A stretch of 60,000 bases of DNA, taken from the NCBI RefSeq assembly GCF_026151205.1, contig NC_087073.1, forward strand, positions 11,689,578 through 11,749,577. The letters run 5' to 3'. Positions 1 to 60,000 of the stretch are shown piece by piece; position 1 is the stretch's first letter, and the number at the start of each line of letters is the position of its first letter. Position numbers and translations under genes: made by a program. The notes under the pieces are model-generated. The model ran no database searches, had not been told where the DNA came from, and worked only from the letters and a program-made list of their open reading frames with translations. Source of the DNA: Bolinopsis microptera. Taxonomy: Eukaryota > Ctenophora > Tentaculata > Lobata > Bolinopsidae.

Positions 1-1183
1 TGTGGTGAACACCGCCGAGTCTATCAGTCCGTTCAGGTCTCCAATTACTACAAACACTCCCGTCACCAGACCCAAGTAGAACACCGTCACTATCGGAGTT
101 TTAAATCTCTTGCTCACCAAAGTCAGAGCTTCTGGTAGCAGCTCCTCTACTGCTGCCGAGTGAATAGTCCGACTTGCTGCTAGGAAAGTGCAGTGAACAT
201 TACCTAAAGATGATACCATGACTGCTAAGGCTAGAAATATCTTTCCGAATCTACCCATGGTAGTGAGACCAAATTGGCTTGCTATTGGAGTATCTTTAAC
301 AATATCAGTGAGGGGGATGACAATATGGTAGCTCGATACGGCCAGGATATAGAGAACTGAAACTGTAGTGACAGATACCCCAACTATGATCGGTACATTT
401 GTTTGAGGGTTCTGGACCTCACTGGTTACTCCGCATATCATTTCCCAGCCGTAATACGACCATATAATTCCGTTTATTGCTCCTCCCCATCCTTTGAGGT
501 CTGGGTTAGTTCCTTCAAATCCTACTGATATGTTTTCTGTGTGCCCTTGTACAAGGTAGGCGAATCCTGCTCCGATTACGACCAAAATAGCTATGATCTT
601 TAAGACGCTCTCGACTACAAGTGATTTGACATTGAGAGTAGGGGCGAACACTGTGAGGCCGATAAACACGCAGGTGACGAAGAGCGCTAAAAATTTGTCA
701 GCCCAAAAAGGTACCTGCAACTCGGGATTATCATAAAATATTGACCAAAAATACTTAGTGAAGCCCAGAATTCCAATAGCTATCCCCATACCTCTGAGTA
801 GAAAATGAACAAACCAAGCAGTCAGAAATGCTGGAAGTGGTCCGTAGATCCTCTTTATGTAGGCTATCTCAGCACCAGACACTGGGAACATGGTCCCCAG
901 TTCACAAAATGACATCCCTCCGGCGGCAGCTATGAGACCCCCGACACTCCACATAAGGATAGAGGGTGCTGGAGCCCCCACACTTTGAGTTATGTAGTTA
1001 GGTGTGATAAAGATACCTGTCCCTATAATCCCGCCTACTACCAGAGATATTCCTTACTCTTGTCAGTGTGATGTTCTTCTTCATCAACTCTCGATTGTCA
1101 CTTTTGTCTGCTCCTTCAGTTAAGTTATCCGTAGTACTACTATAACTAGTATTAGTATTGCACTCTTTATCTTCGATTGCCAT
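1..1183 (-). pseudogene. SLC7-type amino-acid transporter, left copy (partial, frameshifted)
   Basis: Second copy of the transporter encoded at 1942-3375, in the same orientation. The window edge removes roughly the last 100 codons. The start is the ATG at 1181-1183 (MAIEDKE...). After TLTR the frame breaks: near 1058-1062 this copy has four bases that the right copy lacks, so translation runs into VRNISGSRR instead of GISLVVGG, before the first membrane helix. Downstream of the break the reading frame is open and conserved (GTGIFIT, the MFPVSGAEIAYIKRIYGP segment), which suggests recent inactivation or a sequencing error. Most of the copy is nearly identical to the right one, but about 555-710 and 735-815 are clearly more diverged. 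Membrane transporter family; substrate not inferable. Confidence 0.75.
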
Positions 1184-1383
1184 TGAGGAATCGTAATAAC
1201 AAACCACAAAAAATCAACCAGAGGTTAAGATCGTATATGAAATTAAAAAAGCAGTGAAATATGAGCTGCTTAGGATTACGAAAAGAGCTCTTGCAAATCT
1301 GATCATGAATCAATTGTTTATTAATTCTTATCTCTGTAAAATGTAAAATTAAAACCTGGGCACCAGGCTTCACATTATTTCTT

Positions 1384-1505
1384 GTCATACGTTGTACTTG
1401 TATGACCCGCCGCGCACCATGCTCCCCCGGCCCTGTATTAACTTAAAGAGCGATAAAGAATTTAATGAAACGACCGTGGTATGGGGGTCACGTAACGACG
1501 TAATA
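1384..1505. repeat. Dispersed repeat, copy 1 (GTCATACGTTGTA...ATGGGGGTCACG)
   Basis: A GC-richer block with segments gtcatacgttgta, tatgacccgc, cgcgca, and atgaaacgac...atgggggtcacg, shared in the same order with 41277-41470. It lies upstream of the left transporter copy. Probably a short non-autonomous element; I could not define termini or a target duplication. Confidence 0.45.
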
Positions 1506-1941
1506 CAAAGAGATTCAACTTTGGTATTTAATTGATACACGTTGTATTAACACACTTTGTAGCTCAAGCTGTACACAGTTGTCTTGCTACTTTTTAAATT
1601 CTCTTTAAGTTTAACTATTAATTACAATGCTCTGTCTGTCCATGTTTTGTATTAGTATTACATATTATAATCCGTTGAATTGTGTTATGTTCAGAGTTTA
1701 GACCCATGTACAGTCAATCTTGCTTTAAAACTTCTTAGTATAAGATCCATATAACTAAAGAAAGAAATTAATTCAGCCGTAATATAGGTGTCGTGATCGT
1801 AAAATGTGTAATTTATTTTTATTACTATGTAGTAGGAATATTAGCATTAAAACTTACTATAATTATAAAATCAGTATCAAAATCTTCTTATCTTGTAACA
1901 TGAGGACTGCAACGTGCAAGCAAAAACTAACTACAAACCAA

Positions 1942-3375
1942 TTATTCACAATCCAAAGTGGTAGCCAGAAATCTAGTCAATGTTTTTGAAGCCTTATGAA
2001 AACAGTCTAATTTGAACACATTCCTGACGAACAAGAAGTAAACAGGAACTCCAGTCATCAGCACCATCACCCACATCAGAGATATCTTCCAGGTTGCTTG
2101 AGAAGTGAAGGGGGTAACGAAGGCAAAGATACCGAACAAGATGAAGAAAGCAGGGAAAACTAGCGGCACCCTGTAGGGTCGCTCCAGGTCAGGGGCTCGT
2201 ATCCTCATCACAAACACTCCGACACAACACATAACGTAGAAGGGAAATGTGGTGAACACCGCCGAGTCTATCAGTCCGTTCAGGTCTCCAATTACTACAA
2301 ACACTCCCGTCACCAGACCCAAGTAGAACACCGTCACTATCGGAGTTTTAAATCTCTTGCTCACCAAAGTCAGAGCTTCTGGTAGCAGCTCCTCTACTGC
2401 TGCCGAGTGAATAGTCCGACTTGCTGCTAGGAAAGTGCAGTGAACATTACCAAAAGATGATACCATGACTGCTAAGGCTAGAAATATCTTTCCGAATCTA
2501 CCCATGGTAGTGAGACCAAATTGGCTTGCTATTGGAGTATCTTTAACAATATCAGTGAGGGGGATGACAATATGGTAGCTCGATACGGCCAGGATATAGA
2601 GAACTGAAACTGTGGTGACAGATACCCCAACTATGATCGGTACATTTGTTTGAGGCTTCTGGACCTCACTAGTTACTCCGCATATCATTTCCCAGCCGTA
2701 ATATGACCATATAATTCCGTTTATTGCTCCTCCCCATCCTTTGAGGTCTGGGTTAGTTCCTTCAAATCCTACTGATATGTTTTCTGTATGGCCTTGTATG
2801 AGGTGGACGAATCCAGCACCTATTATGACCAGTATGGCTGTGATCTTCAAGAAGTTTTCGACAACGAGCGACTGGACGTTGAGGGTCGGCACGAAGGCTG
2901 CGAGGCTGATGAACATGAAGGTCACAAACAGTCCTAAAAGTTTGTCAGCCCAAAAAGGTACCTGCAACTCAGGATTATCATAGAAAATTGTCCAAAAATA
3001 TTTGGTAAATCCAAGAATTCCAATAGCAATATACATTCCACCTAGAAGGAAATAATTAAACCAAGCAGTCAGAAATGCTGGAAGTGGTCCGTAGATCCTC
3101 TTTATGTAGGCTATCTCAGCACCAGACACTGGGAACATGGTCCCCAGTTCACAAAATGACATTCCTCCGGCGGCAGCTATGAGACCCCCGACACTCCACA
3201 TAAGGATAGAGGGTGCTGGAGCCCCCACACTTTGAGTTATGTAGTTGGGTGTGATAAAGATACCTGTCCCTATAATCCCGCCTACTACCAGAGATATTCC
3301 TCTTGTCAATGTGATGTTCTTCTTCATCAACTCTCGATTGTCACCTTTACTCGTTCCATACTCTTGGTCTTCCAT
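1942..3375 (-). CDS. SLC7/LAT-type amino-acid transporter
   Basis: Intronless gene of 477 codons from the ATG at 3375; nine more in-frame codons upstream reach an ATG at 3402, but only the inner start aligns with the left copy. The first helix carries the APC-superfamily motif VVGGIIGTGIFITP, where the backbone around GTG binds substrate. It is followed by the FCELGTMFPVSGAEIAYIKR segment typical of SLC7 light chains, and about 12 hydrophobic segments can be counted. SLC7 light chains exchange neutral or cationic amino acids at the plasma membrane, usually disulfide-linked to an SLC3 heavy chain. The loop between helices 3 and 4 (about residues 134-152 counted from the outer ATG) reads FYDNPELQVPFWADK and lacks the conserved heavy-chain cysteine. 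Tandem copy lies at 1-1183. Family confident, substrate unknown. Confidence 0.85.
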   Translation of the reverse strand: MEDQEYGTSKGDNRELMKKNITLTRGISLVVGGIIGTGIFITPNYITQSVGAPAPSILMWSVGGLIAAAGGMSFCELGTMFPVSGAEIAYIKRIYGPLPAFLTAWFNYFLLGGMYIAIGILGFTKYFWTIFYDNPELQVPFWADKLLGLFVTFMFISLAAFVPTLNVQSLVVENFLKITAILVIIGAGFVHLIQGHTENISVGFEGTNPDLKGWGGAINGIIWSYYGWEMICGVTSEVQKPQTNVPIIVGVSVTTVSVLYILAVSSYHIVIPLTDIVKDTPIASQFGLTTMGRFGKIFLALAVMVSSFGNVHCTFLAASRTIHSAAVEELLPEALTLVSKRFKTPIVTVFYLGLVTGVFVVIGDLNGLIDSAVFTTFPFYVMCCVGVFVMRIRAPDLERPYRVPLVFPAFFILFGIFAFVTPFTSQATWKISLMWVMVLMTGVPVYFLFVRNVFKLDCFHKASKTLTRFLATTLDCE

Positions 3376-3760
3376 AGTAGAAGCAAAGCAAAAAACCAAC
3401 AAACTGGTTACGAAATCGTATTAAGAGTTTTAACTTAATAATCCTAAAATTGTGGCCTACCGATTATTTGAATTCCAATCATTTTAATCTCCCCACATTC
3501 TCACTTTTTTATAGCCATTGATTAGTCTGCTAGAACCTGCAAACTTTTCGAATTTAGAGCCAAATATTTGGCTAATTAGATTAGATTAGATTATATTTTA
3601 TGGCCTTCTGACTTTGATCACATTAAAGTTATCACAGGATCTTTAAAACCGGCTTTAGCATTTAGGCTATTCACTCCGATAATCGTAACCGATAATTATC
3701 TCCGATAATTCGTTTATAAGAGTTATCTGTTTACTGTTTATTTAGTGTTTATCTAGATAG
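3376..3760. other. Spacer upstream of transporter, no gene seen
   Basis: AT-rich sequence. No coding exon or recognisable element was found; it probably holds the promoter and 5' UTR of the minus-strand transporter. Confidence 0.4.
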
Positions 3761-3892
3761 GTGGTGGTACAGATGGAATCACTCAGTGGTAGAGGTCAGT
3801 GCTACCGGGATCTTGAGGACTACTCGAGCTACTCTATTTTAGGTTATTCAAGTGATACACGTAACACGAGTTATGTAGGAGACTCGAAAAGT
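3760..3892 (+). repeat. Flanking direct repeat, left copy
   Basis: About 130 bp beginning gtggtggtacagatggaatc and ending gactcgaaaagt. The same sequence recurs with small indels at 4889-5018. The two copies bracket the low-complexity block and an unassigned open segment. Confidence 0.75.
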
Positions 3893-4105
3893 ACAGGTAG
3901 TGGTACATGTAGTGGTACAGATGGAGCCACTCAGTGGTACAGGTGGTGGTACAGGTAGAACCACCCAGTCAATTGTGGGTCAATTGTCGCCCACCCCACC
4001 TGTACCACCGGGTAGCGGGTGGGCGACAATTGATCCCCCGATTATTGACCCCCGACAATTGACCCCCCGACAATATAATTATAATTTAATACAATTAACC
4101 CTGAT

Positions 4106-4107
<2 letters not shown>

Positions 4108-4155
<48 letters not shown>

Positions 4156-4302
4156 TGACCCTGACCCTGACCCTGTGACCCTGACCCTGACCCTGACCCT
4201 GACCCTGACCCTGACCCTGACCCTGACCCTGACCCTGACCCTGACCCTGACCATAACCCTAACCCGAACCTTAACCTTAACCTTAACCCTAACCCTGACT
4301 CA
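4108..4302. repeat. Hexanucleotide array with telomere-like units
   Basis: A run of CCCCGA units (about 4108-4152) passes into CCCTGA units (about 4153-4250) and then into mixed CCCTAA, CCTTAA and CCCGAA units. CCCTAA is the complement of the metazoan telomere repeat TTAGGG. The blocks on either side carry several copies of CAATTGTCG in both orientations (3971-4070, 4314-4382), giving a loosely palindromic frame. The open frames seen here on both strands are by-products of the hexamer period. Confidence 0.8.
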
Positions 4303-4377
4303 GGACCCTGGTCAATTGTCGTACTTAGCCCTATATTTCGCGACAATTGACCCCAGTGTAATTACATAGGGGGTCAA

Positions 4378-4824
4378 TTGTCGGGGGGTCCCTGTCATGC
4401 CTACCTCAACCTGTCAGATAACTCTTTATCCCTTGGTTCCAAACTCCACAACCGCCCTGCTGACAACGCTGCTCCACAGAAGCGTGAAGTCCTCTCCTCA
4501 CTGAAGCAGAAAGCTGCTGAACAGCCCTTGTCGGTGACCCAGAACCTCCTCTCCGTGCTTACCATATCGATCGACTGGGTGTTGGAAAAACTCCTTCTAA
4601 GAAAAGGATTAAAAGGAAAACTTCCAATTGCTCTAGCAAGGTTGACTATCTCATATCTGTTTGAGATTGCCAAATACTTTGGCCACATACAGCACAGCTG
4701 CGAAATCAGTGGACACCTGATTGAAAGTATCTCCAGAGGTTCCCAGTTGTCCGGGATATGTAATGATTGGTTCCTAGTTGTCGGAGCTGATTGGATTTCC
4801 CAAGCTTGCATGTTAATTAATTAA
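4378..4824 (+). other. Unassigned open segment, possibly transposon-derived
   Basis: A 148-codon frame that is also open on the opposite strand (4401-4811). The translation is moderately complex, with a stretch REVLSSLKQKAAEQP loosely like the linker of FLYWCH/MULE transposase fragments, but I do not recognise it with confidence. It sits between the direct repeats at 3760 and 4889, so it is more likely part of an inserted element than a host gene. Confidence 0.2.
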
Positions 4825-4888
4825 CTAGGTAAAATTGACAGGTTCCCAGTTGTCCGTCAGCCTACAGATGGAATCACTCAGTGGTACA

Positions 4889-5018
4889 GGTGGTGGTACA
4901 GATGGAATCACTCAGTGGTATGTACAGGTCAGTGCTACCGGGATCTTGAGAACTACTCGAGCTACTCTATTTTAGGTTATTCAAGTGATACACGAGTTAT
5001 GTAGGTGACTCGAAAAGT
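4889..5018 (+). repeat. Flanking direct repeat, right copy
   Basis: Second copy of the 3760-3892 repeat, with small internal differences (it lacks a gtaacac-type insertion). Confidence 0.75.
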
Positions 5019-6195
5019 CTTAAGTCAGGAAAACTGTATAAAAGGCTCTTTTACAAAATCATTGCGTATGAGAAGTTTCTACTAAGAACTAATTAGAGGT
5101 GAGGCCACGGACGGCTAAGGAGAGTTAATCGAGTGTCACGTGATTTGTATTTCTGATCTGTGATTGGTTGTTGCTAGGTTAGTGTTAGGATGGTGATAGG
5201 TGAAGGTTGCTACTTTGAAAGTCGAATGAATTTTTGAGGTAGGTGTTATAAAACTGTTGTGAAGTTGAGGTGCGGAAAACTGTGGGAAATGCTTTGTGAA
5301 ATTAGTGTGAGTTTAGCTGGAGCCGTCCGGGAATAATAAATGAGATATTAGTATTAACCCGAATACCGTCAATAAAATTATATTTTTTACAGGTACAGGT
5401 TGAATTACCATTTACTTTTCTCATCTCAATAGATTCACTGAGCCATTAATGTTTCGGCAGCAATAGCATTTCCCGGCCATCACACTTGTCCTCAGATCGC
5501 TCCGATAGACCAACGATTATTATTAACGATTTCAACCGGTCGATTATCTATTTTTAATAATAATTATTTTCCGCTTTCTAGTTCTCACTTTTGTACATCG
5601 AGTTTACACTTTGTTTCTTTTTCTGCCCCATGAGTTTGTAACTTTACTATGGATTTTCAGATTAATTAACCGTATGTTTACTAATATGACATATTCTTCT
5701 GATATCAGTTTATTAAATTTTTGACTTCTGCTAGGTGACACTCCTGTGGATGGCCCTCAAAGGCCGAAACTAGTTGAGTCTTCAGCAGATCACCCTGGAA
5801 TACGTCGTATCATTTGTTTGATGACACTTAACTATCTAATAATAATTATTGTATCTTATAATTATTGTATCTTATAATTGATAACGGATCTAGAATAATA
5901 AATGAGTCAGACATTTTTATCAAAGAAAATTACTGTTTGATAATACAACGAAGGTTTTAATCGTATGATTCAATTTAGTTGGGTAACAGTCGACAACTGT
6001 ATCGTTAAAATCAGCTAATGAACAATGATTCATATCGTTCTAATCTCAAATAATAGTCTCAAAGTTCATGTCTCTTTATACGGTCACATATTTCAATTTT
6101 GACACGATAGTAATATGATAATCATGATGATAAGCTCTGGTTTTTTGTCAATCTCAATTCACTATAAAAATGAACGTTACCCTGATAAAACAGGT
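5019..6195. other. Intergenic AT-rich spacer
   Basis: No coding exon recognised. A TATAAAAG box-like sequence lies near 5037, but no gene follows it convincingly. The rest is AT-rich unique sequence up to the 3' end of the RGS22-like gene. Confidence 0.4.
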
Positions 6196-9100
6196 TTATT
6201 CTCTGATTCCCTGAAATTTTCCCGTGCTCATGATACTAGTCCTCCTCCGTGCATAGTTGGTCAATGTAGACAGTCTTCTGTCACCAGGCTTGAGAGTGCC
6301 CAAATCAGCTCCTAATCCACCTCCAAGTCCAGCTAAACCTAGTCCCCCGTTTACTGGCTCTCCGCCAGGTTTCATATCAACCCCGGTAATAGTGGGTGTT
6401 TTAGGGGGAGATCCTGCTGGTGTCTTCTCATGGTGTATACTGGTGTTCTGTGCTAGGAGCTGCACCAGGCCACCTGACTCTGTATACCTGGGAGGTTTAT
6501 AACTTAGAGCTGTTAACGAGAGATCTGGTCACTGTAACTCTTAAACGTGGTTCAAGACAGATTCACTCCGCGAAATAAAGGGGTAACAGCAAAACTCTAA
6601 CCTGTTTAAAAGATGCGTCACACCATGTGCCACATGTGGAATTCGAATTGATGCTAGTACATTGCCCGTATTCTTCACAATCACATTGGTGTTGCTTCCC
6701 ATCCTACTTCTCGGAACCTTGCTCTTGTACAGATCACCCTTGTTGTTTCGTTCCTTCAATATCAGTTTGTCTTCGTCCAATATTTCCACCTTCAAGGGAG
6801 CATATCTTTGCAGACAGAACTTCTTCCAGAAATAGGTGAGGAGAGGGAAGAGAGACAGGGCAGCGTCGTGGAACATGCCTCGCTCGAACAGTCCTGTGTC
6901 GTGAAGCTTCCTAATCTCCGATACCTGTACAGTGATCAGGGTAATGGTTTAAATTTTAACTTTTCAGAGTTTCTCAAGGTAGCAGTCATAAACCTTGAAG
7001 TACAATAAGAAAATCCCAACAACCTTATCATGAGTGATGTTGATCTGCACTTTGGGAGGTAGGAGAGAGTCAATGTAGCAGCTGTAGAGGACCCGGCCCT
7101 TTTGTACTAGGATCTCCTCCTCCCCTGGATCGTAGTTTCCTTGTCTGGCTGACATTTGTGTTCCCTCGCATATTTCTTTGTACTTCTCCACCTACAAATT
7201 GCGAATATAATGACAATCCGATGAGAATTGGAATCGTGTACAGAAATTGAGAGTGTAATAAACAACCGACTGCTGACATATTGAATCTATTTAACATGAA
7301 TTCAAATTCAGATCAAAAAGGATTCAGATATTGAAAAAGTATATTACCTCGATGAAGAAATCCAGATCAGCTTGAATTTTATCAATATCGATAAGTTTGT
7401 TATTGACTATTTGCCGCTTCTGGGTAGTTTTGGTGCAAATAGAGGAAACCGATTTGACGTAACCTGCCAGAAAATGCCTGAAATGTTTGCAAACATTCGG
7501 ATCCATGATCCCGTTTTTGAAGTTGATGACGTTTATTGTGAAGTTGACCCAGAGTCGCCTGTTCTTCTCTTTCCCAAACTCCTTTTTCTCAGTTGTTCCC
7601 AACGTATTCATATTGATTATCTTTTCCCGGATATTAGGAGAAAAAGCCTCCACGAACTGCAGCCAATAAACGGTCTCCATCTCCTTTACAACTAGAGTTT
7701 GAGCCGTGATCAGCATTGTGTGGGTAACTTTCTTCGAACTGCACAACTCTTTAAATACACCGCTGTTTTTATCCACCATTAATTTTTCCTTCAGGCCTGA
7801 TAGAGGGCCGAAGAACTTCTGTAGGACGAATTGCATACGGTCTTGTCTCTGTTTCGGATTTCTACAAGCTCTTAGACTCTCGACAATTTGGTAGAACAAG
7901 ATTGAAGGATCCTGGTTGTCTTCGTTGACGAGGAGGAAGTTTCTAAACTTAGCAAGAAGCTCCTTCGTTCGCAGGACGTCTAGAAAGTTCTTAGGGACGG
8001 TTGTAAGCTTGTCCATGGAGAGATCTAGCCCAGGGGTGTTGTAGAGAGCGTATTCTAACTGGTTGAGGGTTGGATCGTTCAGCGTCATCATGGTGATCAC
8101 GGCGTCACCTCGCCGGCCTGGGGCCGGGTTTTTAACCTCCGGGGCCTCAACTACTGCAACTACCTGAACACAGTAGGATTTAATTGACACCTGAGGTAGG
8201 TGACGTTTATTAATGATTTCGACGGAAAAGTTTGCAAATAAATTACATTTTGTCCTCAAACTGGTACATGTACAATGTACATTGTCCAGGGTGTTTCAAA
8301 AGACATATAGTATATACAATCAATAGGATGACAGTTATCTTAAAATACTAGTTGAATGCGGAGTGCAAGGTCCCAAAAATTAAAATATTCTAAAACAAAA
8401 ATTCATATTTTCTAAATTCTGTCCCATTTTCAAATATGAAAATATGGAAATTTCTGAACACAAATTTTGTTCAGAGACCAATCAGTCAGTTAATTGATGA
8501 TGTTATAAAACCAAATTGACGTACTGAAAATCAGTTTTTGAAGATGGATTTCTCCAGGATTCCAGGATTTCTCACCCTCGGTTGGAGAAATTGTATGCGG
8601 CAAAAATAGTCAAACCAAGATTTACAAACCGGAGGAGTGGGGGTAACGGGGACAGCATCCTGCCCACTAGCCAGCATTCGTCTGTTAGGAGGGTTGGTTT
8701 CACTGAACACTTTGGGGCTAGTGTTGGGAGATGTTGAGAGGTAAGAGGCCTTACTAGACCTTCCGTCAGGGGAAACATTCGTCGAACCTCGCTGCAAGTG
8801 CCCTGGCCCCATCCTGGGTATGTTCTGCCCTGAGGTTCATGAGAATGGTTTTCTGTCCCTCTTCCTAATTTACTTTGAACTTATATCACAAAATTAGAGA
8901 TCAAATGAATGTGGCATGGCAATAATACCAAATTGCCTAAATAACTAATTTTGGGAATTTAAAAATCCTGATAGTACATGAATCCATGATTATAATTAGC
9001 AATTTGAGCGAATTATATTCACAATACCAGGGTACTCGACAGACTCTGCCAGTTGCATGGCAGCCCAAATTATGTGAATATTCGGACTGCACAGAGTCTC

Positions 9101-9485
9101 ATAGATTAGATCCTCAGATGTGTGCTGCAGGAAGGGAGGTGGTGGTTTGTTGTCTCTCAGAACCGTCTGAGAGTGGGATATGGTATTTTAATTATTGATA
9201 CAACGTTACACATTCCAACATGCTTAGCAGTTAGCGCCAAAATTAATTTAGCACTTGAAACATTTCGGTTTTGTTTTGAGTACGCAATAGCCTCGTGATT
9301 ATTAGAAAGAAAATAAAAACTTACACAGTTCTGCAGGAACTCGTTTTCCTTCTCTTCAATATACAGCAGCCACTCAGTCATCAGCCTCTTTGCTGTAAAC
9401 TTTTGAGCGAGAGAAAGCCACTCTTGAACACTGTGACCATTTACTATGGCAAACCACAGAGAATCTGTAAAGGGATCGTCCCAGT
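6196..9485 (-). CDS. RGS22: RGS22-like protein, exons 18-24 (C-terminal half)
   Basis: Minus-strand exons 9325-9485, 9028-9166, 8630-8829, 7348-8163, 7024-7191, 6602-6924 and 6196-6502 (stop at 6196-6198), all with GT-AG borders and continuous phase. Exon 18 starts after a CACAG acceptor in phase 1 and encodes WDDPFTDSLWFAIVNG...EWLSLAQKF, the end of an RGS fold. The 816-bp exon 21 carries the last RGS domain (LLAKFRNFLLVNE...SILFYQIVESL). Exon 23 carries IRKLHDTGLFERGMF...LFPLLTYFWKKFC, matching the position and pattern of the human RGS22 segment ending in FKFWPQFC. The C-terminus is Gly/Pro-rich. RGS22 is a multi-RGS protein mainly of ciliated and germ cells. The complete model is 1,320 aa, against about 1,264 in human. 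Each exon boundary is inference from consensus sites. Confidence 0.8.
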
Positions 9486-9995
9486 CTGTGAATCTGACGG
9501 GATGGAGAATTAGAGAAGTTAGGATATCTAAGCAGAAATGAACAACTACTATCTTCTATCTTAATATGTACGTATTACGATTTCTGATCTTATTCACAAC
9601 AGCATGATATTATATAATACATCAATTAATACATTATTATATTAAGTTACCCAAATTGATCATTGAGTATTGAAATTTTAAGCCCTATCAGCCTCTGATA
9701 TAATGCAAAATGTGGTTGAGTCTTGTTTTTTGTTTTGTGTGATCCCTACTGTTTAGTTAAACACAATAACAGTCACTAAGGGTTAAAGTTCGCCTCTACC
9801 AAGTTGGAAAGCATTTTAGGTGTCGAGGTAACTATGTTTTATATTTATAACAAGGAAAAGGCTCTTATCAGGAAAGGCATTATTCATACAATAAAAATAC
9901 AAACACAATACAAATTTTTACCTAAGAAACATTTCAATTATGCGACTCTAAATAATAAAATAATTTTCCGATCCGGATTTTGCATTCTCAGTTGA

Positions 9996-12491
9996 TCATG
10001 TCTGGGTGGTGATGGGAATGTTGTTGGGGCTCAACACATCATACGCTAAATACTTCCCTTTATTTCTATCTGCTATTTTGTCTCTGAGCTTCTCCATTTC
10101 CTTCACCATATCCTTAATATGGCCCTCCTGCTCCAGTGAAACGGCCAAGTTTTCTCCCAGATATCCTTGCTTATTTTCTGCTTTTGTTTCCACATAAAAT
10201 CGCTCGATTGGAGAGAAGTTACCTAGTACCTCTGTGATGACCATGGTTGCCAGAGCGACTTCGTATTGTGGGAGACTGTTCATGATATGCTCCATGGTGA
10301 TCACATCGTCCTGTTCTGGTGGTGGCAGTCTGAGACTTGGAGGTGCATTAACAATGTAGCCCAGGTATTTGTTGATCTGGAAGTTTACACCTGTGTGGAA
10401 ACAGGACACATTGAAAATGAGCGCAGTGAGATATTCAACCAACTTCTCTTTAGTTTCGATAGATTCTGGGAAACCTGCTCCACCGAACCCTTCAAAGCCA
10501 GGACCTCTAATCTCTTCCACAAACTTCTGCAATTCGGTATCTTTAGAGACGTCATCTTCGCTCAGATAGGACAGATCCACCATGTTTTTAACGTAGTCTA
10601 GTAGGATCATCCACAAATCCTCTGAATCATCCCTGAAAAGGAAGTTTGGCAGATCTTTAAGTCCTCTGCTTTCAAAGTCTTTAGGAATGACTAAGTTTTC
10701 GTAGTCCAGCTCTTTGCAGCAGTTTACCAGTAATTTAGGCAGATCATCAGCGGAGGACATAAATGTAGCAAAGGCATTACCTGTTGGACTGATTAGAACT
10801 TTCCTTGCTTGCATATTGATTCCGATGATTCCTTGGAAATGGGGCTGTAGAAGTCTAAACAAGGGATGAGCACTTGGTAGATTGCGATACATAGACGAGG
10901 CAAACACCTCATTCATCGCATGTGCTCTTATGTAGTGAGTTCCAATGCTGTAGATTCCCCAATCAGCACATCTGAAATACATTTTGGCTAAGAGCCAAGA
11001 CAAGTACTTCGGATCAGTCTTACTGGTATCGTTCTCGGCTGGGGCCCACCAGGTTTGTTTTTCCCCATCATTCTTGTTTTCTAAACGTATCAAGACGGGG
11101 ACAAAAGATTCGTCCTCAGGACGCGTGTTACTCTGGAAAAGTAGACAGTCCGCCTGAACTACGTACCATGTTTGTGTTGTTCCAGTTATAAATTTGCTCT
11201 TCTTACCGCCATGGCCGATATCATTCAGTATTTCTGAATTCAATATTTCAAAAAGCCGTCCATCTTTGATGACATCATTAAGATCTTCTCCGTCAATTGC
11301 ATATGTTGGGAGCATGTCTTTGTCAATTCCCTCCTGCCATGTGTCGGAAAGCGTTTCCACTCTCCTTAACCTCGTCGAATTCGGACCCTGAATGATTTGA
11401 CGGGCAAACTCTGCGTCGTGATGGAAAATTTGGCCCACCTTCAGACCGTCTTGAATGCTTTTTTTATTCCATCCTACAGATTCACCCATCTCAGTGAAGG
11501 AGTCCGCATAGTCGGTGAAGGATCTGAAGTGGCGTTGAGGAGTCCCGCCGCAACAGCAACTACACAGTGTACACACTTTGTTGAGGATAACAGGACATAT
11601 CAGCTTATTCTCACCTGCGTCGATCGATCCTTCGAAGGCATCCAGCCATGCATCTCGGAATTGGAGGAACCTAGGCAGGTTCTTGTACTCCCCACCCTTC
11701 ACATCAATCCAGCTAGGTAATGGTCCTACTTTAACCGCGTTCTCCCAGGGCATCATTGAATGGGTGATGTTGTGATCTTTCTCCCTGGCTCTCAATATGA
11801 AATCTTCCGTTTCATTGTGTTTCAGAGTACCGTGTCCTGGCGTTGCATAAAGATATGGAACACATCTTTGCTGGGGAGTGCCACCTTCTGTACATCCACA
11901 ACAGGCACTACGGGGGGTGTATGGACTAAGGTAGTTGTGTATGGGGAACCTGTAGGTTTTATTATCCCACATCACTGTTACCTCTCGAATGTAGAGAGGG
12001 TCTTCCGTGCAAATGCAGCTGCATGAACCTCCATCCAACTCAATTTTCAGAAGTTTTGGCTCGCCAACTCGTTCCTCTTTCGGTACCCAAAACTCAACGT
12101 CCACCGTTCCCTCGCTGTGAGAAGAGAATTTTTCCTTTATCTTCAGTATTTTCGACTGACAAACCTTTGCTTCAGGATCGTCGTTAGCACCGGGGTTAAT
12201 GGTGATCTTTATAGTGCCGTCGATCTTTTTTATCTTGTTGGCTTGTGGCAACATGGAACCAGTGTGAAGGTACACACGATAGACATCACTGCTGACCGCA
12301 AATACTGCTCTACTTGGAGCTGATCCCATTATCTGTAAATAACCGAAGATACAGCCGATTAAAATGCAGCTCACACTGAACAAAACGTAATTGCCACAAA
12401 ACCGATCAAAATGTCGTTCTAACAATCTTTGCACGTGCACTTGCGCGTTCAACACCGTTACCATGGTTATTATGCAGCTTCCTTTTTTCAC
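9996..12491 (-). CDS. PLAT-lipoxygenase family protein, probably inactive as an iron dioxygenase
   Basis: Single-exon gene of 831 codons. Residues 34-54 form a hydrophobic anchor. An internal Met55 (ATG at 12329) follows a good acceptor-like TTATTTACAG, so a shorter form starting MGSAPSRAV is possible. A PLAT-like beta domain spans roughly 65-200. Cys-rich patches CCGC and CSCCCGG each precede GGTPQ, and the lipoxygenase domain runs from about 250 to 831. Family landmarks are clear: WLLAKMYFRCAD, MYRNLPSAHPLFRLLQPH, VNAPPSLRLPPP. Lipoxygenases oxygenate polyunsaturated fatty acids using iron held by H, H, H, N and the C-terminal I. Aligned to 5-LOX, the first His is Tyr514 (YSIGTH), His519, His699 and Asn703 remain, and the C-terminal residue is Thr831, not Ile. 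Family confident; activity doubtful. Confidence 0.9.
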   Translation of the reverse strand: MKKGSCIITMVTVLNAQVHVQRLLERHFDRFCGNYVLFSVSCILIGCIFGYLQIMGSAPSRAVFAVSSDVYRVYLHTGSMLPQANKIKKIDGTIKITINPGANDDPEAKVCQSKILKIKEKFSSHSEGTVDVEFWVPKEERVGEPKLLKIELDGGSCSCICTEDPLYIREVTVMWDNKTYRFPIHNYLSPYTPRSACCGCTEGGTPQQRCVPYLYATPGHGTLKHNETEDFILRAREKDHNITHSMMPWENAVKVGPLPSWIDVKGGEYKNLPRFLQFRDAWLDAFEGSIDAGENKLICPVILNKVCTLCSCCCGGTPQRHFRSFTDYADSFTEMGESVGWNKKSIQDGLKVGQIFHHDAEFARQIIQGPNSTRLRRVETLSDTWQEGIDKDMLPTYAIDGEDLNDVIKDGRLFEILNSEILNDIGHGGKKSKFITGTTQTWYVVQADCLLFQSNTRPEDESFVPVLIRLENKNDGEKQTWWAPAENDTSKTDPKYLSWLLAKMYFRCADWGIYSIGTHYIRAHAMNEVFASSMYRNLPSAHPLFRLLQPHFQGIIGINMQARKVLISPTGNAFATFMSSADDLPKLLVNCCKELDYENLVIPKDFESRGLKDLPNFLFRDDSEDLWMILLDYVKNMVDLSYLSEDDVSKDTELQKFVEEIRGPGFEGFGGAGFPESIETKEKLVEYLTALIFNVSCFHTGVNFQINKYLGYIVNAPPSLRLPPPEQDDVITMEHIMNSLPQYEVALATMVITEVLGNFSPIERFYVETKAENKQGYLGENLAVSLEQEGHIKDMVKEMEKLRDKIADRNKGKYLAYDVLSPNNIPITTQT

Positions 12492-12599
12492 CTAATTTGC
12501 ACGTGGGCGGTCGTACAGACATACATTCTACATTATACAGCAGAAATGATTCTTTGAATTATAGTATTGATACAAGATTGCCAAGTTATACTTGCACTA

Positions 12600-12777
12600 T
12601 TCAAATTTGAGAACGAATCCTACGCTGAGATGAATCCTGTGAACGAATCCTACGTTGAGATGAATCCTGCGAACGAATCCTAGGCTGAGATGAACCTTGT
12701 GACCGAAACCTACGTTGAGATGAAACCTGTGACCGAATGCTACCTTTAGATGAATCCTGTGAACGAATGCCACTCCT
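12600..12777 (+). pseudogene. Receptor array copy A: tail-repeat remnant
   Basis: The upstream sequence ttgcactattcaaatttga, shared with the 5' flanks of the other copies, joins directly to about five 30-bp units of the cytoplasmic repeat; the whole ectodomain and TM region is deleted. The units contain in-frame TAG stops (cctaggctgag, cctttagatg). The block ends in the same gccactcctga junction as copy B. It sits immediately upstream of the lipoxygenase 5' end, back to back with it. Confidence 0.85.
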
Positions 12778-12850
12778 GAACACTGCGACCATTTACTATG
12801 GCAAACCACAGAGAATCTTTAAAGGGATCATCCCAGTCTGTGAATCTGAC
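12770..12850 (-). pseudogene. RGS22 exon 18 fragment (unit A)
   Basis: A copy of the 5' part of exon 18 (source near 9414-9495), including the splice acceptor. The minus strand encodes WDDPFKDSLWFAIVNG followed by RSVQEW, then runs into the antisense of the receptor repeat. Further source-intron sequence continues to about 12960. Similar fragments follow copies B, C and D. Confidence 0.85.
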
Positions 12851-12974
12851 GGGACGGAGAATTAGAGAAGTTAGGATATCTAAGCAGAAATGAACAGCTA
12901 CTATATTGTATCTGAATATGTACGTATTACGATTTCTGATCTTATCCACTACGGCATGATATCATATAATTAAT

Positions 12975-13293
12975 CAGTGGCGTAACAAAGGGCCCTGCCG
13001 ACCCCACTGCGGGGTGGGGGGGGGGTGCCAAAATCCAAATCGTCGTTTGTATGTGGGACAATTTGGAAAAACTTAACTACGGACACGGTCTACCGTCGCG
13101 TACTAGCAAAACTGCGCGTTTTGCTCTAGAAACACCATTTTTTAGAGATTTTACCGGTGTATCCTCTAAAATCATCTAATTTGTTCAATTTTAGGGAGGG
13201 GCGCCAATAGGGGAGGGCGACCAACAGGGGCGCTTTTTCAGCGGGGGGGGGGGGGGGGGGGGGGGGGCGCCAACAGGCAACGTTACGCCACTG
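12975..13293. mobile_element. hAT-type MITE, array copy A
   Basis: Terminal inverted repeats CAGTGGCGTAAC / GTTACGCCACTG are flanked by a perfect 8-bp direct repeat TAATTAAT (12967-12974 and 13294-13301), the hallmark of hAT insertion. The interior is GC-rich and contains a run of about 27 G (13241-13267). No transposase. The same insertion lies in units B, C and D. Confidence 0.85.
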
Positions 13294-13539
13294 TAATTAA
13301 TAATACATTTTGACATTATATTAACTATCAAGTTACCCGAATTGATCATTGAGTATTGAAAGTTTAACTTTAAGCCCTATCAGCCTCTGATATAATGTAA
13401 AATGTGGTTGAGTCTTGTTTTTTGTTTTGTGTGATCCCTACTGTTTAGTTAACGCAATATCACTAAGGGTTGAAGTTCGCCTCTCCACCAAGTTGGAAGG
13501 CATTTTAGGTGTCGAGGTAACTATGTTTTATATATAACT

Positions 13540-14100
13540 AGAAAGCCCGTGGTCACAGGGAGGAAGCTAATGGTATTCTTTGGCAGTCAGTTTTTATCAC
13601 ATCAAAAAATATCCGCCACAACCGAAGATACAGCCGATTTAAATGTTAAACACTTTAAACACAACGTATAATTACCACAAAGCCGATCAAAATGCCGTTT
13701 CAACAATCATTGCACGTGCACGTGCGCGTTCACCACCGTAGCTGCTATGCAACCTTTTGGTTTTTACCTAACTTCCTACTTCTAATCAAATTTGCACGTG
13801 GCCGGTCGTACATACATTCTACATACATAAATAATTCTCTGAATTATAGTAGAGACTAGAAAACCCGTGGCCACAGGGAGGAACCTAATAGTATTCTTTG
13901 GAAGTCAGTTTTAATCGTGTCAAAAAGTATTCATCCCCACCGAAGATACAGCCAAATAAAATGTTGCTCGTACTAAACACAGCATAATATCAACAAAACC
14001 GATTAAAATGACGTTAAAACAATCATTGCACGTGAATGTGCGCGTTTCAACCCTCGTTACTATGGTTACTATGCAACTACCTATTTCTCGTCTAATTTGC
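13540..14100. repeat. Tandem duplicate of lipoxygenase 5' region
   Basis: Two direct copies, about 13540-13850 and 13853-14100, each start ctagaaa(g/a)cccgtgg(t/c)cacagggagg. Each then contains a degenerate version of the lipoxygenase 5' end (source 12330-12570: ccgaagatacagcc, ttgcacgtgcac, gcgcgttca). No lipoxygenase frame survives. The second copy abuts the truncated receptor copy B. Confidence 0.8.
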
Positions 14101-14104
14101 AATT

Positions 14105-15701
14105 GCAAATAGAAAAAAACGATGCCACCAATTTTCGGATGAAATTTGTGAAAATGCAGGCGAAATTGCTGCTGACACATACTCCTCACCAGGATGTCAA
14201 ACCATTAACTCTGGTCAATTCAACAATAACTGACCTAATATCATCATATGATGCAGTGATGACTATAGGAATACAGTTTCGTTTGGAAGATACCGTGTTT
14301 TCTTATTATTATACGGACGATTATACAAAAAGGGAGTCTAATTATGTAAAATCACAATCCAAAGACGAGTTCCTTACGCACTTTATGGAGCCATCGAAAA
14401 CTTTGTTAGAAGGAAAAGGGAGCAAATATTTTGCAGAGGAAATAATAAGAGACTTATCAGCTACATGGTGCGGAGATAAACTTACGTTGTCATTGTGTCC
14501 ATGTTCTGAACCAGTGATAACAGAACTAGAATGGAACAATGAAACTAGTGTTCTGAATTGCAGTGCAGTGAGTATAGAAGGGAATGAGAATATGGCTATA
14601 ACGTGGACAGAGAATGGTAACCATGTCCAGGATAACAGAACAGAGACATCTTCTATTGGAAATTTGATGAAAACGTCGATGTTACACAACGTGACCTCTA
14701 TAAAGGTATCAGGTAATTACACGTGCACAGTATCATTAAAATCAGACAGTGACACTTTAAATGTTACACGCACTAAAAGGATGCCCGCACTGCCAACTGA
14801 TGGTAAGGAAGAGAAACCAACTGATGATAACAAAGAAAATGAGGAAGATAAAGGCGTAGAGGAGGGAGTAAAGAAAGAAGATGACGAGATCCATGAAAAA
14901 GGCATTAGTTCAAAAGATCTCATAATAATCGCCGCAGTAGTGAGTGGCTTGTTGGTGATTATAGTCCTGAACTGTGTTGGCGTGATAAAATTAGTCCGTC
15001 ACTTTTCTCAACAGAACTCTCGATCTCCTGAAGACGAGGGTGTCGAACTAGAACCTGTATACAACAGATTAGATCCTGAGTTGATGGCGATAAACAGAGG
15101 TAACCGATCTGGTGAGACAGGAGTAGTAAGCAATGTTTATGCTCCCATTGCTATGGTATACCATGTTCCAGAAGAGGAGCTCTACGCTGAGATGAATCCT
15201 GTGAACAAATCCTACGTTGAGATGAATCCTGCGAACGAATACTACGTTGAGATGAATCCTTTGAACGAATGCTACGTTGAGATGAATCCTGTGAACAAAT
15301 CATACTCTGAGATGAATCATGTGAACGAATCATACGCTGAGATGAATCCTGTGAACAAATCCTACGTTGAGATGAATCATGTGAACGAATGCTACGTTGA
15401 AATGAATCCTGTGAACAAATCCTACGTTGAGATGAATCCTGCGAACGAATACTACGTTGAGATGAATCCTGTGAACGAATGCTACGTTGAGATGAATCCT
15501 GTGAACGAATCATACTCTGAGATGAATCATGTGAACGAATCATACGCTGAGATGAATCCTGTGAACGAATGCTACGTTGAGATGATCCCTGTGAACGAAT
15601 CCTACGCTGAGATGAATACTGTGAACGAATCCTACGCTGAGACGAATCCTGTGAACGAATGCTACGTTGAGATGAATCCTGTGAACGAATGCCACTCCTG
15701 A
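14105..15701 (+). pseudogene. Receptor array copy B: Ig/TM/YxxM-repeat, 5' truncated
   Basis: Homology to intact copies D and E begins at caaatagaaaaa near 14105; upstream is duplicated lipoxygenase 5' sequence, so the start codon, signal peptide and about 70 N-terminal residues are missing. The first in-frame ATG is at 14139 and has no signal peptide after it. Downstream the frame is open through the Ig domain (LNCSAVS...ITWTENG...SGNYTCTV), the acidic linker, the TM segment (LIIIAAVVSGLLVIIVLNCV) and 17 tail repeats, 16 of them with YxxM. It ends ...NECHS at 15701, a stop codon contributed by antisense RGS22 exon sequence. It may be transcribed, but surface export is unlikely. Confidence 0.8.
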
Positions 15702-15765
15702 ACACTGTGACCATTTACTATGGCAAACCACAGAGAATCTGTAAAAGGATCATCCCAGTCTGTGA
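15691..15765 (-). pseudogene. RGS22 exon 18 fragment (unit B)
   Basis: Same fragment as at 12770, minus strand; it keeps FTDWDDPFTDSLWFAIVNG and the CACAG acceptor. It overlaps the last bases of receptor copy B on the opposite strand. Confidence 0.85.
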
Positions 15766-15834
15766 ATTTGACGGAATATGTACGTATTACGATTTCTGAT
15801 CTTATCCACGACGTCATGATATCATATATTTAAT

Positions 15835-16112
15835 CAGTGGCGTAACGAATGGGGGTGGGGGGCGCCATCTTAGGGAGGCGCGCAATCGTCGTTTGAATGT
15901 GGGACATTTTGGAAAAACTTAACTACGGTCTACAGTACAAGCAAAAGTGCGCGTTTTGCTCTAGAAACACACTTTTTTAGAGATTTTACCGGTGTATCCT
16001 CTAAAATCATCTAATTTTTTCAATTTTAGGGAGGGGTGCCAATAGGGGAGGGGGGCCAACAGGGGCGCTTTTTCAGCGGGGGGAGGGGGCAACAAGCAAC
16101 TTTACGCCACTG
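15835..16112. mobile_element. hAT-type MITE, array copy B
   Basis: Same element as at 12975, with TIRs CAGTGGCGTAACG / TTTACGCCACTG. The flanking 8-mers are tatttaat and taattaat, one mismatch. Position within the unit is identical to copy A, so it was co-duplicated rather than re-inserted. Confidence 0.8.
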
Positions 16113-16563
16113 TAATTAATAATACATTTTGACATTATATTAACTATTAAGTTACCCAAATTGATCATTGAGTATTGAAAGTTTAAGCCCTATCAGTCTC
16201 TGATATAATGCAAAATGTGGTTGAGTCTTGTTTTTTGTTTTGTTTGATCCCTACTGTTTAGTTAACGCAATAACAGTCACTAAGGGTCGAAGTTCACCTC
16301 TCCACCAAGTTGGAAGGCATTTTAGGTGTCGATGTTTTATATATAAATATAATACAGGATTGCCAAGTTATACTTGCACTATTCAAATTCAAGATATATC
16401 AATTTTTAATTTAGATAAATGATTGGAAGATTATGTAGTTGTAAACGGGCTGAAGAGAATTGGGACCTGCTAAACACTTGTCAAATAAAAGCATGTAACA
16501 AATTCGACCGTGGGAAACTATTACGACTGAGTGACAGATTTAGAACCACACAGCTCAATAGTC

Positions 16564-18475
16564 ATGATACTATTTTGTTGTGTTTTACTGCTGGCATCTC
16601 CTTTTAACATTTTTGCATTTTGCAATCTCAAGAACTGTTATAACATTTCATCGAGTGAACTTGGATCGGGTGGTTTTGAAGTGGGTGCAATAGAGAGTTT
16701 TGATCTTGAAACGGTCGATATGGTGGTTCTGAATGGACTCGTAGAAGAAAATTGCAGTCTTTCATTGAAGTGCACCTCAAATATGAAAAACGATGCCACC
16801 AATTTCCGGATGGAATTTGTGAAAATGCAGGCGAAATTGCTGCTGACACATACTCCTATGAAGACTAATCTAAACTTTCAACTAACTCTGGTCAATTTAA
16901 CAATAACTGACCTAATATCATCATATGATGCAGTGATGACTATAGGAATACAGTTTCGTTTGGAAGATACCGTGTTTGCCTTTTATTATACGGACGAATA
17001 TGAAAAAAGGGAGTCTAATTATGTAAAATTACAACCCGACGAAAATTTCCTTACGCACTTTATGGAGCCATCGAAAACTTTGTTAGAAGGAAAAGGGAGC
17101 AAATATTTTGCAGAGGAAATAATAAGAGACTTATCAGCTACAGGGTGCGGAGATAAACTTACGTTGTCATTGTGTCCATGTTCTGAACCAGTGATAACAG
17201 AACTAGAATGGAACAATGAAACTAGTGTTCTGAATTGCAGTGCAGTGAGTATAGAAGGGAATGAGAATATGGCTATAACGTGGACAGAGAATGGTAACCA
17301 TGTCCAGGATAACAGAACAGAGACATCTTCTATTGGAGATTTGATGAAAACGTCGATGTTACACAACGTGACCTCTATAGTCTATAAAGGTATCAGGTAA
17401 TTACACGTGCACAGTATCATTAACATCAGACAGTGACACTTTGAATGTTACACACACTAAAAGGATACCCGCACTTGCTCCAGAAGAGAAACCAACTGAT
17501 GGAAAAGAAGAGAAACCAACTGATGATAAAAAAGAAAATGAGGAAGATAAAGGTGTAGAGGAGGGAGTAAAGAAAGAAGATGACGAGATCCATGAGAAAG
17601 GCATTAGTTCAAAAGATCTCATAATAATCGCCGCAGTAGTGAGTGGCTTGTTGGTGATTACAGTCCTGAACTGTGTTGGCGTGATAAAATTAGTCCGTCA
17701 CTTTTCTCAACAGAACTCTCGATCTCCTGATGACGAGGGTGTCGAAATAGAACCTGTCTACAACAGATTAGATCCTGAGTTGATGGCGATAAACAGAGGT
17801 AACCGATCTGGTGAGACAGGAGTAGTGAGAAATGTTCCCATTGCTATGGTATACCATGTTCCAGAAGAAGAGCTATACGTTGAGATGAATCCTGTGAACG
17901 AATCCTACGCTGAGATGAATCCTGCGAACGAATACTACGTTGAGATGAATCCTGTGAACGAATGCTACGTTGAGATGAATCCTGTGAACGAATGCTACGT
18001 TGAGATGAATCCTGTGAACGAATCATACTCTGAGATGAATCATGTGAACGAATCATACGCTGAGATGAATCCTGTGAACGAATGCTACGTTGAGATGAAT
18101 CCTGTGAACGAATCCTACGCTGAGATGAATCCTGCGAACGAATACTACGTTGAGATGAAACCTGTGAACGAATGCTACGTTGAGATGAATCCTGTGAACG
18201 AATCATACGCTGAGATGAATCCTGTGAACGAAAGCGACGTTGAGATGAATCCTGTGAACGAATCCTACGCTGAGATGAATCCTGCGAACGAATACTACGT
18301 TGAGATGAATCCTGTGAACGAATGCTACGTTGAGATGAATCCTGTGAACGAATCATACTCTGAGATGAATCATGTGAACGAATCATACGCTGAGATGAAT
18401 CCTGTGAACGAATGCTACGTTGAGATGATCCCTGTGAACGAATCCTACGCTGAGACGAATCCTACGGTGAGATGA
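16564..18475 (+). pseudogene. Receptor array copy C: Ig/TM/YxxM-repeat, frameshifted
   Basis: Near-duplicate of copy D, starting ATG ATA CTA (MILFCCVLLLASPFNIFA signal peptide). The frame is open to about 17380. There a 7-bp partial duplication (tctatagtctata against tctata in D) shifts the frame and stops it at 17400, inside the Ig domain just before SGNYTC. The correct frame resumes and runs from before 17441 through the linker, TM and 20 tail repeats to 18475. It carries one tail unit fewer than D, lacking a YSEMNHVNES unit. It is a pseudogene as read, although a single sequencing or assembly error could be responsible. Confidence 0.8.
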
Positions 18476-18550
18476 ATACTGTGAACGAATCCTACGCTGA
18501 GACGAATCCTGTGACCGAATGCTACGTGGAGATGAATCCTGTGAACAAAT

Positions 18551-18627
18551 GCCACTCCTGAACACTGTGACCATTAATATGGCAAACCACAGAGAATCTG
18601 TAAAAGGATCATCCCAGTCTGTGAATT
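18551..18627 (-). pseudogene. RGS22 exon 18 fragment (unit C)
   Basis: Minus-strand fragment with FTDWDDPFTDSLWFAI and the acceptor. A small deletion (ccattaatatgg against ccatttactatgg) changes the downstream frame, which then stays open into the antisense of the tail repeat. Confidence 0.85.
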
Positions 18628-18693
18628 TGACGGAATATGTACGTATTACGATTTCTGATCTTATCCACGACGTCATGATATCATATATTTAAT

Positions 18694-18972
18694 CAGTGGC
18701 GTAACGAATGGGGGTGGGGGGCGCCATCTTAGGGAGGCGCGCAATCGTCGTTTGAATGTGGGACAATTTGGAAAAACTTAACTACGGTCTACAGTACTAG
18801 CAAAACTGCGCGTTTTGCTCTAGAAACACACTTTTTTAGAGATTTTACCGGTGTATCCTCTAAAATCATCTAATTTTTTCAATTTCAGGGAGGGGTGCCA
18901 ATAGGGGAAGGGGGCCAACAGGGGCGCTTTTTCAGCGGGGGGAGGGGAGCAACAAGCAACTTTACGCCACTG
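18694..18972. mobile_element. hAT-type MITE, array copy C
   Basis: Same co-duplicated element, TIRs CAGTGGCGTAACG / TTTACGCCACTG, interior ggcgccatcttaggg. Confidence 0.8.
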
Positions 18973-19428
18973 TAATTAATAATACATTTTGACATTATAT
19001 TAACTATTAAGTTACCCAAATTGATCATTGAGTATTGAAAGTTTAAGCCCTATCAGTGTCTGATGTAAGGCAAAATGTGGTTGAGTCTTGTTTTTTGTTT
19101 TGTTTGATCCCTACTGTTTAGTTAACGCAATAACAGTCACTAAGGGTTGAAGTTCACCTCTCCACCAAGTTGGAAGGCATTTTAGGTGTCGAGGTAACTA
19201 TGTTTTATATATAAATATAATACAGGATTGCCAAGTTATACTTGCACTATTCAAATTTAAGATGTATCAATTTTAATTTAGATAAATGATTGGCAGATTA
19301 TGTAGTTGTAAACGGGAAAAAGATAATTGGGACCTGCTAAACACTTTTCAAATAAAAGCATGTAACAAGATTCGACCGTGGGAAACTACAACTGAGTGAC
19401 AGATTGAGAACCACACAGCTTAATAGTC

Positions 19429-21357
19429 ATGAGACTATTTTGTTGTGTTTTACTGCTGGCATCTCCTTTTAACATTTTTGCATTTTGCACTCTCGAGAAC
19501 TGTTATAACATTTCATCGAGTGAACTTGGATCGGGTGGTTTTGAACTGGGTGCGATAGAGAATTTTGATCTTGAAACAGTCAACACGGTGGTTCTGAATG
19601 GACTCGTAGAAGAAAATTGCAGTCTTTCATTGAAGTGCACTTCAAATAGAAAAAACGATGCCACCAATTTCCGGATGAAATTTGTGAAAATGCAGGCGAA
19701 ATTGCTGCTGACACATACTCCTCACCAGGATGTCAAACCATTAACTCTGGTCAATTCAACAATAACTGACCTAATATCATCATATGATGCAGTGATGAGT
19801 ATAGGAATACAGTTTCGTTTGGAAGATACCGTGTTTGCCTATTATTATACGGACGATTATGAAAAAAGGGAGTCTAATTATGTAAAATTACAACCCGACG
19901 AAAATTTCCTTACGCACTTTATGGAGCCATCGAAAACTTTGTTAGAAGGAAAAGGGAGCAAATATTTTGCAGAGGAAATAATAAGAGACTTATCAGCTAC
20001 AGGGTGCGGAGATAAACTTACGTTGTCATTGTGTCCATGTTCTGAACCAGTGATAACAGAACTAGAATGGAACAATGAAACTAGTGTTCTGAATTGCAGT
20101 GCAGTGAGTATAGAAGGGAATGAGAATATGGCTATAACGTGGACAGAGAATGGTAACCATGTCCAGGATAACAGAACAGAGACATCTTCTATTGGAAATT
20201 TGATGAAAACGTCGATGTTACACAACGTGACCTCTATAAAGGTATCAGGTAATTACACGTGCACAGTATCATTAACATCAGACAGTGACACTTTGAATGT
20301 TACACATACTAAAAGGATACCCGCACTTGCTCCAGAAGAGAAACCAACTGATGGAAAAGAAGAGAAACCAACTGATGATAAAAAAGAAAATGAGGAAGAT
20401 AAAGGTGTAGAGGAGGGAGTAAAGAAAGAAGATGACGAGATCCATGAGAAAGGCATTAGTTCAAAAGATCTCATAATAATCGCCGCAGTAGTGAGTGGCT
20501 TGTTGGTGATTATAGTCCTGAACTGTGTTGGCGTGATAAAATTAGTCCGTCACTTTTCTCAACAGAACTCTCGATCTCCTGATGACGAGGGTGTCGAAAT
20601 AGAACCTGTCTACAACAGATTAGATCCTGAGTTGATGGCGATAAACAGAGGTAACCGATCTGGTGAGACAGGAGTAGTGAGAAATGTTCCCATTGCTATG
20701 GTATACCATGTTCCAGAAGAAGAGCTATACGTTGAGATGAATCCTGTGAACGAATCCTACGCTGAGATGAATCCTGCGAACGAATACTACGTTGAGATGA
20801 ATCCTGTGAACGAATGCTACGTTGAGATGAATCCTGTGAACGAATGCTACGTTGAGATGAATCCTGTGAACGAATCATACTCTGAGATGAATCATGTGAA
20901 CGAATCATACGCTGAGATGAATCCTGTGAACGAATGCTACGTTGAGATGAATCCTGTGAACGAATCCTACGCTGAGATGAATCCTGCGAACGAATACTAC
21001 GTTGAGATGAAACCTGTGAACGAATGCTACGTTGAGATGAATCCTGTGAACGAATCATACTCTGAGATGAATCATGTGAACGAATCATACGCTGAGATGA
21101 ATCCTGTGAACGAAAGCGACGTTGAGATGAATCCTGTGAACGAATCCTACGCTGAGATGAATCCTGCGAACGAATACTACGTTGAGATGAATCCTGTGAA
21201 CGAATGCTACGTTGAGATGAATCCTGTGAACGAATCATACTCTGAGATGAATCATGTGAACGAATCATACGCTGAGATGAATCCTGTGAACGAATGCTAC
21301 GTTGAGATGATCCCTGTGAACGAATCCTACGCTGAGACGAATCCTACGGTGAGATGA
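19429..21357 (+). CDS. Ig-domain membrane receptor with tandem YxxM tail, copy D (intact)
   Basis: Intronless 642-aa type I membrane protein. Residues 1-18 form a signal peptide (MRLFCCVLLLASPFNIFA). Residues 19-205 are an unrecognised Cys-containing module (C64, C70, C193, C202, C204) with several N-glycosylation sites. Residues 207-285 form an Ig domain (C223, W238, and SGNYTC with C278). Residues 300-345 are a charged linker with KPTD repeats, and 348-371 the TM helix. The cytoplasmic tail from 434 to the end has 21 units of a 10-residue repeat, consensus SYAEMNPVNE; 19 contain YxxM and the exceptions are DVEM and YAET. YxxM binds the SH2 domains of PI3-kinase p85 when phosphorylated, as in CD28, CD19 and IRS proteins, so PI3K recruitment is a strong inference. 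YSEMNHVNES recurs every six units (60 residues). Ligand unknown. Confidence 0.85.
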   Translation: MRLFCCVLLLASPFNIFAFCTLENCYNISSSELGSGGFELGAIENFDLETVNTVVLNGLVEENCSLSLKCTSNRKNDATNFRMKFVKMQAKLLLTHTPHQDVKPLTLVNSTITDLISSYDAVMSIGIQFRLEDTVFAYYYTDDYEKRESNYVKLQPDENFLTHFMEPSKTLLEGKGSKYFAEEIIRDLSATGCGDKLTLSLCPCSEPVITELEWNNETSVLNCSAVSIEGNENMAITWTENGNHVQDNRTETSSIGNLMKTSMLHNVTSIKVSGNYTCTVSLTSDSDTLNVTHTKRIPALAPEEKPTDGKEEKPTDDKKENEEDKGVEEGVKKEDDEIHEKGISSKDLIIIAAVVSGLLVIIVLNCVGVIKLVRHFSQQNSRSPDDEGVEIEPVYNRLDPELMAINRGNRSGETGVVRNVPIAMVYHVPEEELYVEMNPVNESYAEMNPANEYYVEMNPVNECYVEMNPVNECYVEMNPVNESYSEMNHVNESYAEMNPVNECYVEMNPVNESYAEMNPANEYYVEMKPVNECYVEMNPVNESYSEMNHVNESYAEMNPVNESDVEMNPVNESYAEMNPANEYYVEMNPVNECYVEMNPVNESYSEMNHVNESYAEMNPVNECYVEMIPVNESYAETNPTVR

Positions 21358-21431
21358 ATACTGTGAACGAATCCTACGCTGAGACGAATCCTGTGACCGA
21401 ATGCTACGTTGAGATGAATCCTGTGAACGAA

Positions 21432-21508
21432 TGCCACTCCTGAACACTGTGACCATTAATATGGCAAACCACAGAGAATCTGTAAAAGGATCATCCCAGT
21501 CTGTGAAT
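21432..21508 (-). pseudogene. RGS22 exon 18 fragment (unit D)
   Basis: Same fragment and same small deletion as in unit C. Between the receptor stop (21357) and this fragment lie about three further tail-repeat units left out of frame. Confidence 0.85.
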
Positions 21509-21575
21509 TTGACGGAATATGTACGTATTACGATTTCTGATCTTATCCACGACGTCATGATATCATATATTTAAT

Positions 21576-21854
21576 CAGTGGCGTAACGAATGGGGGTGGG
21601 GGGCGCCATCTTAGGGAGGCGCGCAATCGTCGTTTGAATGTGGGACAATTTGGAAAAACTTAACTACGGTCTACAGTACTAGCAAAACTGCGCGTTTTGC
21701 TCTAGAAACACACTTTTTTAGAGATTTTACCGGTGTATCCTCAAAAATCATCTAATTTTTTCAATTTCAGGGAGGGGTGCCAATAGGGGAGGGGGGCCAA
21801 CAGGGGCGCTTTTTCAGCGGGGGGAGGGGAGCAACAAGCAACTTTACGCCACTG
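21576..21854. mobile_element. hAT-type MITE, array copy D
   Basis: Fourth co-duplicated copy, TIRs as in the others. Confidence 0.8.
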
Positions 21855-22310
21855 TAATTAATAATACATTTTGACATTATATTAACTATTAAGTTACCCA
21901 AATTGATCATTGAGTATTGAAAGTTTAAGCCCTATCAGTGTCTGATATAATGCAAAATGTGGTTGAGTCTTGTTTTTTGTTTTGTTTGATCCCTACTGTT
22001 TAGTTAACGCAATAACAGTCACTAAGGGTTGAAGTTCACCTCTCCACCAAGTTGGAAGGCATTTTAGGTGTCGAGGTAACTATGTTTTATATATAAATAT
22101 AATACAGGATTGCCAAATTATACTTGCACTATTCAAATTTAAGATGTATCAATTTTAATTTAGATAAATGATTGGCAGATTATGTAGTTGTAAACGGGAA
22201 AAAGATAATTGGGACCTGCTAAACACTTGTCAAATAAAAGCATGTAACAAGATTCGACCGTGGGAAACTACAACTGAGTGACAGATTGAGAACCACACAG
22301 CTTAATAGTC

Positions 22311-24044
22311 ATGAGACTATTTTGTTGTGTTTTACTGCTGGCATCTCCTTTTAACATTTTTGCATTTTGCACTCTCGAGAACTGTTATAACATTTCATCG
22401 AGTGAACTTGGATCGGGTGGTTTTGAACTGGGTGCGATAGAGAATTTTGATCTTGAAACAGTCAACACGGTGGTTCTGAATGGACTCGTAGAAGAAAATT
22501 GCAGTCTTTCATTGAAGTGCACTTCAAATAGAAAAAACGATGCCTCCAATTTCCGGATGGAATTTGTGAAAATGCAGGCGAAATTGCTGCTGACACATAC
22601 TCTTCACCAGAATATCAAACCATTAACTCTGGTCAATTCAACAATAACTGACCTAACATCATCATATGATGCAGTGATGACTATAGGAATACAGTTTCGT
22701 TTGGAAGATACCGTGTTTGCTTATTATTATACGGACGATTATACAAAAAGGGAGTCTAATTATGTAAAATTACAACCCGACGAAAATTTCCTTACGCACT
22801 TTGTGGAGCCATCGAAAAGGTTGTTAGAAGGAAAAGGGAGCAAATATTTTCCAGAGGAAATAACCAGAAACTTATCAGCTACAGGGTGTGGAGATAAACT
22901 TACGTTGTCATTGTGTCCATGTTCTGAACCAGTGATAACAGAACTAGAATGGAACAATGAAACTAGTGTTCTGAAATGTAGTGCAGTGAGTATAGCAGAG
23001 AATGAGAATATGGCTATAACGTGGACAGATAATGGTAACCATGTCCAGGATAACAGAACAGAGCTGAGAGATTTGATGAAAACTTCAATGTTACACAACG
23101 TGACCTCTAGAAAAGAATCAGGTAATTACACGTGCACAGTATCATTAACATCAGACAGTGAAATTAATGTTACACGCACTAAAAGGATACCCAAACTTGC
23201 TCAAGAAGAAAAGCCAACTGATGGAAAAGAAGAGAAGCCAACTGATGGTAAGGAAGAGAAACCAACTGATGATAACAAAGAAAATGAAGAAGATAAAGGT
23301 GTAGAGGAGGGAGTAAAGAAAGAAGATGACGAGATCCATGAGAAAGGCATTAGTTCAAAAGCTCTCATAATAATCGCCGCAGTAGTGAGTGGCTTGTTGG
23401 TGATTATAGTCCTGAACTGTGTTGGCGTGATAAAATTAGTCCGTCACTTTTCTCAACAGAACTCTCGATCTCCTGAAGACGAGGGTGTCGAAATAGAACC
23501 TGTCTACAACAGATTAGATCCTGACTTGATGGCGATAAACAGAGGTAACCGATCTGGTGAGACAGGAGTAGTAAGAAATGTTCCCATTGCTATGGTATAC
23601 CATGTTCAAGAAGAGGAGCTATACGCTGAGATAAACCCTGTGAACGAATCCTACGCTGGGATGAATCCTGTGAACGAATCATACGCTGGGATGAATCCTG
23701 TGAATGAATGCTACGTTGAGATGATCCCTGTGAAAGAATCCTACGTTGAGATAAACCCTGTGAACGAATCCTACGCTGAGATGAATCCTGTGAACGAATC
23801 CTACGCTGAGATGAATCCTGTGAACGAATGCGACGTTGAGATGAATCCTGTGAAAGAATCCTACGTTGAGATGATCCCTGTGAACGAATGCTACGTTGAG
23901 ATGAACCTTGCGACCAAATTCTACGTTGAGATGAATCCTGTGAACGAATCCTACGCTGAGATGAATCCTGGCACTGAATCTTATGTTGAGACGAACCTTG
24001 GGGCTGATTCCTACGATAAAGTTAACATTGAGACAAAAAAATAG
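22311..24044 (+). CDS. Ig-domain membrane receptor with tandem YxxM tail, copy E (intact, most diverged)
   Basis: Intronless, 577 aa, starting 2,882 bp after copy D. It has the same signal peptide and architecture. The ectodomain differs at scattered positions (LHQNIKP, EPSKRLLEGKG, RDLMKTS), the linker has an extra KPTDGKEE unit, and the TM is unchanged. The tail has only 14 units and is more degenerate. It includes YAEI, YAGM, YVEI, DVEM and YVET and ends with an aperiodic YDKVNIETKK; nine units keep YxxM. As the last unit in the array it lacks the downstream RGS22 fragment and MITE. The private C-terminus and lower tail homogeneity suggest it escaped the recent homogenisation of C and D. 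Likely a plasma-membrane PI3K-coupled receptor, by motif inference. Confidence 0.85.
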   Translation: MRLFCCVLLLASPFNIFAFCTLENCYNISSSELGSGGFELGAIENFDLETVNTVVLNGLVEENCSLSLKCTSNRKNDASNFRMEFVKMQAKLLLTHTLHQNIKPLTLVNSTITDLTSSYDAVMTIGIQFRLEDTVFAYYYTDDYTKRESNYVKLQPDENFLTHFVEPSKRLLEGKGSKYFPEEITRNLSATGCGDKLTLSLCPCSEPVITELEWNNETSVLKCSAVSIAENENMAITWTDNGNHVQDNRTELRDLMKTSMLHNVTSRKESGNYTCTVSLTSDSEINVTRTKRIPKLAQEEKPTDGKEEKPTDGKEEKPTDDNKENEEDKGVEEGVKKEDDEIHEKGISSKALIIIAAVVSGLLVIIVLNCVGVIKLVRHFSQQNSRSPEDEGVEIEPVYNRLDPDLMAINRGNRSGETGVVRNVPIAMVYHVQEEELYAEINPVNESYAGMNPVNESYAGMNPVNECYVEMIPVKESYVEINPVNESYAEMNPVNESYAEMNPVNECDVEMNPVKESYVEMIPVNECYVEMNLATKFYVEMNPVNESYAEMNPGTESYVETNLGADSYDKVNIETKK

Positions 24045-24420
24045 ATTTTACGTTCCAGTGATCTCTCGGTCTGGGTAGTTGTGAAATCATATTTTGAGGT
24101 AAGCGGATCGAATAGGCTTAGAGTTAGGATTTGGGTTACGGTTAATGGAAGCGATACTAGATAGGGATTGGTCCAATAGGGATTCGATCCGCCAATCAAT
24201 TTTGACGTGGTATTCCAGAAAATATATTTTTCGTACGATTTAGCAATTAAGACTGACTTTGAGTTGAGACTCAGGTAAGTTTGTTTACACGTATTTTGGA
24301 CTGGTGCCATGTTTATTTTTGTCCTTTGGTGTGCCATAGTGTTATAGTTTTTTTGTAATATTTGGATCTTTTTTTTTCCGGCTTTTTATTATTTGGGTGA
24401 ATTAGTTTATATACATTATA

Positions 24421-25766
24421 CAGGGTGGGCCAAAAGTCAGTGGGCATACGTTGGCCTTAATAGCTCAGTCATTGAGTGCCCAATTGAAATAATTCTTTCT
24501 GGTATGACTTACTACCACCACTGGTTCGAAGAATTTGACAAATCGAAAAATATTCGAGTTCATTTTTTTCAAATGAAGGTTCATTTTTGCATTTATATTA
24601 TTTGATAGTGTGGATATACTAGATAGTCGGATCAAGCTAAATTTAAGCTCGATCATGGCCAAATTGTGTTTGGCCATTCGAATTACGTTTGTCCTGAAAA
24701 AATTATAGGTGACCCCGTTAACCACCCGTTAAACATTATGGGAATTGTTAAGGGTGCCCAATTAAGGTGTCGTGTCACGGTGTCATATAATCACCCAGTC
24801 AATTTTGTTAACGAGATACACAAAATGCTTGATAACTTCGTCATTTCTAATCCGTTTTGCCTCATGACGACGGAATGCCATCTGCAAAGCAACAGCTATC
24901 AAATATAAAACACGGCGGAGCTATTAAGGGGGGGGGGGGGTTCACCCTGATTTTTTTGTGAAACTTGGTTTCGAGATAGCAGTTGACCAACAAACTAGGA
25001 CCGGTGACCGAACTTTTGAGGGGGTCCCGGACCCCAACCGCCAAACGGTGCCCGCGGGGCAGCCACGCCCATATTTGGTCCAAATTAGGCCCAATTTAGC
25101 CAAATACCCTCAACATGCCCAAAACCCAGATTTTAGGTGCTTTACTTGTAGCTAGTGGTCCCCTGAACTCGTATATGAATTTTCATCAAGATTGGACAAA
25201 AAATGGCTGAGTTATGAGCCAAAAACTATATGCCCATATTTGGGTATACGCACCAGATTTGGTCGATTTTGGCCCATAAATTGGTCAAATATCAATATTT
25301 TTGAATGAAACCAACTTTATATGAAAGGTAAGCTTATACTACACATTCTCTATGATTATCAGCTCAGTATCTACCTAACTGTGGATTCTGTGTTCAATTA
25401 ATCGCAAAAAATGAACAAAATCGCCCATATCTCAGTTCGCGATATTTGCGAAACTGATTTCGTTCAAAACAATAGAACTCAATAGGGTTTCAATATTTTT
25501 ACATGAAATTTTCAGAATCAACGTAGAATCGCATTTCGACCTTAAGTTTTAATATGGAATTTTGAGTTAGGCCTTTAAAAAAATTTGGCGGCCAAATTCT
25601 GAAATTTGCCGGGCATTTTTCAGAATTTGGCCGCCAAATTTTTTTAAAGGCCTAACTCGAACCAGTGGTGGTAGTAAGTCTATACCAGAAAGAATTATTT
25701 CAATTGGGCACTTAGTGACTGAGCTATTTAGGCCAACGTATGCCCACTGACTTTTGGCCCACCCTG
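24421..25766. mobile_element. Non-autonomous TIR transposon (mariner/IS630-like ends)
   Basis: Inverted repeats of roughly 115 bp start CAGGGTGGGCCAAAAGTCAG and end with its complement, bordered by TA on both sides (24419-24420, 25767-25768). No transposase frame is seen. The interior carries a perfect 38-bp inverted repeat (25564-25601 with 25621-25658, 19-nt loop) that abuts the right TIR. TA targets and GGG-type ends fit the Tc1/mariner superfamily. Confidence 0.85.
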
Positions 25767-26377
25767 TATAATATAATGTTTGTTTTCGGACTATTTTGGG
25801 TAACAGGAAAATTTGTATGAACGTTTTTTGCTTCTAGGATGAAAAATGGTTTATCCGAAGATGTCAAATCGTGGTTTAAGAGTAGGATATGTGATTATGC
25901 TCATATAGTTTCAAGTTTGATGATTTTATTTGCATACGCCATACGATTGTCTGATTATCTCCTCAATTTACTAAAATAACTTTTGGAGTTTGGACTCCGC
26001 TTAAAATCTACCAAAAGTAGTGAAATGTGTTTACTTGCTGCCGTCAGGATGAGTGAATTTGTACAAGAGTGAGTGAACTTCTTTTTCAAGATTTTCCAAG
26101 TTGACAGGGAAATTGATCATTCCATCTGAAATTATTGTATATGAGTGTGTAAACTGTAAACTGCAACAACTTCAACAGTTGCTAATCTTTAATCGCTGTG
26201 AGGGTAAATAATTGATTTAAGGGCCTCAGTGGCAAAACATATTTTTGTGCCGATTACCGCCTCCACTAATTTTCCTAATATCAGACCTTGTTTGCCGCCC
26301 TCTGGCCTCTACAACGTTTTTCGCGCCACCCGAACGTTTTTTCCTTCACCATGAATGATGAACAAAGAAAGTGGAAG

Positions 26378-26490
26378 CAGTGACGTAACGTTGCATGTTG
26401 GCGCCCTCCTAAGATGGCGCCCGACCGCACAGCGGGTTCAGCACTCGGCGTCCAGAGGAGCCCTTCGTTAGACGTTACGCCACTTACTGG
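26378..26490. mobile_element. Short hAT-type MITE
   Basis: The left end CAGTGACGTAACG and a right region ACGTTACGCCACT form imperfect inverted repeats; flanks AGTGGAAG and GGTGGAAG resemble an 8-bp target duplication. The interior ggcgcc...aagatggcgcc is related to the MITE in the receptor array. Confidence 0.6.
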
Positions 26491-26797
26491 GTGGAAGGGC
26501 CTGCACGCACTATACGATGACTCGTCCATTAATTGCTAGCTTAACATGGCGCGCGCGGCTTATTTATGTCGTAGTAAATGCTAAAATAATGGCAAAAGAT
26601 GTTTGCGCATTCCATAAAAAGATCCCAACTGTGTCAAACTTTTGTGATAATTTTTTGCACACTGCACAGTGAGAATAATCAGTTCATCTGTGATCTGCTG
26701 TAAAGTGTAAACAGACAACAGTAGAACTATTTCAAACTTTTGCAGAATTCATATCTGGTATCGATACAACTATATCTTATTTAAAAACAAAACTTAC

Positions 26798-29700
26798 GTT
26801 TTTTGAAACTCCAATCAAAGGAGACGTTTTCTTGCTCCGAGAATATTCCAACAACTTCCATAGCGTGTCCTCGGGCACAGAACATTCTAGAGGGATCCGT
26901 TGAGTATTTGTAGCTGAAAGTCTCTATTGCAGCCCAGAACTCGTAGTTGAAGAGTGATCTCTTGTCACTTTTTCTCGAAAGAAAACCTTTGAAATCCTCT
27001 AAAAAATTGTGAACACTGAGAGTTATGTGCGCCTATTAAAATATATATTTTTAGATTAGATCTATCACACAAATTGACGTCACTTTCCAGCTATAGCCTA
27101 TATAAGCACTCAATCTAGCTTCAGTGATACACGAAATTTTTATTGGACATGAATTGTAATAACTGGTAATGAAGTAAAATATAAAATAATTTGTTACTAA
27201 CCACCACCAACGATGTCACTTGCAATAGAAATCTCCAGAAGATGGTTGATATCCACTTCTCTCAAACTTGTTTCGTTATACACTTGTTTTAGGGCGTCAC
27301 AGTAATTCTCCTGTTAAAAGTAGTGACTTAACAGTAACCGGGTCATCACAAACAGTTAGCTTCATTTCTCACTTGTTTGTGTTACTCACCATGTGTTCTC
27401 ACCATATTTACTCACCATGTATATCTCGTCTCTTAGAGGACAGGGACAGCAGCGGAATAGCTCAATTTCATCTTGCAAAAACTGCTCAACTATGATCTCT
27501 GAAAAGTAGAATAAGTTAAGAATATATGCATATTATTACAACCCTAAACAGTAAACAATCCGCGAAATTCTCTTGAAAAGACTTACCAAGTGGCCTCTCA
27601 CTAGCAGATCAACAACCTAAAACATCAACCTTACTAATAAAATCATCTATTAACTATTAAATAATGGATTTTCAATAAATGTCCAGAAAATGTCGCTAGA
27701 GTAGAGAAACCTTTAATCCGACTATTTTTGTGTCGAGACCAGTTGATGGTGGTGCTAATAACGCTGGTGGTAAGCCCGCTGGGACGCCGCCCATTTTGTA
27801 ATCTTTGAACCATCCTGTAAAGTTATAATTGCGTGAAGATTTATTTACATCTTATAAAGATTAATCTTTATAACCGAACAGAATTTAATATTCGGGACAT
27901 CTCACAAGTGGCCGATATTTCAGAGTTTTAAGGAATTTACCTTTCTTTTTGATCATCAAAAGAATCGTTTTTCTGAGACCTATTATACGATATTGATCCT
28001 GAAATGGGAAAAAGCGATAAGAACTATGATATACTGATAAATCACATTTCTTGTACAATACAAGCTAATTAACTGAATGTTGGGGGGGGAGAGAAGAAGC
28101 CCAGTATATCGAGGTACCCAGTATAGAGAAAAGAGGCACGGTATATCTAAGAGGTCCCACTGTATATAAATCATTGTATACGAACAGAATTGGGACGGTC
28201 TGATAAATTACTCAAAAAACCCTGAATTAGACGAAAACCTACCAGTTTTTCGGGTTTCACTTATGGAGGATAATCTGTCTCGTTTACCCTCTAAAAGTGA
28301 GAATTTTCTGTTGGGGACTTGGAAACTTGGGCTGGTATTTACAATTATATCTTCGTTAATTGTAGACGTTTTCCTAGCTCTTACAGCTTCTACCTCGCTT
28401 GACTGAAGTTCATTGTAATGACAACTTAACTCCTCACTCATATGAATGTTAATTGATTAAGTGAAAGAAATGTAATTAAGACATAAAAGTACCTTTGGAA
28501 AACTGTACGGAAAAAATTACTCACGATATCTACCGTGGCACGCCGTCTGTTTTTAACACAATCGTCTTTCATCCTAGCAACAAAGTTTTTCATCGTCTCC
28601 TCCGTCCTACTAACTTGCTTCTCAGCAAGTTCATCTAATAAAAATCATTTTATTATCTGTGTTTTTGAAGCAGATTACTGAAATCATTTTTAAATGAATA
28701 TTTATCTAACAAAATCTTTTGGAAATTATTAAAAGAGACGATAATTGTATATCCTTTCTGAAAACACTAATTTTTACCTGACGGGACATCCATTCCAAAT
28801 TCATGACTGTAAACCATCTGGGAGGTTCTCCTGAGACCGTTAGATGTACACAATTTGACTGTTATATGTTTTGGTGCTGGATCAGCTTCTGTTTGAGAGT
28901 AAATTTGTCAAAGAACAGCTGTATTTTATCAACGTTTAAATCCAGCTATCTTAGATATTGAAAGCTTATATGTCACTTTTTTCCTGATTACAAGTTTATA
29001 AGAGTCCCAAAACCAAGACATCTATACAGCTGAAAATCACTGTTGATAAGATAAACTGACCTGTATCAGGTTCATTTTCAGTAGTTCCAGTAGTGGGTGG
29101 TGTCTTGAGAAGTAGCCTAGCGAGACTACTCGTTATTCTCACTGACGGCTGATCCTCTGCTAGACCTGTATAGTATTATATATAGTAGTATTTAAAGGTA
29201 TCTATTATTATTAGGTATCTATATCAGTTAGTGTCACCAATACCATTTTTTTCATCTGAACAACTTTTTTCGAAGCTTTTCTTTTCGTTTCGTTTCAAAA
29301 GAATATGGAATGTCTTCCAAAATGTTAAAGTGTGAGGCATAATTTCCGAGATTTTAACTGCAGATAATCAAACTAACTTGTAGACAAGTATGTGTAGTAT
29401 TTCTTAAGCCAGTAAGAGCGCATATCCAGAGTTAACACCGCTTGTAAGGGCCTGAACAGACGTTTCTCTCTTAACAGTTTGTCCTTGAATTGCTGAAAAA
29501 TCATGATTTTTATGGAGATGTATGTTTAATAAATTGTCCAATTTGACTAAGAATCGTTGTCCCATGTATCAAGGTAAAATCACCACATAATACACATAAT
29601 ATGGTACCTGCAAAAAGGCGTTTTCTTCCTTGCAATAGCGTTTGACAAATCGAACCCCCTTGCATATTTTAGATATTTGTTGGAAGACAACATTCCGATA

Positions 29701-31453
29701 ATGGTCGAATATCATTCTGGGTGAATCTAGATACTGAAACAGAATGGGTTATAATCTAGTTACTGAGACAGAAGTGGTTACAACTTGTTAATTCGTTCAA
29801 CTTTATTTCGTGAAGACTCGTGAGCAGCAATAGAAATAAGTACAACTGATAAGATAACGCATTTAATAAGATGCATTAAATATAACATTTGAACAAGTTT
29901 CATATATTCAGCTGTCTCAGTGAGCTAAGAAGATAAATACCAAGTAATTATCGAAAAAATCCTCAAGGAACTTGGCCCTCTCCTCGTCACGAAGACAGTG
30001 TAAGGTCTCAATATCGAGCCAGCAGCTGATAATGGCACTACCACCACCACCTTCTAGCATGAAGTGATGGAAATTATAAAACCCAGATATATCCCTGATT
30101 GGGGCGACGTCTGGATCTGAAATGATAGAAATTCGATCAGAAAAAATAATGGTGGATAAAACCACGATTAAATGGTATACAATTCTGAATTGACAATGCA
30201 AAATCAAGATCCAATGTAAACATTACCGTCTAAGAACGATAGAGTTTACATGAACGGTTGTTGACTCTTACATTGTTTTTCAAGAAGTTTGAAGGATTCA
30301 AGTATCGGGTTATCAATAATCAACTCTTTGCAGAGACGGTAATGAAAGAAAAGGTGTGATTTAGTGAACATCGGTAGCCGTTTCTTGCATAACCAAGTGT
30401 ACAGCTTTCCATAATGAGTATGCTGAAAGAGATAGAAAATTAACTATACTTATCCTGTAAGATTAACAATAATTACACTTCAAACTGAGGTATTTTACAC
30501 CATTTCCTTATTATCAATACTATAACTTGTTAGGACCATTTTACAAAAATTCCCATGTAAGAATTGTATTATGTTAGTTAAATCAATACATTTTTGTTTG
30601 ATTGAATTATAAACAAGCACAAATGCTATAAATAGTATGAGTGACAAATGTTACAAGTCAGTTGGATACTGGATACTGGATAGAATACTTACGAGATATT
30701 TTCTCATAAGAACTGGTTCAACAGTAAATGTTTTGGTAGCAGGCACATAGGTTATTCTTCGTGGATGTATCTGAAAATTCAATTAATATTTTCAGTTAAC
30801 CATCATTAATTCAGAGAAATATATTGTGATAACATACTTGCATAACTTCATTTTTGGATTGTAGAACCTCTTAATTGACTTGATTCAGTTTAAAATTCAA
30901 TATTTAATGTACAGTAATACCCCGATTTACCGTGCCCCGATTTACCGCGATCATGCCATCGCCCAAATATGGCTTAACATACTTAATTTAAACGATCAAA
31001 ACCCTGATTTACCTCAAACCCCAATATACCACGGCTTTTTCTCCCAAACACCGCAGTAAATGGGGATATTACTGTATAAGTGTATATTGTTTAATCTTGA
31101 TTTACTTACAGGAAGATTAAGGAAAATGTTGAAATAGCTGACAAATGTGACATCTTTTAGCAGATATTTCAAATAGTTGACATCATAGGCAAGACCTGTT
31201 GAGTAAGTGTTCATTGCTTTTATTTAATAGGCTATTAATAATAGTAAAAGTTGGAGAAGTATTTAAAAGGTAGTTGTATTGAATGCATGGTGCGTGTGTA
31301 TCTGGATATGTCTCCCATAATTTTAACTTGTATTCTGTGGTTATGGAAAAGAAAGACATTATTTATGAAGCTATCTGATATAAACAAAAAATATACAATA
31401 TGCAGCAGTTACTCACGTTTTTCGATAACAGGCAACTCACATTCAATTGACAT
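26798..31453 (-). CDS. RGS22: RGS22-like protein, exons 1-17 (N-terminal half)
   Basis: Exons, 5' to 3' on the minus strand: 31417-31453 (ATG at 31453), 31110-31195, 30693-30770, 30272-30422, 29941-30116, 29608-29733, 29378-29492, 29061-29165, 28778-28888, 28525-28634, 28243-28432, 27941-27979, 27711-27814, 27587-27616, 27416-27496, 27202-27310, 26798-26998. All junctions keep phase. The N-terminus contains VTFVSYFNIFLNLPV then RLPMFTKSHLFFHYRL, in the order and pattern of the human RGS22 N-terminus (DYFNEFLSLPTF; RLPAFLESDCYFEYRL). RGS-like segments follow: exon 5 (GGGGSAIISCWLDIETL) and exon 17 (LFNYEFWAAIETFSYKY). Exons 8-11 encode a Ser/Thr- and charge-rich linker. RGS domains usually bind G-alpha subunits; in RGS22 this has been linked to G12/13. 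The exon 12 acceptor (AATAG) was chosen by phase and is the least certain. Confidence 0.8.
30912..31074. mobile_element. MITE with pogo/Tigger-like ends
   Basis: TIRs CAGTAATACCCCGATTTAC / complement, TA on both sides (30910-30911 and 31075-31076), about 163 bp. It lies in intron 2 of the RGS22-like gene, 35 bp from exon 2. Internal repeats of CCCGATTTACCG. Confidence 0.8.
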
Positions 31454-32791
31454 GTTAACAAAGCATGAACATAAAATCGTTTCCTGATGAAAATTTGAGG
31501 TGTTGATAAACAGGAGTGAAAAAAATTGGGACAATTAGTGTACTTAATCTATTATATATTGATGTATATGTGACAGTGGCTAACAAATCAGCCTCCAGAA
31601 TTTACCAATCAAAATCAAATATCACAGCGATGACTTACACATCAAACCAAATATATTGTCTGTCTAAAGGCCACCAAGTGATTAATGTTTTAATCTATGC
31701 CACATATTTCACTTTGATTAGCAGCTTTCTGCCTTGCAAGTCATGTGCTCTGATGCTTCAAAATCTGTGCTAAAAATTTCGAGGAAAATCTTGATAAGGA
31801 ACTTATTCATTCAGTATGGCCATTTTATTGAGGGTACTTATGAAGTTGCTAATTAGCAAACGAGGCAGTTAAAACTTAATTAATTGCATTAAGAATCTGA
31901 GACAGAGTTGACTCCCAAAATTTGATGACTCTAACTCATTCATGAGCTGCACAACCATGATGTTAACCATCCTGGCCTGTCCATATCTGCAGCTTACTGG
32001 GTCGCGCTCAGCCTGTCATTCTCTATTTGGCGTTTTATCAACATGATACCCTGAGATCCCCAGGTAAATCTGCAGCTTGCTTGTTAATTGAAATACAGTA
32101 GCTGTTCAACTTTTTTGAGAAAGGTTATTTAAACAATATATACTGATAATTTCAGTAATGGTTCTTGACACCCTCAACACAATACAAATCAAGCAAAAAA
32201 TTAAATAAAACGGTTACAATTTTTAAAATCTGAGTAGAAATTTACAAAAACCCTATATATTATAAATAGTATTTATGATAAATGCAGCCCATTACATTCA
32301 CTATTGACAATTCAATGTGCAGTTTTTTTTGTTTATTGTATGTCTAAATCTGCTACTTATACAGCACTACTTCTTTTCAATTCTCTTTTCCTTGATCTTA
32401 TTAGATCAAATCAAACCAAACCAAATAATAACGACACAAATATTATAATAATATTATTTTATTTCAAAATTCAAATAAACTTTACATCAATGTATTATGT
32501 ATTACAGTTATATTTAGAAAAGACCACAATATCTCCTGTGAGGCAAAAACATGGAAAAAGAGAGCTAGAAAAATATTCATGAGACTCAACACTACCAGAC
32601 TGCAGCTAGAGCTGGAGTTAGAAACATTATGTAAACATCATAGTAAAATTTATTTCGGCTGAACCAAAACACGGTGGTAAAACCATAATTACAATTCATA
32701 AAACATCAAAACATAAAGATTCAATAATAATAAGGAGACTCAGTAAAAATTGAATTAATTTTGATTTATGCTTTGCAATATTTATGTTATA
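31454..32791. other. Intergenic AT-rich spacer
   Basis: Upstream of the RGS22-like start codon. No gene recognised. It contains a partial copy of a dispersed repeat at about 31990-32065 (listed separately). Confidence 0.4.
31990..32068 (+). repeat. Dispersed repeat with head TTACTGGGYCGCGCTCAGCC
   Basis: Head ttactgggtcgcgctcagcc then tgtcattc..., and tail catgataccctgagatcccc. Other copies or fragments: 37590-37630 (minus), 41540-41570 (plus), 42890-42972 (minus, next to a tRNA-like segment). Confidence 0.6.
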
Positions 32792-33368
32792 TGTGGGATA
32801 CTGAAGGGAAAGGAAGCAGTTCTAACGAGCTCTTCTCAAACACAAGGATATATCTTGTGAACTTGGCTAGTATATATGAAACATTTGATATGGAGTTGTA
32901 GAGGGAGTTATGTGCCTCGCCGGGCTAAAGTAGTGGATGACCTTGCTGTACGGCAAAGTTAAACAAGGATCTGAAACTACTAGGTTCCGTACAGACTCAA
33001 CTCTGCACCCGTGTCAATATGTTCATTATATGCAAGCCTCTTGATTTATAATCACCGAGTCTAGTAATTGTTTAAGAGAGTTCTCTGGCAGTTACGAAAC
33101 TCGAGAGACTGTGGGATACTGAAGGGAAAGGAAGCAGTTCTAACGAGCTCTTCTCAAACACAAGGATATATCTTGTGAACTTGGCTAGTATATATGAAAC
33201 ATTTGATATGGAGTTGTAGAGGGAGTTATGTGCCTCGCCGGGCTAAAGTAGTGGATGACCTTGCTGTACGGCAAAGTTAAACAAGGATCTGAAACTACTA
33301 GGTTCCGTACAGACTCAACTCTGCACCCGTGTCAATATGTTCATTATATGCAAGCCTCTTGATTTATA
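32792..33368 (+). repeat. Two direct copies of a 259-bp unit (318-bp period)
   Basis: 32792-33050 and 33110-33368 appear identical by eye, separated by a 59-bp spacer. The unit is GC-richer than its surroundings (gcctcgccgggctaaag, gtacggcaaag, tgcacccgtg). No coding frame; I compared it with remembered snRNA, SRP and 5S patterns and found no match. It may be a non-coding RNA gene pair or a satellite fragment. Confidence 0.75.
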
Positions 33369-34886
33369 TTATATATATAATACAATATAACATATAAATA
33401 AAAAATGTTTTTCAGTAACATAAGGTCAGGATTATAAACCTTATATTTTAAGTTTGCAATTATGTACGGGTAAACCGCCCCTAAAACGTCACCTGTTTTT
33501 TGGGCCCAGATTGCCGAGTTAGGGCTAAATTTACAGGGATCTGAAGTGTCTAGGAATAATATTTAAACCTTTTTCTAGCCTGCCAGGAAGATTTGGAGAT
33601 TTGAAAATAAAATCAGGTACAATTTTTTTGACGTTGAAATGGAGTCACTTTTAAAACACCACCCCTAAAATGTCAACTCTATATGTGTGATAATTACAAA
33701 ATGTACAGGAGGCCTGATTTATCTTTTGTCACTAGTACTATTTGTTTTGTCTAATTAAAACATTAAGCTACTTGAAAACATTCACTCACTAAAGGAAGTA
33801 CCTCAAAACCGTAATCACCCCCTAAAATGTCACGTGCACCACCCTTAATAACCGTTGCGTTTTTTTCAATAAGTCAAATTTCCAATACCTACCTTTTTAC
33901 CTGGGGACCCCAGGTTATTATGTTTTTTTTAATTAAAAAAAAAGAGAGGCTGGGCCTGGTTTGCCCACGAGAGGATAGCATATTGATTGAAATAAATTTT
34001 CGTGCACATACAGAATGAATGGTTAATAATTTAATATATATGTAGACCAAGCTCTGTGCACGGGATGCTTCCTGGAAGAATCCAGTTCTTTTAGCGGGGC
34101 ACCCTACCTAAAGCCAAATTGAGATATAATAATCATATTCCTAGGGAAATAATCAGAAATCGAATACCAATCAAATAATATGATATATAGGAGTAGTAAC
34201 CATATTTACTATGCAAAATGCCCCAACCACATAGTGTAAATTTATATAAAATTCAAATTCCATATCATCATTAAACCTCAATAGTCAATATATTAGCCCA
34301 AGCAAAATTAAATAACTTCTTATATACCTTACTGTCATACTACAAATTAATTAAACATTTGAAATCTGTTAACCAGAGAATAAATTTCTAAACCTAATGC
34401 AAGTGAAATAATTTAGATGCAATAATGAATGCCTAATGTGAGTATCATCTGTCAATGTCCTTGTAAAACAGTCTGTACAAGAGATATGAGTAACTAATAT
34501 AGAAGAAAAAAACAGGAAGTTGTCGTCTGTTGAAAAATAAATAAAATATCTAGAATATAGATTAGAATATAAAATAACATTCAGTCAATGTGTCGTCAAT
34601 AAACTGTACAATTATCAAATGTTAAAACTGGGTGATACAGTCACCAAAAATAAATACTAAGTATAATAAGTTAATAAATTATATGTGGTCTATAAAACTA
34701 CCACTAGGTATAATAGGTCAATAAATTAAAAGTGGTTTATAAAACTACCACTGTGCGAACCCCTTCTCCAGTTAAAACATGTCAGTCATGTGAAAAATCA
34801 ATCAGAATGGTAAGGTGGTAAAAAAGGGAATATCCTTTCGATACATCAATTATATATGCCTCAGATTTAAAAGAATTAGAAGATAC
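33369..34886. other. Spacer and probable LINE 3' region
   Basis: 33470-33850 repeats the motif cccctaaaa(c/t)gtcac several times. From roughly 34030 on, the sequence is AT-rich and probably the 3' untranslated tail of the LINE that follows. No gene seen. Confidence 0.35.
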
Positions 34887-36540
34887 TTAGTTATCGTCGA
34901 CTATGATTGCAGTGTAAAATTTGTCATATGAATTGTCGACGGTATAATTAGGGTCTGTTGTTATAGATGAGAGTAGCTGTTTCTTATACGAATCACTAAA
35001 GCTTTTAACATCGGGCAGATTTCGTTGATCTGTTGGAACATTATTCCAACATTTTGCCCCCAAGTATTGAAAGTTTTTATGTGATGTTGATCTATTAACA
35101 TATAGGTTGCAGCTTTCGCCGCTCCTACTACCTCCTGATATGTAACTAAATTTGTTCATAAAGTTTGTAGGACAATTGTCATGGATGATTCTAAACATAT
35201 AATTTGACAGATGGAGTTGTCGTCTAAGATGGAGTGGTAACCATTTCATGTCTCTATAAACATTAAGGCTGCTCTCTGTTTGTGGAACGTTGAGAGCTAT
35301 TTTGGCTACCTTTTTGTACAGAGTGTCAAGTTCAGCAAGTTTTGTCTTGCCAGCTCTACAATAGATCGTGTCTAAATAATCGAATTGTGGCAACATGAGT
35401 GCATTGGCAAACATTTTCCTATATTTAATGGGTAGCAGTGCTTTACTTCTATACATGGCACCAATTCTCTTCATGACCTTCCTAATAATATAATCTACAT
35501 GGCTTTTGAAGTTTAATTTACTATCTAGAATGAGGCCAAGATATTTTGTCTCTTTGCACTCCTTGATTGTGAAAGTTACCTCATTACATTCAATGGTTAA
35601 TTCATCATGTTGATCAACAGAATCAAACAATAGGAATTCAGTCTTCTTTTCATTGAGTGATAATTTATTAACACTGAGCCATTTAAAGATTGTCATAAGT
35701 TCTATTTTCATGTTTATAAATGTGCTTCTGCAGGTTTGATCAAAGAATAGTGCACCATCATCTGCAAATAGAAAGGGCTTAGATAGGTTACAGGCATAAA
35801 TGATGTCATTTATGAAGATACTAAATAATATAGGCCCAATGATGCTTCCTTGTGGTACACCACTCAGAACTTCTAAAAATGAGCTTAGTTTGCCATTGAT
35901 CCTAGTGCATTGATATCTACAAGATAAGAAGTTCTTAAACCAGGTTAAAGCAATGCCACCAATTCCATAATATGCCAATTTTTTAAGCAATATTTCATGA
36001 TTCACTGTGTCAAAGGCCTTCTTAAGATCAAGAAAGATGATTCCTGGTTTATAAGACTTAGATTTACTCATATATATTTCGTCCATCAGATCGTACATCA
36101 AATAAGTTGTGGAGTGATTTTTCCGAAAGCCATATTGATGCCGGATGAAAAGTTTGTTCTCATGTAATCAGTGAGTTGCTTGCCGACAAAGTATTCTATA
36201 AGTTTTCCTACAAGTGGAAGGATGGATATTGGCCTGTAATTATTAGGATCATCTTTCATTCCTGCCTTATGGATGGGAGTTACTCTAGCTTTTTTACAAA
36301 GGGTTGGTACAACACCAGTATTAAGGCTCAAATTGACAATATGGGTAAGTGGCTCAACTATGTATGGTACAGCTTGCTTAAGTAAAAATAGAGGCACATC
36401 GTCATATGAGGCCTTGTCATTCTTGAGCGTTTCGACATACATTAGGATATCAGTTTCATTTATTTCTTGGAATCTATCAAATGAGATGTTAGAAGTTCTA
36501 GGAGGTAAAAAATCAGTAAAACTAACTAAATATGAATGCT
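34887..36540 (-). pseudogene. LINE (CR1/Jockey-type) reverse transcriptase, 5' truncated and frameshifted
   Basis: The minus-strand frame 36101-34887 carries RT blocks IIFLDLKKAFDTVNHEILLK, LSGVPQGSIIGPILFSIFIN and the catalytic FADD (PFLFADDGALFF), then a typical LINE C-terminus. The upstream frame 36530-36160 (NYRPISILPLVGKLIE) is the start of the same RT, joined through a single-base shift near 36160. No endonuclease domain is present; the element is cut at about 36540, where a different LINE begins. Mobile-element origin certain; not functional. Confidence 0.9.
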
Positions 36541-36544
36541 TTGC

Positions 36545-37601
36545 TTACCTCTGGGGTATGGCAGTCCTGTGGGAGGATGCCAGTGGAATCAAGATGTGTA
36601 ATCAAGGATGATAGTAAGTGTTGTGGGGTGTGTCATAGATGAACGCTAAAGTGGTGGTTGAGTGTTATGTGGAAGAGAGAGGCGAAATAAGACGGCGTTA
36701 AAGTAGTCGCTATGTTACACCTGTCTGGTCCAACTCCTCTGGCACCATTAAGCGTTTAGTGTGGTTTGCAAAGTTGACAATGGCGGAGATGTGTTGGTTG
36801 TCGAATATGTCATTGACAGAGAGGTAGTAGTCCCGGAAATATTGACCTCTTATTTGGGCAATAGCCGGGCACTGACCGAGAAAGTGTGAGACAGTCTCCT
36901 CTTCGTCGCCGCATTCAGGACAAGCAAGTTTGTGTCTGATTTGCGAATGGTGTGTAGGTGTTTTTTGAGGCCACAATGTCCCGTGATGAGGTGCACTGCA
37001 GTTCTGTAATTTTGTCTGTTGTTACTGAGTGTAGTGTTGAGATTTTTGATGATGTTGATGTTTTTGTGTCCAAGTGTCAGTTTAGTGTGTCTGGGACCAT
37101 CATTAATCCATGATTCTTGATTAAGTTTGGTGACTTTGTCGTTGATCAGGCGTTTGATGTAAGATTGTGGAATTGGGCAATTCAAAGTGGATTCACTGGT
37201 TGTGCCATTTTTGGCCAGCTCGTCTGCTTTTTCATTATATTACCCCTCAATCCGATGTGTGCTGCTATCCATCTGATCTCTAAGGTGTTAACTGTTAGTG
37301 GATCCGAGTGTATTGAGGGTGTCGTAACAGTCTCTAGTAGTTCTACTCCTCGTTGAGGGTGAGGATATAACTTGAATAGAGGAGAGACTGTCTGACCATA
37401 TATGGTGATGTGTGTGTTGGTATAAGTTGATAGATATTTACAAGCTTCGATGATGGCAGTGAGTTCTGTTTGATAAACGGTGCAATAATCGGGAAGCTTG
37501 AATGATCTTTCCTCTAGTGTAGTGTTGTTGTTGTCAGTGATAATAATATGGGTTATTATGTTTATTATATAAACACCTAAAAGAAATTTGGCAGAATGCA
37601 A
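36545..37601 (-). pseudogene. LINE 3' fragment with RNase H domain
   Basis: The minus strand encodes an RNase H-like segment (YCTVYQTELTAIIEACKYL). The catalytic SDS motif (IWSDSLSSIQ) appears only in a neighbouring frame, and IAAHIGLRGN follows. After it come a Cys/His motif, CPECGDEEETVSHFLGQCP, and the 3' end typical of Jockey/I-clade LINEs. At least two frameshifts. A separate element from the RT at 34887. Confidence 0.85.
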
Positions 37602-37752
37602 ATAACAGGCTGAGCGCTGCCCAGTAAACTTTTTTTGATAAGTTTTATTACCCCATTATAAAATTATTCAAACAATATACACATAATATAGCAATGACCC
37701 TATATAAAATCAAACCTTTAAGAATATAAAAAATTCCCTAAACACTCAAAAA

Positions 37753-40700
37753 TTACCCTTGGCCTTGTGGCTCCAAGTTAAGATCTAGACTGTTTATATT
37801 AACAATGTTTTTTCTCGCACCTCTGTCTCCACGGAGAGAAATCACTGTTGTTCTTAGGATTTCAAAGCGAAGGCGCTTTCTGATGTAACCTACAGCATCC
37901 GAGTACCTCTGGCCAGTGTGGTACTCCATCTTACTGGCCAGCTTTTTTACCAGTCTTTCAGCTTCACTACCCATTCCACCAGAAGTCGAGAACACTAAAG
38001 GTGTGAAGCTTCCTTTCTCCACTTCAAGAACCCTTGCGTTGTAACATCGCTTTTTCTCATTTTCATGGGACTGGTACATTGCTGGGATCGATTTGCTTGC
38101 ATTGGAGGGGGCTGGGGCATGAAATACCCTTACATCAAAATATGCCCTCTCTGAAGCATTCCAAATCGATCTTGCAGAAATGTCCAGCCTAGCTTGGTCT
38201 CCAAGTACTGTTCCCTTAGGCAACTTCAGACCATCAACTGGAAGAAGAACTGGCTCAGTCTGCACATCCTTGCATTTCACAGTTCTCATTAAAGTTCAGC
38301 AAAGGTGTCTCTCAGCGAGTTGTGCCGCAGTGATACATATCCACCGAGTTTGCAGATGAGCGCATGGTTTGCTGAGTACTTTTGGCCACACGTACATGTC
38401 TTAGGGCTGTCCTTTAAGTTCAGGTTGTACCTGAGAGCTATTGCATCTGAGAACTGTTGTTTGTTCATCAGATATCCATACTCTTTTAAAGGTAGTGCTG
38501 TTAACCAAGCACTTGCCCCTTTCTCAGCAGCTAGTTGGAACATCAACTTTGCCAGTGGTGTTGACTCGAGCTCCTGGCGTATTTCCGCTTGTTTTTGTCG
38601 ATAGAAGAGATTTCGTTCAGTTGTTATCTCATTTTTCACTCCTTTGCTTACTCTCCAGTCCTCTGTGTAGTTGTCTACCTGCTTGAGAATAGCTTCTTTA
38701 AGGGGTTTTGTGGCTCTACATGAGAATTTGTACTCTCGGTCTGCCATGTCCATCATAACTGGTATACCCAATCCTCCATATCTTGGTGGTAGAGCCATTA
38801 TGTTCCTTAGTTCATCAGTGCAGCTAAACAGCCTGTTGATGATAGCTGGGATAAACTCATCGCGTGTTACTTGTTCCAGAGGAGTGAGCCTATCTGCAAC
38901 TCCTGGGGTAGTTCTGCACACATAGTTCCATCTTTTACTAAGCTCATACATGTATGCACTGTATGCTATTTGAGGTTCTCTTGATGCTATATCACTTAAT
39001 TGTTTAAGATCACGACACCATTCTTGAACTTTTTCCTCGATGAAAGCCCCTTTTCCTTCATCAGTTCCGATAAAGCTGCCCAGATATCGTCGACCAATAC
39101 TTGTCACATTGACATCTGGGAACAAGTTTCTTGCCTTCTCTTCGTGCTCAGGCTTGACTATCACCCATGTCTTGGAAGATTTAGGGTTGTAACCAAAAAG
39201 TGGTCCTTTAATGCAGAGGTTATCCCACCATTTCCTCATTTCTTCCAGTTTTCCCCCAGCAGCAGAGTCATCAGCATACCAGATCTGAGTCACTTTTCTC
39301 TCAATGTTTCCTGCATCAATCAATGGTATTGTACCACATGCATAAAATCCCATAGCAGGTGGATCACCTTGTGTTGTCCCTTCTTCACTAAAAAGATGTT
39401 CATCTTCTCCTGCAATAAACAGTCTAGCAGGCATTCTGTAGGTGTTCATAATGTAGGTAGCAACTTCTGGACATACAATATACATGTTGTTAAGAGCTGC
39501 CTCTCGGTTCAGCAAGTTGAATGCATTCTCTGCATCCACTAAGATGATGGCTTCAGTTTCAGGATCTTCAAAGCAGTCCCTCGCAGCATGAACAGCTGCT
39601 TCCACTCCTCCCTGAAGACCAGCACACACTTGAATAGGAGCAGTGGCACCAACCAGATCCTTCTGTAGGAGGGTCATCACTGTCTTCCCTATTATCCTTC
39701 GTAAGACTTCACCAATGCCAACAGGCCTGACGCCAGGCTTTTTATCCAGGGGAACAAGTCGACATGCTGTCAATGAGGTCAACATCGTTGGATCCAGATT
39801 CCTGACACATAGTTTCCTTGCTATCCCTGCTATAGCATTGCATAGATCCTCACACTTCTTACCAAACTGTTTAGAACACAGTAGTCTCTTCCACGCATCC
39901 GCATCCATTCCTGAAGGCCCTGCAGCACCCTGTACTCTCTTTGCTGCTTGTCTTATCGATTCCCTGTCAATACTGTCAAAGATAACCGGCTCTACTCTCC
40001 TCACTGGTCCACTCAGACAGCTTCCCTTTGATGCAGGTGATGCCCTGGGATGCTTCTCTTTCAGTACTTTTATCACATCTGGAGTGGGTTCAAGAATCCC
40101 GGTGGCATTTTCGCCAATCCACCTCATTGCTGCACTGACTTTACCTTTCATCATAAGTCGAGTGAAGACTCTCTCAACATGGCCATGTTCATGTTTCCCC
40201 TTTCCCATTCTTCTCTGAATCTCCTGTCCTTCTCGCAGCAACTCTTCTAACTTACCTGCCTGCCACAAAACAAGCCTTCTCTTCAACACTTCAGTGTGTT
40301 CCTTTGCTTTGGATCTCTTTGAGGGTTTCTGCAACAGTAGTGATGGCATTATCATCAAAAGGGTCATGGTCACTGATTCCATAGTACTGCCTGCTGAAAA
40401 ATTGTTGGCCACTTTAGTCATTTCCTCGATGAATGCTTTTCCTGCAGCCCCTGAGGGAAGCAGAAATATGTTTCTTCTCCATTTGACTACAACATCATAT
40501 ATTCCCTCACATTGTGTTAGAACTTCCCAACTATTCCATGATCCTAATTTCAATTGAGATGGATCCCTTACATTTTCATAACCTGGGAAACAGCACTCCT
40601 TTCCCTCTTCTTCCACAATATGAGGGTCCTTTGATATTGGAGTAGATGGTTGTACACTTTCTTCGACCTGTCTCCTCAACTTTCGGATAGCTTCAGTTAT

Positions 40701-41018
40701 GGGGTTTTCGTCTTCGTCTTCGTTGCTCTTCTCCTCCTTGCCACATCTTTGACATGACCACTCAGAATCCTCATTTTCTGCTAGGTCTTTAAACTGCAAC
40801 TCCGACAGTCCACTACATGCCACATGGAACCATCGTCCACATTTTCCTTCACATTGAATACAATCACATATTACCTCCTTTGAACAAAATCCACAGATAT
40901 CAGCTTTCTTTCCAGTTTGCTTTCCTACTTTGGACCTAGTGTCCATTTTTCTTGTGTCAGGCATTCCAACCCAAAAATGGGAACCACTACTGTTGCCGAG
41001 TCGGTTACCAGCAGACAC
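37753..41018 (-). mobile_element. Non-LTR retrotransposon with PHD finger, RT and restriction-like endonuclease
   Basis: Two overlapping minus-strand frames. The first (41018-38289, 909 aa) has an N-terminal PHD-type finger (CGFCSKEVICDCIQC...WFHVAC...WSCQRCG). It then has an RT domain with QGDPPAMGF and catalytic IWYADDSA, and a CCHC knuckle (CTCGQ...HALIC). The second (38289-37753, 178 aa) is the restriction-like endonuclease: ARLDIS, FDVRVFHAP, KKRCYNARVLEVEKGSFTPL, SLRGDRG. Such endonucleases typify R2/NeSL/R4-like elements, where RT and endonuclease share one ORF. Here the junction is TAATG (38291-38287), stop overlapping start, which may be a frameshift or coupled translation. Otherwise the element looks intact, so recent activity is possible. 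Confidence 0.9.
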
Positions 41019-41276
41019 TGAAGCTTACCGCTGTCAGCCCCTACTGGATACGAGTCTCCTTAACAGTAGTGGACCCAAATTTGGGATCTGATGGAGTAGT
41101 CTCAACACCAGAGGATTTTACAGCTCAAGCAAAATTAAATTAACATTTGATCACCATTATACCTTTGACTAAACTTTCTAAACAGATTATTATATCAGAT
41201 ATAAACTTTTTTTAAAAGTATTTTGCATTAATTAAATAGGTAAAAATATGAAAAGGTACTTAAAATATTAAAATGT

Positions 41277-41470
41277 TGTCATACGTTGTATGACCCGCCT
41301 TGCTACACGTTGTATACCTCTCGTGCACGCGAAGCGTGCACGCCGGCCGGCCGCTCAAAAGGGGTTACAGCGTGTGTCAAGACCCGCCGCGCACGAGTGC
41401 ATTGCATGGATCCCCCTGTATCGTATCCATTTAGTGAAACGACAATGGGGGTCACGACATGATACAATAC
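41277..41470. repeat. Dispersed repeat, copy 2
   Basis: Shares gtcatacgttgta, tgacccgcc, cccctgtat and atgggggtcacg with 1384-1505. It includes a perfect hairpin GTGCACGC-GAA-GCGTGCAC (41323-41341). Confidence 0.5.
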
Positions 41471-42780
41471 AAATTATGAAAATGCAAGACTCTTTCATCT
41501 TTGGCGCCGCGCACTTTAATATTTAATACTTAGTGTACTGTTACTAGGCAGCGTTCAGCCTGTTGTCCTACCATGCCATATTTTTAATAAACACAAAACC
41601 CTAAAATCTCCAAGTAACACTTAACGTGGCTAATATTTTGCTAAGCTAAGCATATAAGTATGTTATTAATTAGAATGTCCATGTTATGCATATAATTTCA
41701 CCTAACCATGTGCTTTCGCGCCACTGCGGGCGCCCTTGTTTCACAAGTCAAGGCGCGGCGGGCGCGCGCTACTGCAAGCGCAAGGGCTTTGGATAGAGCA
41801 ACATATAATAGCAGAAAAATATTTTAGACAATATATGCAATAAATGCAACGAAACAAAGCAAAGCTAAATTTTTAAATAATTTTAAGAACACTAGTTACT
41901 AGTATACTACTTTTATGTATTTTTGTATTGTTGTTTCGTGGCGCCGCGCGCGCATATTTTTGCCCAAATGTGACTACGTAATATGCGAACAATCTTTTAA
42001 AAGTGTAAAAATATATAATTGCTTATGCTGTTATAAACAAATTAACTTTTAAAACCAAGCATAAAGCATTTGACGGATGTTACTCGTCTAAATTTCTTCG
42101 AAGTAGCGCGCGCCGCTTTCTTCTCGAAATGGCCCGATGGCAAGTGCTACGAAGTAGCGAGCGCCGGGCCAGATCATTAACAATGGTCAAATAAAGCATT
42201 AACAGCTCATATTTAATCTATTTTCATAATTTTCTGTTGATTGGAGCCTTAGCCTCTGGATACGTTTTTATGTTCTACTTGTAGCGTAAAAACTTTAGTT
42301 AACATTTTTGTAAACAAATTATTATTGTTTCATTGAATTTGTTTCACAAAAAATTTGTTTCACTAAATATGAACGCTGCAACAATAAACCAAATCTCTGT
42401 ATCCAATTTACAACACAAGCAACCTGGGCCCTGGCCACATATTTTTAAATCCATTGAGTTCCCTTTCCCAAGTTTTATTATGATTTAAGATTTAAGATTA
42501 AACATTTAATCCTTGTGATTTTTAAGATTCGTTAACAAAAGTTGAAAAATAGAATTTTCAGATATAGTTTGTAGTTCTCACTGCCATATTGCATTCTTCA
42601 AAGTATGTCCTTTAACTGCCAAATCCAATGAGCCAGGGCCAGTACATAAATACCAGACAGTTATAGTATAGTTAATAGCACTATGTTTACAGTATGCACT
42701 GAAGAGGTATCCTAGGAAGTTTCTTGAACTTTTAACAGGTACCCCTCCTCATTTAACCCTCAATTAAGTTTCCTATTATT
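41471..42780. other. Spacer with GC-rich patches
   Basis: Mostly AT-rich, with CpG-rich islands (about 41720-41790, 41940-41960, 42105-42170) in which gaagtagcg(c/a)gcgcc recurs. No gene recognised. Confidence 0.4.
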
Positions 42781-42784
42781 CGGC

Positions 42785-42972
42785 TGAGTCGACCGGATCC
42801 AATGGATCCTTAGCTACTCCCTAGACTAGGTGACACTGGAATTCGAACCCTGAACCTTCTGCGCAGAAGGCGGATGCTCTAACTACTAGACCACAATTTA
42901 ACTGGGGACCTCAGGCTATCATGTTCATAAACAGATTCGGCGGAATGACAGGCTGAGCGCGGCCCAGTAAGA
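42785..42972 (-). mobile_element. tRNA-derived SINE
   Basis: The minus strand has a tRNA-like segment (about 42893-42826). An A-box-like TGGTCTAGTAGTTAGAGCA is followed by a B box GGTTCGAATTCC. The upstream part carries the dispersed head TTACTGGGCCGCGCTCAGCC. The altered B box, weak A box and repeated flank argue for a SINE rather than a functional tRNA gene. Confidence 0.65.
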
Positions 42973-43365
42973 CCACAATAAACTACTTAGCTAACTAAAA
43001 TAAAACAATAAAGATATGTAATTAAAAACAAATTAGCATACAATCCCAGTGTGAGCTGATCACAGAGCACCAATTTCTGGAGGATCTAGATCCACTATTT
43101 AAACAAGGTTTAATTTCAAATATTTAGCTATTTTCAAGGTTTATTTCCGAATAGTTCTTTAATACCGTAACTCATTGCATCAAACATTAACTTTATAGCA
43201 CCTTCCTGACTGAGGCTCAGAATTTTGACTTGAAAATGATATTTTGCATTTCCACGATTTTTTATCATAAGTTTTTGTGCAAATTTGCGCTAGCTGTTCT
43301 GCACTTCTTCGTCAAGAAGCACAACAAATATCTAATTCCTATTCAAATTCAAATCTTCTCCTAGA

Positions 43366-46300
43366 ATGAGTCTTTTAAAGCTGAGGAAAGTGCTTGTCAG
43401 TGACAAAATAGCCAATGACTGTCTAGAAGCATTCAAAGGAAAAGGTGTTGAGGTGACATACAAGCCTGGATTATCAAAGACAGAGTTGCTAGACATTATT
43501 CCTGAATACAATGGAATAATTGTAAGATCTGCTACAAAAGTCACTGCTGATGTTATAAAAGCGGCTGTTAATTTAGAGGTATGTCCCGCCCCCTTGGAAA
43601 TGAAATTAAAATTAGAAAAACATCTAAATATTAAATTACAGTAAAACATTTCAAATCATTCAACATGCAATTGATTATATAGGAGCTATTGTATATAAAT
43701 AACTAATAAGGTGCTTAAGAGTTTAAGTCAATACTTTCTATTTTCATTAATATTTCCCTTTTTAGATAATCGGCAGAGCTGGAACAGGAACTGACAACAT
43801 AGACCAAGCTGCTGCATCGGATGCAGGTGTGGTGGTGATGAACACTCCCGGTGGCAATACAAACAGCGCTGCAGAACACACTTGTGCTCTTATTATGGCT
43901 ATGTGTAGAAACCTGGCAAATCGCCATACTGAACTCATGAATGGAGAGTGGAACAGGATAAATGGTTTGTTAGTGTTTCACAACTTCAAATATTGATTAA
44001 GAGATGTTGTTAAATAGTTTTACTGCTATGTTTATAATGCAAGTCCCTTAGTATCCACTGTACATGATAAGATCTTATGTTAGGCTAGTAGGCTAAACGA
44101 ATTGTTTCAGGAATTGAATTGTCTGGTAAAACTGTGGGAATAATTGGACTTGGAAGGATTGGAATGATAGTTGCACATCGAATGCAAGCATTTGGTATGA
44201 AAACTGTAGGATATGATCCCTTTGTAACAGCTGCTGCAGCTGCAGAAAAGGGTGTCGAGTTCCTGCAATTGGAAGATATGTGGCCAGTCTGTGACTTTCT
44301 CACCATCCACGTCCCTCTCCTGCCATCAACAAAACACATGATGAACAGTGCAGTATTTGACAAATGCAAGAAAGGTGTCAGAATAGTAAACTGTGCCCGA
44401 GGAGGTAAATATATTTAACATTCCTATCAGTAGGTTTATCTTTAATAATACCTCATGAATGAGATGTGAATTGCTGAAATGGATTTAGCCTTATTAACTC
44501 ACCAGTGCAGTGAGAATTACAATGATATCTACAGGAATAATTGATGAAGAAGCTCTCTTGGAGAACCTGAACTCAGGAAAAGTAGCGTGTGCTGCTCTTG
44601 ATGTCTTTGAGAAGGAACCTCCCTCAGCTGACTCACCTTTACTGCAACACTCCAACCTCATTGCTACCCCTCATCTAGGTTTCTTTCTGTGCTTTCTTTT
44701 AATAGATAAACCAATCGGTTCTTATGTTATCTTTAACATTTGTATTTATTATGGATAATAAAGTTAATAATGTAATGGCAGATACAAATATATTTTCAAC
44801 TTATAGACCTGAACTATCAACACTGAAATTAAATACTACCAAACATACAAAAAATCTGTGTTAATTTGTACGCTGTATACGCTTTATACATGTGATATGT
44901 TTTAGGTGCCAGCACGGCTGAAGCACAAACACGGGTAGCTAAAGAGATAGCAGAGCAGTTTCTAGCTCTACGTGATGGTAAATCTACATTTGGGTGCCTC
45001 AATGCTCCTTTGCTTAGGTGATTATAATATATAATATTTATATTCTTGCAAACACTGTCCCCACAGACTTGAATATATTTGTATCCCCTTAGTGTACTTC
45101 TAGCGGTTATAATCGATCACACGTTTACTAAATTGGCTCATGACTATTGGCGTCTGACAATTAACGGTTAAACTTAAGCTTTAATTGATCTAAGCTATTA
45201 TTATCTGCGTTCGATCTGCTCTCTCTATAATTACGAGTATAGGACACGAGGGCGAAGGACACAGTAGCAGAAACCTGCCTAACCCTAAAATGGTGTCAAG
45301 ACTCAAGAGGCACTTACCAAGTTAATACATCTAGAGGGGGGTTATTTAAAGCATTATATATAAGTGATACGAAATGTTTGTTTAACAAGAGCTTTCAAAT
45401 ACATGTGTAATTCGTCTTCAGCTGTAGTTAATACAGTACCGGAGAATATTGATGCTATTACAAACACTATCCCCACAGTGTTTGTAAGAGTAGCAATATT
45501 TCAATATTAACTAGTTTTAAATTCTGCGTAAATAATAACATTTTACACTTTTCAATACTTTTTAATATTGCGAAGTGTAAAAATGTAGAATAACGAACCT
45601 ATTATGATAAGTTCAGCAGGGTCACATGACGTCATCTCTCCAGAACCAAGTTTTAGATCCAACTTGAATTTCTTTTCTCCAGCATCTGTAAACTTTTCCG
45701 TTGTGAACATTACCTGTCTGCCATCTGTTATGCACGTGGTATACAATCCCGTGCAACTGTGCTCTACGTTATCAATGCTCCAGGTTATTTCAGCTGCTTC
45801 CCACTCCACATCAGAGCTTACTGTTGCTGTGAGGGTAGCTGCCTTGCCCACTCGGGTCAACTCTGGTTTACAAACTAATGTAATACCTGAGAATTATAAC
45901 TTAGTTATTTATCGTAGTTTATGATAATTATCATGAATTATTATCATATTACAAATTGAATTTTACGTGTAACATTAAGAGTTAAGCGATGCCGTTAAAT
46001 GTTTTTGCGTGTTACTATAAATAATGACTATGATATTATGTTATACTTTAACTTAGATGTGAGGTAAAATTGTACACTAAGGATATAATAAATATTCCTT
46101 TAATACCATATTATATTCGTATCTCGAAGCTATTTGAAAATGTCTCACTTGGTGCTGGGTTACAAGTTGGTGGATTGTTGAAGGCTGGATTTGGTCCACT
46201 CCCACAAGTCAATGTTGCACTTCCGGTCAGTAACAAGTTCTCATCAGCACATTCCACTGTTACTAATGCTCCTTCAAGTACAGGAAGAGTATCCTCGGTT

Positions 46301-49300
46301 GTGAGATGTGATGGGAGTATTGAGCACCCTGAGTGATTGTTAGTCAATAAGTGTATTTGAATCATTCCGCTATAGCTGCGGTTACGAATCCCTCATTTAT
46401 CAGTGGACATTTTTCGTTTTATGGTATGATGGTACTATAAATGTATGTATTTGATTCTAGTTATAACATATTTTAATTGCGACTTATTACTGTCTTTGGA
46501 TCATTTTCTGTTAATACGCAACAACTTCTTACCTTGAACTTTTTGGGCTATCTTGTAATCAGTCACGACTGTCGTGTGACCACCACCTATTTCCACAGTA
46601 CTAGATATGTGGCTCCAAGTCTTTGAACATTCAGAATTTTGAGAACTTTCAAATGTGAATTCAACCATTTGTTGGCGACCGCAGTCTATTGAAAATCTAT
46701 CAGCGAAAAATTCAAATTTCCAATTTGTTTCAATACAATCGAATGAGATATCTTCGTAACCTAAGCAATCACGCATATAGATCCACTTATTACCACTAGG
46801 TTTGACTGACAGTGATAAAAGGCCCATATACGATATTATATATGTGTCACTGTCCGTGTAGTAGAAAAATAATTTAATATCGCCTGGAACAGATGATGTC
46901 TTGAAATACAAGATTTGCTCAGCTGAGTTGAAAGCAGTTTCAACAGTGTCCGCGTGTTTGATCCAACCTGATGATTTAGATAAATAGAGTCTGATCGCTA
47001 TCGGCTATACATTTTCTTGTCTTTAATTAAAATCGTCTGATTATTAAAATTAGGTTAAGAGAACCGAATATTTACTAAAAGAATGAAGTAAACAAATATT
47101 TTTCCTTCCCGACAGCCATAACTATAAGTACTCCTAAGAGGGAAGCCTTTTAGGATTTTATTTGTTTTTTGTCAACAGCTTTCACCCTATTTTTTCATGA
47201 AAAGTCTAACCGCATTCCTAGTCAGCATGATAAATGCTTTAAATCCCCTACAAGTTGTATATCCACAAGTGTAAAACTAAGTTACTGTATAACTCACCAT
47301 CAGAAGCGTTCCCCATCAAGAACAACAGACTACTGGACAGTAGAACTGCTGTTATAAACATGATCAGAGTTCTTCTCAATCAGCTCTCTGTCAAGTCCTT
47401 TAACTTCTACTTTTTGGAAGACAAAATATAGGCAAATATTCTTTGAAAATAAATCTTGAACAAAATGTTAAGTTAACCACTCGTAGAAGAACTAAACAAA
47501 GTGGTAGCTCTCTACTAGAAGTTCAGTGAGCAGATCCTCCATATCCTCGTGACTAAGATGAGGTAGACTAATGGTTACAGACAGGTGACATGTTTCAATG
47601 TTATTAGGGATCGTTTACACATTATCAGCCGAAGAGGGCCAGGGAGGGGCTGGGAATTGTGGGAAATGCTTGCGGAGTTGCTGCACAATAGATTTGTGAA
47701 CTTATTGCATTAGTCTGGCACACCACTCCCTAGTTTAATACTGGTACCTCCTGAGCTAGTTTATTTTGTGAGATTCTTGAAGGACGTTACATTAGCCTAA
47801 CTGTAGATAATGACTAGCACAAGCGAGTCCAAGGTTATTTATTGTCTTAATACACTTTGTGCTACTTGTAGTTCACAGCAATCACGACACCACATAATAC
47901 AAATACTTAGTGAAAGTTTGTTCAATATTATTAAAATAAAAACTGTTGAAGAAGAATTCTAAAAAATACGAAAATTCTTTTTTGATGATAAATAATGTTA
48001 ATGTTATCTCTTAATACTCCTTTTTCAGAGGTGCACTAAGTCAACCAGTGAAAGCGAAGCTTGCTCAGCAGCTGGGAATGTTGCTCTATACTCTCAACCC
48101 TAAAGCTGATGTTCTCACTGTTCAGGGAGATGATGAATCCTTCGTTCCTTACGTAAGAGTGATTCGGTTAAAATGTATCATAATTTAGGTAATAAGTTCT
48201 TAAATCTTAATTCGAAAATAGAAAAGATGAAAAAATTGCGAACGCTCGGAGCGGAAAATATATAGACCGGGGACACCTGAGAATGAGTAGACCGTAGGTC
48301 AAAGTGAGTAACGGCCAACGGGCAGTGCAACCCATCATACTGTGCCTCTTGAATACAAGATAATCCAGGGCCAGGGGAGTCAGAAGGATTTTACTTTTAA
48401 TGTTTTATTAAGATTTGAGGTTATGAGCAATTTTAGTTATTTATTTTGAGGCGTCAAGGATATTTTAAGTGGTAGGATTTTTGACATAAATTGTAATATA
48501 ACTGGGGAAGGTTGCCAATCGCGCACTTGAATTATTCAAAATACAAAGTCTTTTGCTCTTCTATCAGGCACTAATGTGGAACTAATACTATTTTTCAGGC
48601 TGTAATGGCAGGCTATCTCAATGCTAAAGGAATCTCCGCTGCCAATCTCATCAGCATCAAGAAGGTGGCTGATGTAAATGGGCTCTCTTTCCAGTAAGTT
48701 ATTTTACTTACTCTAAAGAAGCGAGTATCGAATAGGAAGATCCTATATTTCCTACTTCCTGCTGTTTACTGTCTAGTTCCCAGTGTCCATGTTTAGTGTT
48801 TACCTACCTACTTATAATATGTATTGTGAGGAGAGTTAGGACTCCTCCAACTACATTAATATATACATAATATGCATTTCTGATGTAATTCTAAAAATTT
48901 CACTAGGCTCCAGATATGATTCTCTTGATTTGAAAAGTCACAACTTTCTGATCTCCGACATTCACAGGTACACAGCGACTTCAGAGGATCTAACTGTGGA
49001 GTGTGGTGATGTGAAGTTGAGTGGCAGGTTCGACGGAGTGACCAGTTTCCTGACTAAAGTTAACAGTGTTTCCACAAACATCCCTCTCGCAGGTAACTAT
49101 TAGTAATAATCCATCTTAAATCCTCGCAGTAAGTGAGTAAAATATCAACGGGTTACGTGAGCACTGAGCACAGAGCACAGGATAGTCGTTAGTCGGAGAA
49201 AAGAAGATAAAACTGAGCTTCAATGTGAGATTATATGGTCTGACGTGAACTCACTGAATAATTTACAGAGTGAACGACTAGTAGTTCTAGAAGTGTCACC

Positions 49301-50003
49301 TCACCGGCTCACCCTCTAAACTCTCGAATATTATAATATGGTAATTTTAAAACCACCCATTCCCATCCCTGTCCTCCTGCCTGTATTACCTGTCCCCGGC
49401 CCTGGTTGCTGGTGAGTTGTGAGACTAATATGTTACTGCATCTCCCCTCCAACTCTCTTCTTCGGTCATGAGTCACAAAACAAAAGAACTGATTTGAGAT
49501 TAAGACAAATTCCAAACCATTTATTCGTCTCTTGTGTATAATCTGCATTCAAGAGAACCCAGTAAACTTGGTATTTAGTTGGTACTCACACTTGCATAAT
49601 GAAGGACAGATTGATCATCCACTAAATTCTGCCCCATATTTGGCCCGCCATATCAACAACACGTAAAAAACCCGAAAAATCGCAGCAATAAATGACAATT
49701 TGAGGTTCGCCAAGATAATATTATATTACTTATGTAACGAGTTGAAAAAGGAAATAAACTTAGAAATGATTAAATATTACAGTAAGCTAATATATATGGC
49801 AAGTATTTGTACTGACCCTACCCCCCTTCTCAGGAAGTGTAACAGTTGTGAGATCAGGAACTGCTCTCTACAATCAACTCCCTTCTCTGTCTGGTCACGT
49901 GACTGGAGTCCACTTTGCTGGTGACGTCACGATCCTGTCTCACTCCGGCAAGACACTGGAGAGTGACAAACTGGAGACACTAGGAACTGTGGCTCTGTGT
50001 TAG
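43366..50003 (+). CDS. PHGDH: D-3-phosphoglycerate dehydrogenase
   Basis: Nine exons: 43366-43578, 43766-43964, 44111-44404, 44535-44678, 44906-45017, 48029-48152, 48599-48693, 48968-49092, 49834-50003. All have GT-AG borders and continuous phase, giving 491 aa. The enzyme oxidises 3-phosphoglycerate to 3-phosphohydroxypyruvate with NAD+, the first step of serine synthesis in the cytosol. Evidence: [10 protein letters not shown], the Rossmann glycine motif [16 protein letters not shown], the catalytic-arginine segment [18 protein letters not shown], and the histidine of TPHLGAST. After these the chain resembles the animal enzyme's regulatory region but ends early (...TLGTVALC); human PHGDH is 533 aa. 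Intron 5 (45018-48028) contains an antisense gene. Confidence 0.93.
45599..47361 (-). CDS. Secreted sushi/Ig-domain protein nested in PHGDH intron 5 (3' end unresolved)
   Basis: Minus-strand exons 47298-47361, 46533-46967, 46149-46328, 45599-45886, all joined in phase 1. Exon 1 is a signal peptide ([21 protein letters not shown]). Exon 2 encodes about 145 residues of a Cys-bearing domain I cannot name ([18 protein letters not shown]...[14 protein letters not shown]). Exon 3 is a sushi/CCP module (GCSILPSHL...[20 protein letters not shown]...PPTC). Exon 4 is an Ig-like module (ITLVCKPEL...[12 protein letters not shown]...). A possible last exon (about 45466-45355, phase-compatible) would add a hydrophobic [15 protein letters not shown] and a stop, but its splice evidence is weak. 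One domain per phase-1 exon fits extracellular module shuffling. An adhesion or immune-type role would be a guess. Confidence 0.65.
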
Positions 50004-50011
50004 GAGTCAGA

Positions 50012-50092
50012 CTGTGAGACGTGTCACGTGTCACGTGTCTCGTGTCACGTGTCTCGTGTCACGTGTCACGTGTCTCGTGTCATGTGTGGAGT
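50012..50092. repeat. CACGTG-rich minisatellite after PHGDH
   Basis: Directly 3' of the PHGDH stop, units of about 7 to 14 bp (gtgtcacgtgtctc) repeat six or so times, giving several CACGTG palindromes. Probably in the 3' UTR. Confidence 0.75.
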
Positions 50093-50938
50093 CTGCACTT
50101 CTCATTTCTTAAATTTATTCGTTTCTTATGATATTGTTATTAGTGAGTTGGAGTGCTGAATTTTTACAATTTATTGTGCTTTTTTAGGGTTTTAATTAAC
50201 GTAAACTTTTTTTATATTTTGATGAATGACATTTTAACAAGAAGAATTCTGGATTTAAGAAGTCATTTTGCGCAATTTTGTTATTTAAAAAAATTCTAAA
50301 TATTATTATATCTATTTCTTGTCGTTATATGATATTTTTGGGTTTACAATTCTAGTATTGTGGGCACTATTTATTTTAAGTTTGAATATAATAATATAGA
50401 AATTATAAAACCATGACTATTAAAATCTTATTTTCTAGTTTTTGAATTCAAATCATCCCTTGTATCATTCCATGATTTATTAATGCAGTATAAACCCTAT
50501 TTGAGAAAACAAAGCTTTCGAACCTCCGAAAAATCCTCAGATAGTGAAATAGTGAACGTCATTGTAATTCTACTCTGCACTTTTAGTGATATTGTGTAAT
50601 ATGAATTTACATGAATAGCGGACCGCTGATAAATGGCTTAATTTTAACAAACAATGATAACACAACTCTAATACCTCACATCCGATTTTACACTCGAGGT
50701 AAAATCCCTGGACCATATTACTGTGTGTAATACTATTGTTTACACGTCAAGTATATCCTGAATATGCGGGGTAAAACGTGGCACACAGTGAGCGGTAGTT
50801 CTACTACCGCTCTATCCGCTCAGGTGTCTGACCGGCGTGATAGAGAGCGATAATCCTGAAAACTAGAGTAATGTAGTGTAGTTCACATTCAGGAGGTGAA
50901 GTAATTAATTAATAGTGTTAACAATCATTGTTTTTAGG
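50093..50938. other. PHGDH-IQCE intergenic spacer
   Basis: AT-rich. An acceptor-like tttttag just before the IQCE start codon (50931-50937) suggests a 5' UTR exon further upstream, which I could not place. Confidence 0.4.
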
Positions 50939-53900
50939 ATGTCCATGCAATCCTTCGAGTTTGATGAATCCACTATTCATGTGAGCAATTTTAAATTAGT
51001 TAATTTATGAATTAATTTCCACGTCAACAATACAATCTGAACTATATCATGTAGCAGGTAGCTACTAACTCAACGACTATGTATAATAAGACTTTCACTG
51101 GTTAATATCCAGGGGACCTCAGCCATGGATAGACCTGGTAGTGGCAATGCTAGAGCAAGGAGGAAGGAGGAGAAGAGGAACAACGGTAGAATGAACGGTT
51201 AGTTTTCTGTCATCATGTTTGAAGGTAAAAATATTTGACTGTCCTTTGTACGAAAGCAATTCGAGAATCTGCGGCAAATTCGAATCAAGATTTTCTAAAG
51301 AATGTATTTTTAGGTTCACCATACGGTGCGAATCCGGTTAATCCTAGACAGGCTTGGCTTAACTCGATGAATCAAGGACAGAGTTTTAATAATATGGCAA
51401 GCAGTGGGTATGGTTTAAAAGAACCTATTAATGCACCCTCAAAAGTAAGTTCTTATTACTTTTGAATGCTTGCTTTGCTGAATATACATCGCATATAGCA
51501 TTCCTTTCTGCAATAGCATTCCTTTCTCTTAAATTTCTTTATCGTATTACGTTAGTACAATATTTACGTTTGAGCACACTAACTATCGAGTATTGATTTG
51601 CAGCCCAGAACAAAACCGGTCAACCGAGCAAGTCATCTTGACAAAGAGGAGATGTACGATGAAATACAACGACTGAAGGAGCTTATAGCAGCTTTTACTA
51701 AGGAGAAAGGACTCAGACAGACTCGAATTACAAAACTTGAAAAAGAATTAGGAAAAAAGGTTCGTGGCTTTCGTATATTATAAACAACTTCTGCCAGCTT
51801 TCTGATATAAGTGTAAAGTAATAGATTACAAGTTGAGAAAAGTTTAAACTAACAGCCCATTTGCGCACTTAGTACTGATAACACCTGTTTGAAGGATAAG
51901 CTGCTGGAGCAAACGTACAGTCAGACACAGAGCACATACGGGCCAGTTAGTGAGCGGAGTTACGGTTCTACCAGCATTGAGACTAATTCGGTGAGTTCTT
52001 TACAATATTATAATTGATCTAAAATATACATATTACACTGCACTTCAATCCGTCCTCAGTTGGAAAAAAGAAGTAACCTCTCTCCCCGTTCTCATAACTC
52101 TACTCTGGATTCAAACCTCCAAGGCATACACCACTCAAGTCATCTCATTTCATGCACTCTCTATCCCATCTCGATCATCAAGCTTTGTCTATAATCCAGC
52201 CCGCTATCTATTTGGCTGTAAATTTCTTAAGGAAAGGATAAGGGCGATTGCAGCTTTGCAGGGTGAAAGTTTGATGGATTTAAAGAGAGGGCCCGGAAGG
52301 GCAGCAAGTATCTCAGATTCAGGGTTGGAATAAGGGACCATCTCTCCATGCCCTTCGGCAATCTTTCCCTAACTTACGTTGAACCTTCACTCCATCCTCT
52401 CCTTCCCCTCTTGGTTCTCCTGCCCCCCTCCCCCCGCTTAGTCTTGGCTCTTTCTCTCTAACCTACGTTCCCTCCCCGAATGCTGGCCTTCCCTCTATCT
52501 CCAAAAACCTCTCTGGCCTTCCGTCCTCTTCACCCTCTCAGGCACTTATTCTTGAACCTCTCTCACTTTGCAGTCTATGGTCCTGCCTTTCCCCACTTGC
52601 TAGTCTTACATGCCCATTGCCAAACGCCCGGAGGTAACTCCATCCTGAGTACCTCCCCGGCTCCTGAACCTCTCTCCCCCCTGAGCTGCATGACCTACCC
52701 CATTCCCAACCTAGCATCCCTCTTTCCCCTGAAGCCTGACACTACCTCTCTGCCCCCTGGCCTTCTTTCCCCCCCCCCCCCCCCCCTTTGGCTTCGACCC
52801 TCCCCCGTCATTCCTGGTCCTCCACCCCCTTTCCTCAACCTCGATTCCTTACATTCCATTGCTCTAAAATGCCCTTCCTTTCCCTCCCATTTTGATAAGA
52901 AGATAAGTGAAACACAACCTTTTAATTCTTTAAAAAGAATACATTATTCATTGAAGCAAAATGAAAAACAAAATGATAAGCAAAATAAAAAGAAAAGTGA
53001 AAAGTGTAAAGCAAAATCAAATAATAAAAGCAAATCGTAGTCTTCTTTCTTCATTTCCTCGTTCTTCGCTGACCTGAAATAGAGTTAGTGCCTCCCATTC
53101 CCATAATGTTGTATTTACCTATAGATATGATTAAAGGGAAATTAATGTAGTGTTTGAGAAAATTCTTATTTATTCAATAGTAACCTAGGTAGAAAAATGT
53201 AGGCTCTGAGCATTCCCAAGCGACGAGCATGGCAAGTGGGGACTCCTGATCCCCTTCTGACTCCATTGGTGGCAAGTCTTCCTCCATTGACAAAACCTCC
53301 AATTCGTCTTCCAAGTCAGTAAAGTACAACTCGTCCAAGTTGTTCAAAGGGGTTAGTTTCATGGTCTGAAAATAAGGTGTTGAAGGTGTTGAAGTAACCT
53401 TAACATCTGGTTCAATGGGGATGCAAATATCGGTGAAGTTATCTGGATAATACTTCTCAGGCCGAGGTAGGTGAATGCATCCTAGGGCAGAGTAGAACTT
53501 CAGGAACCAGGAAGTATTGTAGTGTTCCAGATCCGGATCAAACACGTATACTCTGTCTCGATTCCGCTTCCTGCGGAAGAAAGACGTAAACTTTGAAGAA
53601 AATGATTTGGCAAGTTGCATCGTAAGCGAAATCACGGTGGAATTCTAACTGATAACAAACTGTAACAAACTGAAAAGAGTGATGTTGTCATGTGCACCAT
53701 TTTTAAAGGGTGCTCCTTTATCAAATCCTCATTTGAGGAGAGTGAGATTTCCACACGTGCCAAAATTGTGAAAGTGGGACAAAAGTGCGCGGCGCCTAAT
53801 ATAAATGAATTTGCGTAGCGCGCGGTGACTCTTTCTAATGAAAATATTTTAAAGTCAACTGCCAGTGTGGTAAAATTTTACGATTTAAAAGTTTATTTAC

Positions 53901-54786
53901 TAAAATCATTACTTTTTTCGAATAACTGATTTTATTCTTCATATTAGATTTCATAAATAGTGAAAGCCCTAGAGTATGCGCGCTGTAATCTGGCTATACA
54001 AATTCGATAGATGCTATGATGGAGTAAATTTCCAAAATAAAGTTATGGTTCGTGGTCCCTGCTATACTAATAGCTGACCTATCATTTTATTATAAATCTG
54101 ACACCTCCGTGGTTATTGCTCCTTTTGCTTTATGGTTATATCAATTTCTGATTACTCTTAACTCATCTACAATAAAATGTACGCGGAACCAGACAGTAGA
54201 CACACATTATTCTGCGTAGTTGGAGTTATAAAAGAATTTATTTCAGACAATAACGGGGTTACGACAGAAGTGTCACAAGTACGAGTGTCTTTTGAGAGAT
54301 AAGGAAAATGAGATCAAGTAAGTGTAACCTGTACTCTTTAGCTGCATACTCTTACGGAGAAAACCTCACAATTACTGTGTAAACACTTAACACAGATGTT
54401 TTCTAATCGGTAATGGTGAAGCAGGTAGTGAATGTACGTGACCATTTATGGGGTCGTTCACATATTACGTAATCAGCCGAGGGGGGAGGGGGGGTTTCCG
54501 AATGCTTATGGTTGATTACGGGGGGGGGGGGGGGGGGGTTTCGGTCGTTGATTACGTAATCAAAATTTTCTTTTACCCTCTAGAATAATAACAATTTGAT
54601 ATTTTAATTCAAATTCCACTCAATTTCACTCTGATAGTAATAAAATTTAGAAATTGATCGAATATCCGGCTATAATAGTAAGTAGTTTAGAAGGTGCTTG
54701 GCCGGATATCATAACAATGATTTCGGCTCATCATGATCAGGGTAGCATGAAAAGTAGAGAAAAGTGTTTTCTAGGAAAAAAGTCAA

Positions 54787-54820
<34 letters not shown>

Positions 54821-57800
54821 CAGGCCATGATTACGTAATATTGCTGTCAGGAGGGGGGGGTTGGGTCTTGATTACGGTTGATTACGGAAGGGGGGTGGGG
54901 GGGTAAAAATTGCTAAAATATTGATTACGTAATATGTGAACGACCCCTATCATGTGCTTTAAAATTATTTCTTGCTTTTTGAAAATCCGTCCAACGGGCA
55001 ACGTTGTTCAAAGTTGGTGAACATGTTGCAAATATCAGGTGTAAGCCTAGTCATTGGTTATGGTTTCCTTGAAGCTGATATTATATTATGAGCAATTGTG
55101 CATGCATAATGATATTTTTGTATTTGTGAGGTTTCGTTATATAATTACTATGCAATTTTATTGTTAAATCTTATAGCTTTCATCAGATTATTTATACTTT
55201 TGTTAATCTGTTAACTTCATAAAATATGGAGGCAGTGATTTAATTCTCATAAATAAACAATCACAGGACGATGAAGAGTGACCTGAAAAGCACGAGACTG
55301 CAGGAACTGGAGATTATGTGTGACACTTACTACCAGGAAATAACCAGACTGACTATGGTAATGGAGCAGAGACCTGATCAAGGATCACGTGTCGTCACAC
55401 CACGTGCTTCTACACCACGTGCTTCCACTCCCGTTCACGGGTCAGAGCGGGAGAAGATCCTGGAGGCAAAACTTCAGAAGTTGGAGTTCGACAATTCTAC
55501 ACTGAAGAAGCAAATAATGAAGACTACGACTCAAACTATTGGGGATAGTACAGGTAAGCAACATTCATTCAAATTTTAAATTTGGCATGAGTCATGATAT
55601 TTTCAATAAACTTGTATACAGAAACCTGAAATTCTTGATTGCTTTTAATCATTGTTTCCTAAGTCGCGTCTTCCTTTTAGGGTTGATATCGGAGTATGCT
55701 AGCCTGTCGAGAACAGACCTGGAAGAACAGCATCAACAAAACTCGAAAGAACTGTTCGACGCTAAACTTACGATAGGAGAGCTGAAAACGAGTAGTGCTG
55801 TTGCAGAGGAAACGATAAAGCAGTTCAAATCACAACAAACTAAAAATAGCGAGAATCTCGAGAAGTTGGTTGATGATAGAGGCGCACTCGAGCGCAAACT
55901 TGCTTCTGTAGAGTGAGTCTATCAACATGTTAACTTTATATGTTTTAATTTTATGAAGACTTCACCCCTATTTTTCAATATTTCTTCGGAGGATTTTCAA
56001 ATTCTAATTTGATAACTCAAGCTAATTTTATTTATTACAGTGGAGAGCATCAAGCACAGAAACTTGTTATCAGAAGACTGAACAAAACTGTTAGACAACA
56101 TGAGGACGAAGTTGAGAAGTTGAAGAAGCAGGGTGATAGAGAACAAGTTAGTTTCGTCTCGATTCTCGAACATTTTTCAAATTACTTGAATTTTTACTGA
56201 ATTTTAATTTCATGCATCTTATACAAAAATAGCCTCAATCCTCATGTTTTTATTATAATGATAATGATATTTGACTCTTCGCAAATTTTATGGGAAATTA
56301 AGTCCACATTCATGACCGCTTAATTCATTCTCAATTCTTACATCATCAGGCAAATTTGAAAGTGAGGCTGACGGACAAGACTAAAATTATTACGAAACTA
56401 GAAAAAGAAATCGAAGGCCTGAAAGAACAGATCGCTGAATTTGAGATAAAAGAGACGAAGAGCGAACACAAAGATGTTGCATCGGCTCGTCCCAAGAAAA
56501 TGTCTCAACCTGTTGACAAAGAATCAATTCCTAAGACAAACAAAAAACCGGTAAAGAAGGAAATTCAAGAGAAGAAGATAGAAATGAAATCAGAGCATGA
56601 AAATGAAAATAAAAAGACAGATTCTGAAGCAGAGAGGGAAACTAAAAGAAAGAACTTTAAGATTTCTGAAGAAGAGCAGAGAAAGGTAAGAACTTTCTTA
56701 CTTTATTAGCTTCAGTTTCAAGTTGAATATACATCCTATAAGATTAATCGTTGATTCGTTAAACCACGTACAAAGCGATTTAACGACCATTACTTTAAAG
56801 GAGCGGGAAGAAGCAGCAGCAAGGAAGATACAGAAGAACTATCGTAACCACAGTCTAGCTAATTCTGTATCTCTACTTCAACGAGTGCTGAGAGGCCACG
56901 CTTTACGGTGCAAAGTGGCTAAAGAAGAACACAACCAAAGTGCTGAGATTATTCAGAGTACACTAAAAGGATTCGCAGTCAAGTCCCAGCATGTGGAGAG
57001 GTATGCTTGTAGATTCATCAGCTATTTCAAATTAATTGAAACTGACAACTGTGTCTATACGTGTCCTGCCTACCCTATACCACATTTTAAACTCTCTCCT
57101 CTCCCTTCTAATTACTGAACCACCCTGGTAGTCTATGGCCCCACCTCTCCATGCTTCCTAGTCTTCCATCCTATCCCGGTCCCTCCCGTTCACTTCCTTA
57201 ACCCTGGCCTTCTAACCTCCTGACCATCTCTAGTACTTATTCCTGAACCTCTCTCCCCGCCTCTCCCTACTTCTAAGGCTCACGTGCCTCTAGCCAGGAG
57301 GTAACTCCATCCTGAGTACCTCCCCAGCTCCTGGACCTCTCTCCCCCTGCATGACCTACCCCATTCCCAACCTAGCATCCCTCTTTCCCCTGAAACTACC
57401 CACTCCCCCTATCGACCTTCCATCATTCCTGGTCCTCTAACCTTCTTTCCTCGATCTTGGTTCCTTACATTCCATTGATCCAATATACCCTTCCTTTCCC
57501 TCCCATTTTATAAGAAGATCAGTGAAACACAACAAAAATGATAAGCAAAATAAGCAAAATAAAAGGAAAAGTGAAAAAAGTGCAAAGCAAAATCAAATAA
57601 TAAAAGCAATTCGTAGTCTTCTTTCTTCATTTCCTCGTTCGTCGCTGACCTGAAATAGAGTTAGTGCCTCCCATTCCCATAATGTTATATTTACCTATAG
57701 CTATGATTGAAAGCGAAATTAATGAAGTGTTTGAGAAAATTCTTGTTTATTCAGTAGTAACCTAGGTAGAAAAATTTAGGCTCTGAGCATTCCCAAGCGA

Positions 57801-59526
57801 CGAGCATGGCAAGTGGGGACTCCTGATCCCCCTCTGACTCCACTGGTGGCAAGTCTTCCTCCATTGACATAACCTCCAATTCGTCTTCCAAGTCAGTAAA
57901 GTCCAACTCGTCCAAGTTGTTCAAAGGGGTTGGTTTCATGGTCTGAAAATAAGGTGTTGAAGTAACCTTAACATCTGGTTCAATGGTGATGCAAATATCG
58001 GTGAAGTTATCTGGATAATACTTCTCAGGCCGAGGTAGATGAATGCATCCCAGGGCAGAGTAGAACTTCAGGAACCAGGAAGTATTGTAGTGTTCCAGAT
58101 CCGGATCAAACACGTATACTCTGTCTCGATTCCGCTTCCTGCGGAAGAAAGACGTAAACTTTGAAGAAAATGATTTGGCAAGTTGCATCGTAAGCGAAAT
58201 CACGGTGGAATTCTAACTGATAACAAACTGTAACAAATGAAAAGGGTGATGTTGCCATGTGCACCGTATTTAAAGGGTGCTCCTTTATCAAATCCTCATT
58301 TGAAGAGTGAGATTTCCACACGTGCCAAAATTGTGACTCGCTTTTCCTCCATTAATATGCACCCCTCTCCTTTCTTTGTCCATCCTTTCCCTTAAACTCT
58401 CTCCATCCCTCCGTCTCTCTAGCTCTCCTCTCCCTCTCTCCCGAAAGAAACTGAATGTCCCAGAATCTAGTTTTTCCAACACAGTTGTCTCTACGTAATA
58501 TAATGGGTGTTTCGAATATTTCCGGTCTTGGGTATTTTCTCTTGACTATAGTCTATATCAGTAATTTGAGTTGCTTTTAGATTCTTTCATCATAATTTCA
58601 TGTTTTACATTAGCGAATAGCCACACTTGTCACTTATATTGCGCTTCCTCATCTTATTCTATTCGCAGTTTGAGAAAGGAAAGTGAAGGTATTAAAGTTA
58701 CGGCAGAAACTCAAAAAGTTCAGCACTCAGCTCCAGGTAGTTTGCGCGGAAACGAACGTTACAAATCGTGCTATTTGATTACTCAAGAATTAGGTCGTGA
58801 ATTGATCATTATTTATCCGTTCTGCACCTTGTAATAGCTGAACTTGACGTTGCTGGGCAGTGAGTAAACACAGCCGAACATGACGTGACGAGAGATGCGT
58901 CACATGGTAATCCAGTCTGGAGCGCGCAAACGCGCGCAGCATTACAAACTGCTCACCTCAGGTCTAGCGATACTCTGAATTTTCGCGATTTTAACTAGCA
59001 ATAGGCCCCAACAACGCCGGGCTATATTTAGTCGTGACGTAATAATGACCCTCTGTGATCGATGTGGCAGGCAAATGGAGAGGGCTCCGTGATATCAAAT
59101 TATGGATTAGATAATGATGTACATGTAACTGAATTCATTTGATTACCACACCCGATTTCAGCGAGGACGAAGAACTTTCCGGAAAGAAAGAATCAGAAGT
59201 CTGTGGTTTCGGTAAGCGGAGTTCGCTTTTGTCTCTTTGTTTGGAGTACGTAATGTCTTATTCTAGTTGCATTCAATTCCTCAATTTCCTATTATCACAA
59301 TCAAAATATACAAGTTCTAACATCAAACCCTCAGAGAACCGTTCCTATCGCGAAGAAACCTGACGCTGGAAGAAATACTAAAAAGGACGAAACCCCACTC
59401 AAAGCGTCAGCCAAAAGAGCAGAACCAAAACCCATTGCTAAGAGTTCTACCGCTGTTTCAAACAGAAAAGTGCCAGTTGACCAGTCGGAGACCAGTAGTG
59501 ACGAAGATGACTTAATAATGATGTGA
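50939..59526 (+). CDS. IQCE: IQ-motif-containing protein E homologue
   Basis: Fourteen exons in continuous phase: 50939-50980, 51113-51197, 51314-51444, 51604-51759, 51895-51990, 54247-54317, 55267-55553, 55681-55912, 56041-56146, 56350-56685, 56801-57000, 58669-58736, 59162-59211, 59335-59526. They give 683 aa (human IQCE about 695). Shared marks are KEEMYDEIQRLKELI, ITGLRQKCHKYE...EIKTMKSDLKSTRLQELEI followed by TYYQEITRL, long coiled coils, and IQ-like motifs in exon 11 (ARKIQKNYR, LQRVLRGHALR, IIQSTLKGF). The C-terminus is acidic, SSDEDDLIMM. In vertebrates IQCE with EFCAB7 tethers the EVC-EVC2 complex at the base of cilia for Hedgehog signalling. Two antisense genes sit in introns 5 and 11. 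Confidence 0.87.
52020..53050. repeat. Pyrimidine-rich segment, part of a duplicated block (copy 1)
   Basis: CT-rich low-complexity sequence in IQCE intron 5 with a C-run near 52770-52787. From about 52560 on it matches 57120-57620 (gaggtaactccatcctgagt, catgacctaccccattccca). A 186-codon Pro/Leu/Ser-rich open frame here is compositional. Together with the antisense gene at 53174-53635 it forms a duplicated block. Confidence 0.65.
53174..53635 (-). CDS. Unknown 153-aa protein nested in IQCE intron 5 (paralogue 1)
   Basis: Single-exon minus-strand frame, starting MISLTMQLAK, with an alternative Met6. It has a basic N-terminal stretch (FFRRKRNRDRVYVFDPD), an aromatic centre (NTSWFLKFYSALGCIHLPRP), and an acidic C-terminal third ending FFYLGYY. 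Family not recognised. The copy at 57751-58203 is nearly identical, keeps the frame, and differs by a 9-bp in-frame deletion (one STP unit) plus a few substitutions. That pattern, an AATAAA right after the stop, and conserved sequence upstream suggest real genes. No TM or signal peptide seen. Confidence 0.6.
   Translation of the reverse strand: MISLTMQLAKSFSSKFTSFFRRKRNRDRVYVFDPDLEHYNTSWFLKFYSALGCIHLPRPEKYYPDNFTDICIPIEPDVKVTSTPSTPYFQTMKLTPLNNLDELYFTDLEDELEVLSMEEDLPPMESEGDQESPLAMLVAWECSEPTFFYLGYY
54450..54947. mobile_element. Palindromic MITE with GGGGTCGTTCACATATTACG ends
   Basis: The left end GGGGTCGTTCACATATTACG and the right complement are bordered by TAT on both sides (54447-54449, 54948-54950). 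The motif gattacgtaat recurs internally in both orientations. Long G runs (about 54521-54538 and 54787-54819) may be unreliable in assembly. It lies in IQCE intron 6. Confidence 0.75.
57120..57730. repeat. Pyrimidine-rich segment, duplicated block (copy 2)
   Basis: Second copy of the 52560-53150 block, shortened by several deletions, located in IQCE intron 11 and followed by paralogue 2 of the antisense gene. Confidence 0.65.
57751..58203 (-). CDS. Unknown 150-aa protein nested in IQCE intron 11 (paralogue 2)
   Basis: Near-identical to the protein at 53174-53635, with I/T, L/P, Y/D, L/M, M/V and T/K replacements and one STP unit missing. The frame is intact and the C-terminus SEPKFFYLGYY is kept. 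The stop codon overlaps an AATAAA-like tgaataaac. Upstream conserved sequence includes gtatttaaagggtgctcct (58265-58283; on the minus strand a TTTAAATAC TATA-like box). Function unknown. Confidence 0.6.
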   Translation of the reverse strand: MISLTMQLAKSFSSKFTSFFRRKRNRDRVYVFDPDLEHYNTSWFLKFYSALGCIHLPRPEKYYPDNFTDICITIEPDVKVTSTPYFQTMKPTPLNNLDELDFTDLEDELEVMSMEEDLPPVESEGDQESPLAMLVAWECSEPKFFYLGYY

Positions 59527-60000
59527 ATTGAAACATTTTATTTGATAATTAGTGATCTAAGTGTTGACGGAAAATGTAACTTATCACAAAAACTTGATAT
59601 TTCAGAGATGGCAGTTGAACAGATGTATTATACGTGTATATGACTAGATTTTGTATATAACATCACCAATTTTTATCATAATTTAATATTCATCCATGTA
59701 ATGTTGTGCTTTTAGTTTTAAAACCGCTGCTGTGTATATAGTGTGTATTTATATAATATCATCAATTAAGAAAGTGTTCTTAATAAACAAACTCAGACGC
59801 GTATTTTTATTTGTTCACTTAAAATGCAACTCTCTCAGAATAAACATTTAACGCCTGAGCTAATCGCTTTTAGCACAAGCCCACGATTATGCGTGATGTT
59901 AAATATTCCAGTTGATGTAATGCAAATTATATTAAAATACTTGACATCATCTCTCTTAAATAATATCAGATTATTCCAGACTAAATAACGAGACACATAC
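59527..60000. other. IQCE 3' UTR and downstream sequence
   Basis: AT-rich. A canonical AATAAA at 59782-59787 is the likely polyadenylation signal. Nothing else recognised to the window end. Confidence 0.6.

Follow-up and report, generated by a model that had tools for sequence, protein, structure and literature searches.

CD28, ICOS, CTLA-4 and CD19 are single-pass Ig receptors that carry one or a few YxxM motifs and are not known to have a tandem decapeptide array. IRS-1, a cytosolic scaffold, contains PH and PTB domains, and the Alr allorecognition receptors of Hydractinia are clustered invertebrate Ig receptors with tyrosine-containing tails; to our knowledge, no comparable tail array occurs in Alr, whose likeness to the genes considered here is one of description. 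Mouse IRS-1 is described as carrying nine YxxM motifs (PMC9240053) and the p130Cas substrate domain 15 YxxP motifs (PMC2689226), p85 SH2 domains are stated to read YxxM and tandem pYxxM to activate PI3K far above single motifs (PMC3613897), and the ectodomain-coding region of Siglec-11 and Siglec-16 is reported to be kept alike by gene conversion, with relaxed constraint (PMC5701461).

The window analysed here comprises 60,000 nucleotides of Bolinopsis microptera contig NC_087073.1 (positions 11,689,578 to 11,749,577), and the features of its receptor cluster are listed in Table 1. Copies D and E each encode, in a single frame, a signal peptide, an N-terminal domain, an Ig domain, a stalk, one transmembrane helix and a repeat tail, and are single-pass Ig receptors with a YxxM tail. 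The preliminary description had presented D and E as whole receptors with this domain order, which was borne out by the open reading frames, Pfam searches and hydropathy, and B and C as broken copies, which they are. Among the longer close copies, eight in number, B, C and P4 (the last from a second cluster described below) are broken.

Table 1. Receptor copies and related features on the forward strand (positions of the window).
Feature	Position	Strand	Description
Remnants of flanks of an additional duplicated unit	9417..9847	+	three pieces, 87-94% identical
Copy A remnant	12611..12790	+	five decapeptide units, two in-frame stops, end ..NECHS
Copy B	14098..15701	+	5' end of gene gone; partial ectodomain, Ig, stalk, TM, array, ..NECHS stop
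Copy B array	15183-15692	+	17 units, 16 YxxM
Copy C	16564..18475	+	reading frame disrupted near 17381-17400
Copy C array	from 17876	+	19 full units and one partial, 18 YxxM
Copy D	19429..21357	+	complete receptor; unbroken 642-aa ORF, Met 19429, stop at 21357
Copy D signal peptide	19429..19488	+	~20 residues; hydropathy peak starting at residue 4; cleavage site not predicted
Copy D N-terminal extracellular domain	19489..20067	+	no Pfam match
Copy D Ig domain	20068..20304	+	Ig_2, 27.8 bits (cut-off 27)
Copy D transmembrane helix	20473..20529	+	IIIAAVVSGLLVIIVLNCV; hydropathy; no charged residue
Copy D juxtamembrane segment	20590..20727	+	EPVYNRLDPxLMxxNRG motif, common to other tail types
Copy D YxxM array	20728..21354	+	20 full 10-residue units and a 9-residue partial unit; 19 YxxM
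Copy E	22311..24044	+	complete receptor; unbroken 577-aa ORF, Met 22311, stop at 24044
Copy E exchange tract	22369..23236	+	ectodomain and first part of stalk; near-identical to cluster at C2:3.20-3.22 Mb
Copy E transmembrane helix	23367..23423	+	hydropathy
Copy E array	23622..24041	+	14 units, 9 YxxM

The Ig_2 cut-off of 27 bits was narrowly exceeded not only by copy D but also by E (28.5) and B (27.9), the remaining Pfam Ig models stayed below cut-off in these three copies, and no Ig model scored above cut-off in the two pieces of copy C. The hydropathy peaks of D and E were consistent with a signal peptide and a single uncharged transmembrane helix. PH and PTB domains, as expected of an IRS-type scaffold, were absent from D, E, B and both pieces of C by Pfam search. 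Modelling of the copy E ectodomain with AlphaFold2 from a seven-sequence alignment gave a poor model (mean pLDDT 42.8, pTM 0.39). A sequence search of the PDB with copy E returned one weak match, the Ig domain of FGFR2 (E=0.31), and detected neither CD28 nor CD19, with the caveat that fast-changing Ig domains may evade such a search.

All YxxM motifs of D (19) and E (9) fall inside the tail. When the tail residues were shuffled 5000 times, on average 2.0 (D) and 0.9 (E) motifs were obtained, with maxima of 7 and 5. Tails of 21 and 14 units had previously been assigned to D and E, and 17 and 20 units to the broken copies B and C; the counts for E and B hold, whereas unit 21 of D and unit 20 of C are incomplete. 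The maximum of 19 YxxM sites on one single-pass Ig receptor was recovered in the tail of D. Copy E is less regular, five of its 14 units reading YxxI, YxxT, DxxM or YxxV. C and D finish alike, with a frame change (..YAETNPTVR, stop) beyond which three further units lie out of frame. Genome matches to the array consensus, whose counts are lower bounds, numbered at least 25, with at least 23 in this cluster and two on C4; on reading, the latter were rejected as low-complexity repeats. No relative was confirmed in viral contigs (23 pattern matches) or prokaryote genomes (29).

A second cluster lies on the same chromosome, 8.5 Mb away; of its five genes (P0-P4), four are close paralogs and P0 is a distant relative. 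Within the exchange tract of copy E, 6 fixed and 20 shared-variant columns were counted between the clusters, as compared to 142 fixed and no shared columns upstream and 131 fixed and no shared columns downstream (TM and tail); the between-cluster branches sum to 0.02 for the ectodomain and 0.93 elsewhere. The two clusters carry a near-identical ectodomain on two long-diverged TM-tail types. This distribution of variants indicates that the ectodomain was exchanged between the clusters in at least one transfer; since the clusters remain separate in the ectodomain tree (99/99), one transfer suffices and repeated conversion is not established. The tails of P0-P4 contain no YxxM; among the seven tails scanned, D and E alone carry this motif. 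The ITIM consensus, which is short and frequent by chance, is present in three of the four close paralogs (P1, P3 and P4, not P2) and in the distant relative P0; it is absent from the tails of D and E, as is YxN (Grb2 type). No ITAM (YxxL/I x6-12 YxxL/I) was found in any of the seven tails scanned (D, E and P0-P4). With near-identical ectodomains on differing tails, D/E and P1-P4 show the paired-receptor pattern known from Siglec-11/16. The second cluster, which lay outside the view of the preliminary description, recasts what had appeared as a stand-alone receptor family as half of a likely pair. In the tails of the second cluster, which end in ..EEGLYEMQTLK (P1-P3) or ..GIYRMGYV (P0), Met occupies +2, and the arrays start with ..EEELYVEM, ..EEELYAEM or ..EEELYAEI; the array may derive from a single tyrosine motif at the tail end.

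The genome encodes components that could read such a tail. Two pieces of a p85 nSH2 domain were detected on C6, with 53 and 58% identity to the human domain, the second with a stop at the edge of the match; for one piece, all 23 PDB matches listed were p85 alpha or beta, one of them a fusion. A p85-binding domain of p110 scored above its Pfam cut-off (60.5 bits), and a second one reached 27.8 at a cut-off of 27. Searches for the p85 cSH2 domain and the iSH2 family, both weak tests in split genes, yielded nothing clear in the genome; among 14 controls of the iSH2 search, one archaeon gave a signal below cut-off, which leaves that search uninformative. A search for the STING family was likewise negative, as were its controls. 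LSDAT matches numbered 23; for two of three queries drawn from them the best PDB match was 6co7 (Nematostella TRPM2), for the third it was TRPM4, and a 62-residue segment of 6co7 attained no more than 61% identity in the loci compared, which cover 12 of the 23 matches, so that no sign of Nematostella was obtained.

We put the probability at roughly 0.5 that D and E belong to a paired receptor family of the Ig superfamily and form its PI3K-docking arm, in which the number of docking sites can expand, as judged from the sequences. Both arms would recognise the same ligand, whose binding would lead to phosphorylation of the array by a cytosolic tyrosine kinase and then to docking of p85-p110 at pYxxM. 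The ten-residue spacing could allow the two SH2 domains of one p85 to engage adjacent units. More units would provide more docking capacity and a higher PIP3 output, which is proposed to scale with unit number because docking capacity does, and unit number appears to change fast at the DNA level. The other arm would counter or qualify the signal, with an SHP-type phosphatase as a possible effector. At clearly lower odds, we tentatively propose an immune-type receptor pair in which exchange between the clusters keeps one recognition module for both tail types and the PI3K gain of the activating arm is set by unit number in a fast-changing minisatellite. The earlier proposal of a multivalent PI3K-docking receptor, which would act as a graded amplifier, fits the anatomy, the class IA PI3K parts and the stronger PI3K activation reported for tandem pYxxM (PMC3613897), but the repeat frame carries no sign of codon-level selection.

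This last point bears on a neutral reading of the array as a coding minisatellite. Under this view, a 30-bp unit that chanced to remain open multiplied in the tail of a genuine receptor, in which function lies with the juxtamembrane tyrosine motif alone and YxxM was repeated as a side effect. No codon constraint was seen in the array, with seven of 35 distinct variants synonymous, in line with the 20-22% expected without selection, in a test that is weak because the units are recent copies of one another. The 35 variants were distributed over the codon positions as 9, 14 and 12 (chi-square P=0.57, computed from a count of 9, 14 and 11). Codon-level evidence against selection on the repeat frame, named beforehand as a possible refutation, was obtained in part, within the limits of that test. 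In addition, the array of C equals that of D minus D's unit 12, letter for letter, and in both copies the 3' end of the array has slipped into another frame. Against neutrality, the unit matches the p85 consensus, and the arrays of B, C, D and E are open across 14-20 units, in E despite clear divergence. Of 70 units, 67 retain the Y, 67 the E and 65 the M, against wide variation at positions 2 and 10; this is weak evidence because the units were copied from each other. We regard neutrality as possible, if on the unlikely side; the odds given to the different explanations overlap and need not sum to 1.

It is unlikely that the cluster is merely dying, as a set of unexpressed tandem duplicates with two broken copies, one remnant and one clipped tail. 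Copies A, B and C are indeed broken, C and D share the frame change at the tail end, and their units are almost identical. However, no stop was found in D, E, P1, P2 and P3, where 6.4 were expected (P=0.002, approximate) from ~165 ectodomain substitutions, the summed tree branch lengths of these copies; for D and E taken alone, the lack of stops is uninformative (2.0 expected, P=0.14). Where intact copies differ by gaps, these span whole codons. The base of the tail with stalk and TM is under purifying selection (D vs B: 7 synonymous and 5 nonsynonymous differences, P=0.007), as is the other arm (P1-P3, P=0.007); for E vs D, the synonymous excess in stalk and TM was not significant (P=0.19).

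Very unlikely, in our view, is a role of the repeats as YxxPhi endocytic signals for the AP-2 adaptor, by which the tail would set surface level and not PI3K activity. Each YxxM also satisfies YxxPhi, of which the tails of D and E contain 20 and 13, and YVKM of CTLA-4 does double duty for PI3K and AP-2. However, one or two YxxPhi signals are enough for known AP-2 cargo, an acidic residue at +2 is not the preference of AP-2, and Met occupies +3 in 65 of 70 units. That the tail acts as a sink or brake keeping p85 from productive complexes, or that a different SH2 protein is the true partner, is hardly probable: the number of sites is very high and the genome contains VAV-like (L007) and SHP-like (L008) SH2 exons, as judged from their translations, but the tails offer neither Grb2-type nor ITIM sites, and YxxM is the motif recognised by p85 SH2 domains (PMC3613897).

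If the PI3K-docking reading is correct, D and E provide a natural near-identical receptor pair with 19 and 9 docking sites, respectively, accompanied by broken siblings with 18 (C) and 16 (B), and would address the open question of how multivalent docking affects PI3K output. Provided that the array acts as a coding minisatellite that sets gain, individuals could differ in signal strength through unit number. If the genes are expressed, the system would resemble a paired receptor system with one signalling arm unusually multiplied, combining paired-receptor logic and ectodomain exchange in a family for which no description was found: a search of the open-access literature returned analogies only, in agreement with the preliminary description. 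CD28/ICOS/CTLA-4 and CD19 share the single-pass Ig receptor with tail YxxM but differ in their few, non-tandem sites, and the PDB search with E detected no relation. IRS-1, like the arrays, presents many YxxM along a disordered chain that recruits p85 (PMC9240053), but is no receptor, and its sites are scattered. In p130Cas, one tyrosine docking motif is likewise repeated, with a proposed amplification of a single SH2 output, although it is a cytosolic scaffold that employs YxxP and Crk (PMC2689226). Siglec-11 and Siglec-16, as described in PMC5701461, are likewise paired Ig receptors with similar ectodomains and differently signalling tails; there, conversion was repeated, whereas at least one transfer is indicated here, and unlike in that pair, a YxxM array is present on one tail type and 8.5 Mb separate the two clusters, the likeness being one of pattern.

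The tandem receptor cluster that the preliminary description had placed at 12600-24044 of the window was confirmed as real. It comprises two intact receptors (copies D and E, each in a single frame), two broken copies (B and C) and a copy (A) of which only a tail remnant is left. The tails of B to E carry arrays of ten-residue units, mostly of the YxxM type (see table). The unit counts proposed for E (14) and B (17) were reproduced, whereas those for D (21) and C (20) had to be lowered by one full unit each, the last unit being partial; the proposed maximum of 19 YxxM sites on one receptor was borne out by copy D. When the tails were shuffled 5000 times, YxxM occurred on average 2.0 times in D (maximum 7) and 0.9 times in E (maximum 5).

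Features of the window and of the second receptor cluster (L003-L005, loci extracted from the second cluster)
Feature	Position	Strand	Details
Tandem ORF pair	window 1-1053 and 1945-3420	-	very similar by eye; first truncated by window edge
Flank remnants of a further duplicated unit	window 9417-9847		
Lipoxygenase ORF	window 9996-12491	-	831 aa, single frame, Pfam PF00305
Copy B			17 units, 16 YxxM
Copy C			19 full units and 1 partial, 18 YxxM
Copy D	window 19429-21357		20 full units and 1 partial, 19 YxxM
Copy E	window 22311-24044		14 units, 9 YxxM
Inverted pair	window 24412-24529 and 25657-25775		119 bp, 96% identity
ORFs resembling reverse transcriptases (by eye)	window 34890-36167 and 38292-41024	-	
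Very similar ORFs (by eye)	window 53177-53644 and 57754-58212	-	about 155 aa, 4.5 kb between
Second receptor cluster	C2:3.199-3.223 Mb	-	four close paralogs and one distant relative
P0, distant relative	L003:3073-4419		
P1, close paralog	L003:7796-9337		
P2, close paralog	L005:423-1976		
P3, close paralog	L005:5667-7214		
P4, close paralog	L004:6192-7616		frame broken near end

The lipoxygenase ORF immediately adjoins the receptor cluster, and the inverted pair, which lies 3' of copy E, possibly represents the ends of a small transposon. The complete member of the ORF pair at the window edge was assigned to the amino acid permeases by Pfam. No Pfam match was obtained for the ORF at 53177-53644, and the larger of the reverse transcriptase-like ORFs gave only PHD-like zinc fingers, below the cut-off. 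Elsewhere in the genome (G000), a large set of TRPM-like genes was noted (C11:5324936 and other sites; 23 LSDAT_euk matches, one of them within a 1386-aa open frame).

A signal peptide and a single transmembrane segment were predicted from hydropathy. Copies D, E and B each scored narrowly above the cut-off of the Pfam model Ig_2; the remaining Ig models of Pfam stayed below theirs, and the N-terminal domain matched no Pfam family. Predicting a structure from seven sequences gave a poor model, and a PDB sequence search with E (E-value ≤1) returned a single match, the FGFR2 Ig domain, at an E-value of 0.31. The repeats also matched Extensin_1, at a score far below the Pfam cut-off.

Searching with copy E from the signal peptide through the juxtamembrane region yielded 11 matches, every one on chromosome C2 and belonging either to the window cluster or to the second cluster. 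When aligned, the family members had the motif xx[VI]Y[ND][RK]LDxxxMxxN in common in the juxtamembrane segment. In a tail scan, an ITIM consensus was present in P0, P1, P3 and P4 and absent from P2; it is treated as a lead only.

The segment corresponding to E 22369-23236 was about as similar between the clusters as within them, with 6 columns fixed for a difference between clusters and 20 columns of variation common to both. Downstream, 131 columns were fixed and none shared; upstream, including the signal peptide, the numbers were 142 and 0, although the part before the coding start aligned at only 39-49% and may not be homologous. In the first ectodomain windows, the figures were lowered by the foreign 5' end of B. 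With B and P0 left out, the between-cluster branch sum, in changes per column, was 0.02 for the ectodomain and 0.93 for the remainder. The two clusters still separated in the ectodomain tree (99/99), so that the data establish at least one exchange or transfer between them but not continuous conversion.

Of 21 pairs, broken C included, 17 had ectodomain NG86 ratios of 0.59-0.90, and the extremes over all pairs were 0.40 and 1.54; three disjoint pairs showed a modest synonymous excess (P=0.02). From the stalk to the tail base, the excess gave P=0.007 for D-B, P=0.19 for E-D and P=0.007 for P1-P3 of the other arm, the non-YxxM tail type. The arrays held 35 distinct variants (9, 14 and 12 at codon positions 1, 2 and 3), of which 7 were synonymous (20%, versus 20-22% expected). 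Y, E and M were retained in 67, 67 and 65 of 70 units, respectively, although the units are copies of one another. The array of C equals that of D without one unit, every letter being identical, so array length changes fast.

The genome encodes a p85 nSH2 domain on C6 and a p110 p85-binding domain on C4. We favour a reading of this anatomy, site number, shared ectodomain, pair of tail types and PI3K parts as paired Ig receptors with D and E as the PI3K-docking arm. Both arms would share a ligand; array tyrosines would become phosphorylated and p85 would dock on them through SH2, with signal gain set by the number of units, and the other arm may act with opposing sign.

Searches of a library of open-access papers turned up no receptor tail bearing 19 tandem YxxM; with this coverage, the negative result speaks only weakly against an earlier description. 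Class IA PI3K is reported to be activated far more strongly by tandem pYxxM than by single motifs; the tyrosines of the activating peptide (pY740 and pY751) are eleven residues apart (PMC3613897), those of the present arrays ten. Nine YxxM are described for mouse IRS-1 (PMC9240053), compared with the 19 in tandem in copy D, and fifteen sites for p130Cas, which are of the YxxP rather than the YxxM type (PMC2689226). The shared ectodomain on different tails finds a parallel in Siglec-11/16 (PMC5701461).
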